Origin: Neiella litorisoli
GTDB lineage: Bacteria > Pseudomonadota > Gammaproteobacteria > Enterobacterales > Neiellaceae
NCBI RefSeq assembly: GCF_014773395.1
Contig: NZ_JACXAF010000001.1
Coordinates: 310,001-374,000 of the forward strand
Reading direction: 5' to 3'
Length of the DNA: 64,000 nt
Shown here: piece after piece, positions 1 through 64,000 of the stretch
How positions within the stretch are numbered: position 1 is the stretch's first letter
Layout of the letters: each line of letters opens with the position of its first letter
Made by a program: the position numbers and the translations under genes
Notes under the pieces: model-generated
What the model was told of the DNA's origin: nothing
The model's database searches: none
Seen by the model: the letters and a program-made list of their open reading frames with translations, nothing else

Positions 1-1663
1 CTTTGCGACTTTCAGATGCGCCGTAATAAACACCGGTTTTCGGATCGCGAAGAATGGCCTGATAGCCGCCAAATGAACCCGAGTTTTGCTGCAAGACATG
101 GCCTCGTTTTAGCAATTGCCTGCGAGTCATAAATGAAAAGCCTTCTTCCAAGCTCAGCACGCCGCCATCGAGCATCTGCTCGCCAGTGGGCTGCGACGAT
201 CCGGTGTGGAGGATCCGCGGGGCGTCGCCTGCTTCTTGCAGATTCATACCGAAATCAACCAAGTTAATCACAATCTGGGCGTGAGCCTGCGGTTGGGTGG
301 CTCCCCCCATCACGCCAAAACTCACCCATGGCTTACCATCTTTGGTGATAAAGGCCGGAATAATAGTGTGAAACGGGCGCTTACCTGGCTCGTAGACATT
401 GAAATGACCTTCCTCAAGGGCGAATAGTTCTCCACGGTCTTGCAGCATAAAACCTAAATCGCCCGGCACCATCCCCGAGCCCATGCCTCGGTAGTTACTT
501 TGAATTAACGACACCATGTTGCCGTGTTTGTCAGCAGTGGTGAGGTAAATGGTATCGCCATGGACAATACCGGCATCGACCCGCTTGGCCGCTTTATTCA
601 TGTCGATCAGCTGACGGCGTTTGTCGGCATAGTTTTTTGAAATCAGCTGCTGCACTGGGATCTGGTTGAAATCCGTATCCGCGTAATACTTAGCTCGGTC
701 AGCAAACGCCAGCTTCTTGGCTTCGACAAAGGCATGAACATAATCTGCCGAATCCAGCCCCATGGCTTGAATATCAAAACCTTCGAGGACATTGAGAATT
801 TGCAACGCAGCAATACCCTGTCCATTGGGCGGCAGCTCCCATACATCATAGCCGCGATAATTGGCCGATACCGGCTCTACCCATTCGGAGCGATGACTAG
901 CCAGATCGTCGTAGCTGAGAAAGCCACCGTTGGCTTTCATGTAAGCGGCAATTTGTTTGGCGATATCGCCCTTGTAAAAGGCTTCTCGGCCACCTTTGGC
1001 AATCTTCTTGTAGGTGTTGGCTAAACGCGGATTAGCAAACACATCGCCTTTTGCCGGAATAACGCCGTTTGGCATATAAGTGTCAGTGAAACCTGGATAT
1101 TTGCTAAGTTTCGGTGCGCTGCGGCCAAGATAATAGGCAATCAGCTCTGTGACCGGAAAACCCTGCTCGGCGTAGTCGATGGCAGGCTGGAGAATTTGAC
1201 TCATGGGCAACACGCCGAACTTATCATGCAACTCAAACCAACCGTCAACGGCGCCCGGCACCGACACTGGCAACGGTCCATGGCTTGGAATTTTGTCTAA
1301 GCCCTGCTGCTTGAAGTAGTCCAAGGTCAGTGATTTTGGTGATCGACCCGAAGCATTCAAACCATAGAGTTTTGCCGATTTCGCATCCCAAACAATGGCG
1401 TATAAATCGCCACCAATACCGCAACCGGTCGGCTCAACCAGCCCCAGCATGGCGTTAGCAGCAATGGCCGCATCAATGGCATTACCGCCCTGTTTAAGCA
1501 CGTCTAAGGCAACCTGCGTTGCCAGTGGCTGGCTGGTGGCTGCCATGCCATTCACCGCAATCACCTCCGAACGACTGGCAAAATCATGGCCAGTGACTCG
1601 GTCATAGCCCCATGCTGGCAAGGTCAAAACAGCACACAGCAGTGTCCAAATGTTACGTCGCAT
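1..1663 (-). CDS. ggt: Gamma-glutamyltranspeptidase, C-terminus beyond left edge
   Basis: Periplasmic N-terminal-nucleophile hydrolase that cleaves and transfers the gamma-glutamyl group of glutathione. The reading frame opens at ATG 1663, preceded by a GGAG ribosome site, with a signal peptide (MRRNIWTLLCAVLTLPAWG). About 554 residues lie in the window and the end is cut off by the edge. Typical family blocks are present: GGNAIDAAIAAN near the N-terminus and GGDLYAIVWD. The autoprocessing Thr is most likely the T of HGDTIYLTTADKHGN (near base 552), which would start the small subunit. Divergent from the PhnD-PAS gene. The family is clear; the substrate is not provable from sequence. Confidence 0.93.
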   Translation of the reverse strand, partial: MRRNIWTLLCAVLTLPAWGYDRVTGHDFASRSEVIAVNGMAATSQPLATQVALDVLKQGGNAIDAAIAANAMLGLVEPTGCGIGGDLYAIVWDAKSAKLYGLNASGRSPKSLTLDYFKQQGLDKIPSHGPLPVSVPGAVDGWFELHDKFGVLPMSQILQPAIDYAEQGFPVTELIAYYLGRSAPKLSKYPGFTDTYMPNGVIPAKGDVFANPRLANTYKKIAKGGREAFYKGDIAKQIAAYMKANGGFLSYDDLASHRSEWVEPVSANYRGYDVWELPPNGQGIAALQILNVLEGFDIQAMGLDSADYVHAFVEAKKLAFADRAKYYADTDFNQIPVQQLISKNYADKRRQLIDMNKAAKRVDAGIVHGDTIYLTTADKHGNMVSLIQSNYRGMGSGMVPGDLGFMLQDRGELFALEEGHFNVYEPGKRPFHTIIPAFITKDGKPWVSFGVMGGATQPQAHAQIVINLVDFGMNLQEAGDAPRILHTGSSQPTGEQMLDGGVLSLEEGFSFMTRRQLLKRGHVLQQNSGSFGGYQAILRDPKTGVYYGASESRK

Positions 1664-1849
1664 CTTGGCTCTCCAATAATCAATCGCCCCCAGCTTACTC
1701 GGCGACAACCACAAGATCACGGTTTTGTTGTCGCCATTGACGACACCATGAGTTGGCACCAGCCCACAGTTTTGTCAGCCGAGATTTGCCAACCACCGCA
1801 GCCGCATTAGGCTTAAGTAAGATGGGTGAGCAGTAGAGCGAGATAACGA

Positions 1850-3292
1850 TTGAATACATCGGGTTTCTGCCGTTATTTTTCAGCCACAACATTATTGCTA
1901 GCAGCATTAGCGGGCTCGTTGCCGTCTGCCGCTGCCGAAGAGCTGGTGCGAATTGGTGTCATCGCTAAGCGGGGCTACGAAATTACCCTGATGCGCTGGC
2001 AACCGATGGCAGATTATCTGACTGGGCAAATTCCCGGTTACGAGTTTGAAGTACTGCCACTCGATTTTGATCAAGTGCGACAGGCGGTTGCCTCCGGCAA
2101 CGTGCAATTTGTGCTCGTCAACGCCTCCATTTACGTCCAACTGGAGCAAGACTACGGCGTTAGCCGTATCGCCACGTTAAAGAACCAAAAATCTGGCAAA
2201 GTCTTTTCGACTTTTGGCAGCGTGATTTTTTCCGACAACCGCAAACTGCAACTTAAAAAAGTCAAACAACTGCGCAACAAGCGCATCGCCGCGGTCGATA
2301 AAGCATCTCTTGGCGGCTGGCACATGGCCCTGAAAGTGATGATGGATCATGGCATTGATCCTGAACACGACGTGCAATCCGTGCAATTCAAAGGCACCCA
2401 TGATCGCGTGGTACAAGCGGTGTTAGCGGGCGAGGCCGATGTTGGCATTGTCCGCACCGATCATCTTGAACAAATGGCCAGCGAAGGACACATCGATCTG
2501 TCAGTGATCAGCGCATTGCCACCACCCAGCGAAAGCCTCAACGAATTTCCATTTCTGCTATCCACCGAGCTTTACCCCGAATGGCCTTTTTCTCGCGTTG
2601 CCTTTACCTCTGATGAACTGGCCGAAAAAGTGGCCGCGGCTCTGATCACCATGCCGCAAAATGGCGCTGCAACCGCGGCCAATATTGCAGGCTGGACCGT
2701 GCCATATCACTACAAACCGGTTCGCAACCTACTGCGACAACTGCAGCTGCCTCCTTATGACAAAGCCAAAGAAGTCGATCTCTCGCAAGTCGCAAAGCAA
2801 TACTCGATGACCATCATCGCCGCCGTTTTAACCCTGTTGCTGCTGGCTGGGCTACTCGTTCGACAACGCTTATTGACGCAACAATTGCGGCAAAGCGAGC
2901 AACGCTTGAAAGCTTTTTCTCATCGCCTGAATTTAGCAACCCAAGCGGGTAATTTTGGCGTTTGGGAGTGGCACCGAAATCACAAGGAACTGATTTGGAA
3001 TCAGCAAATGTATCAGCTGTTTGAGATCGAGACCGACACCACAGAGCCACTTGATAAACAGTGGCTCGCTAAGGTTCATCCGGATGATCAGCAAATGGTG
3101 ATGGACCACCTCATTGAGCCGCGACTAGCAGGCGAGCAATTCAACTGTGAATTTCGCATCGTGCTGGCAAGCGGTAAAGAGCGAATGATTCGCAGCGCGT
3201 GTGTCATTGCACCGGCTACAGAAAACCAAGACGCATACATGGTCGGAGTCAGTTGGGAGCCTCGCACTTTTAGCAATCTGGAAACGCCCTGA
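1850..3292 (+). CDS. PhnD-like periplasmic sensor with PAS domain and no output domain
   Basis: 480 residues from a TTG start. A signal peptide (to about residue 29) is followed by a PhnD/phosphonate-type binding domain (about 33-285; IGVIAKRG, YEITLMRWQPMADYL). Then come one membrane helix (about 312-333), a short coiled stretch (QQLRQSEQRLKAF) and a PAS_3-type domain (about 355-470; GNFGVWEWH, HPDDQQMV). In the usual architecture the PAS domain is followed by a histidine kinase or GGDEF domain. Here the frame stops right after PAS, and a strong terminator lies 12 bases further on, so nothing is fused downstream. It may bind an oxyanion or polar ligand and signal through a separate partner, or be a remnant. 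The TTG start is supported only by the signal peptide; its ribosome site is weak. Confidence 0.75.
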   Translation: MNTSGFCRYFSATTLLLAALAGSLPSAAAEELVRIGVIAKRGYEITLMRWQPMADYLTGQIPGYEFEVLPLDFDQVRQAVASGNVQFVLVNASIYVQLEQDYGVSRIATLKNQKSGKVFSTFGSVIFSDNRKLQLKKVKQLRNKRIAAVDKASLGGWHMALKVMMDHGIDPEHDVQSVQFKGTHDRVVQAVLAGEADVGIVRTDHLEQMASEGHIDLSVISALPPPSESLNEFPFLLSTELYPEWPFSRVAFTSDELAEKVAAALITMPQNGAATAANIAGWTVPYHYKPVRNLLRQLQLPPYDKAKEVDLSQVAKQYSMTIIAAVLTLLLLAGLLVRQRLLTQQLRQSEQRLKAFSHRLNLATQAGNFGVWEWHRNHKELIWNQQMYQLFEIETDTTEPLDKQWLAKVHPDDQQMVMDHLIEPRLAGEQFNCEFRIVLASGKERMIRSACVIAPATENQDAYMVGVSWEPRTFSNLETP

Positions 3293-3303
3293 GTAAACAT
3301 AAA

Positions 3304-3329
3304 AAAACCGCCTCAAACGAGGCGGTTTC
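3304..3329. terminator. Bidirectional intrinsic terminator
   Basis: Perfect hairpin AAACCGCCTC-AAAC-GAGGCGGTTT with A-tract on the left and T-tract on the right, between the convergent PhnD-PAS gene and pntB. It can serve both strands. Confidence 0.85.
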
Positions 3330-3351
3330 TAATGTCGATTTAGCGAGTGAA

Positions 3352-4752
3352 CTACAGCGCTTTGTTGATGTTATCAACCGAGGCTTTGGCATCGCCAAAC
3401 AGCATCCATGAGTTCTCTTTGAAGAACAGCGGGTTTTGTACACCAGCATAACCAGTGTTCATCGAACGCTTAAACACAATCACTTCTTTGGCATTCCAAA
3501 CTTCCAATACCGGCATGCCGGCAATCGGGCTGTTTGGATCGTCTTGCGCAGCAGGGTTCACCGTGTCATTGGCACCGATCACCAAAACCACATCCGTTTC
3601 AGGGAAGTCATCGTTGATTTCGTCCATTTCCAACACGATGTCATATGGCACTTTGGCTTCTGCCAACAGCACGTTCATGTGACCCGGCAAACGACCAGCA
3701 ACCGGGTGAATACCAAAGCGAACATCAACGCCAGCGTCGCGCAGTTTTTTCGTAATTTCTGCAACCGGATATTGCGCTTGAGCGACCGCCATACCGTAAC
3801 CTGGAGTGATGATCACGGAGTTGGCGCTCTTGAGCATTTCGGCCACCTCTTCGGCCGACGTTTCCTTGTGCTCGCCATGCTCTTCGTCACTACTAGAGCT
3901 TGAACCATCGGTACCAAAACCACCGGCAATCACACTAATGAACGAGCGGTTCATCGCTTTACACATGATGTAGGACAGAATCGCACCTGACGAACCAACC
4001 AAGGCACCAGTCACGATCAGCAAGTCATTGCTCAGCATGAAGCCAGCGGCCGCTGCGGCCCAACCCGAGTAAGAGTTCAGCATGGATACAACCACTGGCA
4101 TGTCGGCACCACCAATCGAAGCAACCAAGTGCCAGCCAAAAGCAAAGGCAATCAGGGTCATCACGATCAACGGCCAAGTCACACCGCCTTGCTGGACGAA
4201 GTGAATCATCAGCACGGTTGAGAACACAATCGCCATCAGGTTGAGCTTGTGCTTGAACGGAATGCTCAGCGGCTTGGACGACATAATGCCGCGTAGCTTA
4301 CCAAACGCCACAATTGAGCCGGTAAAGGTCACCGCACCAATAAAGACGCCTAAGAAGACTTCGGTGAGGTGAATGTTGACCACTGCAGAGTCCATCGCCA
4401 ACTTTTCAAACTCAGACAGATTGTGGTGTTCAAAGTAGCTGTTGAAACCAACCAGCACCGCCGCTAAACCGACGAAGCTGTGAAGCACCGCCACCAATTC
4501 TGGCATTTCGGTCATTTCAACTTTCAGTGCTAAACGGATACCAATAATGGCACCGATCACCATGGCCACCACGATGTAGCCAACGCCGCTGACTTTCGGG
4601 TCTAAAATAGTCGCCACCAAGGCGATGGTCATACCGGCAATACCATACCAGTTACCAGCTTTGGCGGTTTCTTGCTTGGACAAGCCAGCAAGCGACAAGA
4701 TAAATAACAGGGCAGAAACAATGTATGCCGCAGTAACTAATCCTTGAGACAT
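3352..4752 (-). CDS. pntB: NAD(P) transhydrogenase subunit beta
   Basis: 466 residues, close to the E. coli PntB length (462). This membrane subunit carries the NADP(H)-binding domain III of the proton-translocating transhydrogenase, which exchanges hydride between NADH and NADP+ at the cost of proton-motive force. About nine helices fill the first 260 residues, followed by a Ser/Glu-rich linker and the NADP domain ([52 protein letters not shown]). It starts 5 bases after pntA stops, so the two form an operon. Confidence 0.97.
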
Positions 4753-4757
4753 TCTGC

Positions 4758-6299
4758 TTACTCCCCTTTACTGAACATCTTCAACATCCGGTGGGTGACG
4801 GTAAAGCCCCCGAAGATGTTAATGGCGGCAATCAATACCGCAATAAAGGCCAATACAGTGATCAGCCAGCCCTCAAGCCCGACCTGCAATAACGCACCAA
4901 CAATAATGATGCCGGAAATCGCATTGGTCACACTCATCAGCGGGGTGTGCAAGGCATGGGTGACATTCCATACCACGTAGTAACCGACCACACAGGCCAG
5001 AATGAACACAGTGAAGTGGGCAAGAAAATCTGGCGGCGCAACACTACCAACCCAACCGAAGGCTGCAATACCAGCAGCGGCAAGAGCAGGCTTTAACCAA
5101 GGCTTCGGCGCTTTTGGCTCTTCCTTGACCGGCTCTGGTTTTGGTTCAGCTTTCGGCGCAGCGCTCACTTGAATCGGTGGAGGTGGGAAAGTGATTTCAC
5201 CTTCTTTCACCGAGGTCACGCCGCGGATCACCACATCTTCAAAATCGATGTCGATGTTGCCGTCTTTTTCTTTACACAGCAGCTTCAACAAGTTGACCAA
5301 GTTGGTGCCGTAAAGCTGGCTTGATTGGCCTGGCAAGCGCGATGGCAAGTCGGTGTAACCAATAATGGTGACATCTTCTTTGACCACGACTTTTTCAGGT
5401 TCAGTCAACTCACAGTTACCACCGGTTGCGGCAGCCAAGTCAACAATGACGCTACCTGGCTTCATCAGTTGCACCATGTCTTCGAGGATCAGCTTAGGCG
5501 CTGGTTTACCCGGAATGAGTGCCGTAGTGATAATGATGTCGACTTCTTTCGCTTGCTCGCGGAACAAGGCCATTTCCGCAGCAATAAATTCTTCTGACAT
5601 GACTTTGGCGTAACCATCACCAGAGCCTGCTTCTTCTTCAAAATCGAGCTCTAAGAACTCGGCACCCATGGAGTTAATTTGTTCTTTCACTTCTGGGCGA
5701 GTATCGAAGGCGCGGACTTCGGCACCTAAGCTACCGGCAGCACCAATTGCAGCCAAACCGGCAACACCAGCACCAATCACCAAGACTTTGGCCGGTGGCA
5801 CTTTACCAGCGGCAGTGATCTGGCCAGTAAAGAAGCGGCCAAAGTGGTGAGCCGCTTCTACCACGGCGCGATAACCGGCAATGTTGGCCATTGAGCTGAG
5901 CGCGTCGAGCGATTGGGCACGGGAGATCCGTGGCACCATATCCATCGCCATCGCACTGACTTTCTTTTCAGCCAGTTTGTTCAATAACGCTTCATTCTGG
6001 GCAGGCCAGATGAAGCTGATCAACAATGCACCCTCTTTCAGTTGATCGGCTTCGTGACCGTCAGCGGTCTCTACCGGACCATTTACTTTTAAGACGATGT
6101 CACTTTGCCAAGCCGTTTGACGATCAACGACTTTAGCGCCTGCTTGTTCGTATGCCTCATTACTGAGACTGGAGGCGAGCCCCGCATCCGCTTCAACCAC
6201 CACATCAAAGCCAAGCTTAAGCAGCTGAGCAATGCTGGTGGGAGTCGCAGCAACACGTTTCTCGTTGTTTGCGATTTCCTGTGGAATCCCGATTTGCAT
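4758..6299 (-). CDS. pntA: NAD(P) transhydrogenase subunit alpha
   Basis: 513 residues (E. coli 510). The N-terminal NAD(H)-binding domain I has the alanine-dehydrogenase-like fold ([31 protein letters not shown] as nucleotide-binding loop). A Pro/Glu/Lys-rich linker (about 375-400) leads to four C-terminal helices of domain II. This is the single-chain enterobacterial arrangement, not the split pntAA/pntAB form. First gene of pntAB; promoter presumably in the region upstream of 6299. Confidence 0.97.
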
Positions 6300-6816
6300 G
6301 AGATGGTTCCTAATTGTACTGGTACTCTGTCACACCCCTATGGCTTGTTGCTAAAACGGAGTGTGAAAAACAGGCGTTCTTTATCAGTCATTTACCTTGG
6401 TAAATAATTGACCAAGAACAACCCCATGTGGCTTTTTAACGCTGTAAGCTTGTTGTTGGACCTGTTATGAACGGCTTTCATTCGGCTAACGGCCCGTTAT
6501 TATAGTTGCTCATTTGTAGTAACTGATTGCAGCGACTATTTGAGCAACTTCACTTACCTGTAGGACAAAGTCAACGGGCATGATACCGGCAAGTGAAAAA
6601 ATATGCATCAAAAATGACTATTTAGTCACAACCATTTGGTTATTTTCTTATCTCAATATTGTTTTCAATAACAAAAACATGGCGTTATTAAATAGACGGC
6701 CATTCATCCGTTACCCACTCTGAGTTATTCAAACATCAATCGGATAAACCCGCAGCTGAACTTTTGAGTGTGGTAAAGTGCTGCCAGCACTGTTTTTAAC
6801 TTTTTTGCGAGTTTGT
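6300..6816. other. Divergent intergenic region between pntA and epd
   Basis: About 500 bases, AT-rich toward epd. It should hold the divergent promoters. I see an inverted repeat GTTGCTCA (6505-6512) / TGAGCAAC (6541-6548) with a 28-base loop, but no recognised operator and no convincing small gene. Confidence 0.5.
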
Positions 6817-7905
6817 ATGTCCATGCAGTTTCCCAGCTTAGATAGACCCCTTCGAATTGCCATCAACGGCTTTGGCCGCATTGGCCGCAGTGCCTTTCGA
6901 GCCTTATATGAATCGGGATTAAGGGATTACATGCAACTGGTCGCAATTAATGAACTGGCGACCCCAGAAGCGATTCGTCATCTAACGCAATACGACACCA
7001 CCCACGGCCGATTTTTTTTACCGGTCAGCATTGGTGAAGGTGTGCTTTGGGTCGAAGAAGATGCCATTGCCCTCACTCACGAGGCCGATCCAGAGCAGTT
7101 GCCATGGGAAGAGCTGCAAGTGGACATTGTGCTCGAATGTACTGGCGTGTTGCACAGCCGCGCAGATGCTGAAAAGCACATCACCGCCGGCGCCAAAAAG
7201 GTGATTTTCAGCCACCCTGCCGATCCGGATGTTGATGCCACCATTGTCTTTGGCGTTAACCAACATGAATTGCAACCACAGCACACCATCATTTCTAACG
7301 CGTCGTGCACCACCAATTGCTGCGTGCCAGTACTTGGCGTGCTGGACGAAGTGTTTGGCATTGAGCGCGGCGCCATCACCACCATTCACTCGATGATGCA
7401 CGATCAGATGGTGATTGATGCCTACCACCCTGATTTACGCCGAACCCGCGCCGCCAGTCAGTCGATTATTCCGGTCGATACCAAGCTTGCCCGCGGTATT
7501 GAGCGGGTGCTGCCGCACTTGGAAAACAAGTTCGAGGCAATCGCCGTGCGGGTGCCAACCACCAATGTCACCGCCATGGATATTTCTCTCACGCTGTCGA
7601 CGCGGGTTGATGTTGCCAGCATTAACGCCATGCTGAAGCAAGCGTCTGAAGAGCGCTTTATCGGCATCATGGATTACACCGAAGACGCAGTGGTATCGGC
7701 TGACTTCAATCACGATGAGCACTCGGTGATTGTCGATGGCAGCCAAACCCGCGTATCCGATGGCCACTTAGTGAAGTTGCTGATCTGGTGTGACAACGAA
7801 TGGGGCTATGCCAATCGCATGCTCGATACTTGTTTGGCACTGGCCACCATCACCGCCAATGCCGACGCCCAGCAAGGCGATGATGAGCCAGAAGATAGCG
7901 AGTAA
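6817..7905 (+). CDS. epd: Erythrose-4-phosphate dehydrogenase
   Basis: GAPDH-superfamily enzyme that oxidises D-erythrose 4-phosphate to 4-phosphoerythronate, the first step of DXP-dependent pyridoxal phosphate synthesis. The Rossmann motif (INGFGRIGR) and catalytic Cys (SNASCTTNC) are present. Assignment to Epd rather than GapA rests on the block [19 protein letters not shown] and the following [16 protein letters not shown], which match Epd closely. The open frame extends up to GTG 6778, but ATG 6817 aligns better with family N-termini and has GCGAG upstream. About 362 residues; the acidic tail (DDEPEDSE) is extra. No pgk or fba follows, unlike the E. coli order. Confidence 0.88.
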
Positions 7906-7911
7906 GCTGGA

Positions 7912-8868
7912 CTAGGCTTTCGCTCGCTGGTTCAGCGTCAGCCACAGCACACTGGCAGTCACCATCAACAAACCAATGGCCTGACCCCAACCAAAGGGCT
8001 CATTCAAAATCAGGTAAGCCATGATCGCGGTGCTGACAGGGCCAACAGAGCTGGTCACCGAGGCTTGATCGGCACCAATGCGGCGAATCGACTCACTGAA
8101 CAAATACCCTGGGATCACCGTTGCCATAATCGCCATGTAAACGGCATGTCCATAGACTGCCATCGGCTGCTCGAGCAAAGTGACGAGATCGGCAGTGACG
8201 GCGTAGTAAACCAGAGCAACGGCACTTGCCGCTGACATCACCAAGCTGCTGAATATGCCCGCGCCAAACCATTGGATCATGTGTTTGCTGCACAAGGTGT
8301 AAAAGGCAAAGCAAACGGCCGAGGCCAAAACCAGCAACACGCCAGTCAGGGTGCCTTCGCTGTTGATGCTGAGTTCCGACCACATGCTGATGGCGATGCC
8401 AAGCCAACAGCAGGGGATAGTCCACAACAACGGTCGGTGAAAGGTCATGCCAAACAGGCTACAGCCAAGCAAGACAACCAGTAGCGGATAACTGAATAAC
8501 ACCACCCGCTCAAGTTGCGCACTGATATAACTCAGGCCAATAAAGTCCAACAAGCTGGCGATGAAGTAGCCCAAAACCCCAATACCGATAACGGCTAGCC
8601 CTTTTTTGCTGCAGAGATGATGAGCTTGGCTTTTTCGGCGCGACCATTGCAGCCACAGGATCACTAAGCTAAATGGCAGCGTGAACGCCATTCGCAGCGC
8701 CAATAGGGTGGTTGCATCAACCCCGTATTGGAACGCTAATTTGATCGAAATGGCTTTACTGGAAAACAGTGCTGCAGATGCAACACACAAAAGCGAGCCC
8801 AATAAAGCCGAGCGATTTGGCCGCGCCATACTCGGCGGTGGCTTGTCGGTGCAAGTGTCGGTAGTCAT
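7912..8868 (-). CDS. EamA/DMT family inner-membrane transporter
   Basis: 318 residues with about ten hydrophobic helices in two EamA repeats (residues about 20-155 and 165-310). Typical EamA features include ALFSSKAISIKLAF in helix 1 and PVSTAIMAYLILNEPFGWGQ near the end. The family exports amino acids or other small metabolites; the substrate cannot be told here. Convergent with epd, the stops 6 bases apart. Confidence 0.88.
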   Translation of the reverse strand: MTTDTCTDKPPPSMARPNRSALLGSLLCVASAALFSSKAISIKLAFQYGVDATTLLALRMAFTLPFSLVILWLQWSRRKSQAHHLCSKKGLAVIGIGVLGYFIASLLDFIGLSYISAQLERVVLFSYPLLVVLLGCSLFGMTFHRPLLWTIPCCWLGIAISMWSELSINSEGTLTGVLLVLASAVCFAFYTLCSKHMIQWFGAGIFSSLVMSAASAVALVYYAVTADLVTLLEQPMAVYGHAVYMAIMATVIPGYLFSESIRRIGADQASVTSSVGPVSTAIMAYLILNEPFGWGQAIGLLMVTASVLWLTLNQRAKA

Positions 8869-8928
8869 CGTTCGCCTCCCTAGCGGTTAGATAACCTTTG
8901 CTGATAGGGCTGCGAAACGGAGGGCATT

Positions 8929-8949
8929 CTGGCTGCGTTTCGCAGCCAG
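8929..8949. repeat. Perfect 9-bp stem inverted repeat
   Basis: CTGGCTGCG TTT CGCAGCCAG, without a T-tract, about 60 bases upstream of the EamA gene start and pointing into the intergenic region. It may be a REP-like site or protein-binding palindrome; role unknown. Confidence 0.6.
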
Positions 8950-8970
8950 ATTTGAATGTTCAGTTACACA

Positions 8971-9019
8971 CGCAAACAGGCTGCCACTCGTTACGCACGA
9001 GTAGCGAATCTTGTTTGCG
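8971..9019. repeat. Nested imperfect palindrome
   Basis: Outer arms CGCAAACA (8971-8978) and TGTTTGCG (9012-9019) enclose inner arms ACTCGT (8986-8991) and ACGAGT (8997-9002) with loop TACGC. It could fold as a 49-base two-step hairpin. No T-tract follows. Confidence 0.55.
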
Positions 9020-9186
9020 ATGGGCGATTGAACAATTCATACAGTTGGTTTTAAACAATGGAATGTCTTGCTTAGAAGCTAGCGGCCACGATTAATCAAG
9101 GCAAGGTCATTCGATTATTTATTGACCGTTTGCAAAGCCCCTTTTGGACACTTTTGTTGACACTCGTCCTAGGCGGAAGGGGGGAT

Positions 9187-9453
9187 CATGTTCGTTTTGG
9201 CGTTGCCTCAGCAGCAGAGCTGTCGTCATGAGCTTGGGTGCATCTGCCGCATGGAAGCGGGGAACAAAAGGGGACCATGTTCGCTTTGGCGTTACCTCAG
9301 CAGCAGAGCTGTCGTCATGAGTTTAGCTGCATCTGCCGCATGGAAGCGGGGAACAAAAGGGAACCATGTTCGCCTTGGCGCTTCCCCAGCAGCAGAGTAG
9401 TCGTCATGAGCTTGGGTGCATCTGCCGCATGGAAGCGGCAGCTGAGCCATCAG
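9187..9453 (+). repeat. 89-bp tandem direct repeat, three copies
   Basis: Copies start at CATG 9187, 9276 and 9365, an exact 89-base period, with a few substitutions. Each copy contains the left outer arm and the first hairpin of the structured element described at 9393-9496. Only the third copy runs into the conserved core and right arm. This looks like amplification of half an element. Confidence 0.85.
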
Positions 9454-9496
9454 GGATGATTTCTCGGCGTCACCCAAGATTATGACGACTGCTCTG
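9393..9496 (+). repeat. Structured dispersed element, copy 1
   Basis: Left arm 9393-9418 and right arm 9471-9496 pair over 26 positions with three differences, two of them G-U on this strand. Inner hairpin CTGCCGC-ATGGAA-GCGGCAG lies at 9422-9441. Conserved core: GAGCCATCAGGGATGATT then CTCGGCGTC. It shares core and architecture with elements at 21618, 45412, 45555, 45692 and copies near 48.8-49.4 kb. Confidence 0.75.
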
Positions 9497-9586
9497 ATGC
9501 CCAAAACCAAAAAACGATGCGGATCAAAAAACCAGCCATCGAGTCCATTAAGCTAACCTCAGACGGACCGACAACAGAGTTCAGGC

Positions 9587-10573
9587 ATGGAACAAGACAG
9601 CAATCAGCACGGCAGTGAAACACGCTCCAAAATCACCCCGTATGCGTTTCGCGTAGCGCCACAATTATTAGAGACTCCCCTCGCTAGACCATGGCGACGT
9701 GGCATCGCCATGCTGATCGACCTTATTGTCGTCGGCTGCGCCGCGGTATTGCTTGATGTCATCTGGGCAATGCCTGTTTTTATTTTGCTGTGGATGATCA
9801 AGCAGCACCTCCATGGCACCAGTAAACGCCTAGCCTTAATTGCCGCTTTTATTCTGCTGCCCATTGTCGCAGTGATGCTCAGCGACGATGACGACTTACC
9901 ACAACAGCAAGGCATCAACGACACACTCACCATTCTCAGTCAGGTACCCAGCTTTATCGCGCTGAATAGCTGCAGCGAGCAGGGCTGTTTTGAACGGGAA
10001 GTGGCGGCACTTAAACAGGCATTGGCAGAAACCAGCTTACCCGCTGAGGCGCAATACCAAGTGCTCGCAGAAGCTTTGCAAGAAAGCCCTCTGTCTGCCG
10101 CCGAAATAAGTCAGTTACTCGGACCAAGCCCAACGCCCGTTGCAGCCGAAGACAACAACCAACCTGCGGCAGAACCCGCTAGTCACATTACTGAATTGGA
10201 CGCACAGTTTGGTAATTTGAGCAATGACGACGATTGCCAGCAACAAGTGACGCCAATGGTCTGGCTGCAAGGCGCCATGAAAGATTTGGGTATTGGCTTT
10301 AGTTGGGCCATTGCGTATTTCACAGTGCTTCCGGCATGGTTCAATGGCCAAACCATTGGCAAGCGATTACTGCGGACTCAAGTTGTGCGGCTTGATGGAC
10401 AAGCCTTAACAGCTTGGGGCTGTTTTGGTCGCTACGGTGGCTATGTCGCCGGTTTAGCCACCGGCATGCTGGGCTTTTTGCAAATCTATTGGGATCCAAA
10501 CCGGCAGGCAATTCAAGACAGAATTGCGGCAACGGCGGTGATTTATCGGAAGCGTGGCCATCAATCCCACTAG
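9587..10573 (+). CDS. RDD family membrane protein
   Basis: 328 residues. The RDD domain is split. The first part (ARPWRRGIAMLIDLIVVG, about 30-105) contains the Arg and Asp of the first helix and three hydrophobic helices. A long soluble insert (about 110-215), with paired Cys residues (NSCSEQGCFE) and Gln/Ala-rich helices, lies between it and the second part. The second part holds the remaining helices (GQTIGKRLLRTQVVRLDG, about 240-315). The family is poorly characterised; some members are linked to Na+/H+ exchange or sugar-processing partners. No operon partner is obvious, so function is open. Confidence 0.8.
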   Translation: MEQDSNQHGSETRSKITPYAFRVAPQLLETPLARPWRRGIAMLIDLIVVGCAAVLLDVIWAMPVFILLWMIKQHLHGTSKRLALIAAFILLPIVAVMLSDDDDLPQQQGINDTLTILSQVPSFIALNSCSEQGCFEREVAALKQALAETSLPAEAQYQVLAEALQESPLSAAEISQLLGPSPTPVAAEDNNQPAAEPASHITELDAQFGNLSNDDDCQQQVTPMVWLQGAMKDLGIGFSWAIAYFTVLPAWFNGQTIGKRLLRTQVVRLDGQALTAWGCFGRYGGYVAGLATGMLGFLQIYWDPNRQAIQDRIAATAVIYRKRGHQSH

Positions 10574-10683
10574 TTTGCTAATGGCTTGACCCAACCAACA
10601 AAATTCAACTTTGCTTGGCCAACTCCCTTGCCAAACCGACAGCAATCCAACTAAGTTACAATAACTGGTCGGAGGAGTTAATT

Positions 10684-11154
10684 ATGTCGGATAATTACGT
10701 TCTTAAAATCTATAACCAATTCAGTAAAATGCCCTTTGGTCAGTGGCTATTTAGCCGTTATGCAGCGCGGCGTGCTCCTTACTTCAAAACCATTAAACCC
10801 TTGGTAACTCATATTGCTGAAAACCACTGTGAAGTGCTGATCAAAAAGCGCAAAGCGGTAACCAATCATATTGGCACCGTCCATGTTATTGCCATTTGCA
10901 ACGGTCTCGAAATGGCAATGGGCTTTATGGCCGAAGCATCGGTCCCCAAACACTTGCGCTGGATCCCCAAAGGCATGACGGTGGATTACACCGCCAAAGC
11001 GGAAACTGACATCACCTGCCGAGTTAAAATTAGCCCCGAACTGTGGCAACCCGGCGATATGCTGGTACCGGTCGAAGCGGTTGATCAGCATGGCAAAGTC
11101 GTGGTCAAAGGCACCATCACCCTGTGGATCACTGAAAAGGCAGCAAAACCTTAA
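10684..11154 (+). CDS. DUF4442 hotdog-fold thioesterase-like protein
   Basis: 156 residues from ATG 10684, which is preceded by a strong GGAGGAG site; the longer frame from 10615 has none. The sequence fits the DUF4442 group of hotdog proteins: a short helix, then NHIGTVHVIAICNGLEMAMG, where the hotdog helix lies, and VDYTAKAETDITC. These proteins are thought to act on acyl-CoA or acyl-ACP thioesters, but the substrate is unknown. Soluble, with no signal peptide. Stands alone between the RDD gene and the propeller/GGDEF gene. Confidence 0.8.
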   Translation: MSDNYVLKIYNQFSKMPFGQWLFSRYAARRAPYFKTIKPLVTHIAENHCEVLIKKRKAVTNHIGTVHVIAICNGLEMAMGFMAEASVPKHLRWIPKGMTVDYTAKAETDITCRVKISPELWQPGDMLVPVEAVDQHGKVVVKGTITLWITEKAAKP

Positions 11155-11182
11155 CGACGGGCGTCAATTACGAGCGTCGTTC
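11153..11182 (+). terminator. Possible hairpin after the DUF4442 gene
   Basis: AACGACG-GG-CGT / ACG-AG-CGTCGTT arms overlap the stop codon and can fold. There is no clear T-tract, so termination is tentative. Confidence 0.4.
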
Positions 11183-11255
11183 GGCGCCAGTTGCATTACA
11201 CTTATAGCCATTGATTCTGACAGTTAGATGTCCCTGACAACACCTGACGAGGTCT

Positions 11256-14200
11256 ATGGGCTTTTCGACTCCCCTTATTATCCGCCTGCGCTCGCCGCTC
11301 GTTTGGCTCGTGAGCCTAGCCACTTGCTTATGGCTGATTTCGTCCGCCAGCAATGCCGCGGCAATCCCTGAGCAGGTGACATTTCAGCAACGGCAAATCG
11401 CTGTCGAGACATCCATTGGTGCGGTACTGGATATGCACCAAGATCAGTATGGCTTTTTATGGTTTGCTGGGCGTCTCGGGCTAGCGCGCTTTGATGGCTA
11501 CGACTTTGAGATTTTCCGTTACGACGACACCAACCCCGCCACAATTAGCGCTGACACCGTGCATGACATCGCCCAAGATAGCGACGGCAACCTCTGGTTT
11601 GGCACTGAGCGGGGGTTAAGCCGTTACAATTACGCCTCGGAAAACTTTGATAATTTCTACCCAGCACCGCTCTCCGGCCAAGCTAACACGCCAGTCTATC
11701 GCATTCATTTCGATAGCAAGGTCAATGACAACACCAATCACGACATCATGTGGCTCGCCACCGGACGCGGCTTATGCCTTGGCCCCAATCAAACGACAGA
11801 CGCAATCTGCCACAGCAACGACCAAATCCCAGCGACCATGCAGCAGCCAGAAGTATTCGATCTTGCAGCTGATCAAACCGGCCATTTATATCTGGCCTCA
11901 AGCAAGGGGTTGATCAGCTGGCATCAGGGCTCCGGTGTCGTTGAGCACTTTGCTGAGCAGCCCAATGTCAGTGACCAACTGCAGACATCACTAATTCGTT
12001 CGGTGTTTGTTGATAGCCAAAACCAAATCTGGGTTGGCAGCGAGCAGGGCCTGCTCAAGTACCTGCCAGCAAGCCAAAATTTTGAGTTTTATCCGACCCA
12101 ACTCGATGCCAGCGCATCAGCCACACAAGACTCACCATCGAGTGCTGCGGTTTGGGATATTTACGAAGATCGTCAGGGCATCTTATGGGTCGCGACCGAT
12201 GGTTTTGGCGTTCAGTGGCTGAATCGAGAACTCGATCAGTTAATGACACTAGGTAGCTTCGCCAACAACAGCTATTCGCTCGGCTCCAATGCCGTGCGTA
12301 GCATTTTGGAAACGGCCAGCGGCGATATGTGGTTTGGCCTTTATCCTAGTAATGTCAGTGTCTTTGAACGCCATAGCTCGCCATTTTACGGCGTCACCGA
12401 TACCCGCATTAATGAGATTATTGAGCCAATCAATAAGGTCCGTAGTATCGTCGAGGACCATCATGGTCATTTGTGGCTAGCGCTCGATGGCAACGGCCTA
12501 GCACGCTATCGGCCGGAAAACGGCCAATACGACTTTTTTCATTACCAGCCGGGCAACATTGCCAGTTTAAGTTCTGATGGTGTGCTCGATCTGCACCTTG
12601 ATAACGACGGCTGGCTGTGGATTGTCGCTGGCGTCAGCGGCATCACCAAATATCACATCGACAGTGACCGCTTCGTTCGCCTCCCCCCGCTTCATCAAGA
12701 TGCGGCCAGCCATCACATCAATCATTACTGGACCATTTATCGCGATCGAGCCAACACCTTGTGGCTCGGCTCCATTGGTGGCGGTTTAACCCGAGTAGGA
12801 GAGGGCGGCCAGTCCAGCCAAGTCTTTGAGCATGATCCCAATGACCCAACCGCGTTACCAGATATCAATGTCTGGGCCATGCGCGAAGATTCGCAGGGCA
12901 ACTTTTGGCTGGCGACCGAACAGGGCTTGGCGCGGATGGACCGCGAGCAGCAAGATTTTAAGGTGTACAAAACCACACTTGACGACCCCAGCAGTCTGCA
13001 CAGCGACCAGATCCGAGCAATTTTTGAAGACGCTCAGGGGCGCCTCTGGATCGGCACCAATGGCGGTGGCCTCAGTCAATTCCACTACCACAACGAGACA
13101 TTCTCCACCATTACCAGAGAGCACGGGTTGCCATCCGATGTGGTGGTTTCAATTACCGAAGATCGGCAAGGCAACCTCTGGCTAGGCACCGATAGAGGGC
13201 TAGTGAGCTTTGATCCAGAGAGCCGCTTAATTCGCAATTTCGACAGCAGTTTTGGCATTGCCGGTAACGTGTTTAATGTCGGCGCCGTGCTATTTTCCAG
13301 TTTCGGCGAGATTTTTTTTGGTGGCCAGAGCGGTTATACCCGCTTTGATCCAACCGAAATTAAAGCCCGTAACGCCCGCCCTAAAGTCGTCTTCACCGAC
13401 ATTGAAATTCTCAATGAGCCAGTGCCAATTAACGAGCGCGGTGCGCTGCGGCAAAGCATTTCGGTGGCCGATGAAGTGTGGCTGAACCATCGTCAGAATG
13501 TGGTTTCGTTTGAAGTGTCGGCACTAAACTTTCGCAGTAGCGCCGCCAATCGCTACGCCTATAAGCTCGACGGCTTTGATCAGAATTGGATTCAGCTGGG
13601 CAATCACCGGCGGATCACCTACACCAATCTCGATGCTGGCACTTACACCCTGCGTGCCAAAGCACAAAACCGCGAAGGCCGCTGGAGCGCTCAGGATGCC
13701 ACTATCACTTTGCACGTGCGTCCTGCGCCTTGGCGCACTTGGTGGGCCTATAGCCTCTATGTCGCATTGATACTCAGTGTGGTGTTGGCATATGTCCACA
13801 ATCAGAATAAGCGCCGCCAGGAGCTTGAACAACGCGTTCGGGAGCGCACTCAGGAGCTTCATCAGGCCAATGAAAAACTCACCCAAATTAGCTTTAGCGA
13901 TCCACTCACCGGACTAAACAACCGACGCTTTTTCGAGCAGTTTATTGATGCCGATGTGGCCGAAGTGACACGGCGTTATGAGTCTTGGCAGCGGCAAAGC
14001 GATCAGCCTCCACCAGCAAACAGTGATTTGGCATTCTTTCTGATTGATTTGGACCACTTCAAACAAGTCAATGATGTCCATGGTCACTCGGCTGGCGACA
14101 TCGTGCTCAAACGTATTGCTGAGTTGCTGAAGCAAGCAACACGAGCTTCTGATTATGTGATTCGCTGGGGAGGAGAGGAGTTTTTGGTACTGTCACGCTT

Positions 14201-14540
14201 TGTCAGTCACGATTATGCCAGCGATGTCGCCGAGCGCATTTGTCAGTCGGTGCGGCAACAGCCGATCCGAATCAATGATCAATTAGCGCTCGATATTACC
14301 TGCTCGGTCGGCTTTGCCTCCTACAATTGTCAGGATCAGCAAGGTCAACAACTCAGCTGGCAACAAATCATCGATATCGCCGACATCAATCTCTATTGTG
14401 CTAAAAATTCTGGCCGCAACGGCTGGGTAGGGGTTGCTGGTGATCATCAGCAAGTAAGCGATGTGGGCAGTTACCGCCAGCAAATTGAACAATGCCAGAT
14501 CAAGGTGTTGACCTCGCTAGAGTCACCGCTGCAATGGTAA
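11256..14540 (+). CDS. Beta-propeller sensor diguanylate cyclase
   Basis: 1094 residues. After a signal peptide (to about 36), two-component-regulator propeller repeats of the form W-x-x-T/L-x-x-G-L-x-R (for example LWFGTERGLSRYN, LWIGTNGGGLSQF) fill residues 50-720. A Y_Y_Y domain follows (about 760-825), then one membrane helix (WAYSLYVALILSVVLAYVH), a coiled coil and a GGDEF domain. The active site is GGEEF (972-976), and the inhibitory site RASD (963-966) is intact, so it should make c-di-GMP. The periplasmic propeller fold often recognises glycans or their breakdown products in polysaccharide loci; that link is inference here. ATG 11256 has a GAGG site. Confidence 0.93.
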   Translation: MGFSTPLIIRLRSPLVWLVSLATCLWLISSASNAAAIPEQVTFQQRQIAVETSIGAVLDMHQDQYGFLWFAGRLGLARFDGYDFEIFRYDDTNPATISADTVHDIAQDSDGNLWFGTERGLSRYNYASENFDNFYPAPLSGQANTPVYRIHFDSKVNDNTNHDIMWLATGRGLCLGPNQTTDAICHSNDQIPATMQQPEVFDLAADQTGHLYLASSKGLISWHQGSGVVEHFAEQPNVSDQLQTSLIRSVFVDSQNQIWVGSEQGLLKYLPASQNFEFYPTQLDASASATQDSPSSAAVWDIYEDRQGILWVATDGFGVQWLNRELDQLMTLGSFANNSYSLGSNAVRSILETASGDMWFGLYPSNVSVFERHSSPFYGVTDTRINEIIEPINKVRSIVEDHHGHLWLALDGNGLARYRPENGQYDFFHYQPGNIASLSSDGVLDLHLDNDGWLWIVAGVSGITKYHIDSDRFVRLPPLHQDAASHHINHYWTIYRDRANTLWLGSIGGGLTRVGEGGQSSQVFEHDPNDPTALPDINVWAMREDSQGNFWLATEQGLARMDREQQDFKVYKTTLDDPSSLHSDQIRAIFEDAQGRLWIGTNGGGLSQFHYHNETFSTITREHGLPSDVVVSITEDRQGNLWLGTDRGLVSFDPESRLIRNFDSSFGIAGNVFNVGAVLFSSFGEIFFGGQSGYTRFDPTEIKARNARPKVVFTDIEILNEPVPINERGALRQSISVADEVWLNHRQNVVSFEVSALNFRSSAANRYAYKLDGFDQNWIQLGNHRRITYTNLDAGTYTLRAKAQNREGRWSAQDATITLHVRPAPWRTWWAYSLYVALILSVVLAYVHNQNKRRQELEQRVRERTQELHQANEKLTQISFSDPLTGLNNRRFFEQFIDADVAEVTRRYESWQRQSDQPPPANSDLAFFLIDLDHFKQVNDVHGHSAGDIVLKRIAELLKQATRASDYVIRWGGEEFLVLSRFVSHDYASDVAERICQSVRQQPIRINDQLALDITCSVGFASYNCQDQQGQQLSWQQIIDIADINLYCAKNSGRNGWVGVAGDHQQVSDVGSYRQQIEQCQIKVLTSLESPLQW

Positions 14541-14580
14541 TCGTTTGGGGGAATGAGTGGCAGCGGTATTGCCGAAGGAG

Positions 14581-14598
14581 CTGGCGGCAAGCCGCCAG
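14581..14598. terminator. Hairpin between convergent genes
   Basis: CTGGCGG-CAAG-CCGCCAG perfect 7-bp stem between the GGDEF gene (ends 14540) and the aspartoacylase gene (ends 14613). GC-rich with little T-tract, so possibly a bidirectional or Rho-assisted terminator. Confidence 0.5.
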
Positions 14599-14612
14599 CA
14601 AACAGCAGTCGC

Positions 14613-15512
14613 CTAGTCGGCTTGGTAGGTATCAATCACCACTTTTTCGTGCAGCGACATGGCCAGATTATTGTCGTAATAAGCCGCTTCATTGATAAAG
14701 CCCGGATAAACCGTTTCGTCACCTTCATAGCATATGACAGTGCCATCAAAACACTGGAACATGGCATCGCCCGGATGTAGCGGTTTAAAGTCATTATCCT
14801 GGACATTGTGGTGCACCATGCCCAAGCGGTTATCCAGCGCATCAACCGGCAATTTGACACATTCGGTGTAGCGGAAGGCTTCCACCGTCGGCGGTAGCTC
14901 AGGTAGCTGATCGGTATTCCACAATTCCAGAAAGTCGAGAATATGCTGAGTCATTTGGTGACTTTGCTGATAAACATCGTCACGCAAGACCGCTTGTGGC
15001 ACTGGGCCAACTTCAACGATCACGCCATATTTGCCAGTCGTTGCCAGCAATCGATGCTCTTCACGCGGCAGATGGTCGAGATCGCGAATAACCAGCACTT
15101 CCGGCATTTTCATCGTCACGTAGGCAGCCAGTTTGCGATAAATTTCGCCCGGCTGCAGCAGCAATAACGTCGCGCCCATGTTGCTGGTGGTGGTGTGCAA
15201 ATCAATAACAAAATCGATCCGTGGATTGGTTTTTGGGCCAATTTGCTGATTGATCGCTTTGGCGCGGCTTTGCTCGTAGCTGGTCAGCTCAGGATTTTCG
15301 AGATCAGCGACGGCGAACTGGCGATTCAAGTCATGATCACAATAGCGTTTGTTTTCGCCATGGGCACGAGGGTTGGCAAACACCAGATCAGTGGTAAAAC
15401 TGTCACGGCTGACCGTTTTCGGTTTTTGCTGATAATGGCGGTATAAATACACACCGGTAAATTCATTGCCATGGGTGCCGCCAACAACCGCGACTCGTTC
15501 AATTTTACTCAT
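14613..15512 (-). CDS. Aspartoacylase / succinylglutamate desuccinylase family
   Basis: 299-residue zinc carboxypeptidase-fold amidohydrolase. The zinc ligands are in GGTHGNEFTG (His14, Glu17) and in DLHTTTSNMG. The substrate-binding block NPRAHGENKRYCDHDLNR is that of aspartoacylases, which split N-acetylaspartate or related N-acyl amino acids. The family length (about 300) fits. AstE would normally sit in an ast operon, which is absent, so aspartoacylase is the better call. Monocistronic. Confidence 0.87.
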   Translation of the reverse strand: MSKIERVAVVGGTHGNEFTGVYLYRHYQQKPKTVSRDSFTTDLVFANPRAHGENKRYCDHDLNRQFAVADLENPELTSYEQSRAKAINQQIGPKTNPRIDFVIDLHTTTSNMGATLLLLQPGEIYRKLAAYVTMKMPEVLVIRDLDHLPREEHRLLATTGKYGVIVEVGPVPQAVLRDDVYQQSHQMTQHILDFLELWNTDQLPELPPTVEAFRYTECVKLPVDALDNRLGMVHHNVQDNDFKPLHPGDAMFQCFDGTVICYEGDETVYPGFINEAAYYDNNLAMSLHEKVVIDTYQAD

Positions 15513-15601
15513 GCTGCCTTACTTACCGCGATTTGTTTGCGGACCAGAAACGATAAAACGGGCTATCAATCTAGCACCGAATCCAGCGATGCCCAAGCCA
15601 T

Positions 15602-16402
15602 CTACGGCTCAGGAATGATCGGTTCAAGCTCCAACCAAGATTGATTTTGCTTCAACATAAAGCTGACTTCCTCGACATACACCTGACCGCGTTCAGAGTA
15701 TTTGCTGAGCCCCTGCACCATCACGTGCGCATCCAAACCATGTTGAGCACGCTGCATCCGCACCTGCCGATAGGCTTTGTGACTGTTAATGTTGCGCACA
15801 TAAGCCGCCACCGCCAGCAACGGCGCATCAAATACTGCTACTTCATGATCGGCGCCAGCTTGGCGGTTGAGCGGCACTAGGCCACAACCTTGCTGAAAAC
15901 ACCAATGACCAAAGATATTGTTGCCCTGCTGAGCAAAGCGCGATGTGCCCCAGCCCGATTCTTTCGCGCCTTGGGCCAGTGCCAAGGCAACCGGCACCGC
16001 ATTAATGCGCCGCTCCAGTTCTTGTTGCAACTGCTCACTCGGCTGACATGGCGCATTGACCCGATAAATCTCGCACAGCCGCAACAGCCAACGCCGTTCG
16101 GGCAGGCTGAGTGGCTCTTCACGGGCAATCAAACCAAGCGCAGCTTGGCGAACATTGAGCACATGCTGGTTGGTCTGCTGGACCAGCGGAGCCAAATAAT
16201 CAGCGAACATTTGTTTGCGCTCTGGCCCTGCAGGGTAAGCGCTAAAGTCCGGCAACGATTCGGCGTCAGACGTGAGCCGGATCGCCGGTAGTCCCGAGGG
16301 CGGTACCGGCTTGATTAAACTGATGGTCAGGCTGATTGCCACTGTCAGCAACACCAAACAAACCAAAGCAACACGGATTAAGCGCTGATGACTCAACTGC
16401 AC
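15602..16402 (-). CDS. Bax-like glucosaminidase domain protein
   Basis: 266 residues with an N-terminal membrane anchor (IRVALVCLVLLTVAISLTIS) and a C-terminal glucosaminidase domain of the Bax/GH73 type. Key features are ALALAQGAKESGWGTSRFA with the likely catalytic Glu, then GNNIFGHWCF and AYVRNINSHKAYRQ. It probably cleaves peptidoglycan glycan strands in the periplasm. Divergent from the TonB receptor gene. The physiological role of Bax homologues is unclear. Confidence 0.87.
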   Translation of the reverse strand: MQLSHQRLIRVALVCLVLLTVAISLTISLIKPVPPSGLPAIRLTSDAESLPDFSAYPAGPERKQMFADYLAPLVQQTNQHVLNVRQAALGLIAREEPLSLPERRWLLRLCEIYRVNAPCQPSEQLQQELERRINAVPVALALAQGAKESGWGTSRFAQQGNNIFGHWCFQQGCGLVPLNRQAGADHEVAVFDAPLLAVAAYVRNINSHKAYRQVRMQRAQHGLDAHVMVQGLSKYSERGQVYVEEVSFMLKQNQSWLELEPIIPEP

Positions 16403-16502
16403 ACCATTCTCCTGATGGAATCTCGATAATTGCCAGAACGATAGATTTGCTGCGCCCTAAAGACAAGAACAAGCAGCGCTTTAGCTGAGATTTTTGCGAA
16501 CT

Positions 16503-16551
16503 AACCAGCAGTGCTTTGGCAGCTGCGACATATTGTCGCAGTTTGCTGGTT
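16503..16551 (+). promoter_or_regulatory. Two-step hairpin in the leader of the TonB receptor gene
   Basis: Outer arms AACCAGCA (16503-16510) and TGCTGGTT (16544-16551) enclose a perfect inner hairpin CTGCGACA-TAT-TGTCGCAG (16523-16541). A short T-run follows. It lies 80 bases before the chosen start and 100 bases from the divergent Bax-like gene. It could be an attenuator, a terminator or a regulator-binding palindrome; I do not recognise a known riboswitch. Confidence 0.5.
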
Positions 16552-16630
16552 TTCCATTGAGCCCGATTCGCCGCTCTCTTATGTTGCCCAACAAATTGAT
16601 AACAAAATCAAAAACACACTGGAGTTGAAC

Positions 16631-18730
16631 TTGCGACAATCTGCTTTTGGCCCTGCTGTGGCCGTCGCGTGTGGCTGTTTCACCATCACCTCGGCCCAAT
16701 CCGCCCAACCCGATCACATTGAAGTGATCGGCCATCAACAATTCAACGACGTCGTTGCCGAACTGACCTCAAGTTATCAAAGCCCCGATCCCGGCGAGCT
16801 GTTAAAAACACTGCCCGGTGCCAACATCAATCGCAATGGCCCACTGACACCGATTGCCCAATACCGCGGTCTTTATGGTGATCGGGTGGCGGTCATTGTC
16901 GATGGCCTAGGTGTCATTGGTACCGGCCCCAATGCAATGGATACGCCGCTCAGTTATGTGCCGATGATATTGCTCGACTCAGTTGAGCTACATCGCGGTA
17001 TTGCTCCAGTGAGCAGTGCTATCGAGAGCCTTGGCGGTGCTTATCAAATTCATCTTCGGCCGATGCCAAGCGTGCTCACCGACACCTTCCAGTCAGACGC
17101 GACCATGCAATTGGGTTACCGCGACAACGGCGATGTGGCGCAAGCGGCAGTGGTTGCCGAAACCGGCAATCGCGATCATGCGGTGCAAGCCTTCTTCGAC
17201 TGGCGTCGAGCCAGCGACGATACCGAAGCAGGTAACGGCAAAGCGATTGAACCAACCGACTATGACAAGTGGGTAGCGGGGATTAAATACCAGCACAACT
17301 TCAACCGCGGCCACTGGCAAGTGTGGGCGCAACGCTTTGACACCCAAGACGCCGGCACCCCGGCATTGCCGATGGATATTCTCTACATTGAAACCGATCG
17401 ATTTGGCTTTTCCGGCAGCGTCGATTGGCACCATTGGCAAACCGAACTGCAGCTTAGTTATAGCGATGGTGAACACCTGATGGATAACTTCAGCATGCGC
17501 GATAACGGCCCGATGACCTCTCGGATGCGACAAAATCTGGCCAATTCCGACGACTTACAATGGTCGCTGACGACACGCCAACGTAGTCAGCAGCAAACCA
17601 TTGAGCTGGGTTTTGATGGCTTACGCGCCAATCACGACGCCACCATTACTGATCCCACTAACCCGATGTTCAAGATCGCCAACTTCAATGCCATTACAGA
17701 TGACAAAACCAGCGTCTACGGCAGTTGGATCCAAGCTTTACGCGATTCGGCGTTGTCGTGGCAGGCAGGTTTGCGATTGAGTTATATCGAAGCGGATGCC
17801 GGTGTTGTTGAGCATTCGATGGCCGCAATGAATCCGATGATTGCGCAATTAGTTGAGCGGTTTAATGGTGCTGATCGTCAGCAAGAGGATTGGCTGGTTG
17901 ATGCCACTGTGAGTGTCAACTGGCAGCAATCCAGCCACTGGTCACATTCGCTGGCACTCGGCCATAAACAACGCGCGCCCAGTTATCAGGAGCGATACCT
18001 GTGGTTTCCGCTGGAGGCCACTGCCGGCTTAGCCGATGGCCGCAGCTATATCGGCGATCCCAATCTAAATGCAGAATCGGCTTGGCAGTTAGACGTCGCC
18101 AGCCGTTGGCAATCGCCCGCGTTTAGCATTGAGCCGCACCTGTTCTACCAGCGCATTGATGATTACATACAAGGGACGCCTCTCCCCGAAGACAACACCT
18201 ATATGGCCGCCAATAAGGTAGCCACCATGATGTCCGGCAAACCGCCGTTGCTGTTCGCTAACCTTGAAGCCGAATTGTACGGTGCCGATCTTGCGCTCAA
18301 TTGGCTGATCACAGACCGCCTGCAATGGTCGTCTACGATCAGCTATGTTCGCGGCAAACGCCGCGATTTAAATGACAATCTTTATCGCGTTGCGCCGCCG
18401 AACTGGCGTCAACAACTGAGTTATCAATGGCAGCAATGGCAACTGAGCGCCGACTGGCAGCTGGTCGCCGAGCAGGACAAGGTATCAGCTACCAATAGTG
18501 AACAGACTACTGGCGGCTATGGACTGGTGGCCTTGGCTATCAGTCGCGAGTTGGATTTTGGCGGCGAGCGCGCCGGATCAATACACCTTGGCGTCGACAA
18601 CCTGTTCGATAAAGCCTATGCCGATCATCTGGGTGGCTACAACCGAGTTATGGCAGCTGAACAACCCGTTGGTGAGCGGCTCAATGCAGCGGGCCGCGCC
18701 ATTTGGGCCAAGGTCGAAGTCACTATGTAA
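16631..18730 (+). CDS. TonB-dependent outer-membrane receptor, OprC/NosA-like
   Basis: 699 residues from TTG 16631, with a GGAG site six bases upstream and a signal peptide (FGPAVAVACGCFTITSAQSA). The frame also extends upstream to 16511, but that part has no ribosome site and no secretory features. A TonB-box-like HIEVIGHQ and a plug domain (about 45-180) precede the 22-strand barrel. The plug segment PNAMDTPLSYVP followed by VELHRGIAPVSSAIESLGGA resembles the copper receptor OprC and NosA. As I recall OprC, a CxxxM copper motif lies here; the Met is kept but the Cys position appears to be Gly. The substrate is therefore uncertain: copper, another metal or an organic compound. Confidence 0.85.
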   Translation: MRQSAFGPAVAVACGCFTITSAQSAQPDHIEVIGHQQFNDVVAELTSSYQSPDPGELLKTLPGANINRNGPLTPIAQYRGLYGDRVAVIVDGLGVIGTGPNAMDTPLSYVPMILLDSVELHRGIAPVSSAIESLGGAYQIHLRPMPSVLTDTFQSDATMQLGYRDNGDVAQAAVVAETGNRDHAVQAFFDWRRASDDTEAGNGKAIEPTDYDKWVAGIKYQHNFNRGHWQVWAQRFDTQDAGTPALPMDILYIETDRFGFSGSVDWHHWQTELQLSYSDGEHLMDNFSMRDNGPMTSRMRQNLANSDDLQWSLTTRQRSQQQTIELGFDGLRANHDATITDPTNPMFKIANFNAITDDKTSVYGSWIQALRDSALSWQAGLRLSYIEADAGVVEHSMAAMNPMIAQLVERFNGADRQQEDWLVDATVSVNWQQSSHWSHSLALGHKQRAPSYQERYLWFPLEATAGLADGRSYIGDPNLNAESAWQLDVASRWQSPAFSIEPHLFYQRIDDYIQGTPLPEDNTYMAANKVATMMSGKPPLLFANLEAELYGADLALNWLITDRLQWSSTISYVRGKRRDLNDNLYRVAPPNWRQQLSYQWQQWQLSADWQLVAEQDKVSATNSEQTTGGYGLVALAISRELDFGGERAGSIHLGVDNLFDKAYADHLGGYNRVMAAEQPVGERLNAAGRAIWAKVEVTM

Positions 18731-18776
18731 ACCCCTTTGAATCTCACTCTGGCCCCATATTTAGGGTAGCGCCCTG

Positions 18777-19316
18777 TTACTGTTTAACAGGGCGTTTTTG
18801 TAATTTTCGCTGCAGGGTGCGCCGATGCATATTCATGGCTCTCGCCGCCGCCGAGACATTGCCTTGATGCAACGCCAACACCCGCTGAATGTGTTCCCAT
18901 TCAGCCCGCTCCGGTGACATCATTTCGTCAACGGCGGTGGTTTCAGTAGCCGGATTCTGGCCCCGTAACGCGACCAATAGCGCCGCGGAATCTACCGGTT
19001 TCGACAAATAGTCATCAGCCCCCAGTTTCATCGCTTGCACCGCAGTAGTGACGCTGGCGTAACCGGTGAGCAACACCAGCCGCGCCGCAGGCGCCAACTG
19101 GCGTAAATTAGGCAGTAACTGCAAACCACTATCGTCACCTAACTTCATATCCAACAAGATATGGCTGGGCTTAAACTGCTGCGCTTTTCCCAGAGCTTCG
19201 GCACCATCAACGGCTAATTCGGCCTGAAAACCATGGCGCTCAAGGCGTCGCTTGAGTAACTCAGCAAACGCTTGGTCATCATCAATGATTAACAAGCGAT
19301 CAGTTGCTGCGGTCAT
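18777..19316 (-). CDS. RegA/PrrA-type response regulator
   Basis: 179 residues from ATG 19316 (AGGAG eight bases upstream); the open frame reaches 19346. Receiver domain (LLIIDDDQAF, phospho-acceptor Asp in HILLDMKLGDDSG, Thr in LLTGYAS, Lys in LSKPVD), a short linker and a Fis-type helix-turn-helix (GNVSAAARAMNMHRRTLQRK). This single-domain-plus-Fis layout is that of RegA/PrrA/ActR, the redox-responsive regulator. It overlaps the end of the kinase gene by 17 bases, indicating translational coupling. Confidence 0.9.
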   Translation of the reverse strand: MTAATDRLLIIDDDQAFAELLKRRLERHGFQAELAVDGAEALGKAQQFKPSHILLDMKLGDDSGLQLLPNLRQLAPAARLVLLTGYASVTTAVQAMKLGADDYLSKPVDSAALLVALRGQNPATETTAVDEMMSPERAEWEHIQRVLALHQGNVSAAARAMNMHRRTLQRKLQKRPVKQ

Positions 19317-20586
19317 GGTCCGAACTCCTGTGAAGCGGTAACTCAATGGTCACTGTGATGCGCTGTTTGTCTTCCGACTGTTGCACGGCTAAGCGACCGC
19401 CAAAGCGCTCTAGCACACTGCGACTCAATAACATTGCCATGCCAAAGCCTGATTCAGACCACACCAGTTGCTCGCCAATTAATTGCGCCACATCCAGCTC
19501 TGGCGGGCAGCGATTGCTGATCGCCAGCTGCCACCAACCACAGTGTTCATCAGTGGCGTTTGCCGATAACACCGCAAGTTTCAGCGTCACTTGCGCCGGT
19601 TCGCTGGACTCACTGGCCTGGGCGGCATTTTGCATTAAGTTGGTCAGCGCCGGCAGTAGGCTAGAATCAGCCTCTACCTCGCCTTCGCTGTCATTGGTGC
19701 TTGATTCAAGCTGCAATTGCCAAGCAACCTGCGGCCACATCAGTCGGCTCCGTTCAAGCAGAATGCTGGCCAGTTCCGTGGCCTGCCAACGTTGCCAGCG
19801 CTGCTGACGAATATCCACCGCCAACTGCCGCAGCTCGGCAAGACTATGCTGACAGCGCTGCAGTGGCGCTTGCAGCGCCTCGATATCGGCATTGTCTGGA
19901 TATTGATCGGCCAGCTCTTCTTGCAACAAGCTCAGGGTCGCAATGGGTGTTGCCATATCGTGGGCGGTTTGCGCGGCGCCGGTGCCCATGGCCAAGAGTT
20001 GCTGCTGACGCATCGCCATCAGTTGTTGTTGTGCCAACTGGGCATCGCGCTGACGCAGTTCGCGAGCAATTGCTGCCACCACAAAAGCAACCACTAACGC
20101 CGACAATAAAAAGTTGATCCACATGCCAACAAAGTGGCCCTGCATATCGTGAATGTGATGCATCTGCTGTGGTAGCCAAAACACCATGCTGGAATAGGAT
20201 GCAATGGCGGCGCTGAGCACCACAACCGTGCCCCACACTGGCAGCATCACGCCTGCCAGAGCGACCGGCAGCAACAGGCCAGAGACATAGGCATTGGTGG
20301 CACCGCCTGTGGCATATAACAAGCAGCTCAGCCACAGCACATCGAGTAGCAGTTGGCTACTCAAAGCAAGGGGCTTGATCGGACTGCTCGAGCGATAAAC
20401 CAGTAAAGCAGATGCTTGCTGACCCAGCTGTCCTGCCAGCGCAAGCCAGATCACCACAGGCCAAGTCGCAATCGCAGCGTTCGACCAAACCAGCAGCAGT
20501 ACCACTTCGACCACGATTAACAGCCAACGTAGCTGGGTTAGCCGGTGCCAGTGTCGATGAGCTGGGTTGAGTTGCTCGGGTATCAT
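19300..20586 (-). CDS. RegB/PrrB-type sensor histidine kinase
   Basis: 428 residues from ATG 20586 (AAAGG upstream). A longer frame starts at 20688 but would run into the acetyltransferase gene. Six N-terminal helices contain GGATNAYVSGLLLPVALAG, matching the RegB quinone-sensing loop GGATNPF with Asn-Ala-Tyr in place of Asn-Pro-Phe. The dimerisation box (AAQTAHDMATPIATLSLLQ) carries the phospho-His in the RegB style H-D-M-A-T-P. The ATPase domain is rather degenerate, with LMQNAAQASE as N-box and SGFGMAML as G-box. It probably senses respiratory redox state and phosphorylates the adjacent regulator. Confidence 0.85.
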   Translation of the reverse strand: MIPEQLNPAHRHWHRLTQLRWLLIVVEVVLLLVWSNAAIATWPVVIWLALAGQLGQQASALLVYRSSSPIKPLALSSQLLLDVLWLSCLLYATGGATNAYVSGLLLPVALAGVMLPVWGTVVVLSAAIASYSSMVFWLPQQMHHIHDMQGHFVGMWINFLLSALVVAFVVAAIARELRQRDAQLAQQQLMAMRQQQLLAMGTGAAQTAHDMATPIATLSLLQEELADQYPDNADIEALQAPLQRCQHSLAELRQLAVDIRQQRWQRWQATELASILLERSRLMWPQVAWQLQLESSTNDSEGEVEADSSLLPALTNLMQNAAQASESSEPAQVTLKLAVLSANATDEHCGWWQLAISNRCPPELDVAQLIGEQLVWSESGFGMAMLLSRSVLERFGGRLAVQQSEDKQRITVTIELPLHRSSDHDRSN

Positions 20587-20620
20587 CTGTGACCTTTGCT
20601 TAGTTGGTTGTGTCAGGGGT

Positions 20621-21271
20621 TTAACCAAGTTCTGGTTTATCGCGACGATCGCCGATAATGACCGCAGGTTGGCCACCAACAATGGCATAAGCTGGCACGT
20701 TTCGAGTCACCACGCTGCCCATACCAATGACCGCATGATCGCCAATGGTGACGCCATCGACAATGCCGACTCCGGCGCCAATCCATACGTCATTGCCAAT
20801 GGTGACACCAACACTGCTAACCGGCTGTTGCCAAACTTCTCGATCCGGCGCCATGCCATGATTAAAGGCGAATATTTTGACCGAGTTGGCTATTCGGCTG
20901 TCATCGCCAATGGTGATGCCAGCTCGGCCACCGTCAAGGCTACAACCGTGATTAATGCTCACTCGATTTCCGGCTTTAATTGGACCATGTATGAAGCTAT
21001 CTGCTGCGATCATGCAGCGATCACCAAAAGTAACATCACGCCCCGGTTCAGCAAAGATCCGCGCACTGTCGGCAATAAAGCAATCCGCACCGAGCGCTAC
21101 CGTTTCTAACTTTTGTAGGCGCTGCTGAATGCTTGTTTGCCAAGGTTTGGCCCACAGCAACTGTTTTGGTTTGAGCGAATAATACAGCCACGGCATCCAG
21201 TTCAGGCGCTGTTTGTGCTGCTCGATGTAATCGTGGTTGGTTGGCTGAAATTCAGCAGGCTGATCATGCAT
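20621..21271 (-). CDS. Hexapeptide-repeat O-acetyltransferase
   Basis: 216 residues. A 60-residue N-terminal helical part is followed by left-handed beta-helix hexapeptide repeats (about 75-200: [56 protein letters not shown]). The loop His (FAFNHG) is the expected catalytic residue of maltose/galactoside-type acetyltransferases. It transfers acetyl from acetyl-CoA to a sugar; the acceptor is not identifiable. It ends 34 bases before the RegB-like start and may be co-transcribed with it. Confidence 0.85.
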
Positions 21272-21328
21272 GGCGGAGAGTTGGGTTGTGGCGTTGCTGC
21301 GCTGATGATATCAGCTTGGATTGAGAAA

Positions 21329-21562
21329 TCATTGTTCCTCGCGGCTTTTGCTGTCGTGCATCATCAACAATAAGGTGATCACCAATTTCGATGGGATCAG
21401 CAACAACAGGCCTGCGCCTATGGTCAGGGCGATGACCCGAACACCGGCGACGCCATCGGTTCGCAAGTCGGTCAACACAATGAGGCCAATACCAAGCACG
21501 ATCAAAGCAACACCGAGCCACATCGCCACCATTAGCAGCCGTTTCCATTGGTTAAAGCTCAT
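21329..21562 (-). CDS. Small two-helix membrane protein
   Basis: 77 residues with two hydrophobic helices (LLMVAMWLGVALIVLGIGLIV and VIALTIGAGLLLLIPSKLVIT), a basic start and a charged tail (HDSKSREEQ). No family recognised. It stands 58 bases upstream of the acetyltransferase gene on the same strand. Codon use and the regular two-helix layout support a real gene. Confidence 0.65.
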   Translation of the reverse strand: MSFNQWKRLLMVAMWLGVALIVLGIGLIVLTDLRTDGVAGVRVIALTIGAGLLLLIPSKLVITLLLMMHDSKSREEQ

Positions 21563-21617
21563 CAGGGTTTCCTATCGCTAGGTTATGAGTGCCCAAATGG
21601 CGCACAGGTCACGGACA

Positions 21618-21725
21618 GAGGTAGGGCAATTGCTTGTTGTTCGAGCATCTGCTGCATGGATGCAGCAGTTGAGCCATCAGGGATGATTTTACGGCGTCTC
21701 GCGCAACGAGCTATTGTCCTGCCTC
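21618..21725 (+). repeat. Structured dispersed element, copy 2
   Basis: Outer arms 21618-21639 and 21704-21725 pair over 22 positions; three of four differences are G-U on this strand. Inner hairpin CTGCTGCA-TGGA-TGCAGCAG lies at 21649-21668. Core GAGCCATCAGGGATGATTTT then ACGGCGTC. The arm sequence is unrelated to copy 1 although the core is almost identical. It occupies most of the gap between the small membrane protein and the phosphorylase. Confidence 0.75.
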
Positions 21726-21784
21726 TATAACTTCAACCCCATCTTACGCCGTTCACCGGCAACTCCTCTGATATGCGTCAAAAA

Positions 21785-21812
21785 CAAAAAAGGGCGCCTG
21801 CAACAGACGCCC
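21785..21812 (-). terminator. Intrinsic terminator of the glucan phosphorylase gene
   Basis: GGGCGCCTG-CAA-CAGACGCCC stem with one mismatch, followed on the minus strand by a T-rich tract. It lies 50 bases after the stop. Confidence 0.8.
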
Positions 21813-21862
21813 AAAAGGAATACACAGCTGAGGTCAACAGACCCCAAGGGGGGGTGGAACAA

Positions 21863-24800
21863 CTAATCGTTCAGCAACGCCTTAGGCAACGCCAAATCGA
21901 TTTGCTTGATCGCATTATCGCGAGCAAACAGATGAGTACTGATTGCTGCGTTCAGCACCAAACCAGTGATGGTTTCAGTGCGGCCGTCAGCCCACTCGAT
22001 TGACAGCTTGGCTTCCGCGCTATCAATTGCTTGGTAACGGATTGGCACTTGGCAGAATGTGAATGCCAATGCCTCTGCTGGCACTGCTAGCTGTTGCCAG
22101 TCACCAGCTAAATCAAGGTAACGCAACTCGGTCGCTTCGTTGGTAAATTCCTGACGACGGAGCAAGCTTGGTTCAAAGCGGATCTCACCATCCCAAATAC
22201 GCAAGCCCAATTCGCCCCAGCGGGTCAGTACTTCTTCTTTCACCTGACCGGTCATGCCCGGCTGCTGCGCGCCGAGATGAGACGGTGTGTGGGAATACGG
22301 ATCGTAAGGGAACGAGCCATATTCTTCTGGCGTTTTGTTAAAGCCAATTCCTTCGCGAACGCGATAGTAGTAATCGGCCAGCGCCGCAATTGTTGCCTTA
22401 TCGGCACCTTGAGCCACGGCACTGAAGTAGTTTTCCTGTACCGCCAGCAACAGCTTCGACACCATGTGCCAGTAGATGCTGCCCAAGCCTTCAAAGCCAA
22501 ACATGGTGCCAGAGCGACCAGTGAAGGCTTTGTGGTTAAACACCGACTCATATAGGTCAAGTACTGCAGGCTTATCTTGCGCAACGGCAGTACCAAACTG
22601 ACCATTGAGTTTGTTCAGCGCAGCAATCAAATCACCGGCGTTGTGGAAGTTGGCGTTAAAGCGATAGGCGCCAGCGACATCTTTTTCGATGATGCGATAG
22701 TCGTTTTCAGCCAGCATCATGCTCAGTAACGGAATGGCGTTGACTTGTTCAGCAGCGACCTGATTCTTGGTTAAGAAACCTGGCAAATCGCGATCAGGGT
22801 AGAGCATGAAGGTGCTCTGATCGGCGCGCCACATATCGCTGGCAAACAATGCATCAAGTACCTTGACCGTATCATCTGGCGCGATCACGCCAGCGCTCAG
22901 AGCCGCAACCTGACCTTCAAGCATTGGGTAGAGGTAATCAACACTGGCTTTCTCTGGTGCAACTTCAAGTAAGTTATAGGCTTCATACAAGCCATCCTGA
23001 CGGACGTTGTGGGCAATAGAATGATCAACAAATGCCAGCGCATCATCGAGCATAGCCATCACGGCATTAACAGCTTGCTCGCTGGTGCCGCTAAAGCCAC
23101 CGGCATAAACCTGCTGACGATAACGACCCGCGGCTTCACCTAAGTCCCGCAGTACTTGCCAGCGGAATTGGTCGGTGACTTTGGCATCGCCCAATTGCGG
23201 CGCGTACTGTGCCAGCACCTTAGCGGTATCCGCTAACCACTGACTGACTTCTGCAGACATGCTGTACGCCGCTTCACCTTGCTCCGTCAGCAACCGTTGC
23301 ATAAAGGTAATGTAACGACGGACGTAGTACATGGTGACCATCGACAAGCCCTGACCAACCAGTGCGTTGTTGGCATCGTTCCATTCTGGGCGCTGCGTAT
23401 TGAGCCAGATACCACCGTCAACTACCAGATTGCTCAACTTGCTGAGCAATGGCACCAACAGTTTCTCAAACAGGTTTACTTGATAAACCTCACCCCCTCC
23501 AGTAAGCACTAACTTACCGTCAGAACCAATTTCTTCAACACGTTTATCAATTAACTTGGCTTTTTCATGATCGAAGTCGACGGTGTTCTTAAAGTCCGCA
23601 ACCAGCGCATCAAACGGCTTGATCGCATAGGGAACGTTGGCGTAACAGAACAAGGGTTGCTGCAACAAAGCTTGCAATTGCTGTGGGTGGAATTGCTTCG
23701 ATGCTTCGAGCAATTTCAGCAGGTAAATGATTTGGTGATCGCCCCAGTAGCCAATATTGCTCCATGGATCATCTGGCTCATCCAACTCCCAGTCGATGCC
23801 ATCTTTAGTGATTCGATAGGGGTTATAGCCATCAATGGTTGAGGCATTAACAAACTTCGCGATGACGTTTTCGATAAAATCTGGATAGCTGACCGCCAGC
23901 GCTTCCCAGTTCTGGAAAATATCGCGCCAGTTGCCCTGATAAGACAGCAAGCGATTGCCAGCGTCATCACGCAGTTTAATGACAAAGTGGTTCCATGGTC
24001 GGCTCGGATCGCCATGACGACGACCAAAGGTGATTGGCAAATATTCGTAGCACAGGCGCTCAAGTTGCGGATCTTTCTGGTCAATGACAGCCTGATGCAA
24101 ATCTTGATAAGACAATACTTCCGGCAGATCGCGAATAAACTTCTGATGACGTTGCCACACCGCTTTGTTCAATACCGATAAGGTGGCGTTGAAATCTTCG
24201 CGCGGCACTTGGTATTGGTCATTGAAGATGCCGCCACGCATGACGTTAAACAACACATTGGCATAATGGTGCGTGCTGACCTGCTCTTCGGCAGTCGCTT
24301 GGAAGCCGTCAGCGGCAGCCATCAGGCGGGCCAGCTCATCTGAATTGGCTTCAATCGAAGCGGCAATGTCGGCGGCCAGCTGTGGGTTTTCGGCAATTTG
24401 CTTGCGTGTCGCCACGACATCGGATTGTGACTGGCTGACGTCCGCAACCAATTGCCAGCTTTGTTCCGTTTGGCCTGCCAGTTTCAGCTGGCTAACCAGT
24501 AAATAGGCGCCAGGCTCGGCGCGCATTAGGTGTTCGCTGCGCACTTCACGGCCCATGCGGAAGGCATTGAGCTGACGTGTCGACAACAACACATTGGCCT
24601 GCGGCAAACCAAGACTAAAGACGCCGGATGCCTTTAGCGATTCGCTCGGCTCGGCGCGGTCTGAAATGGCGGCATACAAGGCAAACACGGCATGGTTCGT
24701 GGCCGGATCGAGTTCATTCCACTTATATGCATCAACCAAGCAACTTGCTTCGGTTTGGGTTTTGCGTGGTACCGCCCAAGGCAGCAGGTTAGTGACACCA

Positions 24801-25309
24801 TCGAGCAACTTAATATCGACAGTGGCGTCATTGAGGTTTTCTAAGTAACTGTGGCGAACAAAACCATATGCGTCACTTGAGCTCCAGCTATAGCTGAATT
24901 TCAGGCCCAGTTCATGGTTGGTTTCGCTGAACACCAATTTACTACCGAGTAAGTTCTTATAAAGGGTGCGGGTGACGTTAGGGCTTGTTGGCCCTTGCTC
25001 AACGAACGGCTGCCACAACACAGGCCCTTGCACTGTGGTAACCCAAAACAGTGATTTCGAACCTGTTTTGTGGGCATTGCTGTGGATCTTATCTACAGAT
25101 TCGTAAGGGAACAGCGCATTTTCTGGCTGAGTGCGGCCCGCAGTTAGGGCGCCGGTCGATGAGATAAACAGCCAATGATCACTACTCGACACCAGGCTGA
25201 TAAAGAATGGCGGCATTTGGTCATAATCTTTGATCGCGTAAAAGCGTTCTCCGTTGAGCGTTACGAATCCGCTCGAGCCGACATCGGCCGCAAAGTGAGT
25301 GTTTGTCAT
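21863..25309 (-). CDS. GH94-clan beta-glucan phosphorylase (GH149/GH161-like)
   Basis: 1148 residues, soluble, no signal peptide. The N-terminal beta-sandwich (FAADVGSSGFVTLNGERFYAI, FFISLVSSSDHWLFISSTG) and the (alpha/alpha)6 catalytic part (GYWGDHQIIYLLKLLE, NTQRPEWNDANNALVGQG) resemble cellobiose-type phosphorylases. The Asp of EWNDAN is the likely general acid. GH94 enzymes are usually about 800 residues. The great length and the laminarin context point to the beta-1,3-glucan phosphorylase families GH149 or GH161, which release glucose 1-phosphate from oligosaccharides in the cytoplasm. A LacI-type operator lies 70 bases upstream. Exact family and linkage need a CAZy search. Confidence 0.78.
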   Translation of the reverse strand: MTNTHFAADVGSSGFVTLNGERFYAIKDYDQMPPFFISLVSSSDHWLFISSTGALTAGRTQPENALFPYESVDKIHSNAHKTGSKSLFWVTTVQGPVLWQPFVEQGPTSPNVTRTLYKNLLGSKLVFSETNHELGLKFSYSWSSSDAYGFVRHSYLENLNDATVDIKLLDGVTNLLPWAVPRKTQTEASCLVDAYKWNELDPATNHAVFALYAAISDRAEPSESLKASGVFSLGLPQANVLLSTRQLNAFRMGREVRSEHLMRAEPGAYLLVSQLKLAGQTEQSWQLVADVSQSQSDVVATRKQIAENPQLAADIAASIEANSDELARLMAAADGFQATAEEQVSTHHYANVLFNVMRGGIFNDQYQVPREDFNATLSVLNKAVWQRHQKFIRDLPEVLSYQDLHQAVIDQKDPQLERLCYEYLPITFGRRHGDPSRPWNHFVIKLRDDAGNRLLSYQGNWRDIFQNWEALAVSYPDFIENVIAKFVNASTIDGYNPYRITKDGIDWELDEPDDPWSNIGYWGDHQIIYLLKLLEASKQFHPQQLQALLQQPLFCYANVPYAIKPFDALVADFKNTVDFDHEKAKLIDKRVEEIGSDGKLVLTGGGEVYQVNLFEKLLVPLLSKLSNLVVDGGIWLNTQRPEWNDANNALVGQGLSMVTMYYVRRYITFMQRLLTEQGEAAYSMSAEVSQWLADTAKVLAQYAPQLGDAKVTDQFRWQVLRDLGEAAGRYRQQVYAGGFSGTSEQAVNAVMAMLDDALAFVDHSIAHNVRQDGLYEAYNLLEVAPEKASVDYLYPMLEGQVAALSAGVIAPDDTVKVLDALFASDMWRADQSTFMLYPDRDLPGFLTKNQVAAEQVNAIPLLSMMLAENDYRIIEKDVAGAYRFNANFHNAGDLIAALNKLNGQFGTAVAQDKPAVLDLYESVFNHKAFTGRSGTMFGFEGLGSIYWHMVSKLLLAVQENYFSAVAQGADKATIAALADYYYRVREGIGFNKTPEEYGSFPYDPYSHTPSHLGAQQPGMTGQVKEEVLTRWGELGLRIWDGEIRFEPSLLRRQEFTNEATELRYLDLAGDWQQLAVPAEALAFTFCQVPIRYQAIDSAEAKLSIEWADGRTETITGLVLNAAISTHLFARDNAIKQIDLALPKALLND

Positions 25310-25378
25310 TTTTTTATCCCAAGACGCGTAAATACAGTTGCTCGTTGAACTTCATCTCCAGAGAATGATGAACATTCA

Positions 25379-25392
25379 TGTAAGCGCTTACA
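25379..25392. promoter_or_regulatory. LacI-type operator upstream of the phosphorylase gene
   Basis: Perfect 14-base palindrome TGTAAGCGCTTACA, the typical LacI-family operator form, 70 bases from the phosphorylase start. Best matching member of a set also seen near 25679, 27938, 30570 and 30680. The LacI gene at 29514 is the obvious regulator. Confidence 0.85.
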
Positions 25393-25678
25393 GTGAATTT
25401 TCATTACATTTTGGAAACATTGCAAGTCAGATTTGCGTGACGATCGACAAAAATGAGAACTCAGATCAAAAAATCATCGTGTTTGATTCTAACGTGAATC
25501 AATGCCAGAACAGATAACCACATGGTTTGATTGGCATTTAACATGCTGCATTTGTTAACAGATAAATGCCTTCTGATTTTCGCTCGCCAGCACCATGTTT
25601 TGGCGATTTTGTGAACTACTTAGAATAAATGACGATCGCGCTATGAATTCAAAATAACCGACCCATATAATCGCCAAA

Positions 25679-25692
25679 AGAAAACGCTTACA
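25679..25692. promoter_or_regulatory. LacI-type operator upstream of binding-protein gene 1
   Basis: AGAAAACGCTTACA matches 11 of 14 positions of the operator, with the right half perfect. It lies 55 bases before the start at 25747. The rest of the 437-base divergent region (25310-25746) is AT-rich and contains no gene. Confidence 0.65.
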
Positions 25693-25746
25693 TAAATTTT
25701 CACAATTTATGAGGCAAGCGATTAAGTAGTTTTGAGGTAAAGAGCA

Positions 25747-26619
25747 ATGAGATTCAACAGAGTAATTGCTTTGCTGTTATTCCCCTTATTAGTCGTGTCA
25801 TTGACCGCTAAGGCAGCAATAAAGGTCAACTACTACCAACCTAGTAACGAAAATGACCGCTATCCAATCGACTTAGTGTCATTCCTGCTCGACAAATCCG
25901 GCATGGACTACCAGCTCAACGGCGTGCCGTCAGAAAACCTGACCGAGCAGCGATTAATCAGCGACGTTCAGAGCGGTCAGGTGTCTTTTATCTCAATGGC
26001 CACCAATGAGCGCCTCAACAACGAACTGCATGCTATTCAGTACCCCATGTATCGTGGCTTGCTAGGGCACCGTGTGTTTATCATTCGCCAAGGTGACCAA
26101 CACAAATTTGACGGCATCAACTCTGTTGCCGAACTAAACCGTCTGGTTGGCGGCCAGGGCCGTTTTTGGGCCGACACCGCGGTACTAAAAAGCGCAGGCT
26201 TAAATGTTGAAACACCAGTCAAATATCACAGCTTGTTTTACATGCTAGAGGGCGAGCGCTTTGACTATTTTCCGCGAGCCATTCACGAACCACTCAATGA
26301 GATCGCGGCGCGACCAGAACTAGACCTGACCATCGAGAAAAATCTTTTGCTGGTGTATCCGATGCCGATGTTGCTCTACACCTCCAAGGCCAATCCAGAG
26401 CTATATAAAGCGTTGGAGTTGGGCTTTGAAAATGCCATTCAAGATGGCAGCTTTGCCAAATGGTTTGTTGAACACCCAGCAATTGAACAAGTGCTGTCTA
26501 AGATCGAACTACATAATCGCACCGTATTGCGCCTTGATAACCCGCACCTCCCTGCAGGGACGCCGGTTCACCGCAAAGAGTTGTGGCTCGATATCGAGCA
26601 GCTTAAAAAGACCTCTTAG
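25747..26619 (+). CDS. Periplasmic binding-protein-like protein, paralogue 1
   Basis: 290 residues with signal peptide (IALLLFPLLVVSLTAKA). It resembles the type-2 periplasmic binding fold used by amino-acid and related solute binders (for example GHRVFIIRQGD, GQGRFWADTAVLKSAG, FDYFPRAIHEPLNEIAARP). No ABC or TRAP permease lies nearby, so it may work as a ligand sensor or have another role. Closely similar along its whole length to the next gene. Operator at 25679 puts it in the glucan regulon. Confidence 0.75.
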   Translation: MRFNRVIALLLFPLLVVSLTAKAAIKVNYYQPSNENDRYPIDLVSFLLDKSGMDYQLNGVPSENLTEQRLISDVQSGQVSFISMATNERLNNELHAIQYPMYRGLLGHRVFIIRQGDQHKFDGINSVAELNRLVGGQGRFWADTAVLKSAGLNVETPVKYHSLFYMLEGERFDYFPRAIHEPLNEIAARPELDLTIEKNLLLVYPMPMLLYTSKANPELYKALELGFENAIQDGSFAKWFVEHPAIEQVLSKIELHNRTVLRLDNPHLPAGTPVHRKELWLDIEQLKKTS

Positions 26620-26924
26620 CACAATAGGCAAAACGACAATGGGCTGAGCACGGACGCTTGCCCACCCGCTCTCCGATTTACCCCCTTCCGTACCACTGCC
26701 AATTTGTTGATTTGTGATCAGCAATTCTACTCGCCAAGAAATGTAAACGTTATCATAGCTATTTATTGCAACTAAAACTCAACAAAACACAGAGGGTTAG
26801 TGGGTCAATAAAAAAATTGTGACATCCGCGACTGGGATCAAGAGGAGAAATTGATTAACCTAAAAGTCAAAATGACTACAAGATAAAAAACGCCACCAAT
26901 TTACTCGATGAGAAGTAAAACAAC
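26620..26924. other. Intergenic region between the paralogous binding-protein genes
   Basis: About 300 AT-rich bases. The only candidate site is TGTAAACGTTATCA (26742-26755), matching 10 of 14 positions of the LacI-type operator; weak. No gene. Confidence 0.45.
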
Positions 26925-27797
26925 ATGAAAAATATAATAACGACGCTAATTATACTGAGCACAGTGCTGTTATGGCCGATGCTGGCCCATGCAGAGCTGA
27001 CCGTCCGCTACTACGAACCCCGTAACAAGAAAGACAAATACCCCATTGATTTAGTCGAGTTCCTGCTGACCAAAGCGGGTACTCGCTACACCCTCGATCC
27101 GGTGAGCGCATCAGATTCGACCGAAATGCGCCAAATCGCCGATCTCAATGCGGGCTACATCAGCATTTCAACACTAGCAGCAAACGACAACCTCAACCAA
27201 GAGCTGCATGCCATTCAGTACCCGATTTTTCGCGGCTTACTGGGGCACCGAGTGTTTATTATTCGCAAGGGCGATCAAAACCGTTTCAACCACATTGAAA
27301 ACATCCAACAATTGAGCAAATTGATCGGCGGTCAGGGCCGTTTCTGGGCCGATACTGCGGTGTTAAAAAGCGCCGGTTTGCAGCTGGAAACCCCAGTCAA
27401 ATACGACAGCCTGTTTTACATGCTCGATGGCAATCGCTTTGACTATTTTCCTAGGGCGATTCACGAGCCACTGACCGAGATCGCCGCTCGCCCCCACTTA
27501 AACCTCGCCATCGAAGACAATATTTTGCTGGTTTATCCGCAGCCCATGCTGTTTTACACGGCCAAATCCAATACCGAGCTGTCCAATGCATTGGAGCAAG
27601 GTTTTGAGCTAGCGGTTCAGGACGGCAGTTTCGCCAATTGGTTTGTCAGCCATCCGATGATTCAGGAAGTGATGTCGAAGATCGATTTGAACAACCGAAC
27701 CGTGATCCGCATTGCCAACCCCCATCTGCCGGCCGAAACACCGGTCGACCGACAAGAACTTTGGCTTGATGTAACCCAGCTCAAACAAGCCAGTTAA
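26925..27797 (+). CDS. Periplasmic binding-protein-like protein, paralogue 2
   Basis: 290 residues, the same length as paralogue 1 and colinear with it (shared blocks ELHAIQYP, RGLLGHRVFIIR, GQGRFWADTAVLKSAG, FDYFPRAIHEPL). Signal peptide ends near LLWPMLAHA. The N-terminal third differs most, which suggests divergence of ligand preference after a tandem duplication. Again no permease partner. Confidence 0.75.
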   Translation: MKNIITTLIILSTVLLWPMLAHAELTVRYYEPRNKKDKYPIDLVEFLLTKAGTRYTLDPVSASDSTEMRQIADLNAGYISISTLAANDNLNQELHAIQYPIFRGLLGHRVFIIRKGDQNRFNHIENIQQLSKLIGGQGRFWADTAVLKSAGLQLETPVKYDSLFYMLDGNRFDYFPRAIHEPLTEIAARPHLNLAIEDNILLVYPQPMLFYTAKSNTELSNALEQGFELAVQDGSFANWFVSHPMIQEVMSKIDLNNRTVIRIANPHLPAETPVDRQELWLDVTQLKQAS

Positions 27798-27937
27798 ACC
27801 GCTGCCACGGTTTTCCCCCTCTCAAAGCATCGGCATGGAAGCAGTGCTTTGATTCAATTTTGTGATTCGAAATCAAGTTTTCACTAGCCAGCAGGGTTCA
27901 ATCCTTGATCTTGCCTTTACATCTGCATAACCTTCCA

Positions 27938-27951
27938 TGTAAGCGCTTTCT
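27938..27951. promoter_or_regulatory. LacI-type operator upstream of the GPH symporter gene
   Basis: TGTAAGCGCTTTCT, 12 of 14 positions, 65 bases before the symporter start at 28016. Confidence 0.75.
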
Positions 27952-28015
27952 TGAGTTGCCTTGCAAGTGGTTCAAGTTGCCAAGTCGTACACATTTTATA
28001 ATCGGGGCAAGCTGA

Positions 28016-29446
28016 ATGCTGAAAACCAAAGAAAAAGTTGCCTATGGGCTAGGTGACACAGCCAGTAACTTTATTTTCGCCATCGTGATGTCATTCATCA
28101 CTTATTTCTATACTGATGTCTTTGGCATTTCAGCAGCAGTGGTCGGCACCATGTTTTTGGTGGTACGTATTATTGATGCCGTCACCGACCCATTGATGGG
28201 CGCGTTTGCCGACAAGACCGAAACCCGCTGGGGTCGCTATCGTCCTTACTTAGTGTGGCTCGCAGTGCCGTTCGCTATTATCAGCGTGCTGGCATTTACC
28301 ACCCCAGATTTATCGCCAACCAATAAAGTGCTGTACGCCTACGTCACCTACATTCTGTTGATGCTGGCCTACACCGCGATCAATATTCCTTATTCAGCGC
28401 TCGGTGGTGTCCTTACTGACGATCCCAAAGAGCGGGTGTCGGTGCAAAGCTACCGCTTTGTGTTCGGCATGATCGGCGGCTTTATCGTCACCTCGCTGAC
28501 GCTACCATTGGTCGAATACTTTGGTAATGGCGACGAAGCGAAAGGCTTCCAGTACACCATGGCGACCATGAGTGTGGTTGGTATTGTGCTGTTTTTGCTG
28601 TGCTTCGCCGGTACCAAAGAGCGGGTATCACCACCGAAAGACCAGCAAATTAACTTCCGCACAGCGATGCGCTCGCTGTGGCAAAACGACCAGTGGCGGA
28701 TCCTCTGCATCGCGGCCATTTTATTACTCACCGGTATGGTGATCCGCGGCACGCTCGCCATCTACTATGTCAAGAATTACCTCGATGTCAGCTCAGTGAT
28801 GCACTATCTCGACTACGGCTTCATTAAGTTGTTTGTTGGCGACAGCTACGTTGGTTTGTCTGATGCCGAAGCGTTGGAGAAAATGGTCCCCATGCTGATC
28901 ACCATATTCCTCACCATCGGTATGGTCGGCAATATCATCGGTAGCTTTGTTGCCCAGCATGTCACCAAGCGAATTGATAAAGTCAAAGCCTACGTCGGCT
29001 TACAATTTATCGCAGCAATCATTTGCGGACTGAGCTTCTTTGTTGCTCCCGAGCAAGTCGAAACGGCAATTTTCATGAATTTCATTTACTGCTTCTTCCT
29101 ACAAATGGCAACGCCAATGTTGTGGGCCAAAATGGCTGACACCATTGATTACGGTCATTTGAAAACAGGCATGCGAGTCACCGGTTTGGTTTATTCAACC
29201 GTGGTGTTCTTCATCAAATTGGGAGTCGCATTAGGTGGTGCAATTGCGGCCTGGCTGTTGGCTTACTATGGCTACAATGCCGATTTAACCACTCAGGCAG
29301 CAGATACCGTCGATGGCATCTTATTCACCTTCACCGTATGGCCAGCAATCTCTTGCTTAATTGTTGCCTTCGTCATGCGCTGGTATAAGTTGAACGACAA
29401 AAAGGTTGAACAAGTCCATCAACAACTACAAGCAGGTACGTGTTAA
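28016..29446 (+). CDS. GPH-family glycoside:cation symporter
   Basis: 476 residues with 12 predicted helices. The glycoside-pentoside-hexuronide family signature is clear at the start (KEKVAYGLGDTASNFIFAIV, DAVTDPLMGAFADKTETRWGRYRPYL). It should import an oligosaccharide together with Na+ or H+ across the inner membrane. Given its neighbours, beta-glucan oligosaccharides are the best guess, delivered to the cytoplasmic phosphorylase. An operator lies at 27938, and the LacI gene follows 67 bases downstream. Confidence 0.9.
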   Translation: MLKTKEKVAYGLGDTASNFIFAIVMSFITYFYTDVFGISAAVVGTMFLVVRIIDAVTDPLMGAFADKTETRWGRYRPYLVWLAVPFAIISVLAFTTPDLSPTNKVLYAYVTYILLMLAYTAINIPYSALGGVLTDDPKERVSVQSYRFVFGMIGGFIVTSLTLPLVEYFGNGDEAKGFQYTMATMSVVGIVLFLLCFAGTKERVSPPKDQQINFRTAMRSLWQNDQWRILCIAAILLLTGMVIRGTLAIYYVKNYLDVSSVMHYLDYGFIKLFVGDSYVGLSDAEALEKMVPMLITIFLTIGMVGNIIGSFVAQHVTKRIDKVKAYVGLQFIAAIICGLSFFVAPEQVETAIFMNFIYCFFLQMATPMLWAKMADTIDYGHLKTGMRVTGLVYSTVVFFIKLGVALGGAIAAWLLAYYGYNADLTTQAADTVDGILFTFTVWPAISCLIVAFVMRWYKLNDKKVEQVHQQLQAGTC

Positions 29447-29513
29447 TTCTGTGCCGCTCATCGTGTAAGATGGGCGGCGTTTTCAAGAATTTACCAAAAC
29501 CAACGGACTGATC

Positions 29514-30521
29514 ATGGCGACGATATACGAAGTATCCAAGCTCGCTGGTGTGTCACTGGCAACAGTGTCCCGCGTGATGAACCAGAATGCTTATGTGACC
29601 GATGCAACCAAGCAGAAAGTGCTGGATGCAATGAAAGAGCTGAATTACCGCCCAAATTCGGCAGCGCAGTCTTTGGCACTGAACCGTAGCGACAGCGTTG
29701 GTGTACTGGTTGCCGAACTCGACGGCCCGTTCTACGGACCAGTCATGGCTGGGGTCGAATCTGAGCTAAGAAAAGCCGGCAAGCACGTCATTATTGCCGC
29801 CGGCCACGATGATGAAGAGACCGAAAAAGAAGGGGTCGAATTTCTCATTGGCCGCGGCTGTGATGCCCTGATTCTGTTGGCAGAAACTCTGCCCAATGAA
29901 TACCTAATTGAGCTGTCCAAGCGCGACACCCCGTTCGTCATGCTCAACCGTTCCACCAAAACACTCGAATCTCAATGCATCACCCTGGATAACCAACTCG
30001 GTGGCTACCTGGCGACCAAACTGCTGATCGAGCAAGGTCACCGCGACATTGCCTATATCTCCGGACCACTGTGGAAGCACGATGCCGAAGACCGCTTTGC
30101 CGGCCACAAACAGGCCATGGAAGAGGCCGGTATTGAAGTCGACCCAGCATTGCTATTCGAATCCGATTACCGTGAAGCTGGTGGTAGTAGCGGCTTTTTA
30201 CAGCTACTCAATAGTGGCCGTAAGTTCACCGCACTGGCCTGCGCCAATGATGAAATGGCCTCTGGCGCGATGATTAGTGCCGTGCAAAAAGGCATTCGCA
30301 TTCCAGATGACTTATCCATCGTCGGCTTCGATAACGTCCATTACGCTCGGCTGTTAACGCCATCGCTGACCACTGTCGAATTCCCAATCAATGAGATGGG
30401 TAAGATGGCAGCACGCTGGGTGCTGAAAAACGCCTACGGTAAAACTAAGTTGTCGTACAACAACTACTTTTCGCCAAAACTCATTCAGCGCCACTCCACC
30501 AAACCACCTGCCAGCAAGTAA
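29514..30521 (+). CDS. LacI-family transcriptional regulator
   Basis: 335 residues. N-terminal LacI helix-turn-helix (TIYEVSKLAGVSLATVSRVM) and hinge, then a periplasmic-binding-fold effector domain (about 60-330; DSVGVLVAELDGPFYGPVMAG, SIVGFDNVHYARLLTPSLTTV). It probably represses the surrounding glucan genes until a glucan-derived sugar binds. Operators of the LacI type occur upstream of four nearby genes. No operator is obvious in its own 67-base leader. Confidence 0.93.
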   Translation: MATIYEVSKLAGVSLATVSRVMNQNAYVTDATKQKVLDAMKELNYRPNSAAQSLALNRSDSVGVLVAELDGPFYGPVMAGVESELRKAGKHVIIAAGHDDEETEKEGVEFLIGRGCDALILLAETLPNEYLIELSKRDTPFVMLNRSTKTLESQCITLDNQLGGYLATKLLIEQGHRDIAYISGPLWKHDAEDRFAGHKQAMEEAGIEVDPALLFESDYREAGGSSGFLQLLNSGRKFTALACANDEMASGAMISAVQKGIRIPDDLSIVGFDNVHYARLLTPSLTTVEFPINEMGKMAARWVLKNAYGKTKLSYNNYFSPKLIQRHSTKPPASK

Positions 30522-30569
30522 CCCCAGCAAACAAGCTGGGGCTCTGCTGAGCTGTTCCTTTTTTCATCA

Positions 30570-30583
30570 TGTAAGCGCTTACG
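30570..30583. promoter_or_regulatory. LacI-type operator 1 upstream of the GH16 lipoprotein gene
   Basis: TGTAAGCGCTTACG, 13 of 14 positions, 110 bases upstream of a second site. The pair might allow DNA looping. Confidence 0.8.
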
Positions 30584-30679
30584 TGAGCAAGATCTCAATT
30601 CTTTAATCTCTACTGCGATCCAGATCGTACAAACAAGCAACTGACCGTGACCAAAGAACCAAGAGAGGCATATGCTTTA

Positions 30680-30693
30680 CGTAAGCGCTTACA
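30680..30693. promoter_or_regulatory. LacI-type operator 2 upstream of the GH16 lipoprotein gene
   Basis: CGTAAGCGCTTACA, 13 of 14 positions, 100 bases before the start of the GH16 gene. Confidence 0.8.
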
Positions 30694-30792
30694 TAAATGC
30701 AGCAAAACAGCAAAAGGTCGATTACATGACAAGCGGCGCGAAACACACCCCAATTTCGAGCAACGATTGAAAAGAATCACACGGAGATACGG

Positions 30793-33414
30793 ATGAAAAC
30801 CATTCATTTATTACCGCTCGCCGTAGCGGTATCCGTCGGTTTATCAGGCTGTGGTGGCAGTGATAATGTCACCAAAAAAGTTGACGAACCCCCAATGATA
30901 GAGCCAGGCGGATGGACCCTCGCTTGGGCAGACGAATTTGATGGCAACGCCATCGATATGAACAACTGGGAGCACGAAGTAAACTGCAGTGGTGGTGGCA
31001 ACCAAGAACGCCAATGCTACACAGATGACTCAGCAAACTCCTACATTGACAACGGCGTGCTGAAAATCGTTGCGCTGCCAGCAGAAGGCCTTGATGGCGG
31101 CAAAGAGTACACCTCTGCTCGTCTCCGCACCATCAACAAAGTCGACTTCACCTACGGCCGTGTTGAAATTCGCGCTAAGGTTCCAACCGGTCAAGGCTCA
31201 TGGCCTGCGGCTTGGATGTTACCAACCGACAATGTCTACGGCGGTTGGCCAACCTCCGGCGAAATCGACATTATGGAAACCGTCAACATTGGCGTGCCAT
31301 TAGCAGATGGCGGTGTTGAATCAACCATTCACGGTACCTTGCACTATGGCAAACAATGGCCGGGTAACGAAAACAGTGGTAAATCCTACCTGTTGCCTGA
31401 TGGCAGCACCCCAGCAGATGACTTCCACACTTATGCCATTGAGTGGGAAGAAGGCGAAATTCGCTGGTATGTCGATGGCGTCCACTACGTCACTCAGCGT
31501 CAATCCGAAGTCGAATACAACACCTCGGGCGATGCCGTTGGCTTGATCCACAAAGGCTGGTTCACCCAAATCGACGACGAGATTGTCTGGGATTCACGAC
31601 CATTCGATCAGGACTTCCACATTCTGTTGAACTTCGCGGTGGGCGGCAGCTGGCCTGAAAACGTCAACCAAGGTGGCGTCGATCCAACGGCATTCCACGC
31701 CGACAACGCCTACGAAATTGACTATGTTCGTGTGTACAAGTGTGAAACCGCTTCCTTAGATGGTACCGGCTGCGGCACTTTCGATTTTGGCTACCACTTC
31801 CCAGTTGAAGAGGGCGGCACCCTAATCGAAGGCAAAGCGCCAGTACCAGTGCCTCCATCATCTGGCATTCCGCAAGATCTCACCATCTTTGACGAAGAAG
31901 AAAATGCAAATTGGCCGGCATGGGCTGATGGTCAGTCTGATCCAGCCATCGTTGATGACGAAGACGGTGACTACGGCAAAGCAGTTGAATTCAATATTGT
32001 CGGCAACCAAGTAGCTGGCTTCAACACCCGCATTGCTGAAGAAAGCAAACCATTTGATGCATCACCAATCAAAGATGTTGGCGACCTTGAATTTGACCTC
32101 AAGATTGTCCGTCAGCCACTGGCTGGGCCAACCAACTGGTACGTGAAAGTTGAGCAAAATGGCGGCAGCCAAGGCGGCGGTACCGATGGCGAAGTCACCA
32201 TCACGCCACCAGCAGAGCTGGATACTTGGGTCCACTACAGCATTCCACTGAAAAACCTCAGCGGTCTTGACCACAATGGTATTGACGTGGTGATGCTGTT
32301 CCCAACTTGGGGCCAAGGTCAGGGCGCTATCTATCGCATGGATAATGTTGAATTCACCGGTGCTGACAAAGTAGGTGACGGCAACGATCCAGGCGGCGAG
32401 TTCGTCATGCTGAGCACTGATGGTCCTGCTGACGGGCTTTCGTTGAACGGCTACGATGGTAATGACAACCCAGACAACAACGCCATTGTTGATGGCGTCC
32501 TGCAAGTTCGTATCAATGGTGCCGGTAACGCTTACCTAGAGTCGGCAGAAGCACTAGATTACACCGAGTATCTGACTTGGGATCTGGTCTTCGACCTGAA
32601 AGTAAACAGCTTGGGCAGCAACGAAGACGTTTACGTCAAGTTCGATAGCGGCTGGCCGGCAGTGAGTGATATTAAGCTGGCAGAAACATCAACTGGTCTG
32701 CAAGACGATGGTGAGTGGCATACATACACCATTAGCGTCAGCGAGTTGCTGGATGGCACCAACCGCGTCAACGGCAGCGGCCAAGCAATTCCAACCTCAA
32801 TCCTCAACCCAATCGTGTTTGAAGGTGTTGGCGGTGCTGACTTGTCGATTGATGTCCGTGACATCCGCTTGTTCAAAGAAGGTTCAAATGGCGGCGACAA
32901 CGGTGGCGATAACGGCGGTGCCAGTGGCGAACCGATGGTTTGGCTCGGTACCACACTGGCCGATGGCTTCGACCTGACTGGCTACAATGCCGATGCCGAA
33001 GATTCATGGGTGATCACCGATGAAGGCGTATTGGAAGTTGACTTCGCTGGCGGCGGTAACGTCTACTTTGTTGCCCCAGAGCCATTGGATTTGTCGGCGC
33101 AAACCAACTGGTACCTGACCTTTGATGTCAAGATCAACAACCTTGGTGGCGCTTCAGACCTACTGGTTAAAATCGACAGCGGCTGGCCAAATGTTAGTGA
33201 CATGCCACTATCGTTGACGTCGACCGGTTTGATGGATGATGGCGAATGGCACAGTTATTCAATCTTGATGAGCGACCTGCTTGAGCGCCGCAACAGCATC
33301 GACCCATCAGGGATTGCAAACCCAGCAAGCGTGATCAACCCATTCGTGATGGAAGGTGTTGGTACAGATGCCTCATTCGATGTTCGCAATGTTGTTCTAA
33401 CACCAACGCCTTAG
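30793..33414 (+). CDS. Modular GH16 laminarinase-type lipoprotein
   Basis: 873 residues. Lipoprotein signal with lipobox LSGC (Cys20). The GH16 domain (about 35-320) has the catalytic E-x-D-x-x-E motif GEIDIMETV: nucleophile Glu157, Asp159, acid/base Glu162. WPAAWMLP and WYVDGVHY are further family blocks. Three beta-rich modules follow (about 360-520, 535-690, 710-873). The last two are homologous to each other (both with KFDSGWP/KIDSGWP and DDGEWH) and are joined by a Gly/Asn/Asp linker; they are probably carbohydrate-binding. It likely degrades beta-1,3-glucan at the outer membrane surface. Two operators upstream. Confidence 0.93.
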   Translation: MKTIHLLPLAVAVSVGLSGCGGSDNVTKKVDEPPMIEPGGWTLAWADEFDGNAIDMNNWEHEVNCSGGGNQERQCYTDDSANSYIDNGVLKIVALPAEGLDGGKEYTSARLRTINKVDFTYGRVEIRAKVPTGQGSWPAAWMLPTDNVYGGWPTSGEIDIMETVNIGVPLADGGVESTIHGTLHYGKQWPGNENSGKSYLLPDGSTPADDFHTYAIEWEEGEIRWYVDGVHYVTQRQSEVEYNTSGDAVGLIHKGWFTQIDDEIVWDSRPFDQDFHILLNFAVGGSWPENVNQGGVDPTAFHADNAYEIDYVRVYKCETASLDGTGCGTFDFGYHFPVEEGGTLIEGKAPVPVPPSSGIPQDLTIFDEEENANWPAWADGQSDPAIVDDEDGDYGKAVEFNIVGNQVAGFNTRIAEESKPFDASPIKDVGDLEFDLKIVRQPLAGPTNWYVKVEQNGGSQGGGTDGEVTITPPAELDTWVHYSIPLKNLSGLDHNGIDVVMLFPTWGQGQGAIYRMDNVEFTGADKVGDGNDPGGEFVMLSTDGPADGLSLNGYDGNDNPDNNAIVDGVLQVRINGAGNAYLESAEALDYTEYLTWDLVFDLKVNSLGSNEDVYVKFDSGWPAVSDIKLAETSTGLQDDGEWHTYTISVSELLDGTNRVNGSGQAIPTSILNPIVFEGVGGADLSIDVRDIRLFKEGSNGGDNGGDNGGASGEPMVWLGTTLADGFDLTGYNADAEDSWVITDEGVLEVDFAGGGNVYFVAPEPLDLSAQTNWYLTFDVKINNLGGASDLLVKIDSGWPNVSDMPLSLTSTGLMDDGEWHSYSILMSDLLERRNSIDPSGIANPASVINPFVMEGVGTDASFDVRNVVLTPTP

Positions 33415-33444
33415 TAGCAAGTAACAGCAACAACCTTCGTTGAA

Positions 33445-33469
33445 ACGGCTCCTTCGGGAGCCGTTTTTT
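33445..33469 (+). terminator. Intrinsic terminator after the GH16 lipoprotein gene
   Basis: ACGGCTCC-TTCG-GGAGCCGT perfect 8-bp stem with UUCG tetraloop, followed by a T-tract, 31 bases after the stop. Confidence 0.93.
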
Positions 33470-33543
33470 GTCTGCCTACCTTTTCCGCTAGCGGCTGTTA
33501 CCATGTAAGGTATTCACTCGATAACAACAAACCTAGGGATAAG

Positions 33544-34677
33544 GTGATTGAAGTGACTCCTAAACATATCTTCAGCGCACTCCACAATTCACTAACAGCC
33601 GTTCTCATTGTGGCGTTTTTGCAAATGCCAATTGCTGCGATGAATACTGCCGTTGCAGCCGAAGTGGCCGCACAACCTGCCAGCGATAAAGTTTATCGAA
33701 TTGCCACCCGCCATGCGCCGCCATTCAGTGTTCAAACAGAGCAGGGCTGGCAGGGCATCACCATCGAGCTGGTCAAGCGGGTCGCTGACGCCAAACAGCA
33801 TCAAATTGAATTTGTTGATATGAGCATTGATGAAATGCTCGACGCCACCCAAAGCCATCAGGTTGCTGCAGCAGCGGCCGCTCTGACCATCACCGCCGAT
33901 CGTGAAAAACGACTCGATTTTACTCACCCATACCTCACCTCTGGGCTTGGCATTGCGGTGCCACAAAGCGAACAAGTGAGCATCATGGCGGCGGTGAAGC
34001 GCTTTGTATCTGGCGACTTTCTACAGGCGGTTGGCGCCTTATTACTGGTCCTTTCGGTGATCGGTATTTTGCTGTGGTTGGCCGAACGTCGCCACAACAG
34101 CCAGTTTTCCGAGCAACCCATGCGCGGTATTGGCGCTGGCTTGTGGTGGTCAGCCGTCACCATGACCACCGTGGGTTACGGCGACAAAGCACCACAAACC
34201 ACCAGCGGTCGCATCATCGCATTGATTTGGATGTTCGCCAGCATCATCATTATTTCTGGTTTTACCGCCGCAATTGCCACCTCACTCACCGTCAATCAGC
34301 TCGGCCAGTCCATTAATAGCCTCGATGACTTGTATAACAAGCGCGTCATTACCGTCGCCGAAAGTACCAGTGACCAACTGCTGCAAGAAAAGCTGATCCG
34401 CCACCGCACCGTTGCCACCATTGAAGAAGCACTCGCTGCCTTAGCCGATGGTAAAGCCGCCGCCGTGGTCTATGATTTGCCCATCTTGCAATACATGGTG
34501 GCCAATGAGTTCAACGAAGAACTGCGTGTATTGCCGAATATTCTGGTACGCCAAGACTATGGCATCGCCCTGCCGCCTGGCGCGCAGGAACGCGAAACCA
34601 TTAATCAGGAAATTCTCAAAGTGATCAACGAGCCGGAGTGGAATAAAGTGCTGGAAGGTTACTTAGGTAGAAATTGA
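33544..34677 (+). CDS. GluR0-like ligand-gated potassium channel
   Basis: 377 residues from GTG 33544 (AGGGATAAG upstream). A signal/anchor segment is followed by lobe 1 of an SBP_bac_3 domain (YRIATRHAPPFSVQTEQGWQG, about 50-140). Then comes a two-helix channel module with the potassium selectivity filter (SAVTMTTVGYGDKAP), and lobe 2 of the binding domain (RVITVAESTSDQLLQEKL, to the end). A binding domain interrupted by a pore is the layout of prokaryotic ionotropic glutamate receptors such as GluR0. The ligand may be an amino acid but is unknown. The cupin gene starts at its stop codon. Confidence 0.85.
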   Translation: MIEVTPKHIFSALHNSLTAVLIVAFLQMPIAAMNTAVAAEVAAQPASDKVYRIATRHAPPFSVQTEQGWQGITIELVKRVADAKQHQIEFVDMSIDEMLDATQSHQVAAAAAALTITADREKRLDFTHPYLTSGLGIAVPQSEQVSIMAAVKRFVSGDFLQAVGALLLVLSVIGILLWLAERRHNSQFSEQPMRGIGAGLWWSAVTMTTVGYGDKAPQTTSGRIIALIWMFASIIIISGFTAAIATSLTVNQLGQSINSLDDLYNKRVITVAESTSDQLLQEKLIRHRTVATIEEALAALADGKAAAVVYDLPILQYMVANEFNEELRVLPNILVRQDYGIALPPGAQERETINQEILKVINEPEWNKVLEGYLGRN

Positions 34678-35162
34678 TGACTAAACCCCCAGTGTTGAGT
34701 GCCGAGCAATACCATCAAACCGATGCACCAACTTATGCCGGTCAAACTGATGGCAGCCATAAGCAAAGCGCATTGATGGCTAGAGTGCGTTACCAGCCGG
34801 CTCATCACAATCCGGACGCGCCAGCCGCGCAACAAGGGCAGGGTGAAACACTGGGCACTTGGATATTCAATGAAGAAGCCAACAAAGCCGAGGGGCTACT
34901 TGCCAGCAACATCCAATTAATGATGGACAGCACACTCGCGCCCCACGCAACCATCGGCTTGCATCAACACCAAGACACAGAAGAAATCTATTACTTGCTT
35001 GAAGGCCAACTCAGCATCGAACTGCATCGCGCCGGCGAGCCCGCCAAAACGCTGCAACTTCATCCTGGTGATGCCCACTTAATTCGCCCCAGCGAAAGCC
35101 ACTTTGTCCAAGCCGGCGCCGATGGTGCTCGCATCATTGTTGTTGCCGCTAAAGCCACATGA
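34677..35162 (+). CDS. Cupin-domain protein
   Basis: 161 residues from ATG 34677, which overlaps the channel stop (TGATG). A TTG three bases earlier is in frame but less likely. The cupin barrel carries metal ligands in GLHQHQDTEEIYYLLEGQ (His-x-His and Glu) and in HPGDAHLIRPSESHF. Many such proteins are sugar- or amino-acid-related isomerases, dioxygenases or sensors; no activity can be assigned. Translationally coupled to both neighbours. Confidence 0.8.
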   Translation: MTKPPVLSAEQYHQTDAPTYAGQTDGSHKQSALMARVRYQPAHHNPDAPAAQQGQGETLGTWIFNEEANKAEGLLASNIQLMMDSTLAPHATIGLHQHQDTEEIYYLLEGQLSIELHRAGEPAKTLQLHPGDAHLIRPSESHFVQAGADGARIIVVAAKAT

Positions 35163-36055
35163 GCCGGATTCGCAATGCCGCTATCATCGGCAGCCACTGG
35201 GGCTTAGTGCATTTGCCACCCCTGCAATCGCTCGGCATCAAAGTTACGGCGCTGGTCAGCCACGATCTGCAACAAGCTCAAGCCGTTGCCGCCGAGCACC
35301 AGATCCCCCTAGTCACCGACCAAGCAACTGCCATCGGTCAGCCCGATTTGGTCATTGTTGCCACCCCCGCCGTCACTCACGCCGAGATCATCCGTGCTTT
35401 TCCACACAGCCATATCTTTTGTGAAAAGCCAGTTGTTGGCCCCTATGGCAATCCGGCCGAGTTGCCCCACTGGGCCGACCGAGTACTGATCAACTACGCC
35501 TTTAGTCAGCTCGACTCAAGTCGCTGCATCATGGCGCAACAACTCACCCCGCGCCATATCAAGCTGCACTCTCGGGTGAATCTTTCAGGTTTTGATTTTG
35601 ATGCTCGCCAGTGGTTCTTTGAAGTCACTAGCCACCCTTTGTCATGGTTACTGCACTGGCTGGGCGAACCAACATTAGATCGCCGCCACCTCGATAACCA
35701 CCACATCCAGCTCCAGTTGCAGTGCGGAACAACCGACATTGACATTGATTTTGCCGTTGCCGGAGAGGCCGGTATTTACCACCGATTCGAGATCAACTGC
35801 GAACAAGGTTTAGTGGAATTGGCCGGTTGTTATCAGCCCGGCTCACCGTGGCGCTTTGAGCCGGTATTGCACAATCAGCAAGCATTGAATCAGGGCGAAT
35901 TTATCAGCAGCGACTGCTGGCTCAGAGCCAACCAACGGTCGCTGGAATTGGCCATCCGCCACTTTAATGGCGAACTGACCATGACCGAAGTAGAACGGTT
36001 GGGCGCTTTTTCCGTTGCCAAGGCTCTGGCTATCGAAGGCTTATTTGAATCATAA
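35159..36055 (+). CDS. Gfo/Idh/MocA-like oxidoreductase
   Basis: 298 residues overlapping the cupin gene by 4 bases (ATGA). The N-terminal Rossmann-like part (NAAIIGSHWGLVHLPPLQSL) lacks the canonical G-x-G-x-x-G and has GSHWG instead. The family Glu-Lys-Pro motif is present (FCEKPVVGP). The C-terminal part is shorter than in typical 340-residue members. It probably oxidises or reduces a sugar or cyclitol-like compound with NAD(P), but the altered dinucleotide loop leaves activity open. Confidence 0.7.
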   Translation: MSRIRNAAIIGSHWGLVHLPPLQSLGIKVTALVSHDLQQAQAVAAEHQIPLVTDQATAIGQPDLVIVATPAVTHAEIIRAFPHSHIFCEKPVVGPYGNPAELPHWADRVLINYAFSQLDSSRCIMAQQLTPRHIKLHSRVNLSGFDFDARQWFFEVTSHPLSWLLHWLGEPTLDRRHLDNHHIQLQLQCGTTDIDIDFAVAGEAGIYHRFEINCEQGLVELAGCYQPGSPWRFEPVLHNQQALNQGEFISSDCWLRANQRSLELAIRHFNGELTMTEVERLGAFSVAKALAIEGLFES

Positions 36056-36190
36056 GAGCGAAACCACCAACTAACACCAATGTAGGCTTTATCCTTTGAT
36101 CAACAACGCATAACGACTCGCCGACCTTACTCAGCAAAGTGACTTAGCACTATACTTATCCAGACCAACAGCTTATTAGAGCGATCTAAT

Positions 36191-37222
36191 ATGAAGGTCT
36201 CACCCTATCTCGCCATGCTAGCCTGCGGCATCAACTTTTACGCTGCTGCAGCGACTGTCGAATTGTACATTTGGGAGGAATACTTAGCGCCCGAGGTCAT
36301 CGAAGCTTTCACCGAAGAAAGCGGTCACACCGTTCATCAAACTTATTTTAATGATGAAGACGTACGCGACGGCGTCATTACCAGTGGTCGAGCGAAGGCC
36401 TATGATCTCATCATGATTAATGGTGCCAGTCTGCGCCAACTGGCCTCCCATAACTACCTAAAATCGCTCGCCACCACCACTGCAAACTACCAAGGTCATT
36501 ATGACCAGCGCTGGCTTGAACTGTGCTCAACCCATGGCCTGCCATACAGCTGGGGCACGCTGGGCATTGTCTATCGGGAGTCGGTGTCTGCAACCCCAAT
36601 TACCTCATGGCGGCAACTGTTTGAGCCACCGCCAGAGCACAGCGGCCATATCGCCATGTACATGGACACCATTGACACCGTCGGCAGCGCCTTGCTGGCA
36701 CTGCAGCAAGATCCATTAACCGGCGATCAACAAGCGCTCAAACAGGCCTATGAGCTACTCATCGCCCAGCGGACCCACGTCAAAGCCTATCAATATGGCT
36801 ATGACTACACCCTTCAACATAAACAAGACAGCGATATCACCATGTCGCTGGGCTATTCCGACGACCAGTACGTCATGGCAGAAGCAACAGGCCAGCAAGA
36901 CTGGGTTTACACGGTTCCTAAAGAGGGCACTTTGTTATGGGCTGAGTGTCTCGCCGCGCCAGCTGAAAAACCGTTGAGTGAGGCAACCATCGCCTTTCTC
37001 GAATTTATATCGCGTCCGGATATAGCCGCGCTCAACGCCGAGTCCCTGTGGTTTTCAACGCCGAATAAAGCTGCGCTGGCGTTGACCTCTGCAGAGTACC
37101 AGCAGGATACCAATTTGTTTCCGGCCGCCGCCCTGATGAAAAACAGCCGAACTTACCGATCTCTGGAGCCAGACGCCATGAATACACGCTCGCGCATCAT
37201 GGCATTTTTGGAGAACCAATAA
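36191..37222 (+). CDS. NspS/PotD-like periplasmic polyamine-binding protein
   Basis: 343 residues with signal peptide (to about AAAA, residue 22). It has the PotD family fold, beginning VELYIWEEYLAPEVIEAFTEESGH and including AYDLIMINGASL. No potABC permease genes are adjacent. The next gene, 4 bases on, encodes a membrane GGDEF-EAL protein of nearly MbaA length. This is the nspS-mbaA arrangement of Vibrio cholerae, in which NspS reports norspermidine or spermidine to MbaA. By analogy it acts as a sensor and not as an uptake protein. ATG start; the upstream region has a TATACT box near 36150. Confidence 0.8.
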   Translation: MKVSPYLAMLACGINFYAAAATVELYIWEEYLAPEVIEAFTEESGHTVHQTYFNDEDVRDGVITSGRAKAYDLIMINGASLRQLASHNYLKSLATTTANYQGHYDQRWLELCSTHGLPYSWGTLGIVYRESVSATPITSWRQLFEPPPEHSGHIAMYMDTIDTVGSALLALQQDPLTGDQQALKQAYELLIAQRTHVKAYQYGYDYTLQHKQDSDITMSLGYSDDQYVMAEATGQQDWVYTVPKEGTLLWAECLAAPAEKPLSEATIAFLEFISRPDIAALNAESLWFSTPNKAALALTSAEYQQDTNLFPAAALMKNSRTYRSLEPDAMNTRSRIMAFLENQ

Positions 37223-37226
37223 GCTC

Positions 37227-39608
37227 GTGAAACTAATCCAACGGGTTAACGTCATTTTAGTGCCAATCATCCTCGGGCTATTAATGCTCGCAGGGGCGCT
37301 TGCCTACTTGTTGTTTATCCGTCACAGCGACACTTTCTTGCAAGAAGCGGTGAAGCAAGATCTGTTGTTTCTCGACGAAGAGATGGCACAAGCCAGCGAA
37401 CAGCAACATGCCGCCGCCCGCGAGATCCTTAACAGTGCCGAGTTGCTGCGTTTTCTCAATGAGTCCAATCTTGATTTTCAGGCGTTTGCCCATGCCACAG
37501 CGGTGCGGCAAGTCCTTCAGCGCGTCACCAACGCCGCCCAATCTTCCATCGAAGTCCAGCTGGTCACCAACCAGTTGAGCATTTTAATCTCGCAAACAAG
37601 CAAGGATGACCCGTTTAGCGAGCCACAGTTGCTCAAGTTTCCGCAGCCGGCTTATCACGACTATTTACTCGAGTTACAACAACCAGAGCCTCGATTAAAC
37701 GAGCGCCAATTTGTCTATCGGGATGACCAATCCACTATTTACCTCGGTTTGCTGATGCCGTTTTCCAGTCATTTATTACTCGAAGATTCAGTCAACATTC
37801 CTGCCGATCGGCATCATGTCCTGCTGTTGCAAACTAAACTGGTCGAATTTGACCGCTTACAACAGAAGCTAGCGCGCCGTTACCAGCTCGCAGCAACCGA
37901 TGTTGTCATTGATCTTGCTCCGCATGCTGTTGCTGCCACACCGCTGGCACAACCTGTGTCATGGCGCCGCAACCAACAAGGCGGGTTTGAAGCAACCCTC
38001 CATCATCCGCAATTTAACCTGTCAGTCACGCTACCCAAGCGGGCCAGAGACGCCATCATGGGCGACATTTTGCTGGGCATCTGCGTGATGATTTTGGTGC
38101 TGACGTTGCTGGCATTTTTAGTCATTCGAGGGCTGATTAATCGGCAAATTATTAAGCCGATTAACAAACTGGTTGGCGAGATCCGGCTGTCACAACAAAA
38201 CAACACCATGACGCTGGAGCACAAATTGGCGTGCGACGAGGTATCCGAGCTCAATAACGCGTATGTCCAGTTGTTAAATGACGTCCACCATCTGGCAACC
38301 AATGATTCGCTGACAGGCCTTGCCAACCGTTACAGTTTTCACTTGTGGCTTGAGCGGCAAGCGCAAAGGGCTGCCAAGACCGGCGAGAAAATGGCGCTGC
38401 TATTTATCGATTTGGATAATTTTAAGCGGGTTAATGACAATTATGGCCACGCCACCGGCGACCGGCTGCTGCAAACATTTAGCGCCAAATTGATCAGCTC
38501 CATTCGCCCCTCAGATGTCGCCGTATCGATGCGCCAGCACGCACTGGCGCGGTTAGCAGGGGATGAGTTTGCCGTGCTGTTGACTCAGGTCAATAACTCG
38601 CAAAGTGCTGAAATTGTTGCCAAACGGATTCTCAAGTTATTCGACAACGGGCTCGAAGTCGACGGTGTGAGCTACAATGTTCAAGCCAGCATCGGCATTG
38701 CCATGATGCCCGAAGATGGCACTCACTCCCAAGACATTCTGAAGCATGCCGACGCCGCCATGTACAAAGCCAAGGCGCTCGGCAAAAACCGCTATCAATT
38801 CTGCACCGAAGACATCGCCAGAGCACTGGATCTGCGCAATCAAATCGAACAAGCATTGGAGCAGGCGCTTGATCATAACGGCTTTCACTTGGTCTTCATG
38901 CCGATATATGACCTCACCATCATGCAGCCAACCGGCGCAGAAGTGCTCATTCGCTGCCCAGCGCTGGCCGAGATGGGTATTTCTCCAGAACAGTTTATTC
39001 CCATCGCCGAAGCCACCGGTCAAATCAAGCGAATTGATTTGTGGGTACTTGAGCGCGCTTTGCAAATACTACAAGAAATGAACGCGGTACCCGCTTTCGA
39101 ACATTTTTATCTGGCCATCAACATTTCAGCCGTTGAACTTCACAACAAGCAGTTCACCCGCCAAGTCAGTGAGTTGCTCTCTAAATATCAAACAAACCCT
39201 GCTCAATTAGAGCTTGAGCTGACCGAAACCAGCCTAGCGAATGATGACCCCGATAGCCTCCACACCCTGACGCAACTCACCGAGTTAGGCTTAACCCTAT
39301 CGTTGGACGATTTCGGCACCGGTTATACCGCGTTTACCCAGCTGGCTTCATATCCAGTGTCAGCCTTGAAAATTGACCGCTCGTTTACTGCGGTGATTGG
39401 CGATCGTTCCGCGACTAAACAACCCATGGTCGACATCATTCTGTCGCTCGCCAAGTTGTATCAACTCGATGTGGTCGCAGAAGGGGTGGAATCACAACAA
39501 CAGTTAGATTACTTGCAACAGCGAGGCTGTCATCGAGCGCAAGGCTATTTCCTCTGCCAGCCGATTGACAAAGACGCGCTGCTGCAAACTCTGAGTACCA
39601 CCGCATAA
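37227..39608 (+). CDS. MbaA-like GGDEF-EAL membrane protein
   Basis: 793 residues, close to V. cholerae MbaA. It starts at GTG 37227. Two membrane helices (about 10-30 and 278-300) enclose a periplasmic domain that would meet the NspS-like protein. A HAMP-like segment leads to a GGDEF domain with AGDEF (about 444), which is degenerate in the first Gly. The EAL domain follows with EVL in place of EAL (AEVLIR), ELELTETSLA and SLDDFGTGYTAF. The EAL catalytic acids seem kept, so phosphodiesterase activity is likely. It would couple polyamine level to c-di-GMP breakdown and biofilm control. Confidence 0.88.
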   Translation: MKLIQRVNVILVPIILGLLMLAGALAYLLFIRHSDTFLQEAVKQDLLFLDEEMAQASEQQHAAAREILNSAELLRFLNESNLDFQAFAHATAVRQVLQRVTNAAQSSIEVQLVTNQLSILISQTSKDDPFSEPQLLKFPQPAYHDYLLELQQPEPRLNERQFVYRDDQSTIYLGLLMPFSSHLLLEDSVNIPADRHHVLLLQTKLVEFDRLQQKLARRYQLAATDVVIDLAPHAVAATPLAQPVSWRRNQQGGFEATLHHPQFNLSVTLPKRARDAIMGDILLGICVMILVLTLLAFLVIRGLINRQIIKPINKLVGEIRLSQQNNTMTLEHKLACDEVSELNNAYVQLLNDVHHLATNDSLTGLANRYSFHLWLERQAQRAAKTGEKMALLFIDLDNFKRVNDNYGHATGDRLLQTFSAKLISSIRPSDVAVSMRQHALARLAGDEFAVLLTQVNNSQSAEIVAKRILKLFDNGLEVDGVSYNVQASIGIAMMPEDGTHSQDILKHADAAMYKAKALGKNRYQFCTEDIARALDLRNQIEQALEQALDHNGFHLVFMPIYDLTIMQPTGAEVLIRCPALAEMGISPEQFIPIAEATGQIKRIDLWVLERALQILQEMNAVPAFEHFYLAINISAVELHNKQFTRQVSELLSKYQTNPAQLELELTETSLANDDPDSLHTLTQLTELGLTLSLDDFGTGYTAFTQLASYPVSALKIDRSFTAVIGDRSATKQPMVDIILSLAKLYQLDVVAEGVESQQQLDYLQQRGCHRAQGYFLCQPIDKDALLQTLSTTA

Positions 39609-39634
39609 AAAAGCCCGACGGTTGGTTGCCGGGC
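39607..39634. terminator. Intrinsic terminator between MbaA-like and GH30 genes
   Basis: GCCCG-rich hairpin (39613-39634) with an A-run on the left, so a T-run on the minus strand after the GH30 gene. It may also stop the convergent MbaA-like transcript. Confidence 0.75.
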
Positions 39635-39666
39635 AAAACTTACAGCGATACAAATTGGGGGCGCTG

Positions 39667-41361
39667 TTAAAGTTGCACTCGCACGGTCTGCACAGCATTG
39701 GCATCAATGGTGATGTTGGCCATCTGCTCGCCAATTTTTAACGCGTAATCAATTGGCTTTTTAGTGGTATTCAGCAACTGCACGCTCAGCAAGTTGTCGG
39801 CAGAGAGGGTCGCGCTGGTATGCAAGTCATCGTCACCCAACTGGCCACGGTCGATGCTGGTTTGAACCGCCACATCGCCCGGACGAATGGTGCGGCTAAA
39901 CTGGCTTAACACATGGAACACTGGCGTGTAGTAAATCTCACCGGTGTTGGTGTCGATCATGATCGGTGCGCCACAGAAGTTGCCGACATGGTTCGGGCCA
40001 CCGTTGTGGTCAAGCACAATGTTCCAGTCAACCCAGCCTTCCATCCAGTGATCGAGACTAACGATAATGTTGCGGGCATAGCGGTGGACCGGTGTGTAAA
40101 TGGGGTGATCTTCAGCATTCGGCGCCCATTCAGCGGAATACGCCCAGTCAGTGGCGGTGTCGTTCCACCAGAATGCATCGTTGCCGAACCAGTCACTTTC
40201 TTGGAAGTTTTCCGGATCGGAGACACCACCCGGCGCAGGCTTGCCCAAGTCATCAATGGTCGCTTCGGTGTTGATGATGCCGTAGCCTGGGAATTTAGTC
40301 GCCACCCGCTCCAACGCATCTTCATAAACCTTGTAAGTGCTGCTGTACCAGTGAACGGCGGTGCCATAGACATATTGCGCGGTATCTGGATCGCCCAGAA
40401 TGGTATCGGTCCAGTCTTCGAGGTGATCGCGGTTCTGGTCGTAAATCAACACATTGACATCTTTGTGGCTACTTGCCGCCAGTGTTGGGCCAAGGTGAGC
40501 TTTAATAAAGTCGCGCTGGGTTTCTGGGGTAAAGTGCATGCTTTCCCACTGGCCACTGTTGCCCGCCGGCTCATTCACTGGGGTGAGCGCCCAAATATCC
40601 ACACCTTCGGCTTGGTATGCATCAAGATACTTCAGCAGGTAATCGGTATAGGTGCTGACGTACTCAGGCTTTAATTCGCCGCCTGTGCCTTGATAGCCAT
40701 TTTCTGGCGTTGGCCGGATATACCAAGTATCGATGTCTTTCATCCACGAAGGTGCGGTCCAAGCCGAAGAAATGATCCGTAAATCGGAATCGTCCTGCTT
40801 GGCTTTAATCGCCAAAGCTTCATGGATCATCGGCAGCACATCAAAGCTTTCATCTTTGATGTTGGGATATTTGGCTTTGCTAAAGCCGTTTTTGTCCTCT
40901 TCGATGGAGAAGTGCTTGAGGCTGACATCGCCTGCAACATCGGCATAGGACCACTGACCTTCAACCGAGAAATCGGTGGCTCCGATTGGCGTTCGGGTCA
41001 GGCTAAAGTTAGCGCCCTCAGCGCCATAGACATTATTCATCACCTCGGCGCGAACTTCCGGCTCTAAGTGGGCCAGTATAAACGCCGATGACTCAGTAAA
41101 CGAGGAGCCAATACCAACAATGGTTTGCTTTTTGATATCCGGGCTAATGGTGATCACGGCTTGCGCTTGTTGCGCCTGATCGACAAAAGCAACATTCGGT
41201 TTAAGCGCCTGCACATCACCGGCTTCATTGGTGACGATAATTTCACTGGTCTTGGTCAATGCATAATCATTGCTCGTCGTTTGACTGCAGGCACTGAGCA
41301 GACCAACAGTCAGAGCAGCAGAAATGGCAGCGACAAGCTTCTTGGGGGCAACTGTTTTCAC
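39667..41361 (-). CDS. GH30 beta-glucanase lipoprotein
   Basis: 564 residues. Lipoprotein signal with lipobox LLSAC. GH30 (beta/alpha)8 barrel with family blocks GIGSSFTESSAFIL, SAWTAPSWMKD, acid/base Glu in TPVNEPAG and nucleophile Glu in INTEATIDD, then a C-terminal beta-domain (about 470-564). The family includes glucosylceramidases and endo-beta-1,6-glucanases. In a laminarin-type locus, cutting beta-1,6 branches is the likely job, but this is inference. No LacI-type operator upstream. A GTTCGA / TCGAAC inverted repeat lies about 105-130 bases upstream. Confidence 0.9.
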   Translation of the reverse strand: MKTVAPKKLVAAISAALTVGLLSACSQTTSNDYALTKTSEIIVTNEAGDVQALKPNVAFVDQAQQAQAVITISPDIKKQTIVGIGSSFTESSAFILAHLEPEVRAEVMNNVYGAEGANFSLTRTPIGATDFSVEGQWSYADVAGDVSLKHFSIEEDKNGFSKAKYPNIKDESFDVLPMIHEALAIKAKQDDSDLRIISSAWTAPSWMKDIDTWYIRPTPENGYQGTGGELKPEYVSTYTDYLLKYLDAYQAEGVDIWALTPVNEPAGNSGQWESMHFTPETQRDFIKAHLGPTLAASSHKDVNVLIYDQNRDHLEDWTDTILGDPDTAQYVYGTAVHWYSSTYKVYEDALERVATKFPGYGIINTEATIDDLGKPAPGGVSDPENFQESDWFGNDAFWWNDTATDWAYSAEWAPNAEDHPIYTPVHRYARNIIVSLDHWMEGWVDWNIVLDHNGGPNHVGNFCGAPIMIDTNTGEIYYTPVFHVLSQFSRTIRPGDVAVQTSIDRGQLGDDDLHTSATLSADNLLSVQLLNTTKKPIDYALKIGEQMANITIDANAVQTVRVQL

Positions 41362-41466
41362 AATTCGTCCTCTACATTGGGATAAGTCATGGGATTCGTT
41401 GCGGCCAATAGTGGCGACAACTGAAATAATGGTCGTCTGAGTACGAGTCGGGTAGCCAAATTGCGG

Positions 41467-41493
41467 GTTCGATTGTTTGTCGTACAGTCGAAC
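41467..41493. promoter_or_regulatory. Spaced inverted repeat upstream of the GH30 gene
   Basis: GTTCGA (41467-41472) and TCGAAC (41488-41493), 15 bases apart, upstream of the GH30 gene. A possible regulator site, for instance for the nearby AraC-type protein; speculative. Confidence 0.3.
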
Positions 41494-41606
41494 ACCCCTT
41501 ATCTGACAAGGGCTACAGCAAGATTTGCTACTTTTTCAGTTCGTGATCTTGATCGCGAGCAGGGGGCAATATCATCACCGCAAAACAAGTTGGTTTGAGA
41601 GTAACG

Positions 41607-41635
41607 AAGGCGCCAGAACCAGCTTCTGGCGCCTT
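41607..41635. terminator. Hairpin after the MFS gene
   Basis: Perfect 12-bp stem AAGGCGCCAGAA / TTCTGGCGCCTT with loop CCAGC, 22 bases downstream of the MFS stop. Short T-runs flank it; probably a terminator separating the MFS and GH30 transcripts. Confidence 0.7.
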
Positions 41636-41657
41636 GAGATGAGTGAATTGAGGCGAG

Positions 41658-42956
41658 TTAGTTTTTCGGTTTCAGTGGCTCAATCTTCGGACACAGTAGC
41701 CATATCGCCAACAGCGCAGTGATCGCCAAACCTGCGCCAAAGATAAAGGCGGGGGCAAAGTTACCACCGGCGGTAATCGCCGGAATAATAAAGGTCACGC
41801 CCGCTGCGGCAAACTTAGCCGCCATGCCAGCAAAGCCCGCTAACGTACCCACGGTTTTGCCGCCAAACATATCGGCCGGCAAGGTTTGCACGCTGCTAAT
41901 GGCAATCTGAAAGCCAAACAACACGCCCGCCATGATCAGCACCGCAACCAAAGGCGATGCTGGTTTTGCCAGTGCCAACAAACACGCCAGCATGATCAGA
42001 CCGCCAAAGGTGATCACCAACTTGCGTACGGCATTGACGCTCCAATCGCGCTTCATCAAGCTTTGCGAGACAAAGCCGCCGAACAGGGCGCCAACCATAG
42101 CGCCAACAAATGGCACCCAGCCAAAGCGAGCAATTTCGCCAACATCCATACCAAAACTGGTGCTGAGGTAAATGGGGATCCACACTACAAACAGCCACCA
42201 AATGGGGTCAATCGCTGCCGAGGCAATGATCACGCCCCAGCTTTGTTTACGGCTAAGCAGCTCGGCAGTAGAAGGGTTGTAAGCATCAACCGGCTTATCT
42301 TGCGGATCACTGCTCGATAACTGGCCCGAGAGAATAAACTCACGCTCCTCTTTGGTGATCCACGGGTGTTTTTCCGGCGGCGCTTTGACCAAGACCAGCC
42401 AAGGCACCAGCCACAAAAAGCCAATCAGACCGACCACAATAAAGATCATTTGCCAGCTCATGACGAGCGCCAAATAACCAATAATAGGGATCGACACCAA
42501 GCCACCGAGCGACGCACCGGCATTAAAGATGCCCTGTGCCAATGCGCGCTGCTTGGCCGGAAACCACTCCGCATTGCCTTTTGCTGCGCCAGGCCAGTTA
42601 CCGGCTTCGGCAACCCCGAGCACAACCCGCAGAATGCTGAATGAGGTGACGCCTTTGGCAAAGGCATGCAGGACAGTGGCTAACGACCAAAAACCAATGG
42701 ATAAAGCAAAGCCGATACGGGTACCAACCCAATCGAGAATTTTGCCGAAAATCGCTTGGCCAAAGGCGTAAGCCAAAATGAAGATGGTGCTAATCAGACC
42801 ATAGATCTCATTGCGCTCATCAATGCTTTTGTCGGGATACAAATCGGCAGCAATGGTTGGCCACAACACCGCCAACGTTTGCCTATCGATATAGTTGATG
42901 ACAGCGGCTACGGCGATAAGGCCGACCACCCACCAGCGTAATCCTTTCATTTTCAT
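41658..42956 (-). CDS. MFS transporter, ACS (ExuT-like) family
   Basis: 432 residues, 12 predicted helices. The ACS-family start INYIDRQTLAVLWPTI and the block VVLGVAEAGNWPGAAKGNAEWFP are typical of hexuronate and other organic-anion symporters. It lies between the GH30 gene and the AraC-type regulator, so it may take up a sugar or sugar acid from the same glycan. A beta-glucan alone would give no uronic acid, so the substrate is unclear. Confidence 0.85.
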   Translation of the reverse strand: MKMKGLRWWVVGLIAVAAVINYIDRQTLAVLWPTIAADLYPDKSIDERNEIYGLISTIFILAYAFGQAIFGKILDWVGTRIGFALSIGFWSLATVLHAFAKGVTSFSILRVVLGVAEAGNWPGAAKGNAEWFPAKQRALAQGIFNAGASLGGLVSIPIIGYLALVMSWQMIFIVVGLIGFLWLVPWLVLVKAPPEKHPWITKEEREFILSGQLSSSDPQDKPVDAYNPSTAELLSRKQSWGVIIASAAIDPIWWLFVVWIPIYLSTSFGMDVGEIARFGWVPFVGAMVGALFGGFVSQSLMKRDWSVNAVRKLVITFGGLIMLACLLALAKPASPLVAVLIMAGVLFGFQIAISSVQTLPADMFGGKTVGTLAGFAGMAAKFAAAGVTFIIPAITAGGNFAPAFIFGAGLAITALLAIWLLCPKIEPLKPKN

Positions 42957-43200
42957 TTATTTTCTCGCTTATATGTTTGATTTAATGCCATCCCAACAGC
43001 ACATGGGTATGGCTCTCTCCAGTTTTATAATTTGCGAGTGATTTGGTTGTGGGGGAGCTTGGTTCGCTCTATGTCTTACTCAAGCCCGCCACCCTAAAAT
43101 ATACAAACAGCGGCGTTTACAACAGTTTTTTCTGCGGCGGATCGCGATTGCTTTTGAAAGCTTGGAATCGCCAATAAACATCAAGTACCATCTCCAGCCA

Positions 43201-44370
43201 ATGGATAAAGTCCTTTTCAATTTACACGATCTGACCCTAGCGATGACGGCGCTGCTGTGCGCGGTATTGGCGGGTTTGTTTTATTTGGCACAACGCCAAA
43301 AACACCCCAGCACGCCCTTTCTGGTCGGTTTTTTGTTGGCTCATACGCTGATTGCTTGGCATGAACTGAGCTACTACGGCCTGCAGTTTCGCTACACCAT
43401 TCTTGACGCTTCCAGCAATTTGTTTTTTATCGGTAGCTTTGGCTATTTAGTCGATGGTGTATTGCTGTTTTTGTTCGCCAAAACGCTGATCTATCGCGAC
43501 TTCAATGTCGGTAAGGCGCAGCTGTTACACGCCTTGCCGTTGCTTGCTTACCTCATCTACATGATGGCGGTGTATTACGGCCAAAGCGCCGCCGCCAAGC
43601 AGACCATGATTCAACACTTTAGCCTGACCACGTCATGGCATTACGTGGTGCTCGATTTGCTGATCAAACTCGGCCGAGTCGCTTACGCCGTGGGCTGCTT
43701 GGTGCTGATCGCCCGCTACCGCGAGCAACAAAAAGAAACCAAGGCCGATTTAACGGCGGTCAATTTAACGTGGCTGCATACTCTGGTAGTTGGCTTTGTG
43801 GTGGTGTTTGCTGGCGATTCGGTGTTGGCGGCAGTGAAGATCTTCAACCTGTTTGAACCCATCGAAATTAGCGTGCTTAGCGACATTGGCGTGTCGATCT
43901 ACCACCTGACTTTTGTCCTGCTATTGGCGCTGCTCACTTACACCATTGCGCGCGGCCCTTGGGTTGAACAAATTCAACTGCCAGAAACTGAGGCGGCGAG
44001 CCATCAGCCAGAAGTCGGCAATGAAAAGAGTGGCGAGGTGGAGCGGATCAAGCACTACATGCGCACCGAGCAACCTTACTTGGACTCAGAAATCACCATC
44101 GACAGTCTGGCAACGGCATTGGCGATTAGCCCGAAAGTGCTGTCAGTGACGTTGAATCACCACTTCCAAATGAATTTTTACGAGTTCATTAATCACTATC
44201 GCATTGAGGACGCTAAGCGCACCTTGGTTGAACAACCGAATAAGGCCATCACCGATATTTTTTATGAAGTTGGCTTTAACAGTAAGTCGGTGTTCTACAG
44301 CTTTTTCCGCAAAAGCGAGGGCATGACGCCATCGGCCTATCGCAAAAAGCAGTTGTCGGCCGATCGTTAA
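43201..44370 (+). CDS. Membrane-bound AraC-family regulator
   Basis: About 389 residues from ATG 43201; an in-frame TTG at 43162 is an alternative, and neither start has a strong ribosome site. Six or seven hydrophobic helices fill the first 240 residues. A C-terminal AraC double helix-turn-helix follows (ITIDSLATALAISPKVLSVTL and VGFNSKSVFYSFFRKSEGMTPSAYRKK). Such proteins sense a ligand in the membrane or periplasm and activate nearby genes. Divergent from the MFS gene and 143 bases upstream of the second GH16 gene, so both are candidate targets. Confidence 0.85.
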   Translation: MDKVLFNLHDLTLAMTALLCAVLAGLFYLAQRQKHPSTPFLVGFLLAHTLIAWHELSYYGLQFRYTILDASSNLFFIGSFGYLVDGVLLFLFAKTLIYRDFNVGKAQLLHALPLLAYLIYMMAVYYGQSAAAKQTMIQHFSLTTSWHYVVLDLLIKLGRVAYAVGCLVLIARYREQQKETKADLTAVNLTWLHTLVVGFVVVFAGDSVLAAVKIFNLFEPIEISVLSDIGVSIYHLTFVLLLALLTYTIARGPWVEQIQLPETEAASHQPEVGNEKSGEVERIKHYMRTEQPYLDSEITIDSLATALAISPKVLSVTLNHHFQMNFYEFINHYRIEDAKRTLVEQPNKAITDIFYEVGFNSKSVFYSFFRKSEGMTPSAYRKKQLSADR

Positions 44371-44513
44371 AATCGGCCAGATCAGCAGACCTAGCTCACA
44401 GTTTTCCTCAAGTTCGGCTTAAAAACCTGTAAACAGACGCCGAGAAACCGGCGAAAACCTAGTATTTGCGCAACTTTTCCCGGTAACAACGAAATCAACA
44501 TCCTGGAGTTTGT

Positions 44514-45374
44514 ATGAAGCAACTACTTTCTTTGGCGCTTATCCCCACCGCCATTTTCGCCGCCAATGTCTGTGCCGCTGAGGCCAGCCAAGCCACCAGC
44601 AGCGATCAGCAAGTCGAATGGAAAGTGGATTTTTTTGATGACTTTGACCGCTTTGATCCGGCCAACTGGCAGGACCAAATCCTCTGGGTTAACAATGAAG
44701 ATCAGTGTTACGTTCGCGACGGCGCCCACAATACCCGCGAAGTGAGCAATGGCACGTTGAAGCTCCGCGTTGTCGATTTAGGCGTGAAACAGCCTTGCGA
44801 CAATATGAGCAAAGATGGCAAACAGCACCCAGACACACAATATGTCGCGGGTCGCATTGCGTCGAAAAACCTGAAAGAGTTTGTTGGCGGCAAGTGGACT
44901 GCACGACTGCGGGTGCCAAACAGTGGCCAGAACGGTATGTTCCCAGCATGGTGGTTACTTGGCGCACAGAACAATGAGCCGCCGGTGCAAGAAGCTGACG
45001 AGACGGTGTGCTGGCCAATGGTTGGCTCTGGTGAGTTGGACATTTTTGAGCACCACAGCGACGGTGGCCCAAATCACTACGCGGCCCGCACCATCAAGAG
45101 CTTAGGTCACTGTGATGGTGGAGATTGGCAGGCTCAAATGTTGGTGCAAGAGTCGAATTTGGACGAGTTCCATGATTATTCGGTTGAGTGGCTTGGCGGC
45201 GATATTATCTTCCGTCTCGATGACGTGGAAGTGTATCGCCTCAAAGGTGAAGCCAGCGCTCTGCCGGAGCCGTTCTTTGCCATTCTTAATTTTGCCAAAA
45301 TCAACGATGGCAAAATGAACGTGCCCTACTGGGAGATGGAAGTCGACTGGGTGAAGCACGAATACTTGCCGTAA
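44514..45374 (+). CDS. Secreted GH16 beta-glucanase
   Basis: 286 residues. Signal peptide cleaved near NVCAAEA, no lipobox, so secreted or periplasmic. Single GH16 domain with catalytic GELDIFEHH: Glu174, Asp176, Glu179. FPAWWLLGAQ and VEWLGGDIIFRLDDVEV are further family blocks. Smaller than the GH16 lipoprotein at 30793 and without extra modules, so the two probably work at different places or on different chain lengths. ATG preceded by CTGGAG. Confidence 0.92.
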   Translation: MKQLLSLALIPTAIFAANVCAAEASQATSSDQQVEWKVDFFDDFDRFDPANWQDQILWVNNEDQCYVRDGAHNTREVSNGTLKLRVVDLGVKQPCDNMSKDGKQHPDTQYVAGRIASKNLKEFVGGKWTARLRVPNSGQNGMFPAWWLLGAQNNEPPVQEADETVCWPMVGSGELDIFEHHSDGGPNHYAARTIKSLGHCDGGDWQAQMLVQESNLDEFHDYSVEWLGGDIIFRLDDVEVYRLKGEASALPEPFFAILNFAKINDGKMNVPYWEMEVDWVKHEYLP

Positions 45375-45411
45375 GAGCGGCGAAACCAAACAGCCCACGG
45401 AGTTTCAAAGA

Positions 45412-45515
45412 GGTAGTAAGTTTCAGCGAAGTCGTGCTTCAACAAGCAGGGATGCTTGTTGCAGAGCGTTCCATGGATGGACTTGAGCGTCACTACTTCG
45501 CTGAAACTTGCTGCC
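45412..45515 (+). repeat. Structured dispersed element, subtype A, copy 1
   Basis: Outer arms 45412-45436 and 45491-45515 pair over 25 positions; of three differences, two are G-U on this strand. Inner hairpin CAACAAGC-AGGGAT-GCTTGTTG at 45440-45461. Core CAGAGCGTTCCATGGATGGA then CTTGAGCGTC is a diverged form of the core in other elements. A second copy of this subtype ends the right-hand tract (49292-49395). Confidence 0.75.
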
Positions 45516-45554
45516 GATTACATGCCGAAATAAAGAAAGTCAGGAGTCGGTAAC

Positions 45555-45664
45555 GCAAGAGGAGCAATAGTTCCTTTAGCAAGACGCCGTAAAATCTTCC
45601 ATGATGGCTCTACTGCCGCATCCCTGCGGCAGAAGCTTGCTGCAGAAACTATTACTCCCCTTAC
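45555..45664 (-). repeat. Structured dispersed element, subtype B, copy 1
   Basis: Arms 45555-45583 and 45636-45664 pair over 29 positions. Read on the minus strand it has inner hairpin CTGCCGCA-GGGA-TGCGGCAG and core GAGCCATCATGGAAGATTTT then ACGGCGTC, nearly the same core as copies 1 and 2 at 9.4 and 21.6 kb. Other copies of this subtype: 45945-46054, 48753-48862, 49069-49178. Confidence 0.75.
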
Positions 45665-45691
45665 TTCAGTCCGGCGTTAACTCCGTACCTA

Positions 45692-45878
45692 GATTGGTGG
45701 AGCACTCAGTTTGAACGAAAACCTTCCGCAGCAGGGAAGCTGCGGCAGAGTCTACAGGGGACAACTTTATAAAGTTGTCGCGTAGGCAGGAAGCCGGAGC
45801 GGGGCTTTGCAAAGGGCAGGAGCCCGTCAGCAAAGTATTCACGACGTGTCTGAGTTTGAACTGAGCGCTTCACCAATC
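45692..45878 (+). repeat. Structured dispersed element, subtype C, with 73-base insert
   Basis: Arms 45692-45715 and 45855-45878 pair over 24 positions. Inner hairpin CCGCAGC-AGGGAA-GCTGCGG. The core TCTACAGGG / AAGTATTCACG is split by 73 bases that begin with a perfect palindrome GACAACTTTATAAAGTTGTC. The copy at 46082-46268 has the same insert (46150-46222); the copy at 48890-49003 lacks it. Confidence 0.75.
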
Positions 45879-46346
45879 GGCAATGCTTCGCTGAAACTTG
45901 CTGCCGATTACATGCCGAAATAAAGAAAGTCAGGAGTCGGTAACGCAAGAGGAGCAATAGTTCCTTTAGCAAGACGCCGTAAAATCTTCCATGATGGCTC
46001 TACTGCCGCATCCCTGCGGCAGAAGCTTGCTGCAGAAACTATCGCACCTCTTACTTCAGTCCGGCGTTAACTCCATACCTAGATTGGTGGAGCACTCAGT
46101 TTGAACGAAGACCTTCCGCAGCAGGGAAGCTGCGGCAGAGTCTACAGGGGACAACTTTATAAAGTTGTCGCGTAGGCAGGAAGCCGGAGCGGGGCTTTGC
46201 AAAGGGCAGGAGCCCGTCAGCAAAGTATTCACGACGTGTCTGAGTTTGAACTGAGTGCTTCACCAATCGGCAATGCTTCACTGAAATTTGCTGCCGATTA
46301 CATACCGAAGATAAAAAGCTAGAAGTTGATAACCCAACTTCTCCGG

Positions 46347-46362
46347 TGTTTCATGTGAAACA
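46347..46362. promoter_or_regulatory. parS-like 16-mer
   Basis: TGTTTCATGTGAAACA differs at one position from the ParB-binding parS consensus TGTTNCACGTGAAACA. It abuts the stop codon of the STAS-like gene and the end of the repeat tract. It may be a real ParB site or a chance inverted repeat; no parAB genes are in the window. Confidence 0.4.
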
Positions 46363-46743
46363 TCAATCTTGCTGCAGCCAGGCCAAAGCGTCCTTGTCAT
46401 CTCGGAAATAACCTCGCTGCACTCCCGGCACATGTTGCCAAAGCGGCTCCAAAACAAACTCACCATAAGCACAATGAGCCGCGCAGCAGTAAGCCGCCTT
46501 GCGCACCCCAATCGCCGCCATAGCAGAATGTAACTCTCGGATATCTTGATAAGCTTCAGGAATGGCAATGGCACTATCGCGAATGTCTGTCAGTGCCAAT
46601 TGTGGCATTTCCGCACCACTGTTGATGGCGCGTTTTAACGCCTGTCGTAACTGCCGGATCCCCTCCTCATTAAAGGCATCCAGCAAAACTAATCGAATAA
46701 GCGGCCCATTGAGCTCAATATGCCACTGACCGTGCGCGCGCAT
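46363..46743 (-). CDS. STAS/SpoIIAA-like small protein
   Basis: 126 residues, soluble. The alternating beta/alpha pattern (WHIELNGPLIRLVLLDAFNEEGIRQLRQAL, then PQLALTDIRDSAIAIPEAYQ, AAIGVRKAAYCCA, YFRDDKDALAWLQQ) fits the SpoIIAA-like STAS fold seen in many uncharacterised gammaproteobacterial proteins. No catalytic residues. AAGGA lies upstream of ATG 46743. Divergent from the ABC exporter gene, inside the segment bracketed by repeats. Confidence 0.6.
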   Translation of the reverse strand: MRAHGQWHIELNGPLIRLVLLDAFNEEGIRQLRQALKRAINSGAEMPQLALTDIRDSAIAIPEAYQDIRELHSAMAAIGVRKAAYCCAAHCAYGEFVLEPLWQHVPGVQRGYFRDDKDALAWLQQD

Positions 46744-46901
46744 GTTGTCCGTTCCTTTGTCAACGTCGCTATTACTGCTAGCAGCTTACTTATCACAAGT
46801 TTGCGCCGGTTGCTGCCGCCCAGTATTGATTTCCGCCAATTTTAATACCTTCTGGTATGATGAACGCCCCTTATTCGACAACCAGCCTCGAGTCACCCTG
46901 C

Positions 46902-48728
46902 ATGTTTCGTTTTTTTGAGCGCCTGATTGAGCCATTTCCCAATCAGCCCGACACACCACCACCGACTGGGCTATGGCAGTTCTGCCGTTACTACACCCGC
47001 GGAGCAGGGCGCTTTTTACTCTTGATGTCGTTTTTCACCGCCATCATTGCCATTATCGAAGCCAGCTTATTTGGCCTCGTCGGCGTCCTTGTTGACTGGC
47101 TCACCACACTCGAACCAGACACCATTATTGAGCAACACGGCTGGTCGCTAGTCATTATTGGGGTGCTGGTGGCCATTGGAATACCGCTGCTTGAACTACT
47201 CGGCTCAACCATTAAGCACCAAACCCTGCTGGGTAACTACCCCATGCGGATCCGGTGGTTAGCGCATAACTTTTTGCTGCAACAAAGCATGGAATTTTAC
47301 CAGAACGACTTGGCCGGCCGGTTATCGACCAAAGTCATGCAAACCGCATTGGCCGTACGTGAAACCGTCATGAAAGTGCTCGACGTGATGCTCTACGTCG
47401 GCGTGTATTTTTTCTCTATGGTCGGATTAGTCGCCGCTGCTGATCTGCGCTTGGCCGCGCCATTGCTGCTCTGGCTGCTGGCTTATATTCTAGTGTTACG
47501 TTACTTCCTGCCTCGGCTCAAACTGGTATCAGAGCAACAGGCCGATGCCCGCGCCACCATGACCGGCGCTGTGGTGGACAGCTATACCAACATCAACACC
47601 GTCAAACTGTTCTCCCACGCTCGCCGCGAATCGGACTATGCCAAAGGCACCATGAAAACCTTTCTCGGCACCGTCTACCCGCAAATGCGCTTGGTCACCA
47701 AGCTCGACTTTGCCGTGGCCCTGATTAACTACAGCTTGCTGGTGATGATTGCCGCTGTGGCCATTTACCTTTGGTCTAAAGGCGACATCACTACCGGCGC
47801 GATTGCTGTTGCGCTGGCTTTATCGCTGCGTTTGCAGGGCATGTCGGTGTGGATCATGTGGGAAGTGGCGTCACTGTTCGAGAACATCGGCACAGTGCAA
47901 GATGGCATGAATACTCTATCGCAGCCGGTGACGATTAAAGACCAAGCCAATGCTAAACGACTGACGGTGCCACAGGGCAAAATTGAGTTTCGTGATATCC
48001 ATTTCAGCTATGGCGATAAAACAATTTTCAACAACTTAAACCTGACGATTAAGCCCGGCGAGAAAATCGGGTTAGTCGGTCGTTCTGGCGCAGGCAAGTC
48101 AACCTTGGTCAACTTGCTGCTGCGGTTTTATGACCCCAACTCGGGCCAAATACTGATTGACGATCAGGCTATTCAACAGGTTGAACAAGACAGTTTGCGC
48201 AGCAAAATTGGCATGGTGACGCAGGATACATCGCTGCTGCACCGCTCAGTGCGCGACAATATTTTGTTTGGTCGCCCAGATGCGAGTGATGCGGAACTGA
48301 AACAAGCCGCTCGCCGTGCCGAGGCCGATGAGTTTATTCAATCGCTGGAAGACAACAAGGGCCGCCACGGTTACGACGCCATGGTTGGAGAGCGCGGCGT
48401 AAAGCTATCCGGCGGCCAACGTCAACGCATTGCAATTGCTCGGGTATTACTCAAAGATGCGCCGATTTTGGTGCTTGATGAGGCAACGTCGGCGTTGGAT
48501 TCGGAAGTGGAAATGGCGATTCAGCGGAGTTTGAATGAACTGATGGCTGGTAAGACGGTGATTGCAATTGCTCACCGGCTATCAACCATCGCCGCTTTGG
48601 ATCGACTGATCGTGCTCGACGAGGGCCGCATCATCGAGCAGGGCAGCCACCAGCAACTGCTGGCTCAAAATGGCACTTACGCTCGTTTGTGGCAGCACCA
48701 ATCCGGCGGCTTCTTGGGATTGGAGTAG
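46902..48728 (+). CDS. ABC exporter, fused membrane and ATPase domains
   Basis: 608 residues from ATG 46902, with an upstream ATG at 46857 as alternative. Six-helix type-1 exporter domain (about 30-330), then an ATPase with Walker A GRSGAGKSTL, signature LSGGQRQRIAIARVLL and Walker B PILVLDEATSALDS followed by the H-loop AIAHRLS. Half-transporter of the MsbA/multidrug type, probably a homodimer that exports a lipid, drug or peptide. The substrate is unknown. It is enclosed with the STAS-like gene between direct-repeat tracts. Confidence 0.9.
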   Translation: MFRFFERLIEPFPNQPDTPPPTGLWQFCRYYTRGAGRFLLLMSFFTAIIAIIEASLFGLVGVLVDWLTTLEPDTIIEQHGWSLVIIGVLVAIGIPLLELLGSTIKHQTLLGNYPMRIRWLAHNFLLQQSMEFYQNDLAGRLSTKVMQTALAVRETVMKVLDVMLYVGVYFFSMVGLVAAADLRLAAPLLLWLLAYILVLRYFLPRLKLVSEQQADARATMTGAVVDSYTNINTVKLFSHARRESDYAKGTMKTFLGTVYPQMRLVTKLDFAVALINYSLLVMIAAVAIYLWSKGDITTGAIAVALALSLRLQGMSVWIMWEVASLFENIGTVQDGMNTLSQPVTIKDQANAKRLTVPQGKIEFRDIHFSYGDKTIFNNLNLTIKPGEKIGLVGRSGAGKSTLVNLLLRFYDPNSGQILIDDQAIQQVEQDSLRSKIGMVTQDTSLLHRSVRDNILFGRPDASDAELKQAARRAEADEFIQSLEDNKGRHGYDAMVGERGVKLSGGQRQRIAIARVLLKDAPILVLDEATSALDSEVEMAIQRSLNELMAGKTVIAIAHRLSTIAALDRLIVLDEGRIIEQGSHQQLLAQNGTYARLWQHQSGGFLGLE

Positions 48729-48752
48729 TTGGCAACGTCAAGAGCAGGCTCC

Positions 48753-49240
48753 GCAAGGGAACCAATAGTTCCTTTAGCAAGACGCCGTAAAATCTTCCTT
48801 GATGGCTCTACTGCCGCATCCCTGCGGCAGAAGCTTGCTGCAGAAACTATCGCTCCCCTTACTTCAGTCCGGTGCTAGCGCCATACCTAGATTGGTGGAG
48901 CATTCAGTTTGAACGAAGACCTTCCGCAGCAGGGAAGCTGCGGCAGAGTCTACAGGGAAGTATTCACGACGTGTCTGAGTTTGAACTGAGTACTTCACCA
49001 ATCGGCAATGCTTCGCTGAAACTTGCTGCCGATTATATGCCGAAGATAAAAAGCTTGAAGTTGATAACGCAAGGGAACCAATAGTTCCTTTAGCAAGACG
49101 CCGTAAAATCTTCCATGATGGCTCTACTGCCGCATCCCTGCGGCAGAAGCTTGCTGCAGAAACTATCGCACCCCATACTTCAGTCCGGTGCTAGCGCCAT
49201 ACCTAGATTGGTGTAGCCTTAGTTTGAACGAAGACCTTCC
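48753..49240 (+). repeat. 316-bp tandem repeat, one full and one partial copy
   Basis: Same sequence family as the 390-bp units at 45.5-46.3 kb but without the 73-base insert, giving a 316-base period (units start near 48754 and 49070). Contains subtype-B elements 48753-48862 and 49069-49178 (minus) and subtype-C element 48890-49003 (plus). A second C left arm near 49207 is truncated. Confidence 0.8.
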
Positions 49241-49291
49241 GAACTTTTCGAAAGATTCAGAGCAATCAAACAGCCCACAGAGCTTCGAAGA

Positions 49292-49395
49292 GGCAGCGAG
49301 TTGCAGCGAAGTCGTGCTTCAACAAGCAGGGATGCTTGTTGTAGAGCGCTCCATGGATGGACTTGAGCGTCACTACTTCGCTGTAACTTGCTGCC
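49292..49395 (+). repeat. Structured dispersed element, subtype A, copy 2
   Basis: Arms 49292-49316 and 49371-49395. Compared with copy 1, one U-A pair has become G-U and other arm positions have changed while pairing is kept. The same flank precedes both copies (AACAGCCCAC). It lies about 100 bases upstream of the pepsin-like gene. Confidence 0.75.
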
Positions 49396-49492
49396 GATAA
49401 CGCTCGGAGAGAGCAAGGAGTTTGTACTGCCAGCTCAGTCAAAGTAGGATGTTTCCCAGCCAGCGCCGAGTAGAGGACAAGGAAGCAACAAC

Positions 49493-50776
49493 ATGGCCCA
49501 GCCGAAAACCATCAAACTGCCGATCACCAATATTTACGCCTACGGCGACTACACCGCCACACTGCATATTGGCAGCGAACAAAGCCCCGTCAACCTGATC
49601 CTCGACAGCGGCAGCTCAACCTTAGTCATGAACCAAACTTGCTACCACGCCACCGGCGATACCCTGCTCGAACCAACCACATTAGCGCAAGAAATCACCT
49701 ACGGCATCGGCGGCTGGGACGGCCCGGTCATCAATACTCAAGTCACCGTTGAGCATGCCCATGACGCCATCACCATGGACAATTGCCCCGTTGCGCTGAT
49801 CTCCAATGAAAACCAAAACAAAACCTTCGGCAAAGCCAACGGCATTCTCGGTTTAGCGTATCGTCACCTCAACAAAAGTTATGATTTAGCCCACTACCTC
49901 GATCATCATAATATTGAGCCGCCACACACCTATCCGTGGCCATTTGGTACACCAGATTGTGTTGAAATGGGCAACGCACATTTTAATAGTGACGATCTCA
50001 AGCAGTTCAAAAAATTCCTCTGGCAACAACCAGAAAAAGACTTGCTGCCATATTTCACCCAAATGGAAGAACTCGGGCTAACCGCCAACAAATGGTCGTT
50101 TTACAGCAAGCGATCCAGCGTTCACGTTACCGATGCCAAAGCCGATGACGAAGCGCTGAAAGCCGATCCGCTCAACCAAGGTTACTTAATCCTTGGCGGC
50201 GGCGAAGAGCATACCGAACTGTATCAGGGTGAGTTTCAAACCATCGACGTTAAGCATGATTGCTACTACAACGTGGTGCTGAATAAGTTTCAGGTGGGTA
50301 GCGGAGCACCGGTGGCGGCTGCGCCAATCGATCAAGCTCATGAACACAATTACTTTACCAATGCCATTGTCGACACCGGCTGTTCGGTGCTGGCACTGAC
50401 CCATGATTTGTTTGAGCACATGAAGCAAGGGTTTACCGCCATTTCGCAAGAATTTAATGCCTTAATCGAACCATTTAAAGACACCAATTTTATGGCAACC
50501 GGCATTGATGCCAGCAAAATCAATCTTAATGATTGGCCCGATTTACACTTTCATTTTGATAGTGAAACCGGCGAGCAAGTCTTAACCTGCAAACCCAGCG
50601 ATTACTGGCAATTTAACAGCCCCGCGCCCGGTAAAGCAGTGTTTAAAATCATTAGCCAGCTACCGAATTGGCCAAACCAAAGTCTAATAGGCCTGCCGCT
50701 ACTCAATGATTACTATGTGGTATTCGACCGAGCCGAGCATGAATTAGGTGTGATTCGTTTTGCACCCGCCAGTTAG
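49493..50776 (+). CDS. Pepsin-like aspartic protease, shewasin-like
   Basis: 427 residues with both catalytic motifs of the bilobal A1 family: LILDSGSSTLV (Asp38) and AIVDTGCSVLAL (Asp294), plus a flap-like segment with Tyr (EITYGIGGWDG). There is no signal peptide and no prosegment before the first lobe, so the enzyme should be cytoplasmic, as reported for the bacterial pepsins called shewasins. A1 pepsins are rare in bacteria. Lying 128 bases upstream of a putative borosin precursor, it is a candidate maturation protease; this is inference. AAGGA-type ribosome site before ATG 49493. Confidence 0.9.
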   Translation: MAQPKTIKLPITNIYAYGDYTATLHIGSEQSPVNLILDSGSSTLVMNQTCYHATGDTLLEPTTLAQEITYGIGGWDGPVINTQVTVEHAHDAITMDNCPVALISNENQNKTFGKANGILGLAYRHLNKSYDLAHYLDHHNIEPPHTYPWPFGTPDCVEMGNAHFNSDDLKQFKKFLWQQPEKDLLPYFTQMEELGLTANKWSFYSKRSSVHVTDAKADDEALKADPLNQGYLILGGGEEHTELYQGEFQTIDVKHDCYYNVVLNKFQVGSGAPVAAAPIDQAHEHNYFTNAIVDTGCSVLALTHDLFEHMKQGFTAISQEFNALIEPFKDTNFMATGIDASKINLNDWPDLHFHFDSETGEQVLTCKPSDYWQFNSPAPGKAVFKIISQLPNWPNQSLIGLPLLNDYYVVFDRAEHELGVIRFAPAS

Positions 50777-50904
50777 CGCTTACTTTGAGCAAGAGCAATA
50801 AACAATCGCAATCAGCACTTGATAAATTTTTGTTAATCACTAACATGAAACGCTCACTTTTTGACCACCACTAACACAATTTAGTAAGTAGTAAGGGAAG
50901 TATT

Positions 50905-51099
50905 ATGTCTAGTTGGGTAGCCACTCTTGAACAACTCGGTGCAAACGCATCAAACCAAAACGCAGAAACTCTGGCAGCAATGAAAGAACAATTCATGGCC
51001 ACTTGTCAGAACCTTGTTAAGCCAATGAACATGATTATTTTAGCGCCAGATGAAGATGGCACTGGCGAGACGGGTATTAGCCAAACCGAAACATTTTAA
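50905..51099 (+). CDS. Putative borosin precursor peptide 1
   Basis: 64 residues with a strong AAGGGAAG site. The N-terminal part WVATLEQLGANASNQ resembles the corresponding part of precursor 2 (DMLEKLGQDASLQ) and, as I recall it, the start of Shewanella SonA (QLGQDAQL). Residues 40-51, PMNMIILAPDED, match the core of precursor 2 at the same residue number. An acidic/Thr-rich tail follows. Likely substrate for backbone N-methylation on Met/Ile/Leu by the enzyme at 51825. Nine bases before the GNAT gene. Confidence 0.75.
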   Translation: MSSWVATLEQLGANASNQNAETLAAMKEQFMATCQNLVKPMNMIILAPDEDGTGETGISQTETF

Positions 51100-51108
51100 A
51101 AAAACGGT

Positions 51109-51663
51109 ATGACTGCCAGCTGCAACCAGCAACAGCCATTAGCCGAGAAAGAAGTGCCCCAGCAGGCTCTCTTTCCTCGGCTAACTACCCAGCGCTTAGA
51201 GTTGGCCCCACTTACTGAGCATGAGCGATGGCTTTATCAGCGCTTATACACAGACCCCAAAATAATGCGCAATACCGCCCCACCTTTCTCAAAGGAGAAA
51301 GTGGATGCTATGTTCGAGCACACACTAAAAGTTATAGCGTCTCCGCCACCCAAAGCTCTGGTTTGGGTTATCAAACAACAAATCGATGGGCTACCCATTG
51401 GGATCATCTGCTTTTACGAAATAGAAGCAGATTTAAGTAATGCCAAAATTGGCATCATGTTGCTGACAGAAGCCAATGGCAAACTATTCCCAGAAGAAGC
51501 CATGCAAGTAGTCATGGACTTTGGTATTCAACAATGGGGATTAAAACGAATCACCGCTGAGTTTATGTCTCGGAATTTAGCGACGGCGAGATTTGTGAAA
51601 AAACTTGGTTTCGAGTTTTTACCATCGGATTCCGATACCCAAATTTGTTGCTACACACCATAG
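51109..51663 (+). CDS. GNAT N-acetyltransferase, RimJ/RimL-like
   Basis: 184 residues of the Acetyltransf_3 type. The start region TTQRLELAPLTEHE and the end SRNLATARFVKKLGFE are typical of RimJ/RimL-like enzymes, which acetylate amino groups, often protein or peptide N-termini. The usual acetyl-CoA loop (R/Q-x-x-G-x-G/A) is poorly conserved: LLTEANGKLFPEEAMQ is what stands there. Nine bases after precursor 1, so very probably in the same transcript; it may acylate the peptide product or provide self-protection. Both roles are inference. Confidence 0.8.
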   Translation: MTASCNQQQPLAEKEVPQQALFPRLTTQRLELAPLTEHERWLYQRLYTDPKIMRNTAPPFSKEKVDAMFEHTLKVIASPPPKALVWVIKQQIDGLPIGIICFYEIEADLSNAKIGIMLLTEANGKLFPEEAMQVVMDFGIQQWGLKRITAEFMSRNLATARFVKKLGFEFLPSDSDTQICCYTP

Positions 51664-51824
51664 CGACGGTTGACATAGGTTTGAAACCAAACAGAGCGGC
51701 ACCATCGTGAATCAGCGTTTAGGCCAAAATAATTGCCAACTACCAGCATATTGGTGTGATCTAAAGGTTCCAACATTGCTCAATTATTGTTAGTTTTGTG
51801 TTTTTGCTAAAGGGAGTCAAAAAA

Positions 51825-52622
51825 ATGTCAGGGAGTCTTGTTTGTGTCGGCACGGGAATGATGCTGGGCGCTCATATCTGCCCCCTTAGCCGCAGTTATA
51901 TTGAACAAGCTGACAAAGTCTTTGTACTAGTCTCTAACAGTCTGGTCGAAGCTTGGATTGGTGAAATGAACGCCAATTGCCAAAGTCTCCAACCCTTCTA
52001 CTCAGAAGGTAAAAACCGTAATAAAACTTACAATGAAATGGCCGAAGCCATGATGGCTGAAGTACGCGCCGGCAACAAAGTGGTGGGTGCTTTTTATGGT
52101 CACCCCGGCGTTTTTGCCTTGGTACCCCACAAAGCCATTGATTGGGCCAGAAAAGAAGGTTTTGAAGCCCGCATGTTACCCGGTATTTCGGCCGAAGACT
52201 GTTTAGTGGCGGACCTTGGCTTAGACCCAGGTAAAACCGGCTGCATTCAATATGAAACCAGCCAGTTTATGTTTTATAAACGCCAGCTCGATCCAGCGGC
52301 GCTACTTATACTCTGGCAGGTGGGTCTTACCGGTGATCGCAGCCTCAGTAAATTCTCAACCGATAGCGGCAAACTTCAAATTCTGGTGGACATGCTGGCA
52401 CAGTACTACCCGCTTGATCATGAAGTGATTCTTTACGAAGCGCCGGTATTACCTATTGATGATACCCGCATTGACCGAATTCCATTACGCGACTTGCCGC
52501 AGGCCGAGTTATCTCAGCACACCACCATGGTAGTGCCCGCCTGTCAGCCAATGCAGCGTAATGAACCCATTTTGGCCAAGCTGGCCAAATTAGAAGAAGA
52601 AACTCAATTAAACCCAGCATAA
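51825..52622 (+). CDS. Borosin-type peptide backbone N-methyltransferase (SonM-like)
   Basis: 265 residues from ATG 51825 (AAAGGGAG eight bases upstream); the frame extends to 51798 without support. It belongs to the tetrapyrrole methylase fold: SLVCVGTGMMLGAH, FYGHPGVFALVPHKAI, MLPGISAEDCLVADLGLDPG. From memory it matches Shewanella oneidensis SonM across its length (YIEQADKVF, GISAE, FEASQFMF versus YETSQFMF, YPLDHEV). SonM methylates backbone amides of the separate peptide SonA, using S-adenosylmethionine. No cobalamin or siroheme genes are nearby, which argues against a tetrapyrrole role. Precursor 2 starts 14 bases downstream. Confidence 0.88.
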   Translation: MSGSLVCVGTGMMLGAHICPLSRSYIEQADKVFVLVSNSLVEAWIGEMNANCQSLQPFYSEGKNRNKTYNEMAEAMMAEVRAGNKVVGAFYGHPGVFALVPHKAIDWARKEGFEARMLPGISAEDCLVADLGLDPGKTGCIQYETSQFMFYKRQLDPAALLILWQVGLTGDRSLSKFSTDSGKLQILVDMLAQYYPLDHEVILYEAPVLPIDDTRIDRIPLRDLPQAELSQHTTMVVPACQPMQRNEPILAKLAKLEEETQLNPA

Positions 52623-52636
52623 TAAGGATTAAATTT

Positions 52637-52939
52637 ATGCCGTCTATTATCGATATGTTAGAAAAACTGGGGCAAGACGCTAGTTTGCAAACGCCAAAAG
52701 CTATGCAGTCAGCAAAAGCAGATTTGGCTGAGCAGGTCCGTATTCAAAATCAACCAATGAATGTCGTTGTTGTCGTTGCAGATGAAGACAACGACGATCT
52801 TACCCAAGCATCCTTGGAAAAAGCGGCGGGTATGAAAGTTGGAGTGCCAACCAATGTAATTATCTTGCCGGCAGATGATGATGAAGGTGGAGATGAAAAA
52901 GAATCAGATGATACTCCATCTAACTCGAAAGCTGCTTAA
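52637..52939 (+). CDS. Putative borosin precursor peptide 2 with two cores
   Basis: 100 residues, AAGGA upstream. The N-terminal recognition-like segment (IDMLEKLGQDASLQ, residues 5-18) is followed by a first core PMNVVVVVADED (40-51) and a second core PTNVIILPADDDEGG (71-85), then an acidic Ser/Asp/Glu tail. The second core resembles that of precursor 1 (NVIILPADDD versus NMIILAPDED). Val/Ile/Leu runs are plausible N-methylation sites. The methyltransferase gene is 14 bases upstream and the GGDEF gene 15 bases downstream. Confidence 0.8.
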   Translation: MPSIIDMLEKLGQDASLQTPKAMQSAKADLAEQVRIQNQPMNVVVVVADEDNDDLTQASLEKAAGMKVGVPTNVIILPADDDEGGDEKESDDTPSNSKAA

Positions 52940-52954
52940 TAGAGATATAAGCAA

Positions 52955-54739
52955 GTGAGCAATTGGAAGCACATATTTGTTTATGCATGGGCGTTATGTG
53001 CTTTCTTTTCCCCTTTTTGCTTTTCAGAAAACAAATTTGAAAACACAATAAATAATCTTTATGAAATAAAAAGCACCAACCAAATTGAGTATAACCATGG
53101 AATTGCATTACTTGAGAGAAATTCAGAACAGTTAACACCCCACCAATTAAACGAACTTGAATATTTTAAAGCTTATAGAGAATTTTCATCAGGTAACGTC
53201 CCTCGGTCGCTAGATATTGGCCAAAAAATAATCAACAACTCTGAAGATCTGAACTTATTAATGAGAACCCATGTACTTATGGGAACAGCTTCACTTTACT
53301 CCAGAAATTGGCAAGTTGGATTGGATAGCTTGATGTTTGTAACATCAAATATTGAAAAGATTTCCGATTCCAGCTTAGCTCAAAACGCCGGTTTATTTGT
53401 TCCTTTCTTTTACGTCCAAGCCCAGAATTATGAAATGGCAAGAATATCGCTGTCTAATTTGGATGTAGGCTCACTTAACACTAGAAATAAGTGTATGTGG
53501 TATCAGCTTTCAGTTGAGTCATTCGATAAAAACTTGGCCTTGGAAAAAGGAACGGGACTAGTTGAGAGAGCTATCGATGCCTGCGATTCGGCGAATGAAG
53601 TTTATGTATCTAATATTATTAGACTCCTCTACTTCGAGTCCCTTGTCGATGTTAAACCATTACAAGTCATAAAAGAGTCGGAAGCTATTGTCTATGAACT
53701 TAACGACTTAGGCAAAGAGATACTTTTGCCAGGTTATTACGCATTACTAGCTAAAGCATACTTAAATATAGGAAAAAATTTAGAATCAGAGTCATACGCA
53801 AAAGAGGCTTTGATTTTTGATAATTCTCCGGGAGCAACAAAAAGCACCATAACTGCATACTGGGTCTTGTACAGGATTTACTATATTCAAGGTTTGTATG
53901 AGTCATCCCTGAATTACTATGTTAAGTACTCAGAGAGGAACAGCATTTATTTGAATGATTTGGAAGCTCGCAACTACTCTGTCAGGCTTGCGGAGCATAA
54001 AATTAAAGAAATAGAGCGAGAAAACAAATCTCTTGCCGATCAAAATGATCTATTAAAATTAGAACAACAACTAACCCAATCAGAAAAAGAAAACCAACAG
54101 CTATTTATTGTTTTATTAGCGACCTGTTTAGTATTGCTCGCAGCTTATTTATACAAAGCCCGCCAAAACCAATTACGGTTAAAACAATTGGCCGAATTTG
54201 ATGCTCTTACCGGTGTTTATAATCGTGGCCACTTTACTCAGCTTGCCAAAAGCGCACTGACCTTTGCTAAAGACAGCAAACAATCGGCCAGTGTGGTGTT
54301 ATTTGACCTCGATTTATTTAAGAAGATTAACGACACCTACGGTCATGCCTGTGGTGACTGGGTGCTCAAGCAAGTCGCCGCAGCTTGTCAGGAGTTAACC
54401 CGCAAAAATGACGTCTTTGCCCGAGTTGGTGGCGAAGAATTTTGCTTCTTACTCCTTGGTTGTGACAGCCATACCGCGCTGGACGTGGCAGAGAAATGCC
54501 GCAGAGCCATCAATAACATCGACACCAAAGAATCAGGTTTTGATTTTAAAGTCAGCGGCAGTTTTGGTGTCAGCGACAACGCCCTGTCTGGCTACGAGCT
54601 GGATCGCATTCTCGCCGATGCCGACGAAGCCCTGTATTGCTCTAAGTCGAGTGGCCGCAATACCGTCTCCTTATATGACCCTTCCGCCGAACACACCTCA
54701 TTACTTAAACCAGATGACTCGCCAGCCCCGCTTGGGTAA
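52955..54739 (+). CDS. Helical-repeat sensor diguanylate cyclase 1
   Basis: 594 residues from GTG 52955. Signal peptide, then a TPR-like alpha-helical periplasmic region (about 30-370), a coiled coil, one membrane helix (LFIVLLATCLVLLAAYLY) and a GGDEF domain with GGEEF (RVGGEEFCFLLLG) and an intact inhibitory site RKND. It should make c-di-GMP. The N-terminal part is clearly AT-richer than its surroundings, with many AAA/ATA codons, while the GGDEF part is not. It starts 15 bases after precursor 2, so it may be transcribed with the borosin genes. Paralogue of the next gene. Confidence 0.88.
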   Translation: MSNWKHIFVYAWALCAFFSPFCFSENKFENTINNLYEIKSTNQIEYNHGIALLERNSEQLTPHQLNELEYFKAYREFSSGNVPRSLDIGQKIINNSEDLNLLMRTHVLMGTASLYSRNWQVGLDSLMFVTSNIEKISDSSLAQNAGLFVPFFYVQAQNYEMARISLSNLDVGSLNTRNKCMWYQLSVESFDKNLALEKGTGLVERAIDACDSANEVYVSNIIRLLYFESLVDVKPLQVIKESEAIVYELNDLGKEILLPGYYALLAKAYLNIGKNLESESYAKEALIFDNSPGATKSTITAYWVLYRIYYIQGLYESSLNYYVKYSERNSIYLNDLEARNYSVRLAEHKIKEIERENKSLADQNDLLKLEQQLTQSEKENQQLFIVLLATCLVLLAAYLYKARQNQLRLKQLAEFDALTGVYNRGHFTQLAKSALTFAKDSKQSASVVLFDLDLFKKINDTYGHACGDWVLKQVAAACQELTRKNDVFARVGGEEFCFLLLGCDSHTALDVAEKCRRAINNIDTKESGFDFKVSGSFGVSDNALSGYELDRILADADEALYCSKSSGRNTVSLYDPSAEHTSLLKPDDSPAPLG

Positions 54740-54877
54740 CGGCTAATTCGACACTGATCATAAGTTGCATACAATCTATTTCATTCGTCGTTTTTTGTTG
54801 CTAGTTTGATCCGCCGACAAAGAATCGTTCAACGTAAACGATTACGATGGCGCTAGGCCCGTCAAAAAGGCACTCAT

Positions 54878-56626
54878 TTGATTAGTAAACTTGCAAAACG
54901 CTGGTGCTTGTTAGCGCTGTTATTCAGCAGTTCGGTTATCGCAACACCGGAGCAGCAAGATTACAGCCACATCGCGACGCCCGATCTGATTGATTCAGCG
55001 GTCGCCTTACGCTCGTCCAATATTGAGCAACTAACAGCCATGATTGCTGAGTTGGAATCACGTCAGCTAAACGGCGCAGAAGTAAGCTATTTATCTTATT
55101 TACAAAGCTATTACCTAACGTTGCAAGGCCGTTTCGCAGAGGCTGAGTCGAGTTTGACTGCACTTGCGGATGAGACTCGCTCAATCAACGTCGCAGTCTT
55201 AGTCAATATTTCACTTGTCAACGTTTACACTGCAACCGCAAACTGGTCAAAAGGCTTATCAGCAGCTAACAAGCTAACTAAGCTCATCACCCGGTTGCCC
55301 GAATCGGACAACCTTCATCATTACTCAACAGCTATTCTCGCCCAATTTTTCAACAATATTGAACAATATGAACTAGGTTATAAAAACGCTCAAAAGATTG
55401 TCGAGCTAGATCTCAAAGGTCGCCTAGGTTGCGCAGCCGGTATTTTGTCGATGAACGCCGCTAACAATCTAGAAATACCGTTAAATGATAAATCCATTAT
55501 CGACACCACGCTAAGTTCTTGCTCGGGTATGGAGTTACTATATCTCCCTTCTAAGCTCATCGTCTCAGAACGTTATTTGTTGACCAAACAACCGCAACTG
55601 ATTGTTGATTTGTTAGAACCTCATCTCGTTGAGTTTGAAGGTTCAGACACGGTACTCAACTTTGTTGAAATACATTACTTACTTGCTAGCGCGTATTTGC
55701 AACTAAACCAAGTCGCTCAAGCTGAAGCCATGCTTGAGCGTTTAACGACTCTCACCGAAGCCGATGTCAATCTGGCTAAACTTGCTGACGGCTATTTGCT
55801 ATTGGCCGATATTCGCCAAAACCAAGGCCGTACCGAGCAAGCGCTCAGCTTAATGCGGCAGCATTTACAATTGCGCGAACAATACCTCAATAAAGCCACG
55901 TCAAAGCGTTTGGCTTATCAATTGGCGCAACAGCAAATTTCGGAAAAAGAGAGCGAAATTCAGGCGCTTCACGATAAAAACGAACTGCTAAAAACGCAGG
56001 AAGATTTACTTGAAGCGCAGCGCACCAATGATCGCCAGTTTATTGTCGCCTTGTGTATCACCGTTTTTCTGCTTGGCATGTTTTTGTATCGCAGCCGTTC
56101 GATTCAGCAAAAACTCAAGCAACTATCAGCCTTTGATGGCCTCACCGCTATTCACAACCGCAGCCAGTTTATGCGTCTTGCTGAGCGGGCGCTGAGTTAT
56201 GCCGAAGACAACAAGCAAGCGGTTAGCTTGGTGCTGTTTGACCTTGACCAGTTTCAAAAGGTCAACGATACCTACGGCCATGCCCGCGGCGACTGGGTGT
56301 TGCAACAAGTGGCCAAAGCCTGCCAGCAACACACGCGCCGCAATGACCTGCTGGCCCGCACCGGCGGCGAAGAGTTCTGTTTATTGCTGCTCGGCTGCAA
56401 TGACAAGCGCGCGATAGAGGTTACCGAGAAATTTCAGCAAGTTATTCATACCATTGATGCGGGCTCGCCAGGCTTTGAAGCCACCATGACCGCCAGCTTT
56501 GGTATTACCGACAACCGGCTGTCTGGCTACGGTCTCGATCGCCTGCTCGGCGACGCTGGCGCAGCGGTAAAAATGGCTAAGGCCAATGGTCGTGACCAAT
56601 TGGCGGTATTTGCGCCGGATAAATAA
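54878..56626 (+). CDS. Helical-repeat sensor diguanylate cyclase 2
   Basis: 582 residues from TTG 54878 with AAGG seven bases upstream. Same architecture as the preceding gene: signal peptide, helical repeats, coiled coil ([18 protein letters not shown]), membrane helix ([17 protein letters not shown]) and GGDEF with GGEEF ([14 protein letters not shown]) and inhibitory site RRND. Base composition is like the rest of the window, unlike paralogue 1. The signal sensed is unknown. Confidence 0.88.
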
Positions 56627-56708
56627 CGTTGCATCCTGCCGACGATGCATTACCATTTTCATCACACCCGCTTTCGGCGTTTATCACCCTAATCTACAAG
56701 GAATTCCC

Positions 56709-58073
56709 ATGGCTCTGAGTGTTGTCATTCTGGCTGCCGGTAAAGGCACCCGCATGCGTTCCCGTCTGCCTAAAGTACTGCATACCCTGGCTCACCAATC
56801 GTTAGTTGAACATGTGATTGATGCCGCCAGCGAGGTCGGAGCCAACAATATCCATCTGGTTTACGGTCATGGTGGAGAGCTAGTGAAACAAGCACTGGCT
56901 GAGCGCGATTTGCAGTGGGCGGAGCAGGCACAACAGCTCGGAACCGGCCATGCGGTTGATCAGGCGCTACCAGCGATTGCTGATAACGACAAAGTCTTGG
57001 TGCTGTACGGCGATGTGCCACTGACCAGCACCGACACCCTCAAAGCACTGGTCGAATCTCAGCCCGAAGGAGGCATTGGCTTGCTCACGGTGAAGCTGGC
57101 CAATCCAACGGGGTATGGTCGAATTATTCGTGATGATAACGATCAGGTCGTTGGCATTATCGAACAAAAAGACGCCTCTGCAGAGCAGTTGCTGATCAAC
57201 GAATGTAACACCGGCATTTTGTGTGCCGATGCCGCCAACCTCAAACGCTGGCTGAGCAATCTCGACAATAACAACGCCCAGGGCGAATACTACCTGACGG
57301 ACATTATTGCCATGGCCGCATCAGAAGGGTGTAGCATTATTGCCGCGCATCCAGCCACCGAGGCCGAAGTGGAAGGGGTCAACGACAAGGTACAGCTGGC
57401 GAACCTAGAGCGTGAATACCAGCGTTTGCAAGCTGAACAGCTGATGCGCGCCGGTGCGCTACTGCGCGATCCTGCAAGAATTGACGTCCGCGGTGAACTC
57501 ACCGTGGGTCAGGATGTAGAAATTGATGTCAACGTGGTGTTTGAAGGCAAAGTAACACTGGCTGATGGCGTTAAAGTGGGTGCCAATTGTGTGCTAACCG
57601 ATTGCACCATTGGTGAAGATACCTTGATCCGCCCCAACTCGATTGTTGAATCAGCCACTGTCGGCAGCAAGTGTACCTTGGGGCCGTTTGTTCGATTGCG
57701 TCCCGGTGCGGTGCTGGCTGACGATGCCCATGTTGGCAATTTCGTTGAAATGAAAAATGCTCGTCTGGGCAATGGCTCAAAAGCCAATCATCTGACTTAT
57801 CTGGGCGATAGCGAAATTGGCAATGGCGTCAACATTGGTGCTGGCACCATCACCTGTAACTATGATGGCGCTAATAAACACAAAACCATTATTGAAGATG
57901 ACGTTTTTGTTGGCTCCGATTCGCAGCTTGTGGCGCCAGTCACTATCGGTAAAGGTGCCACCATTGGTGCGGGAACAACCGTGACTACAGATGTCTCAGA
58001 AGGTGAGTTAGTAATCACTAGGGCACGTTCAAGAACCATTAGTCAGTGGCGTCGCCCCGAGAAAAAGAAATAA
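56709..58073 (+). CDS. glmU: Bifunctional UDP-GlcNAc pyrophosphorylase / GlcN-1-P acetyltransferase
   Basis: 454 residues from ATG 56709 (AAGGA upstream); the open frame reaches 56586 but has no reason to start there. The N-terminal uridyltransferase domain has [25 protein letters not shown] and YGDVPL. The C-terminal left-handed beta-helix acetyltransferase domain begins near 250 and includes [31 protein letters not shown]. It makes UDP-GlcNAc for peptidoglycan and lipopolysaccharide. In many gammaproteobacteria glmU follows atpC; here it follows a GGDEF gene. It ends 1 base from the convergent gene's stop. Confidence 0.98.
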
Positions 58074-58074
58074 T

Positions 58075-59418
58075 TTAAAGCATTAGTTCTTCGTGCTGGA
58101 CTTGGTTTCGACCGGCACTTTTTGCTTTATACAATGCCAAATCGGCCTGCTTGAGTAGCGCGTTAATCCGCTCTTTAGCAGGCTGAGCTGCCATTGATGT
58201 CAGCTGACTAGCACTGACAAAGGTGGTGCCAATACTAATGGTCACTTGAGGGAGGTGATCGGAAACCCCCATTTCAATGTTCTGCCGATAGCGCTCCGCA
58301 ATGGGCGCAATGTGGTGGATTTTAGAATTGGGCAGCACCACCACAAACTCCTCGCCACCTAAGCGCGCCACCATATCCAAACCACGGGTGTTGAGCTTGA
58401 GCATGTCGGCAACTTCCATCAGCACCTTGTCGCCGGTGTCGTGACCGTGAGTGTCATTGATTTGCTTAAAGTGGTCGATGTCGATCATCAACAGGCCCAA
58501 ACCACCGTCCATCATTTTCATGGAGTCGAGCAGTTGTGCCATTTCGGTAAAAAACGCCCGCCGATTAGCAATACCGGTCAAGTTGTCGGTATTGGCCTGA
58601 TGCTCTAACTGAATGGTGGTTTGCATCAGGGTTTGGTTGCGATGTTCAAGCTGCTGCTGAATTAATTTGTATTCCGTAACGTCCTGAAAAACCCCAAACA
58701 GAGCCACCACGTCGCCTTCGGAGTTCACTTCAACATCGCCTTTACTGCGAACATAACGCACCTGACTGTGTTTGTTCAGCAGACGCAGCTCAAATTCAAA
58801 ACTGCTTTTTTGTTCGATTGCTTGCGAAATAAAGCGAGTCACTTTATCGCGGTCATCCGGGTGGTAGAAGTTCACCGCATCTTCAACATTGGGCTGGTAA
58901 AGGCTTCTGTCGACACCGTGAATACGATAAACCTGATCGGACCAAGACAGCTGATTGCTGATCAGATCCACACTCCAATAACCAATGCCTGCCATTTGCT
59001 CAGTCATGGTGAGCATGTGCAAGCGCTCGCGGGCCGTTGATTCAGCCTGAACCCGCAACGACATGTCTCGCACCACGCCAACATAAGCAGGCGCGCCAGC
59101 AATGGTTTGCTTGGCAATGGCAATTTCAATGGGAAACAAGGAGCCGTCGCGGCGCTTAGCCAGCACCTGGCGACTTTGACCGACGTTGTGAATGGTGCTG
59201 CCGTGGCTGTTCATCATGACATCATGATTATCGGCAATCGATTTCGGCATCAGGGTTTTGACATCAAGACCAACCAACTCGCCGATGTCGTAACCAAACA
59301 TCTTGTCGGCTGCTTCATTGGCGATTTGAATCACGCTGTCGGTGCCAATCACAATGACACTGTCGGCCAGCATGTTGAACGATTGATGAAGTGTGTTTTG
59401 CGATTGTGTGTCTGTCAT
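58075..59418 (-). CDS. PAS-PAS diguanylate cyclase
   Basis: 447 residues, cytoplasmic. PAS 1 (about 12-130; AADKMFGYDIGELVGLDV, RDGSLFPIEIAIAK), PAS 2 with PAC (about 150-260; HPDDRDKVTRFI, GVFQDVTEYK), a short coiled coil and GGDEF (about 285-445; NLTGIANRRAF, GGEEF in ARLGGEEFVVVLP). Inhibitory site RGLD is intact. No membrane segment, so it senses an internal cue. The stop is separated from that of glmU by one base. Confidence 0.93.
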   Translation of the reverse strand: MTDTQSQNTLHQSFNMLADSVIVIGTDSVIQIANEAADKMFGYDIGELVGLDVKTLMPKSIADNHDVMMNSHGSTIHNVGQSRQVLAKRRDGSLFPIEIAIAKQTIAGAPAYVGVVRDMSLRVQAESTARERLHMLTMTEQMAGIGYWSVDLISNQLSWSDQVYRIHGVDRSLYQPNVEDAVNFYHPDDRDKVTRFISQAIEQKSSFEFELRLLNKHSQVRYVRSKGDVEVNSEGDVVALFGVFQDVTEYKLIQQQLEHRNQTLMQTTIQLEHQANTDNLTGIANRRAFFTEMAQLLDSMKMMDGGLGLLMIDIDHFKQINDTHGHDTGDKVLMEVADMLKLNTRGLDMVARLGGEEFVVVLPNSKIHHIAPIAERYRQNIEMGVSDHLPQVTISIGTTFVSASQLTSMAAQPAKERINALLKQADLALYKAKSAGRNQVQHEELML

Positions 59419-59678
59419 TTGGTATCCACTTCGGCGCCATCTTTATATTTTTGTAACAGGCTGTTTGCTGTTACTGCCGCACGATAAAGCATAATCACTA
59501 GAGTTTAGCGGCAGATCCGTTGATAGCAGGTTGGGCCATTGACGGCAAGCGTACGTACTGCAAGCTGACATCAATGTAGCAAGACTGTAAGATGCAGAAC
59601 GTTAAATTGTATACAAAATGAGAGCGCGATTCTGAAAATCGCCGAATTACTACCTACAAATTGTCAGGAAATCCGTTC

Positions 59679-62066
59679 GTGAATAAATTATGCGCAGTGC
59701 TTGCCAGCTCACTTGTGTTGCTGCTTGCTCACTCTGTTGAGGCCAAAGAATGGCCGAAAAACCAGCCGGAAGACAAATTCCGTCAGCTCGAAGAAATTCT
59801 CCCAACGCCTAACAGTTACCGTACCGGTTCAGGCGCGCCAGGTCATGAATACTGGCAGCAACAGGCCGATTATCACATTAAGGTGAAGCTCGATGACGAT
59901 AACCAGCGTCTCGAAGCCCATGAGCGGATCACCTATACCAACAACAGCCCCGATACCCTCAGCTACCTGTGGGTTCAGCTCGACCAAAACCGCTTCAAAC
60001 CAGACTCAGATTACAACCTGAGCATGCCGGGTGTGACTCGCTATGAAGTGAAACCACGCACTGAAGTGGGCGATAAGCTGTCGTTGAAAGATTTCCGTGG
60101 CCGCGTCGCGAGACAAGCTTTTGATGGCGGGTACAAAATCACTCAGGTGGCCGATGGCAGTGGCACACCGCTACCGCACATTATCAACAAAACCATGATG
60201 CGGATTGATTTGCCCACCGCACTGGCGCCGGGCGCTCAGACGCAAGTGCAAATCAGCTGGTCCCATAATATTGTTGAAGCCAAGAAGCACGGCGGTCGCG
60301 GTGGCTACGAATACTTTGAACGTGACGACAACTACCTCTACGAGATTGCTCAGTGGTTCCCACGGATGGCGGTTTACGATGATGTTAATGGCTGGCAGAA
60401 CAAACAATTCTTGGGGCGCGGTGAATTTGCCTTGGAGTTTGGCGACTACACCGTTGAGATCGATGCACCGGCCGATCACATTGTTGCGTCCACCGGCACT
60501 CTGGAAAATCCAGAGCAAGTGCTGAGCAAGGTTCAGCAACAACGTTTGGCTGATGCCAAAGGCGCCAAAACACCGGTGATGATTGTCACTGAACAAGAAG
60601 CGCTAGCGAATGAAAAATCGCGCAGCAAAGCGCGTAAAACCTGGGTGTTCAAAGCGGAAAATGTTCGCGACTTTGCTTGGGCTTCATCACGGAAGTTCCT
60701 GTGGGATGCAATGACAGTGAAAAGCGGCGAGCAAGACGTACTGGCGATGTCTTACTACCCAGAAGAAGGTCTGCCGCTGTGGCCAACCTATTCAACCCAG
60801 TCGATTGTTCACACCATTGAGCAATACAACAAGTATTCCTTTGACTACCCATATCCAGTGGCGATCTCGGTCAATGGTCCGGTCGGTGGTATGGAATACC
60901 CGATGATCACCTTCAACGGCCCACGCCCCGAAATTGACGAAGACGACCGCAGCAAGCGGACTTATTCTCGCCGCACCAAATACGGATTAATTTCGGTGAT
61001 CATTCACGAAATTGGGCACATTTACTTCCCAATGATCGTGAACTCCGATGAACGTCAATGGACTTGGATGGACGAAGGCTTAAACACTTACCTGCAGTTC
61101 TTAGCGGAACAAGCTTGGGAAGAAAACTATCCAAGCCGCCGCGGTGAGCCACGCAATATTGTTGATTACATGGCATCGCCAAATCAGGTGCCAATCATGA
61201 CCAATTCCGAGAGCATTCTGCAGTTCGGTAACAATGCCTATGGTAAACCAGCCACCGCGCTGAATATTCTGCGTGAAACCATTGTTGGCCGCGAGCTGTT
61301 TGACCATGCGTTCCGCGAATACGGCAAGCGCTGGAAGTTCAAGCGGCCAATGCCTGCTGACTTCTTCCGCACCATCGAAGATGCCTCAGCGGTCGATTTA
61401 GATTGGTTCTGGCGCGGCTGGTTCTACAGCACCGATCATGTTGATATCAGCATCGACAGCGTGCGAGTGATGTCGCCAGACACCCTGATCCCAGAAGTGG
61501 AGCAACCGTTCAAGCGCGCCCAGAAACAAGCGGAGCCGGAATCGATCACGGTGATCCGCAATGAGGGTATGGCTCGTCGGGTTGAGCAATTCCCTGAACT
61601 GAAAGATTTCTACAATGAAAATGACGAGTTCACGGTCACCAACACCGACAAAAACAACTACGCCAAAGCCAAAAAGAAGTTTGAGGACTGGGAGCAAGAT
61701 CTGCGCAACGACCATGGTTTTGCTTACGTCATCGACTTCTCCAATATTGGCGGTTTGGTGATGCCGCTGATCATTCAGCTCGACTATCAGGACGGTAGCT
61801 CGGAGATTGTCCATATTCCGGCTGAGATTTGGCGTCACAACCCGAAGAAAACCTCGAAGTTGCTGTGGCGTGATAAGAAGCTGGCGAGCGTGACACTGGA
61901 TCCCCATTGGCAAACCGCGGATGTTGACTTGAGCAACAACCATTATCCGCGCCAAATCATTCCGTCTCGTTTAGAGCTGTATAAGTCGAAGCCGCGCAAA
62001 AACCTGATGAAAGACGCTCAGGCTGAGCTCAAAACAGACGACAAAGACAGCAAAGAAGGCGAATAA
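59679..62066 (+). CDS. M1-like (gluzincin) metallopeptidase
   Basis: 795 residues from GTG 59679, which has AGGA nine bases upstream and gives a compact signal peptide (NKLCAVLASSLVLLLAHSVEA). An in-frame TTG at 59661 is less likely. M1-type N-terminal beta-domain, substrate motif GGMEYPMI in place of GAMEN, zinc motif HEIGH (about residue 442) and the third ligand Glu in WMDEGLNTYLQF. Probably periplasmic, acting on peptides or on a membrane protein partner. It overlaps the DUF6702 gene by one base, indicating coupled translation. Confidence 0.92.
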   Translation: MNKLCAVLASSLVLLLAHSVEAKEWPKNQPEDKFRQLEEILPTPNSYRTGSGAPGHEYWQQQADYHIKVKLDDDNQRLEAHERITYTNNSPDTLSYLWVQLDQNRFKPDSDYNLSMPGVTRYEVKPRTEVGDKLSLKDFRGRVARQAFDGGYKITQVADGSGTPLPHIINKTMMRIDLPTALAPGAQTQVQISWSHNIVEAKKHGGRGGYEYFERDDNYLYEIAQWFPRMAVYDDVNGWQNKQFLGRGEFALEFGDYTVEIDAPADHIVASTGTLENPEQVLSKVQQQRLADAKGAKTPVMIVTEQEALANEKSRSKARKTWVFKAENVRDFAWASSRKFLWDAMTVKSGEQDVLAMSYYPEEGLPLWPTYSTQSIVHTIEQYNKYSFDYPYPVAISVNGPVGGMEYPMITFNGPRPEIDEDDRSKRTYSRRTKYGLISVIIHEIGHIYFPMIVNSDERQWTWMDEGLNTYLQFLAEQAWEENYPSRRGEPRNIVDYMASPNQVPIMTNSESILQFGNNAYGKPATALNILRETIVGRELFDHAFREYGKRWKFKRPMPADFFRTIEDASAVDLDWFWRGWFYSTDHVDISIDSVRVMSPDTLIPEVEQPFKRAQKQAEPESITVIRNEGMARRVEQFPELKDFYNENDEFTVTNTDKNNYAKAKKKFEDWEQDLRNDHGFAYVIDFSNIGGLVMPLIIQLDYQDGSSEIVHIPAEIWRHNPKKTSKLLWRDKKLASVTLDPHWQTADVDLSNNHYPRQIIPSRLELYKSKPRKNLMKDAQAELKTDDKDSKEGE

Positions 62067-62611
62067 TGCAGCGGCCAACAACGATATTAAAGGCGTGGAT
62101 TGGATCGCTGTTGGTGCTGTGGTTGATGAGCTGTGGCACGGCCATGGCTCATACCTATCACGCCATTCGCACCACCATGACGTTGAATGAGCAAACGGGC
62201 TCGGTGGAGATCATTCACCGAGTATTTGCCAACGATTTGGCCGCAGTGCTAGGCAAAGCGAAAAATCAGCGGGTTGAACTGTCTGACTCAGCCGAGCACC
62301 AGCAATGGACTGCGCAATATTGGCAGCGCTACTTTGCCGTGCTTGATCATCATGAGCAGCCACTTGAGCTGAGTTGGGTGGGAATGGAAATTGATGACCA
62401 CTACGTCTGGGTCTATCAGGAATACCAAGGTGATGTTGCCAAGCTGATAGCAAGCGACATTCACAACGGTTTATTGATGGGCCAGTTCGATCACCAAATC
62501 AATACTGTTGATGTGGTGTTGGCCGATCATCAATCGGCATTGGTGTTTTCAGAAGCCAAATTGCGCCAACCCATTCAGCACGATTCAGCGCCAACAGAAC
62601 ACCATCACTAA
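62066..62611 (+). CDS. DUF6702 family periplasmic protein
   Basis: 181 residues. Signal peptide ending near GTAMAH, with a Cys (LMSCG) that could make it a lipoprotein. The body (HTYHAIRTTMTLNEQTGSVEIIHRVFANDLAAVLG) matches the DUF6702 pattern. Homologues often sit next to M1-like peptidases, as here (ATG overlaps the peptidase stop). Function unknown; a partner or substrate-presenting subunit is possible. His-rich tail (EHHH). The stop overlaps that of the convergent GGDEF-EAL gene by 2 bases. Confidence 0.8.
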   Translation: MQRPTTILKAWIGSLLVLWLMSCGTAMAHTYHAIRTTMTLNEQTGSVEIIHRVFANDLAAVLGKAKNQRVELSDSAEHQQWTAQYWQRYFAVLDHHEQPLELSWVGMEIDDHYVWVYQEYQGDVAKLIASDIHNGLLMGQFDHQINTVDVVLADHQSALVFSEAKLRQPIQHDSAPTEHHH

Positions 62612-64000
62612 CTAAGCGGCCGAATGTGCTGCACTGGCGACTGATGTTTGTCGAGGTTATCGAGTAAATAGGCAGTCGCTTGTTCATGCCACATGGGCTT
62701 AGCAAACAGGTAGCCCTGACCGAAATCACAGTGGTAACTGTGCAAAGTTCGCCACTGATCTTCGTTTTCGATGCCCTCTGCCACCACTTTGACTTTCAGG
62801 CTATGGGCCAGTGAAATCGTTGCTTTGACAATTTCCTGAGTACCTTCTTGTTCTTCCCCGCGATTAATCAGGGAATTGATAAAACTTCGGTCGATTTTCA
62901 GCACCTGCACCGGCAGTTGATCAAGGTAAGACAAAGACGAATAACCGGTGCCAAAATCATCAATCGCCAGTTCAATGTGGCGCTCGCGCAATGAGCCAAG
63001 GATGTCATTGACCGCCTGCGTGTTTTCCATCAGCGCGGTTTCGGTGATCTCAAGCTTGAGGTGACGGCCATTGGTGCCGGTGCGCTGGAGGATGACATCC
63101 AGCTTTTCGATTAAGTTGGGTTGGTTCAATTGCACCGCCGATAGATTGACCGCAATGGTCGGTAGCCGGTCTTCGTCAACCAACTCACGCCACCGCTGCA
63201 ACTGCTGACACGCCTGCTCAAACACCCACAAGCCCATGTCGTAAATTTGCCCGGTTTCTTCTGCCAGCGGAATGAATTTATCCGGCGGCACCATGCCTAA
63301 TTCGGGATGCTGCCAGCGCATCAGCAATTCAAAGCTGACCAAGCGTTCGGTTTTGAGGCACACAATCGGCTGGTAAGCGGCTTTGAACTGGCCTTTATCA
63401 AGTGCCTGATACAAATCCACTTCCAGTGCAGCCATCGCCACTTCGTGTTCACGCATGTGACTATCGAATACCTGATAGGTGCCGCGGCCCTTGTCCTTGG
63501 CTTTGTACATGGCGATATCGGCATCACGCAGCACTTCTTCTGGCTTGGCATATTGGCGTTTGCAGTGAACCATGCCGACACTGACGCGGAAGAACACCTG
63601 CAATTGGTCAATGGCAAAGGGCTCTTCAAATTTGCGCACAATCAGCTCGGCAATGTCGATTAATTGCTGCTCGGACTCGACCGCACGCACCAAAACGGTA
63701 AATTCATCGCCACCTAAACGCACCGCCGTACAGTGCTCAGGCAACAGCGATTGGAGCCGGATAGCGGCGTCCAGCAACAGGCTGTCGCCGAGCAGATGAC
63801 CATGGGTGTCATTGACCTTTTTAAAGCGGTCACCATCAAGGAACAGTAAACCAAAGGCATAATGGCTGCGCTGAGCATGGTCGATGGCATGCTCTAACTG
63901 TTGCAACAGCCAAGGCCGGTTGGGCAATCCGGTCAGTGGATCATGAAACGCCATATGGAACAATTTGGCTTCGGCAGAGCGCCGTTCTTCAACTTCTACC
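62608..64000 (-). CDS. GGDEF-EAL protein, N-terminus beyond right edge
   Basis: The frame runs uninterrupted to the window end (VEERRSAEAKLFHMAFHDPLTG precedes the domain start), so the internal Met at 63963 is not the start. GGDEF domain with GGDEF (VRLGGDEFTVLV) but no RxxD inhibitory site. The EAL domain has ELL in place of EAL (SFELLMRW), LEITETALM and AIDDFGTGYSSLSYLDQL, so phosphodiesterase activity is likely. The sensory part lies outside the window. Confidence 0.92.
   Translation of the reverse strand, partial: VEVEERRSAEAKLFHMAFHDPLTGLPNRPWLLQQLEHAIDHAQRSHYAFGLLFLDGDRFKKVNDTHGHLLGDSLLLDAAIRLQSLLPEHCTAVRLGGDEFTVLVRAVESEQQLIDIAELIVRKFEEPFAIDQLQVFFRVSVGMVHCKRQYAKPEEVLRDADIAMYKAKDKGRGTYQVFDSHMREHEVAMAALEVDLYQALDKGQFKAAYQPIVCLKTERLVSFELLMRWQHPELGMVPPDKFIPLAEETGQIYDMGLWVFEQACQQLQRWRELVDEDRLPTIAVNLSAVQLNQPNLIEKLDVILQRTGTNGRHLKLEITETALMENTQAVNDILGSLRERHIELAIDDFGTGYSSLSYLDQLPVQVLKIDRSFINSLINRGEEQEGTQEIVKATISLAHSLKVKVVAEGIENEDQWRTLHSYHCDFGQGYLFAKPMWHEQATAYLLDNLDKHQSPVQHIRPLS

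Follow-up and report, generated by a model that had tools for sequence, protein, structure and literature searches.

Gene organization of the locus

The window studied here, a 64,000-nucleotide stretch of the Neiella litorisoli genome, contains a run of forward-strand genes that combines a borosin-type methyltransferase and its candidate precursors with a pepsin homologue, a GNAT-fold protein and two transmembrane sensor proteins:

49493-50776, + strand: family A1 pepsin homologue, 427 aa, without a signal-like segment (PF00026, alignment, hydropathy)
50905-51099, + strand: precursor peptide 1, 64 aa, short borosin-type leader, core KPMNMIILAPDED (profile E 2.8e-4)
51109-51663, + strand: GNAT-fold protein, 184 aa, non-canonical acyl-CoA loop NGKLF (Acetyltransf_3, E 8.3e-20)
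51825-52622, + strand: SonM-family alpha-N-methyltransferase, 265 aa (7ltc, E 2.8e-82)
52637-52939, + strand: precursor peptide 2, 100 aa, leader MPSIIDMLEKLGQDASLQ, two acid-flanked cores (profile E 3.7e-9)
52955-54739, + strand: sensor diguanylate cyclase 1, 594 aa, one transmembrane segment at about 380-400 (GGDEF, E 1.9e-40)
54878-56626, + strand: sensor diguanylate cyclase 2, 582 aa, architecture as in cyclase 1 (profile E 4e-164; transmembrane segment, motifs)

The first five genes had been singled out in the original prediction as a split borosin locus with an attached protease and GNAT enzyme, and all were recovered at the stated positions, on the forward strand, with the GNAT start codon (ATG at 51109) lying, as described, 9 bases beyond the stop of peptide 1. 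The two transmembrane GGDEF genes that close the cassette had been overlooked, and these sensor cyclases alter the purpose that the cluster is likely to serve.

The methyltransferase and its precursor peptides

The product of the gene at 51825 displays the TP-methylase fold that had been assigned to it (Pfam TP_methylase, E 4.2e-18). The same fold could mark a tetrapyrrole or diphthamide enzyme, but the probability of this is negligible: the best match in the PDB is SonM (279 bits), with OphMA types next, and the NCBIfam tetrapyrrole models score just 12-19 bits where their cut-offs lie at 163-391 (YabN, 43 against 525). The 25 listed PDB matches comprise SonM, fungal OphMA-type and related peptide N-methyltransferases. 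Assignment as a cobalamin or diphthamide enzyme, the outcome that would have spoken against a borosin, was hence rejected. Furthermore, Tyr59, Arg65 and Tyr69 of the window protein align with Tyr58, Arg67 and Tyr71 of SonM, which are reported to be its catalytic residues (PMC8429565), and none of the three varies among the 23 aligned sequences. As expected of type IV borosins, this discrete alpha-N-methyltransferase is separate from its precursor, with peptide 2 starting 14 bases past the methyltransferase stop.

The 697 window ORFs of at least 30 aa were searched with a profile that drew its 30 precursors from other genomes and left out the window peptides. Peptide 2 ranked first and peptide 1 second, the next ORF having an E-value of 0.85, and these matches exceed chance. 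The family profile also matches residues 1-53 of SonA (best E 4.6e-4), with SonA chains forming the top seven of nine PDB hits, and hhalign gives a probability of 96.3% for its alignment with 16 SonA-like precursors, which makes the family leader homologous to the borosin binding domain of SonA. A phmmer search of the PDB with peptide 2 alone gave chance hits and not SonA, indicating that the family profile is required to reveal the leader homology, and Foldseek with a low-confidence model of peptide 2 gave no match. Peptide 2 has two core-like stretches, QPMNVVVVVADED and VPTNVIILPADDDE. Peptide 1 is present also in N. marina J221, and the N. holothuriorum locus listing is without it. No conserved cut site ahead of the core was seen among the precursors. 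Together, the SonM-family enzyme with SonM catalytic residues and the precursor family with a SonA-like leader support a split borosin, and, by likeness to SonM, the cores may undergo backbone N-methylation.

The GNAT-fold protein and the pepsin homologue

Canonical GNATs have a GxG/A motif in the acyl-CoA loop. The window protein has the GNAT fold, with a match above the cut-off, and lacks this motif, which is kept in 22 of 94 aligned relatives. Of the proposal that the peptide is N-acylated, the GNAT-fold gene stands as a constant partner of the system, whereas acylation itself is weakly supported. GNAT similarity does not follow that of the precursor, either within two clades (rho 0.03 and 0.22) or in 209 close pairs (-0.23), which disfavors a peptide-specific GNAT.

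The pepsin matches Pfam Asp (PF00026) above the cut-off (E 1.1e-18) and shows the features of family A1, namely the two active-site aspartate motifs, Asp38 (DSGSS) and Asp294 (DTGCS), and the flap Tyr70, all unchanged across 11 aligned sequences. Hydropathy reveals no strongly hydrophobic segment, as expected if the protein is signal-less. A report of bacterial pepsins dates from 2009 (PMC2761423), and the window pepsin belongs to the same family as these oceanic bacterial enzymes and shewasins A and D. Pepstatin-inhibited proteolysis is reported for the shewasins, while it was stated in 2016 that what shewasin D does in vivo still needed study (PMC4814920). Precursor proteolysis by the pepsin, as originally suggested, is plausible; however, the characterized shewasins have optima at pH 3.5-4.6 and shewasin D is cytoplasmic (PMC4814920), which makes a pepsin awkward as a maturation protease.

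Conservation and co-occurrence of the cassette

A SonM gene occurs in the fetched flank at 43 of 80 named pepsin loci. Pepsin and SonM lie on one strand in 41 of these 43 linked pairs, with a median gap of 649 bases. GNAT, precursor and GGDEF are all present at 42/43 and a precursor-profile match at 43/43 (13 of them outside profile building), although these counts are partly by construction, as all three profiles had their seeds in hits to window proteins or in precursors from the same 80 loci. The anticipated co-occurrence of pepsin, GNAT, methyltransferase and adjacent peptides in other genomes is accordingly seen. Gene order and strand vary between cassettes. An ABC gene at 46857 reappears, as far as noticed, only at N. 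marina J221. At pepsin loci of MAGs labelled Planctomycetales, Solibacteraceae, Acidobacteriaceae, Chitinophagaceae and Oscillatoria the other cassette profiles gave no match.

An order-wide survey of 394 genomes, mostly independent of the seeding loci, found SonM in 37/37 pepsin genomes as against 57/357 others (Fisher 1.4e-26). The GNAT-linked SonM subtype is present in 36 of the 37, also where the genes lie apart; conversely, the pepsin is found in 36 of the 44 genomes whose SonM locus is GNAT-linked and in 1 of the 50 without such a locus. Within a single genus the pepsin accompanies the GNAT-linked locus in 8/9 genomes and occurs in 0/17 lacking it, and in a second genus the figures are 11/11 and 0/7, even though there the pepsin never adjoins SonM. 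In the eight GNAT-linked genomes devoid of a pepsin, no substitute protease was seen by eye among the ORFs.

That pepsin and GNAT are chance neighbors of the methyltransferase is very improbable: inheritance could account for synteny within a single genus, but not for the coupling across 394 genomes, for all 11 pepsin genera falling inside the 24 SonM genera of 115 (3.5e-9), for coupling within genera in the absence of adjacency, or for the several gene orders and strands. This explanation was rejected on the co-occurrence across genomes and the within-genus coupling. The gene set is conserved and the tie of the pepsin to one borosin subtype is near-obligate; that the pepsin belongs to the system, as had been proposed, is strongly supported by co-occurrence and synteny.

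Sensor cyclases and divergence of the peptide-sensor region

Cyclase 1 combines a signal-like N-terminus (by eye), a predicted alpha-solenoid, the transmembrane helix and a GGDEF domain with a GGEEF motif and RxxD; the GG[DE]EF motif and RxxD inhibitory site are found in the cyclases (RKNDVFARVGGEEF in one). Its structure model has a pLDDT of 89.3, and the 50 displayed Foldseek matches were all GGDEF-type entries. The sensor part of the model aligns with pheromone-bound Phi3T Rap over 308 residues (Z 22.8, rmsd 4.2), a likeness that is only suggestive because solenoid repeats resemble many proteins. The solenoid matches came from a second structure list consisting mostly of the GGDEF domain, which is weak on the absence of other folds. 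GGDEF genes also lie near SonM genes without GNAT (64 of 95 loci), so the sensor link is not peculiar to the GNAT subtype.

In comparison with its sister Neiella, N. marina J221, identity is 96% for pepsin and methyltransferase but falls to 25% for GNAT, to 63% for peptide 2 and to 10-48% per 50 columns in the sensor half of cyclase 1. Two blocks of divergence stand out against this strain:

51070-51771, no strand: divergent block 1, mostly GNAT, without a blastn match to N. marina J221 and with conserved neighbors
52796-53985, no strand: divergent block 2, second half of peptide 2 and sensor half of cyclase 1

GNAT, precursor and sensor thus diverge fast, and pepsin, methyltransferase and the cyclase output domain remain constant.

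Loci of the Colwellia type have, in the fetched DNA, one pepsin gene and one or two methyltransferase genes, with precursors, GNATs and cyclases multiplied in several cases, and each precursor is followed by its own sensor cyclase. Here precursor similarity correlates with that of the adjacent sensor (rho 0.51; permuted 0.01, 0/2000) but does not follow that of the methyltransferase (rho -0.22). In Shewanella, the precursor-sensor correlation of 0.45 equals that between precursor and methyltransferase, and sensor and methyltransferase correlate at 0.82. Across 87 units, the 209 pairs with methyltransferase identity of at least 75%, same-locus pairs included, gave rho 0.69 (permuted mean 0.35, 0/2000); a run on 78 units put the partial rank correlation at 0.25. 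The 87 units derive from 98, reduced to 93 by removal of near-identical cyclases and then by six judged SonA-like, and at least one (L250) comes from a GNAT-less locus. Precursors were compared over their last 75 aa, and automatic core picking took leader stretches in some units. Universal precursor-sensor coevolution was dropped as a claim, given the same-locus pairs in the sample and a Shewanella effect confounded with descent.

Proposed function of the system

The divergence of peptide, GNAT and sensor against constant enzymes, together with the suggestive likeness of the predicted sensor fold to Rap, points to a peptide signal. The locus may well be a full version of a split borosin subtype associated with the pepsin, one that probably makes such a signal, a reading we place only just short of even chances. 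By analogy with SonM, the methyltransferase would bind the precursor via its helical leader and methylate backbone amides of the hydrophobic core. The cytoplasmic pepsin, in its preferred role, would cut near the core to give a short peptide with an acidic end, and the GNAT-fold protein may bind or act on this peptide, acyl transfer being uncertain. The peptide would get to the periplasm by some route, where the solenoid of the adjacent transmembrane cyclase could bind it and change c-di-GMP. In its fullest form we offer this as a tentative proposal, somewhat further from even: a Gram-negative pheromone system in which a SonM-methylated ribosomal peptide, released by a pepsin, is sensed by a periplasmic Rap-like solenoid-diguanylate cyclase, with peptide and sensor, joined by the GNAT in the single strain pair compared in detail, swapped between strains as a specificity block.

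Maturation of the peptide is the most likely role of the pepsin; that the pepsin is instead the peptide's target is less likely. As a target it would be silenced by an N-methylated peptide that acts as a protease-resistant, substrate-like inhibitor and replaces the missing propeptide. A 2024 borosin paper may have linked a pepsin-like peptidase to borosin function, in line with this idea. The hydrophobic cores carry Leu or Met at the second position ahead of the registering Pro in 55 of 86 units, and shewasins are reported to prefer Leu at P1 (PMC4814920); N-methylation at a bond of this type would block pepsin cleavage there. Shewasins are also reported to lack a typical prosegment and possibly to have a latent form (PMC4814920). 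We nevertheless consider the target explanation the less likely one, as it leaves unexplained both the cyclase behind the precursors and the divergence of peptide and sensor beside a nearly identical pepsin. Moreover, pepsin and peptides are all acidic (net charges -27, and -6 and -12), and core and cyclase remain in genome G713 without a pepsin, a point that, like the eight pepsin-less genomes with a GNAT-linked locus, also counts against the signal reading.

Alternatively, the cluster might make a metabolite for secretion, such as an antibiotic or a metallophore; the cyclases would then regulate its genes and the pepsin would mature the precursor, without any sensing of the peptide. The enzyme evidence (SonM match, SonA leader) is identical for such a product, and the fungal borosin omphalotin is reported to be nematocidal (PMC11285071). 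This is distinctly improbable, since Colwellia-type precursors each precede their own sensor cyclase, the two travelling together, and no conserved exporter, nor an immunity gene except GNAT, was noticed by eye among the listed cassette-locus ORFs.

The pheromone reading, if true, would assign a physiological function to bacterial pepsins and a function in signalling to borosins, and it offers a first testable role for these long-unexplained proteases. Because the pepsin-borosin tie is near-obligate, pepsin function is directly testable with two purified proteins, and the divergent peptide and sensor blocks are a concrete way to ask whether split borosins are signals.

Comparison with known systems

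A 2023 paper, by its title, reportedly describes a bacterial borosin product, and parts of the present results may have appeared in print already. Type IV borosin pathways are described as having no final product as of 2021 (PMC8429565). The closest known system, the type IV split borosin SonM-SonA of Shewanella oneidensis (PMC8429565), has a discrete methyltransferase, with catalytic residues as in the window, and a separate precursor whose helical leader is homologous to that of the window family. The window precursors differ from SonA in their shorter leaders and, in peptide 2, two cores, and the SonA-like loci examined lack GNAT and have a different core. No pepsin homologue is listed for S. 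oneidensis (PMC2761423). The SahM protein from Shewanella sp. HN-41 is a named type IV borosin enzyme, the accessible text on which mentions no pepsin, GNAT or cyclase (PMC11285071). The HN-41 genome carries the cassette, with pepsin, GNAT, SonM-type gene, precursor core DIVCLMVPAEDEQ and GGDEF, and this SonM-type gene is a candidate for SahM. The cassette pepsin of Colwellia psychrerythraea ND2E (441 aa; D36, Y68, D300) matches exactly the length and residues tabulated for C. psychrerythraea (PMC2761423). The accessible portions of the shewasin and oceanic pepsin accounts (PMC4814920, PMC2761423) mention neither borosin genes nor gene neighbors, and a literature search that mostly covered papers outside subscription found none linking a pepsin or shewasin with a borosin or backbone N-methyltransferase.

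On the sensing side, the predicted fold of the window sensor aligns, suggestively, with pheromone-bound Phi3T Rap, one of the solenoid pheromone receptors. Rap is a soluble cytoplasmic protein, whereas in the window protein the predicted solenoid is followed by a transmembrane helix and then the GGDEF domain. The polymorphic peptide signalling loci agr and comQXP hold a variable peptide and sensor part inside constant flanks, and a comparable variable middle within constant flanks is seen here in one strain pair. Compared by description, the window system differs from both in its parts, its Gram-negative host and its predicted c-di-GMP output.

Gene content of the cassette and identification of the precursors

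The cassette comprises seven genes in the ORF list:

49493-50776, + strand: pepsin
50905-51099, + strand: peptide 1
51109-51663, + strand: GNAT
51825-52622, + strand: methyltransferase
52637-52939, + strand: peptide 2
52955-54739, + strand: transmembrane GGDEF gene (cyclase 1)
54878-56626, + strand: transmembrane GGDEF gene (cyclase 2)

The original prediction of a split borosin locus named the first five, all of which are present, and missed the two GGDEF genes after peptide 2. Four more GGDEF-type frames lie elsewhere in the window (58078-59418, -; 37227-39605, +; 11256-14537, +; 62611-63963, -).

The methyltransferase METHYLTRANSFERASE (51825-52622) retrieves SonM, the split-borosin methyltransferase of Shewanella oneidensis, as its top solved-structure match (7ltc, E 2.8e-82), with OphMA types next, in agreement with the predicted SonM-like enzyme. 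Its Tyr59, Arg65 and Tyr69, invariant in 23 aligned sequences, align with SonM Y58, R67 and Y71, which a passage of PMC8429565 describes as stabilising the amide. It is one of four TP_methylase matches in the window's genome.

A profile of 32 precursors from pepsin-linked loci, both window peptides among them, recovered chains of the SonM precursor SonA as the top seven of nine PDB matches (E 4.6e-4 to 2.3e-3), the best spanning residues 1-53, and hhalign against 16 SonA-like precursors gave 96.3%. With the window peptides removed, the profile ranked peptide 2 first (E 3.7e-9) and peptide 1 second (E 2.8e-4) among 697 window ORFs, upholding their prediction as borosin precursors. The core, the hydrophobic precursor part, could be registered on a Pro, whose position is set by the search pattern itself, in 86 of 87 units of precursor and adjacent sensor cyclase. 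The usual pattern of these 86 is hydrophobic-hydrophobic-Cys-hydrophobic-Leu-hydrophobic-Pro-Ala-Glu-Asp-Asp-Glu, where 55 have the Cys and 55 carry Leu or Met at the second residue before the Pro. The precursors of L133, L135, L144 and L147 terminate directly behind an acidic run of related type (EPEDED or similar), so an acidic end is probably retained in the product. A small ORF of Colwellia psychrerythraea GAB14E (L058:11430-11867), adjoining one of two SonM copies, contains about five tandem HKAxFxANDGQEFTMSAEVEN-like units, and is perhaps a multi-core precursor.

Phyletic distribution and genomic linkage

In the named genome collection 88 pepsins were confirmed and 80 of their loci kept; 43 have a SonM gene within the retrieved flank, on the same strand in 41, at a median gap of 649 bases and below 1 kb in 38. 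Near SonM at these linked loci are GNAT (42/43) and GGDEF genes (43/43), both counted with profiles seeded in the same loci, and a precursor (43/43), by a profile drawn from 30 of the loci, the other 13 being independent. Hosts include Shewanella, Colwellia, Litorilituus, Thalassotalea, Alteromonas, Bowmanella, Salinimonas, Aliiglaciecola and Arenimonas.

Among the 37 pepsin genomes without SonM in the flank, 29 carry it elsewhere; of 45 such SonM places, 30 were retrieved with about 1.5 kb or less per side, and 22 have a GNAT. The other eight include a SonA-type locus (L142), three without a precursor-profile match (L145, L148, L155), two with an acidic core (L132, L147) and two long fused frames. 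The latter are a SonM-type domain in a 566-aa frame followed by repeat-like sequence (L153:1408-3105; SAR324 MAG of pepsin locus L115) and one in an 822-aa frame (L154:55-2520; Synechococcus MAG of pepsin locus L102). SonM was not found in eight pepsin genomes (L073, L076, L077, L079, L082, L101, L124, L125); the truncated contig of L073 still has precursor and GGDEF. The homologues of L076, L077, L082, L101 and L124 come from MAGs with the labels Planctomycetales, Solibacteraceae, Acidobacteriaceae, Chitinophagaceae and Oscillatoria; the other cassette profiles match nothing nearby, and SonM is absent from the genomes. Either these homologues have another role or the contigs are misbinned.

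In the order survey of 394 genomes, 94 have SonM and 37 have pepsin, each of the 37 alongside SonM (Fisher 1.4e-26); in the class survey of 369, window genome counted, SonM occurs in 10 and pepsin in two, both with SonM. Together with the 42 of 43 linked loci that have both GNAT and precursor, this bears out the association originally proposed. The pepsin belongs to the cassette, and adjoins SonM in 21 of the 37 genomes. From all 94 SonM genomes, window and L046 included, 142 methyltransferase frames were taken: in 47 a GNAT on either strand is no more than 3.2 kb away, and 46 of these, versus 64 of the 95 others, have a same-family GGDEF gene at up to 3.5 kb. Counted by genome, a GNAT locus is accompanied by pepsin in 36 of 44, versus one of 50 genomes without such a locus (4.6e-17); the exception, G794, has a short contig and a typical core. 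As genomes are not independent, counts were repeated by genus: all 11 pepsin genera fall among the 24 SonM genera of 115 (3.5e-9), the pepsin/GNAT-type link reaching only p 0.0045. The best control for that link is within genera, where pepsin occurs in 8/9 genomes with a GNAT locus versus 0/17 without, and in a second genus in 11/11 versus 0/7. In none of these last 11 is pepsin within 4 kb of SonM, so the coupling does not come from physical linkage alone.

Pepsin is absent from eight GNAT-type genomes (G019, G056, G062, G614, G655, G713, G731, G740), indicating that it is at times dispensable; G713 keeps core and cyclase. The G614 cassette (L202:3033-5562) is decaying: besides what is left of the pepsin it has frames for GNAT and methyltransferase and two precursors, near-identical to each other, whose cores are altered, and the 9 kb retrieved hold no cyclase.

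Constant and variable parts

The bacterium of the window is Neiella-like, its nearest named match being Neiella marina J221 by pepsin. In this single strain pair, identity is 96% for pepsin, 95.5% for the methyltransferase and 88% for peptide 1, versus 25% for GNAT, 63% for peptide 2, 61% overall for cyclase 1 and 75% for cyclase 2. Per block of 50 columns, cyclase 1 is 10-48% identical up to column 350 and 72-96% thereafter, and the stretches 51070-51771 and 52796-53985 have no blastn match. A similar division shows in five Shewanella loci (L065, L069, L074, L104, L112), where identity is 96-99% for the methyltransferase, 90-93% for pepsin and 89-100% for the cyclase output domain, versus 34-97% for GNAT, 33-76% for the precursor and 59-83% for the sensor. 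Pepsin, methyltransferase and cyclase output stay constant; GNAT, precursor and sensor vary.

Upstream of the pepsin, an ABC exporter gene (46857-48728) is 94% identical in N. marina J221, and this gene was not noticed at other cassettes; its export of the peptide is possible but unsupported. Direct repeats of two families, each in three copies, flank it on both sides (45800-49273), and related sequence adjoins the same gene in N. marina J221:

45926, 48734, 49050: direct repeat, 224 nt
45800, 46190, 48925: direct repeat, 120 nt

For 16 units from eight Colwellia-type loci, each locus holding up to three, comparison between loci shows that precursor similarity correlates with that of the adjacent sensor (rho 0.51; permuted 0.01, sd 0.09; 0/2000), the best precursor partner being the best sensor partner in 11 of 16 units, and does not track the methyltransferase (-0.22). 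For 15 Shewanella units the correlation of 0.45 (4/2000) equals that with the methyltransferase and says little. The pattern is one of units inherited together, and does not prove binding. GNATs diverge as fast as precursors, yet without tracking them (0.03, 0.22, and -0.23 for 209 close pairs).

The sensor cyclase and the proposed role of the pepsin

The AlphaFold model of cyclase 1 (pLDDT 89.3) has helical repeats to about residue 311; one long helix, residues 315-414, then spans the membrane stretch and is followed by the GGDEF domain. All 40 aligned sequences share Cys180 and Cys210, which would fit a periplasmic sensor domain. Model residues 24-345 match pheromone-bound Phi3T Rap (8rsv, Z 22.8, rmsd 4.2, 308 residues; 8rst, Z 22.5) and degron-bound APPBP2 (8jal; Z 22.8); as repeat folds reach high scores easily, a Rap-like sensor fold is a lead only.

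Constant enzymes could make any peptide of this kind, which speaks for the pepsin as a maturation tool common to them all, and precursor and sensor would set the peptide's identity. Alternatively, the peptide might hold the pepsin in check, as its target, consistent with a hydrophobic core bearing a favourable P1 residue and with the missing propeptide of these pepsins; we consider this less likely, and the weight we give it owes something to a 2024 borosin abstract that reportedly may bear on it. For a pepsin acting in maturation, the acid optimum of shewasins (pH 3.5-4.6, in a passage of PMC4814920) counts against easy cytoplasmic processing. Neutral activity is expected with Ala at position 218, according to PMC2761423; the window pepsin has Cys297 there, after DTG 294-296. 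The predicted GNAT regularly accompanies SonM at pepsin-linked loci, but the N-acylation ascribed to it is doubtful, since its acyl-CoA loop reads NGKLF in the window and is canonical in 22 of 94.

Relationship to known systems

Split borosins and shewasins are known, and borosin schemes with a GGDEF domain appear in a figure legend of PMC11395268. A literature search, with key borosin papers outside its reach, found no paper joining pepsin or shewasin with borosin. The leader of SonA is longer than those of the window peptides.
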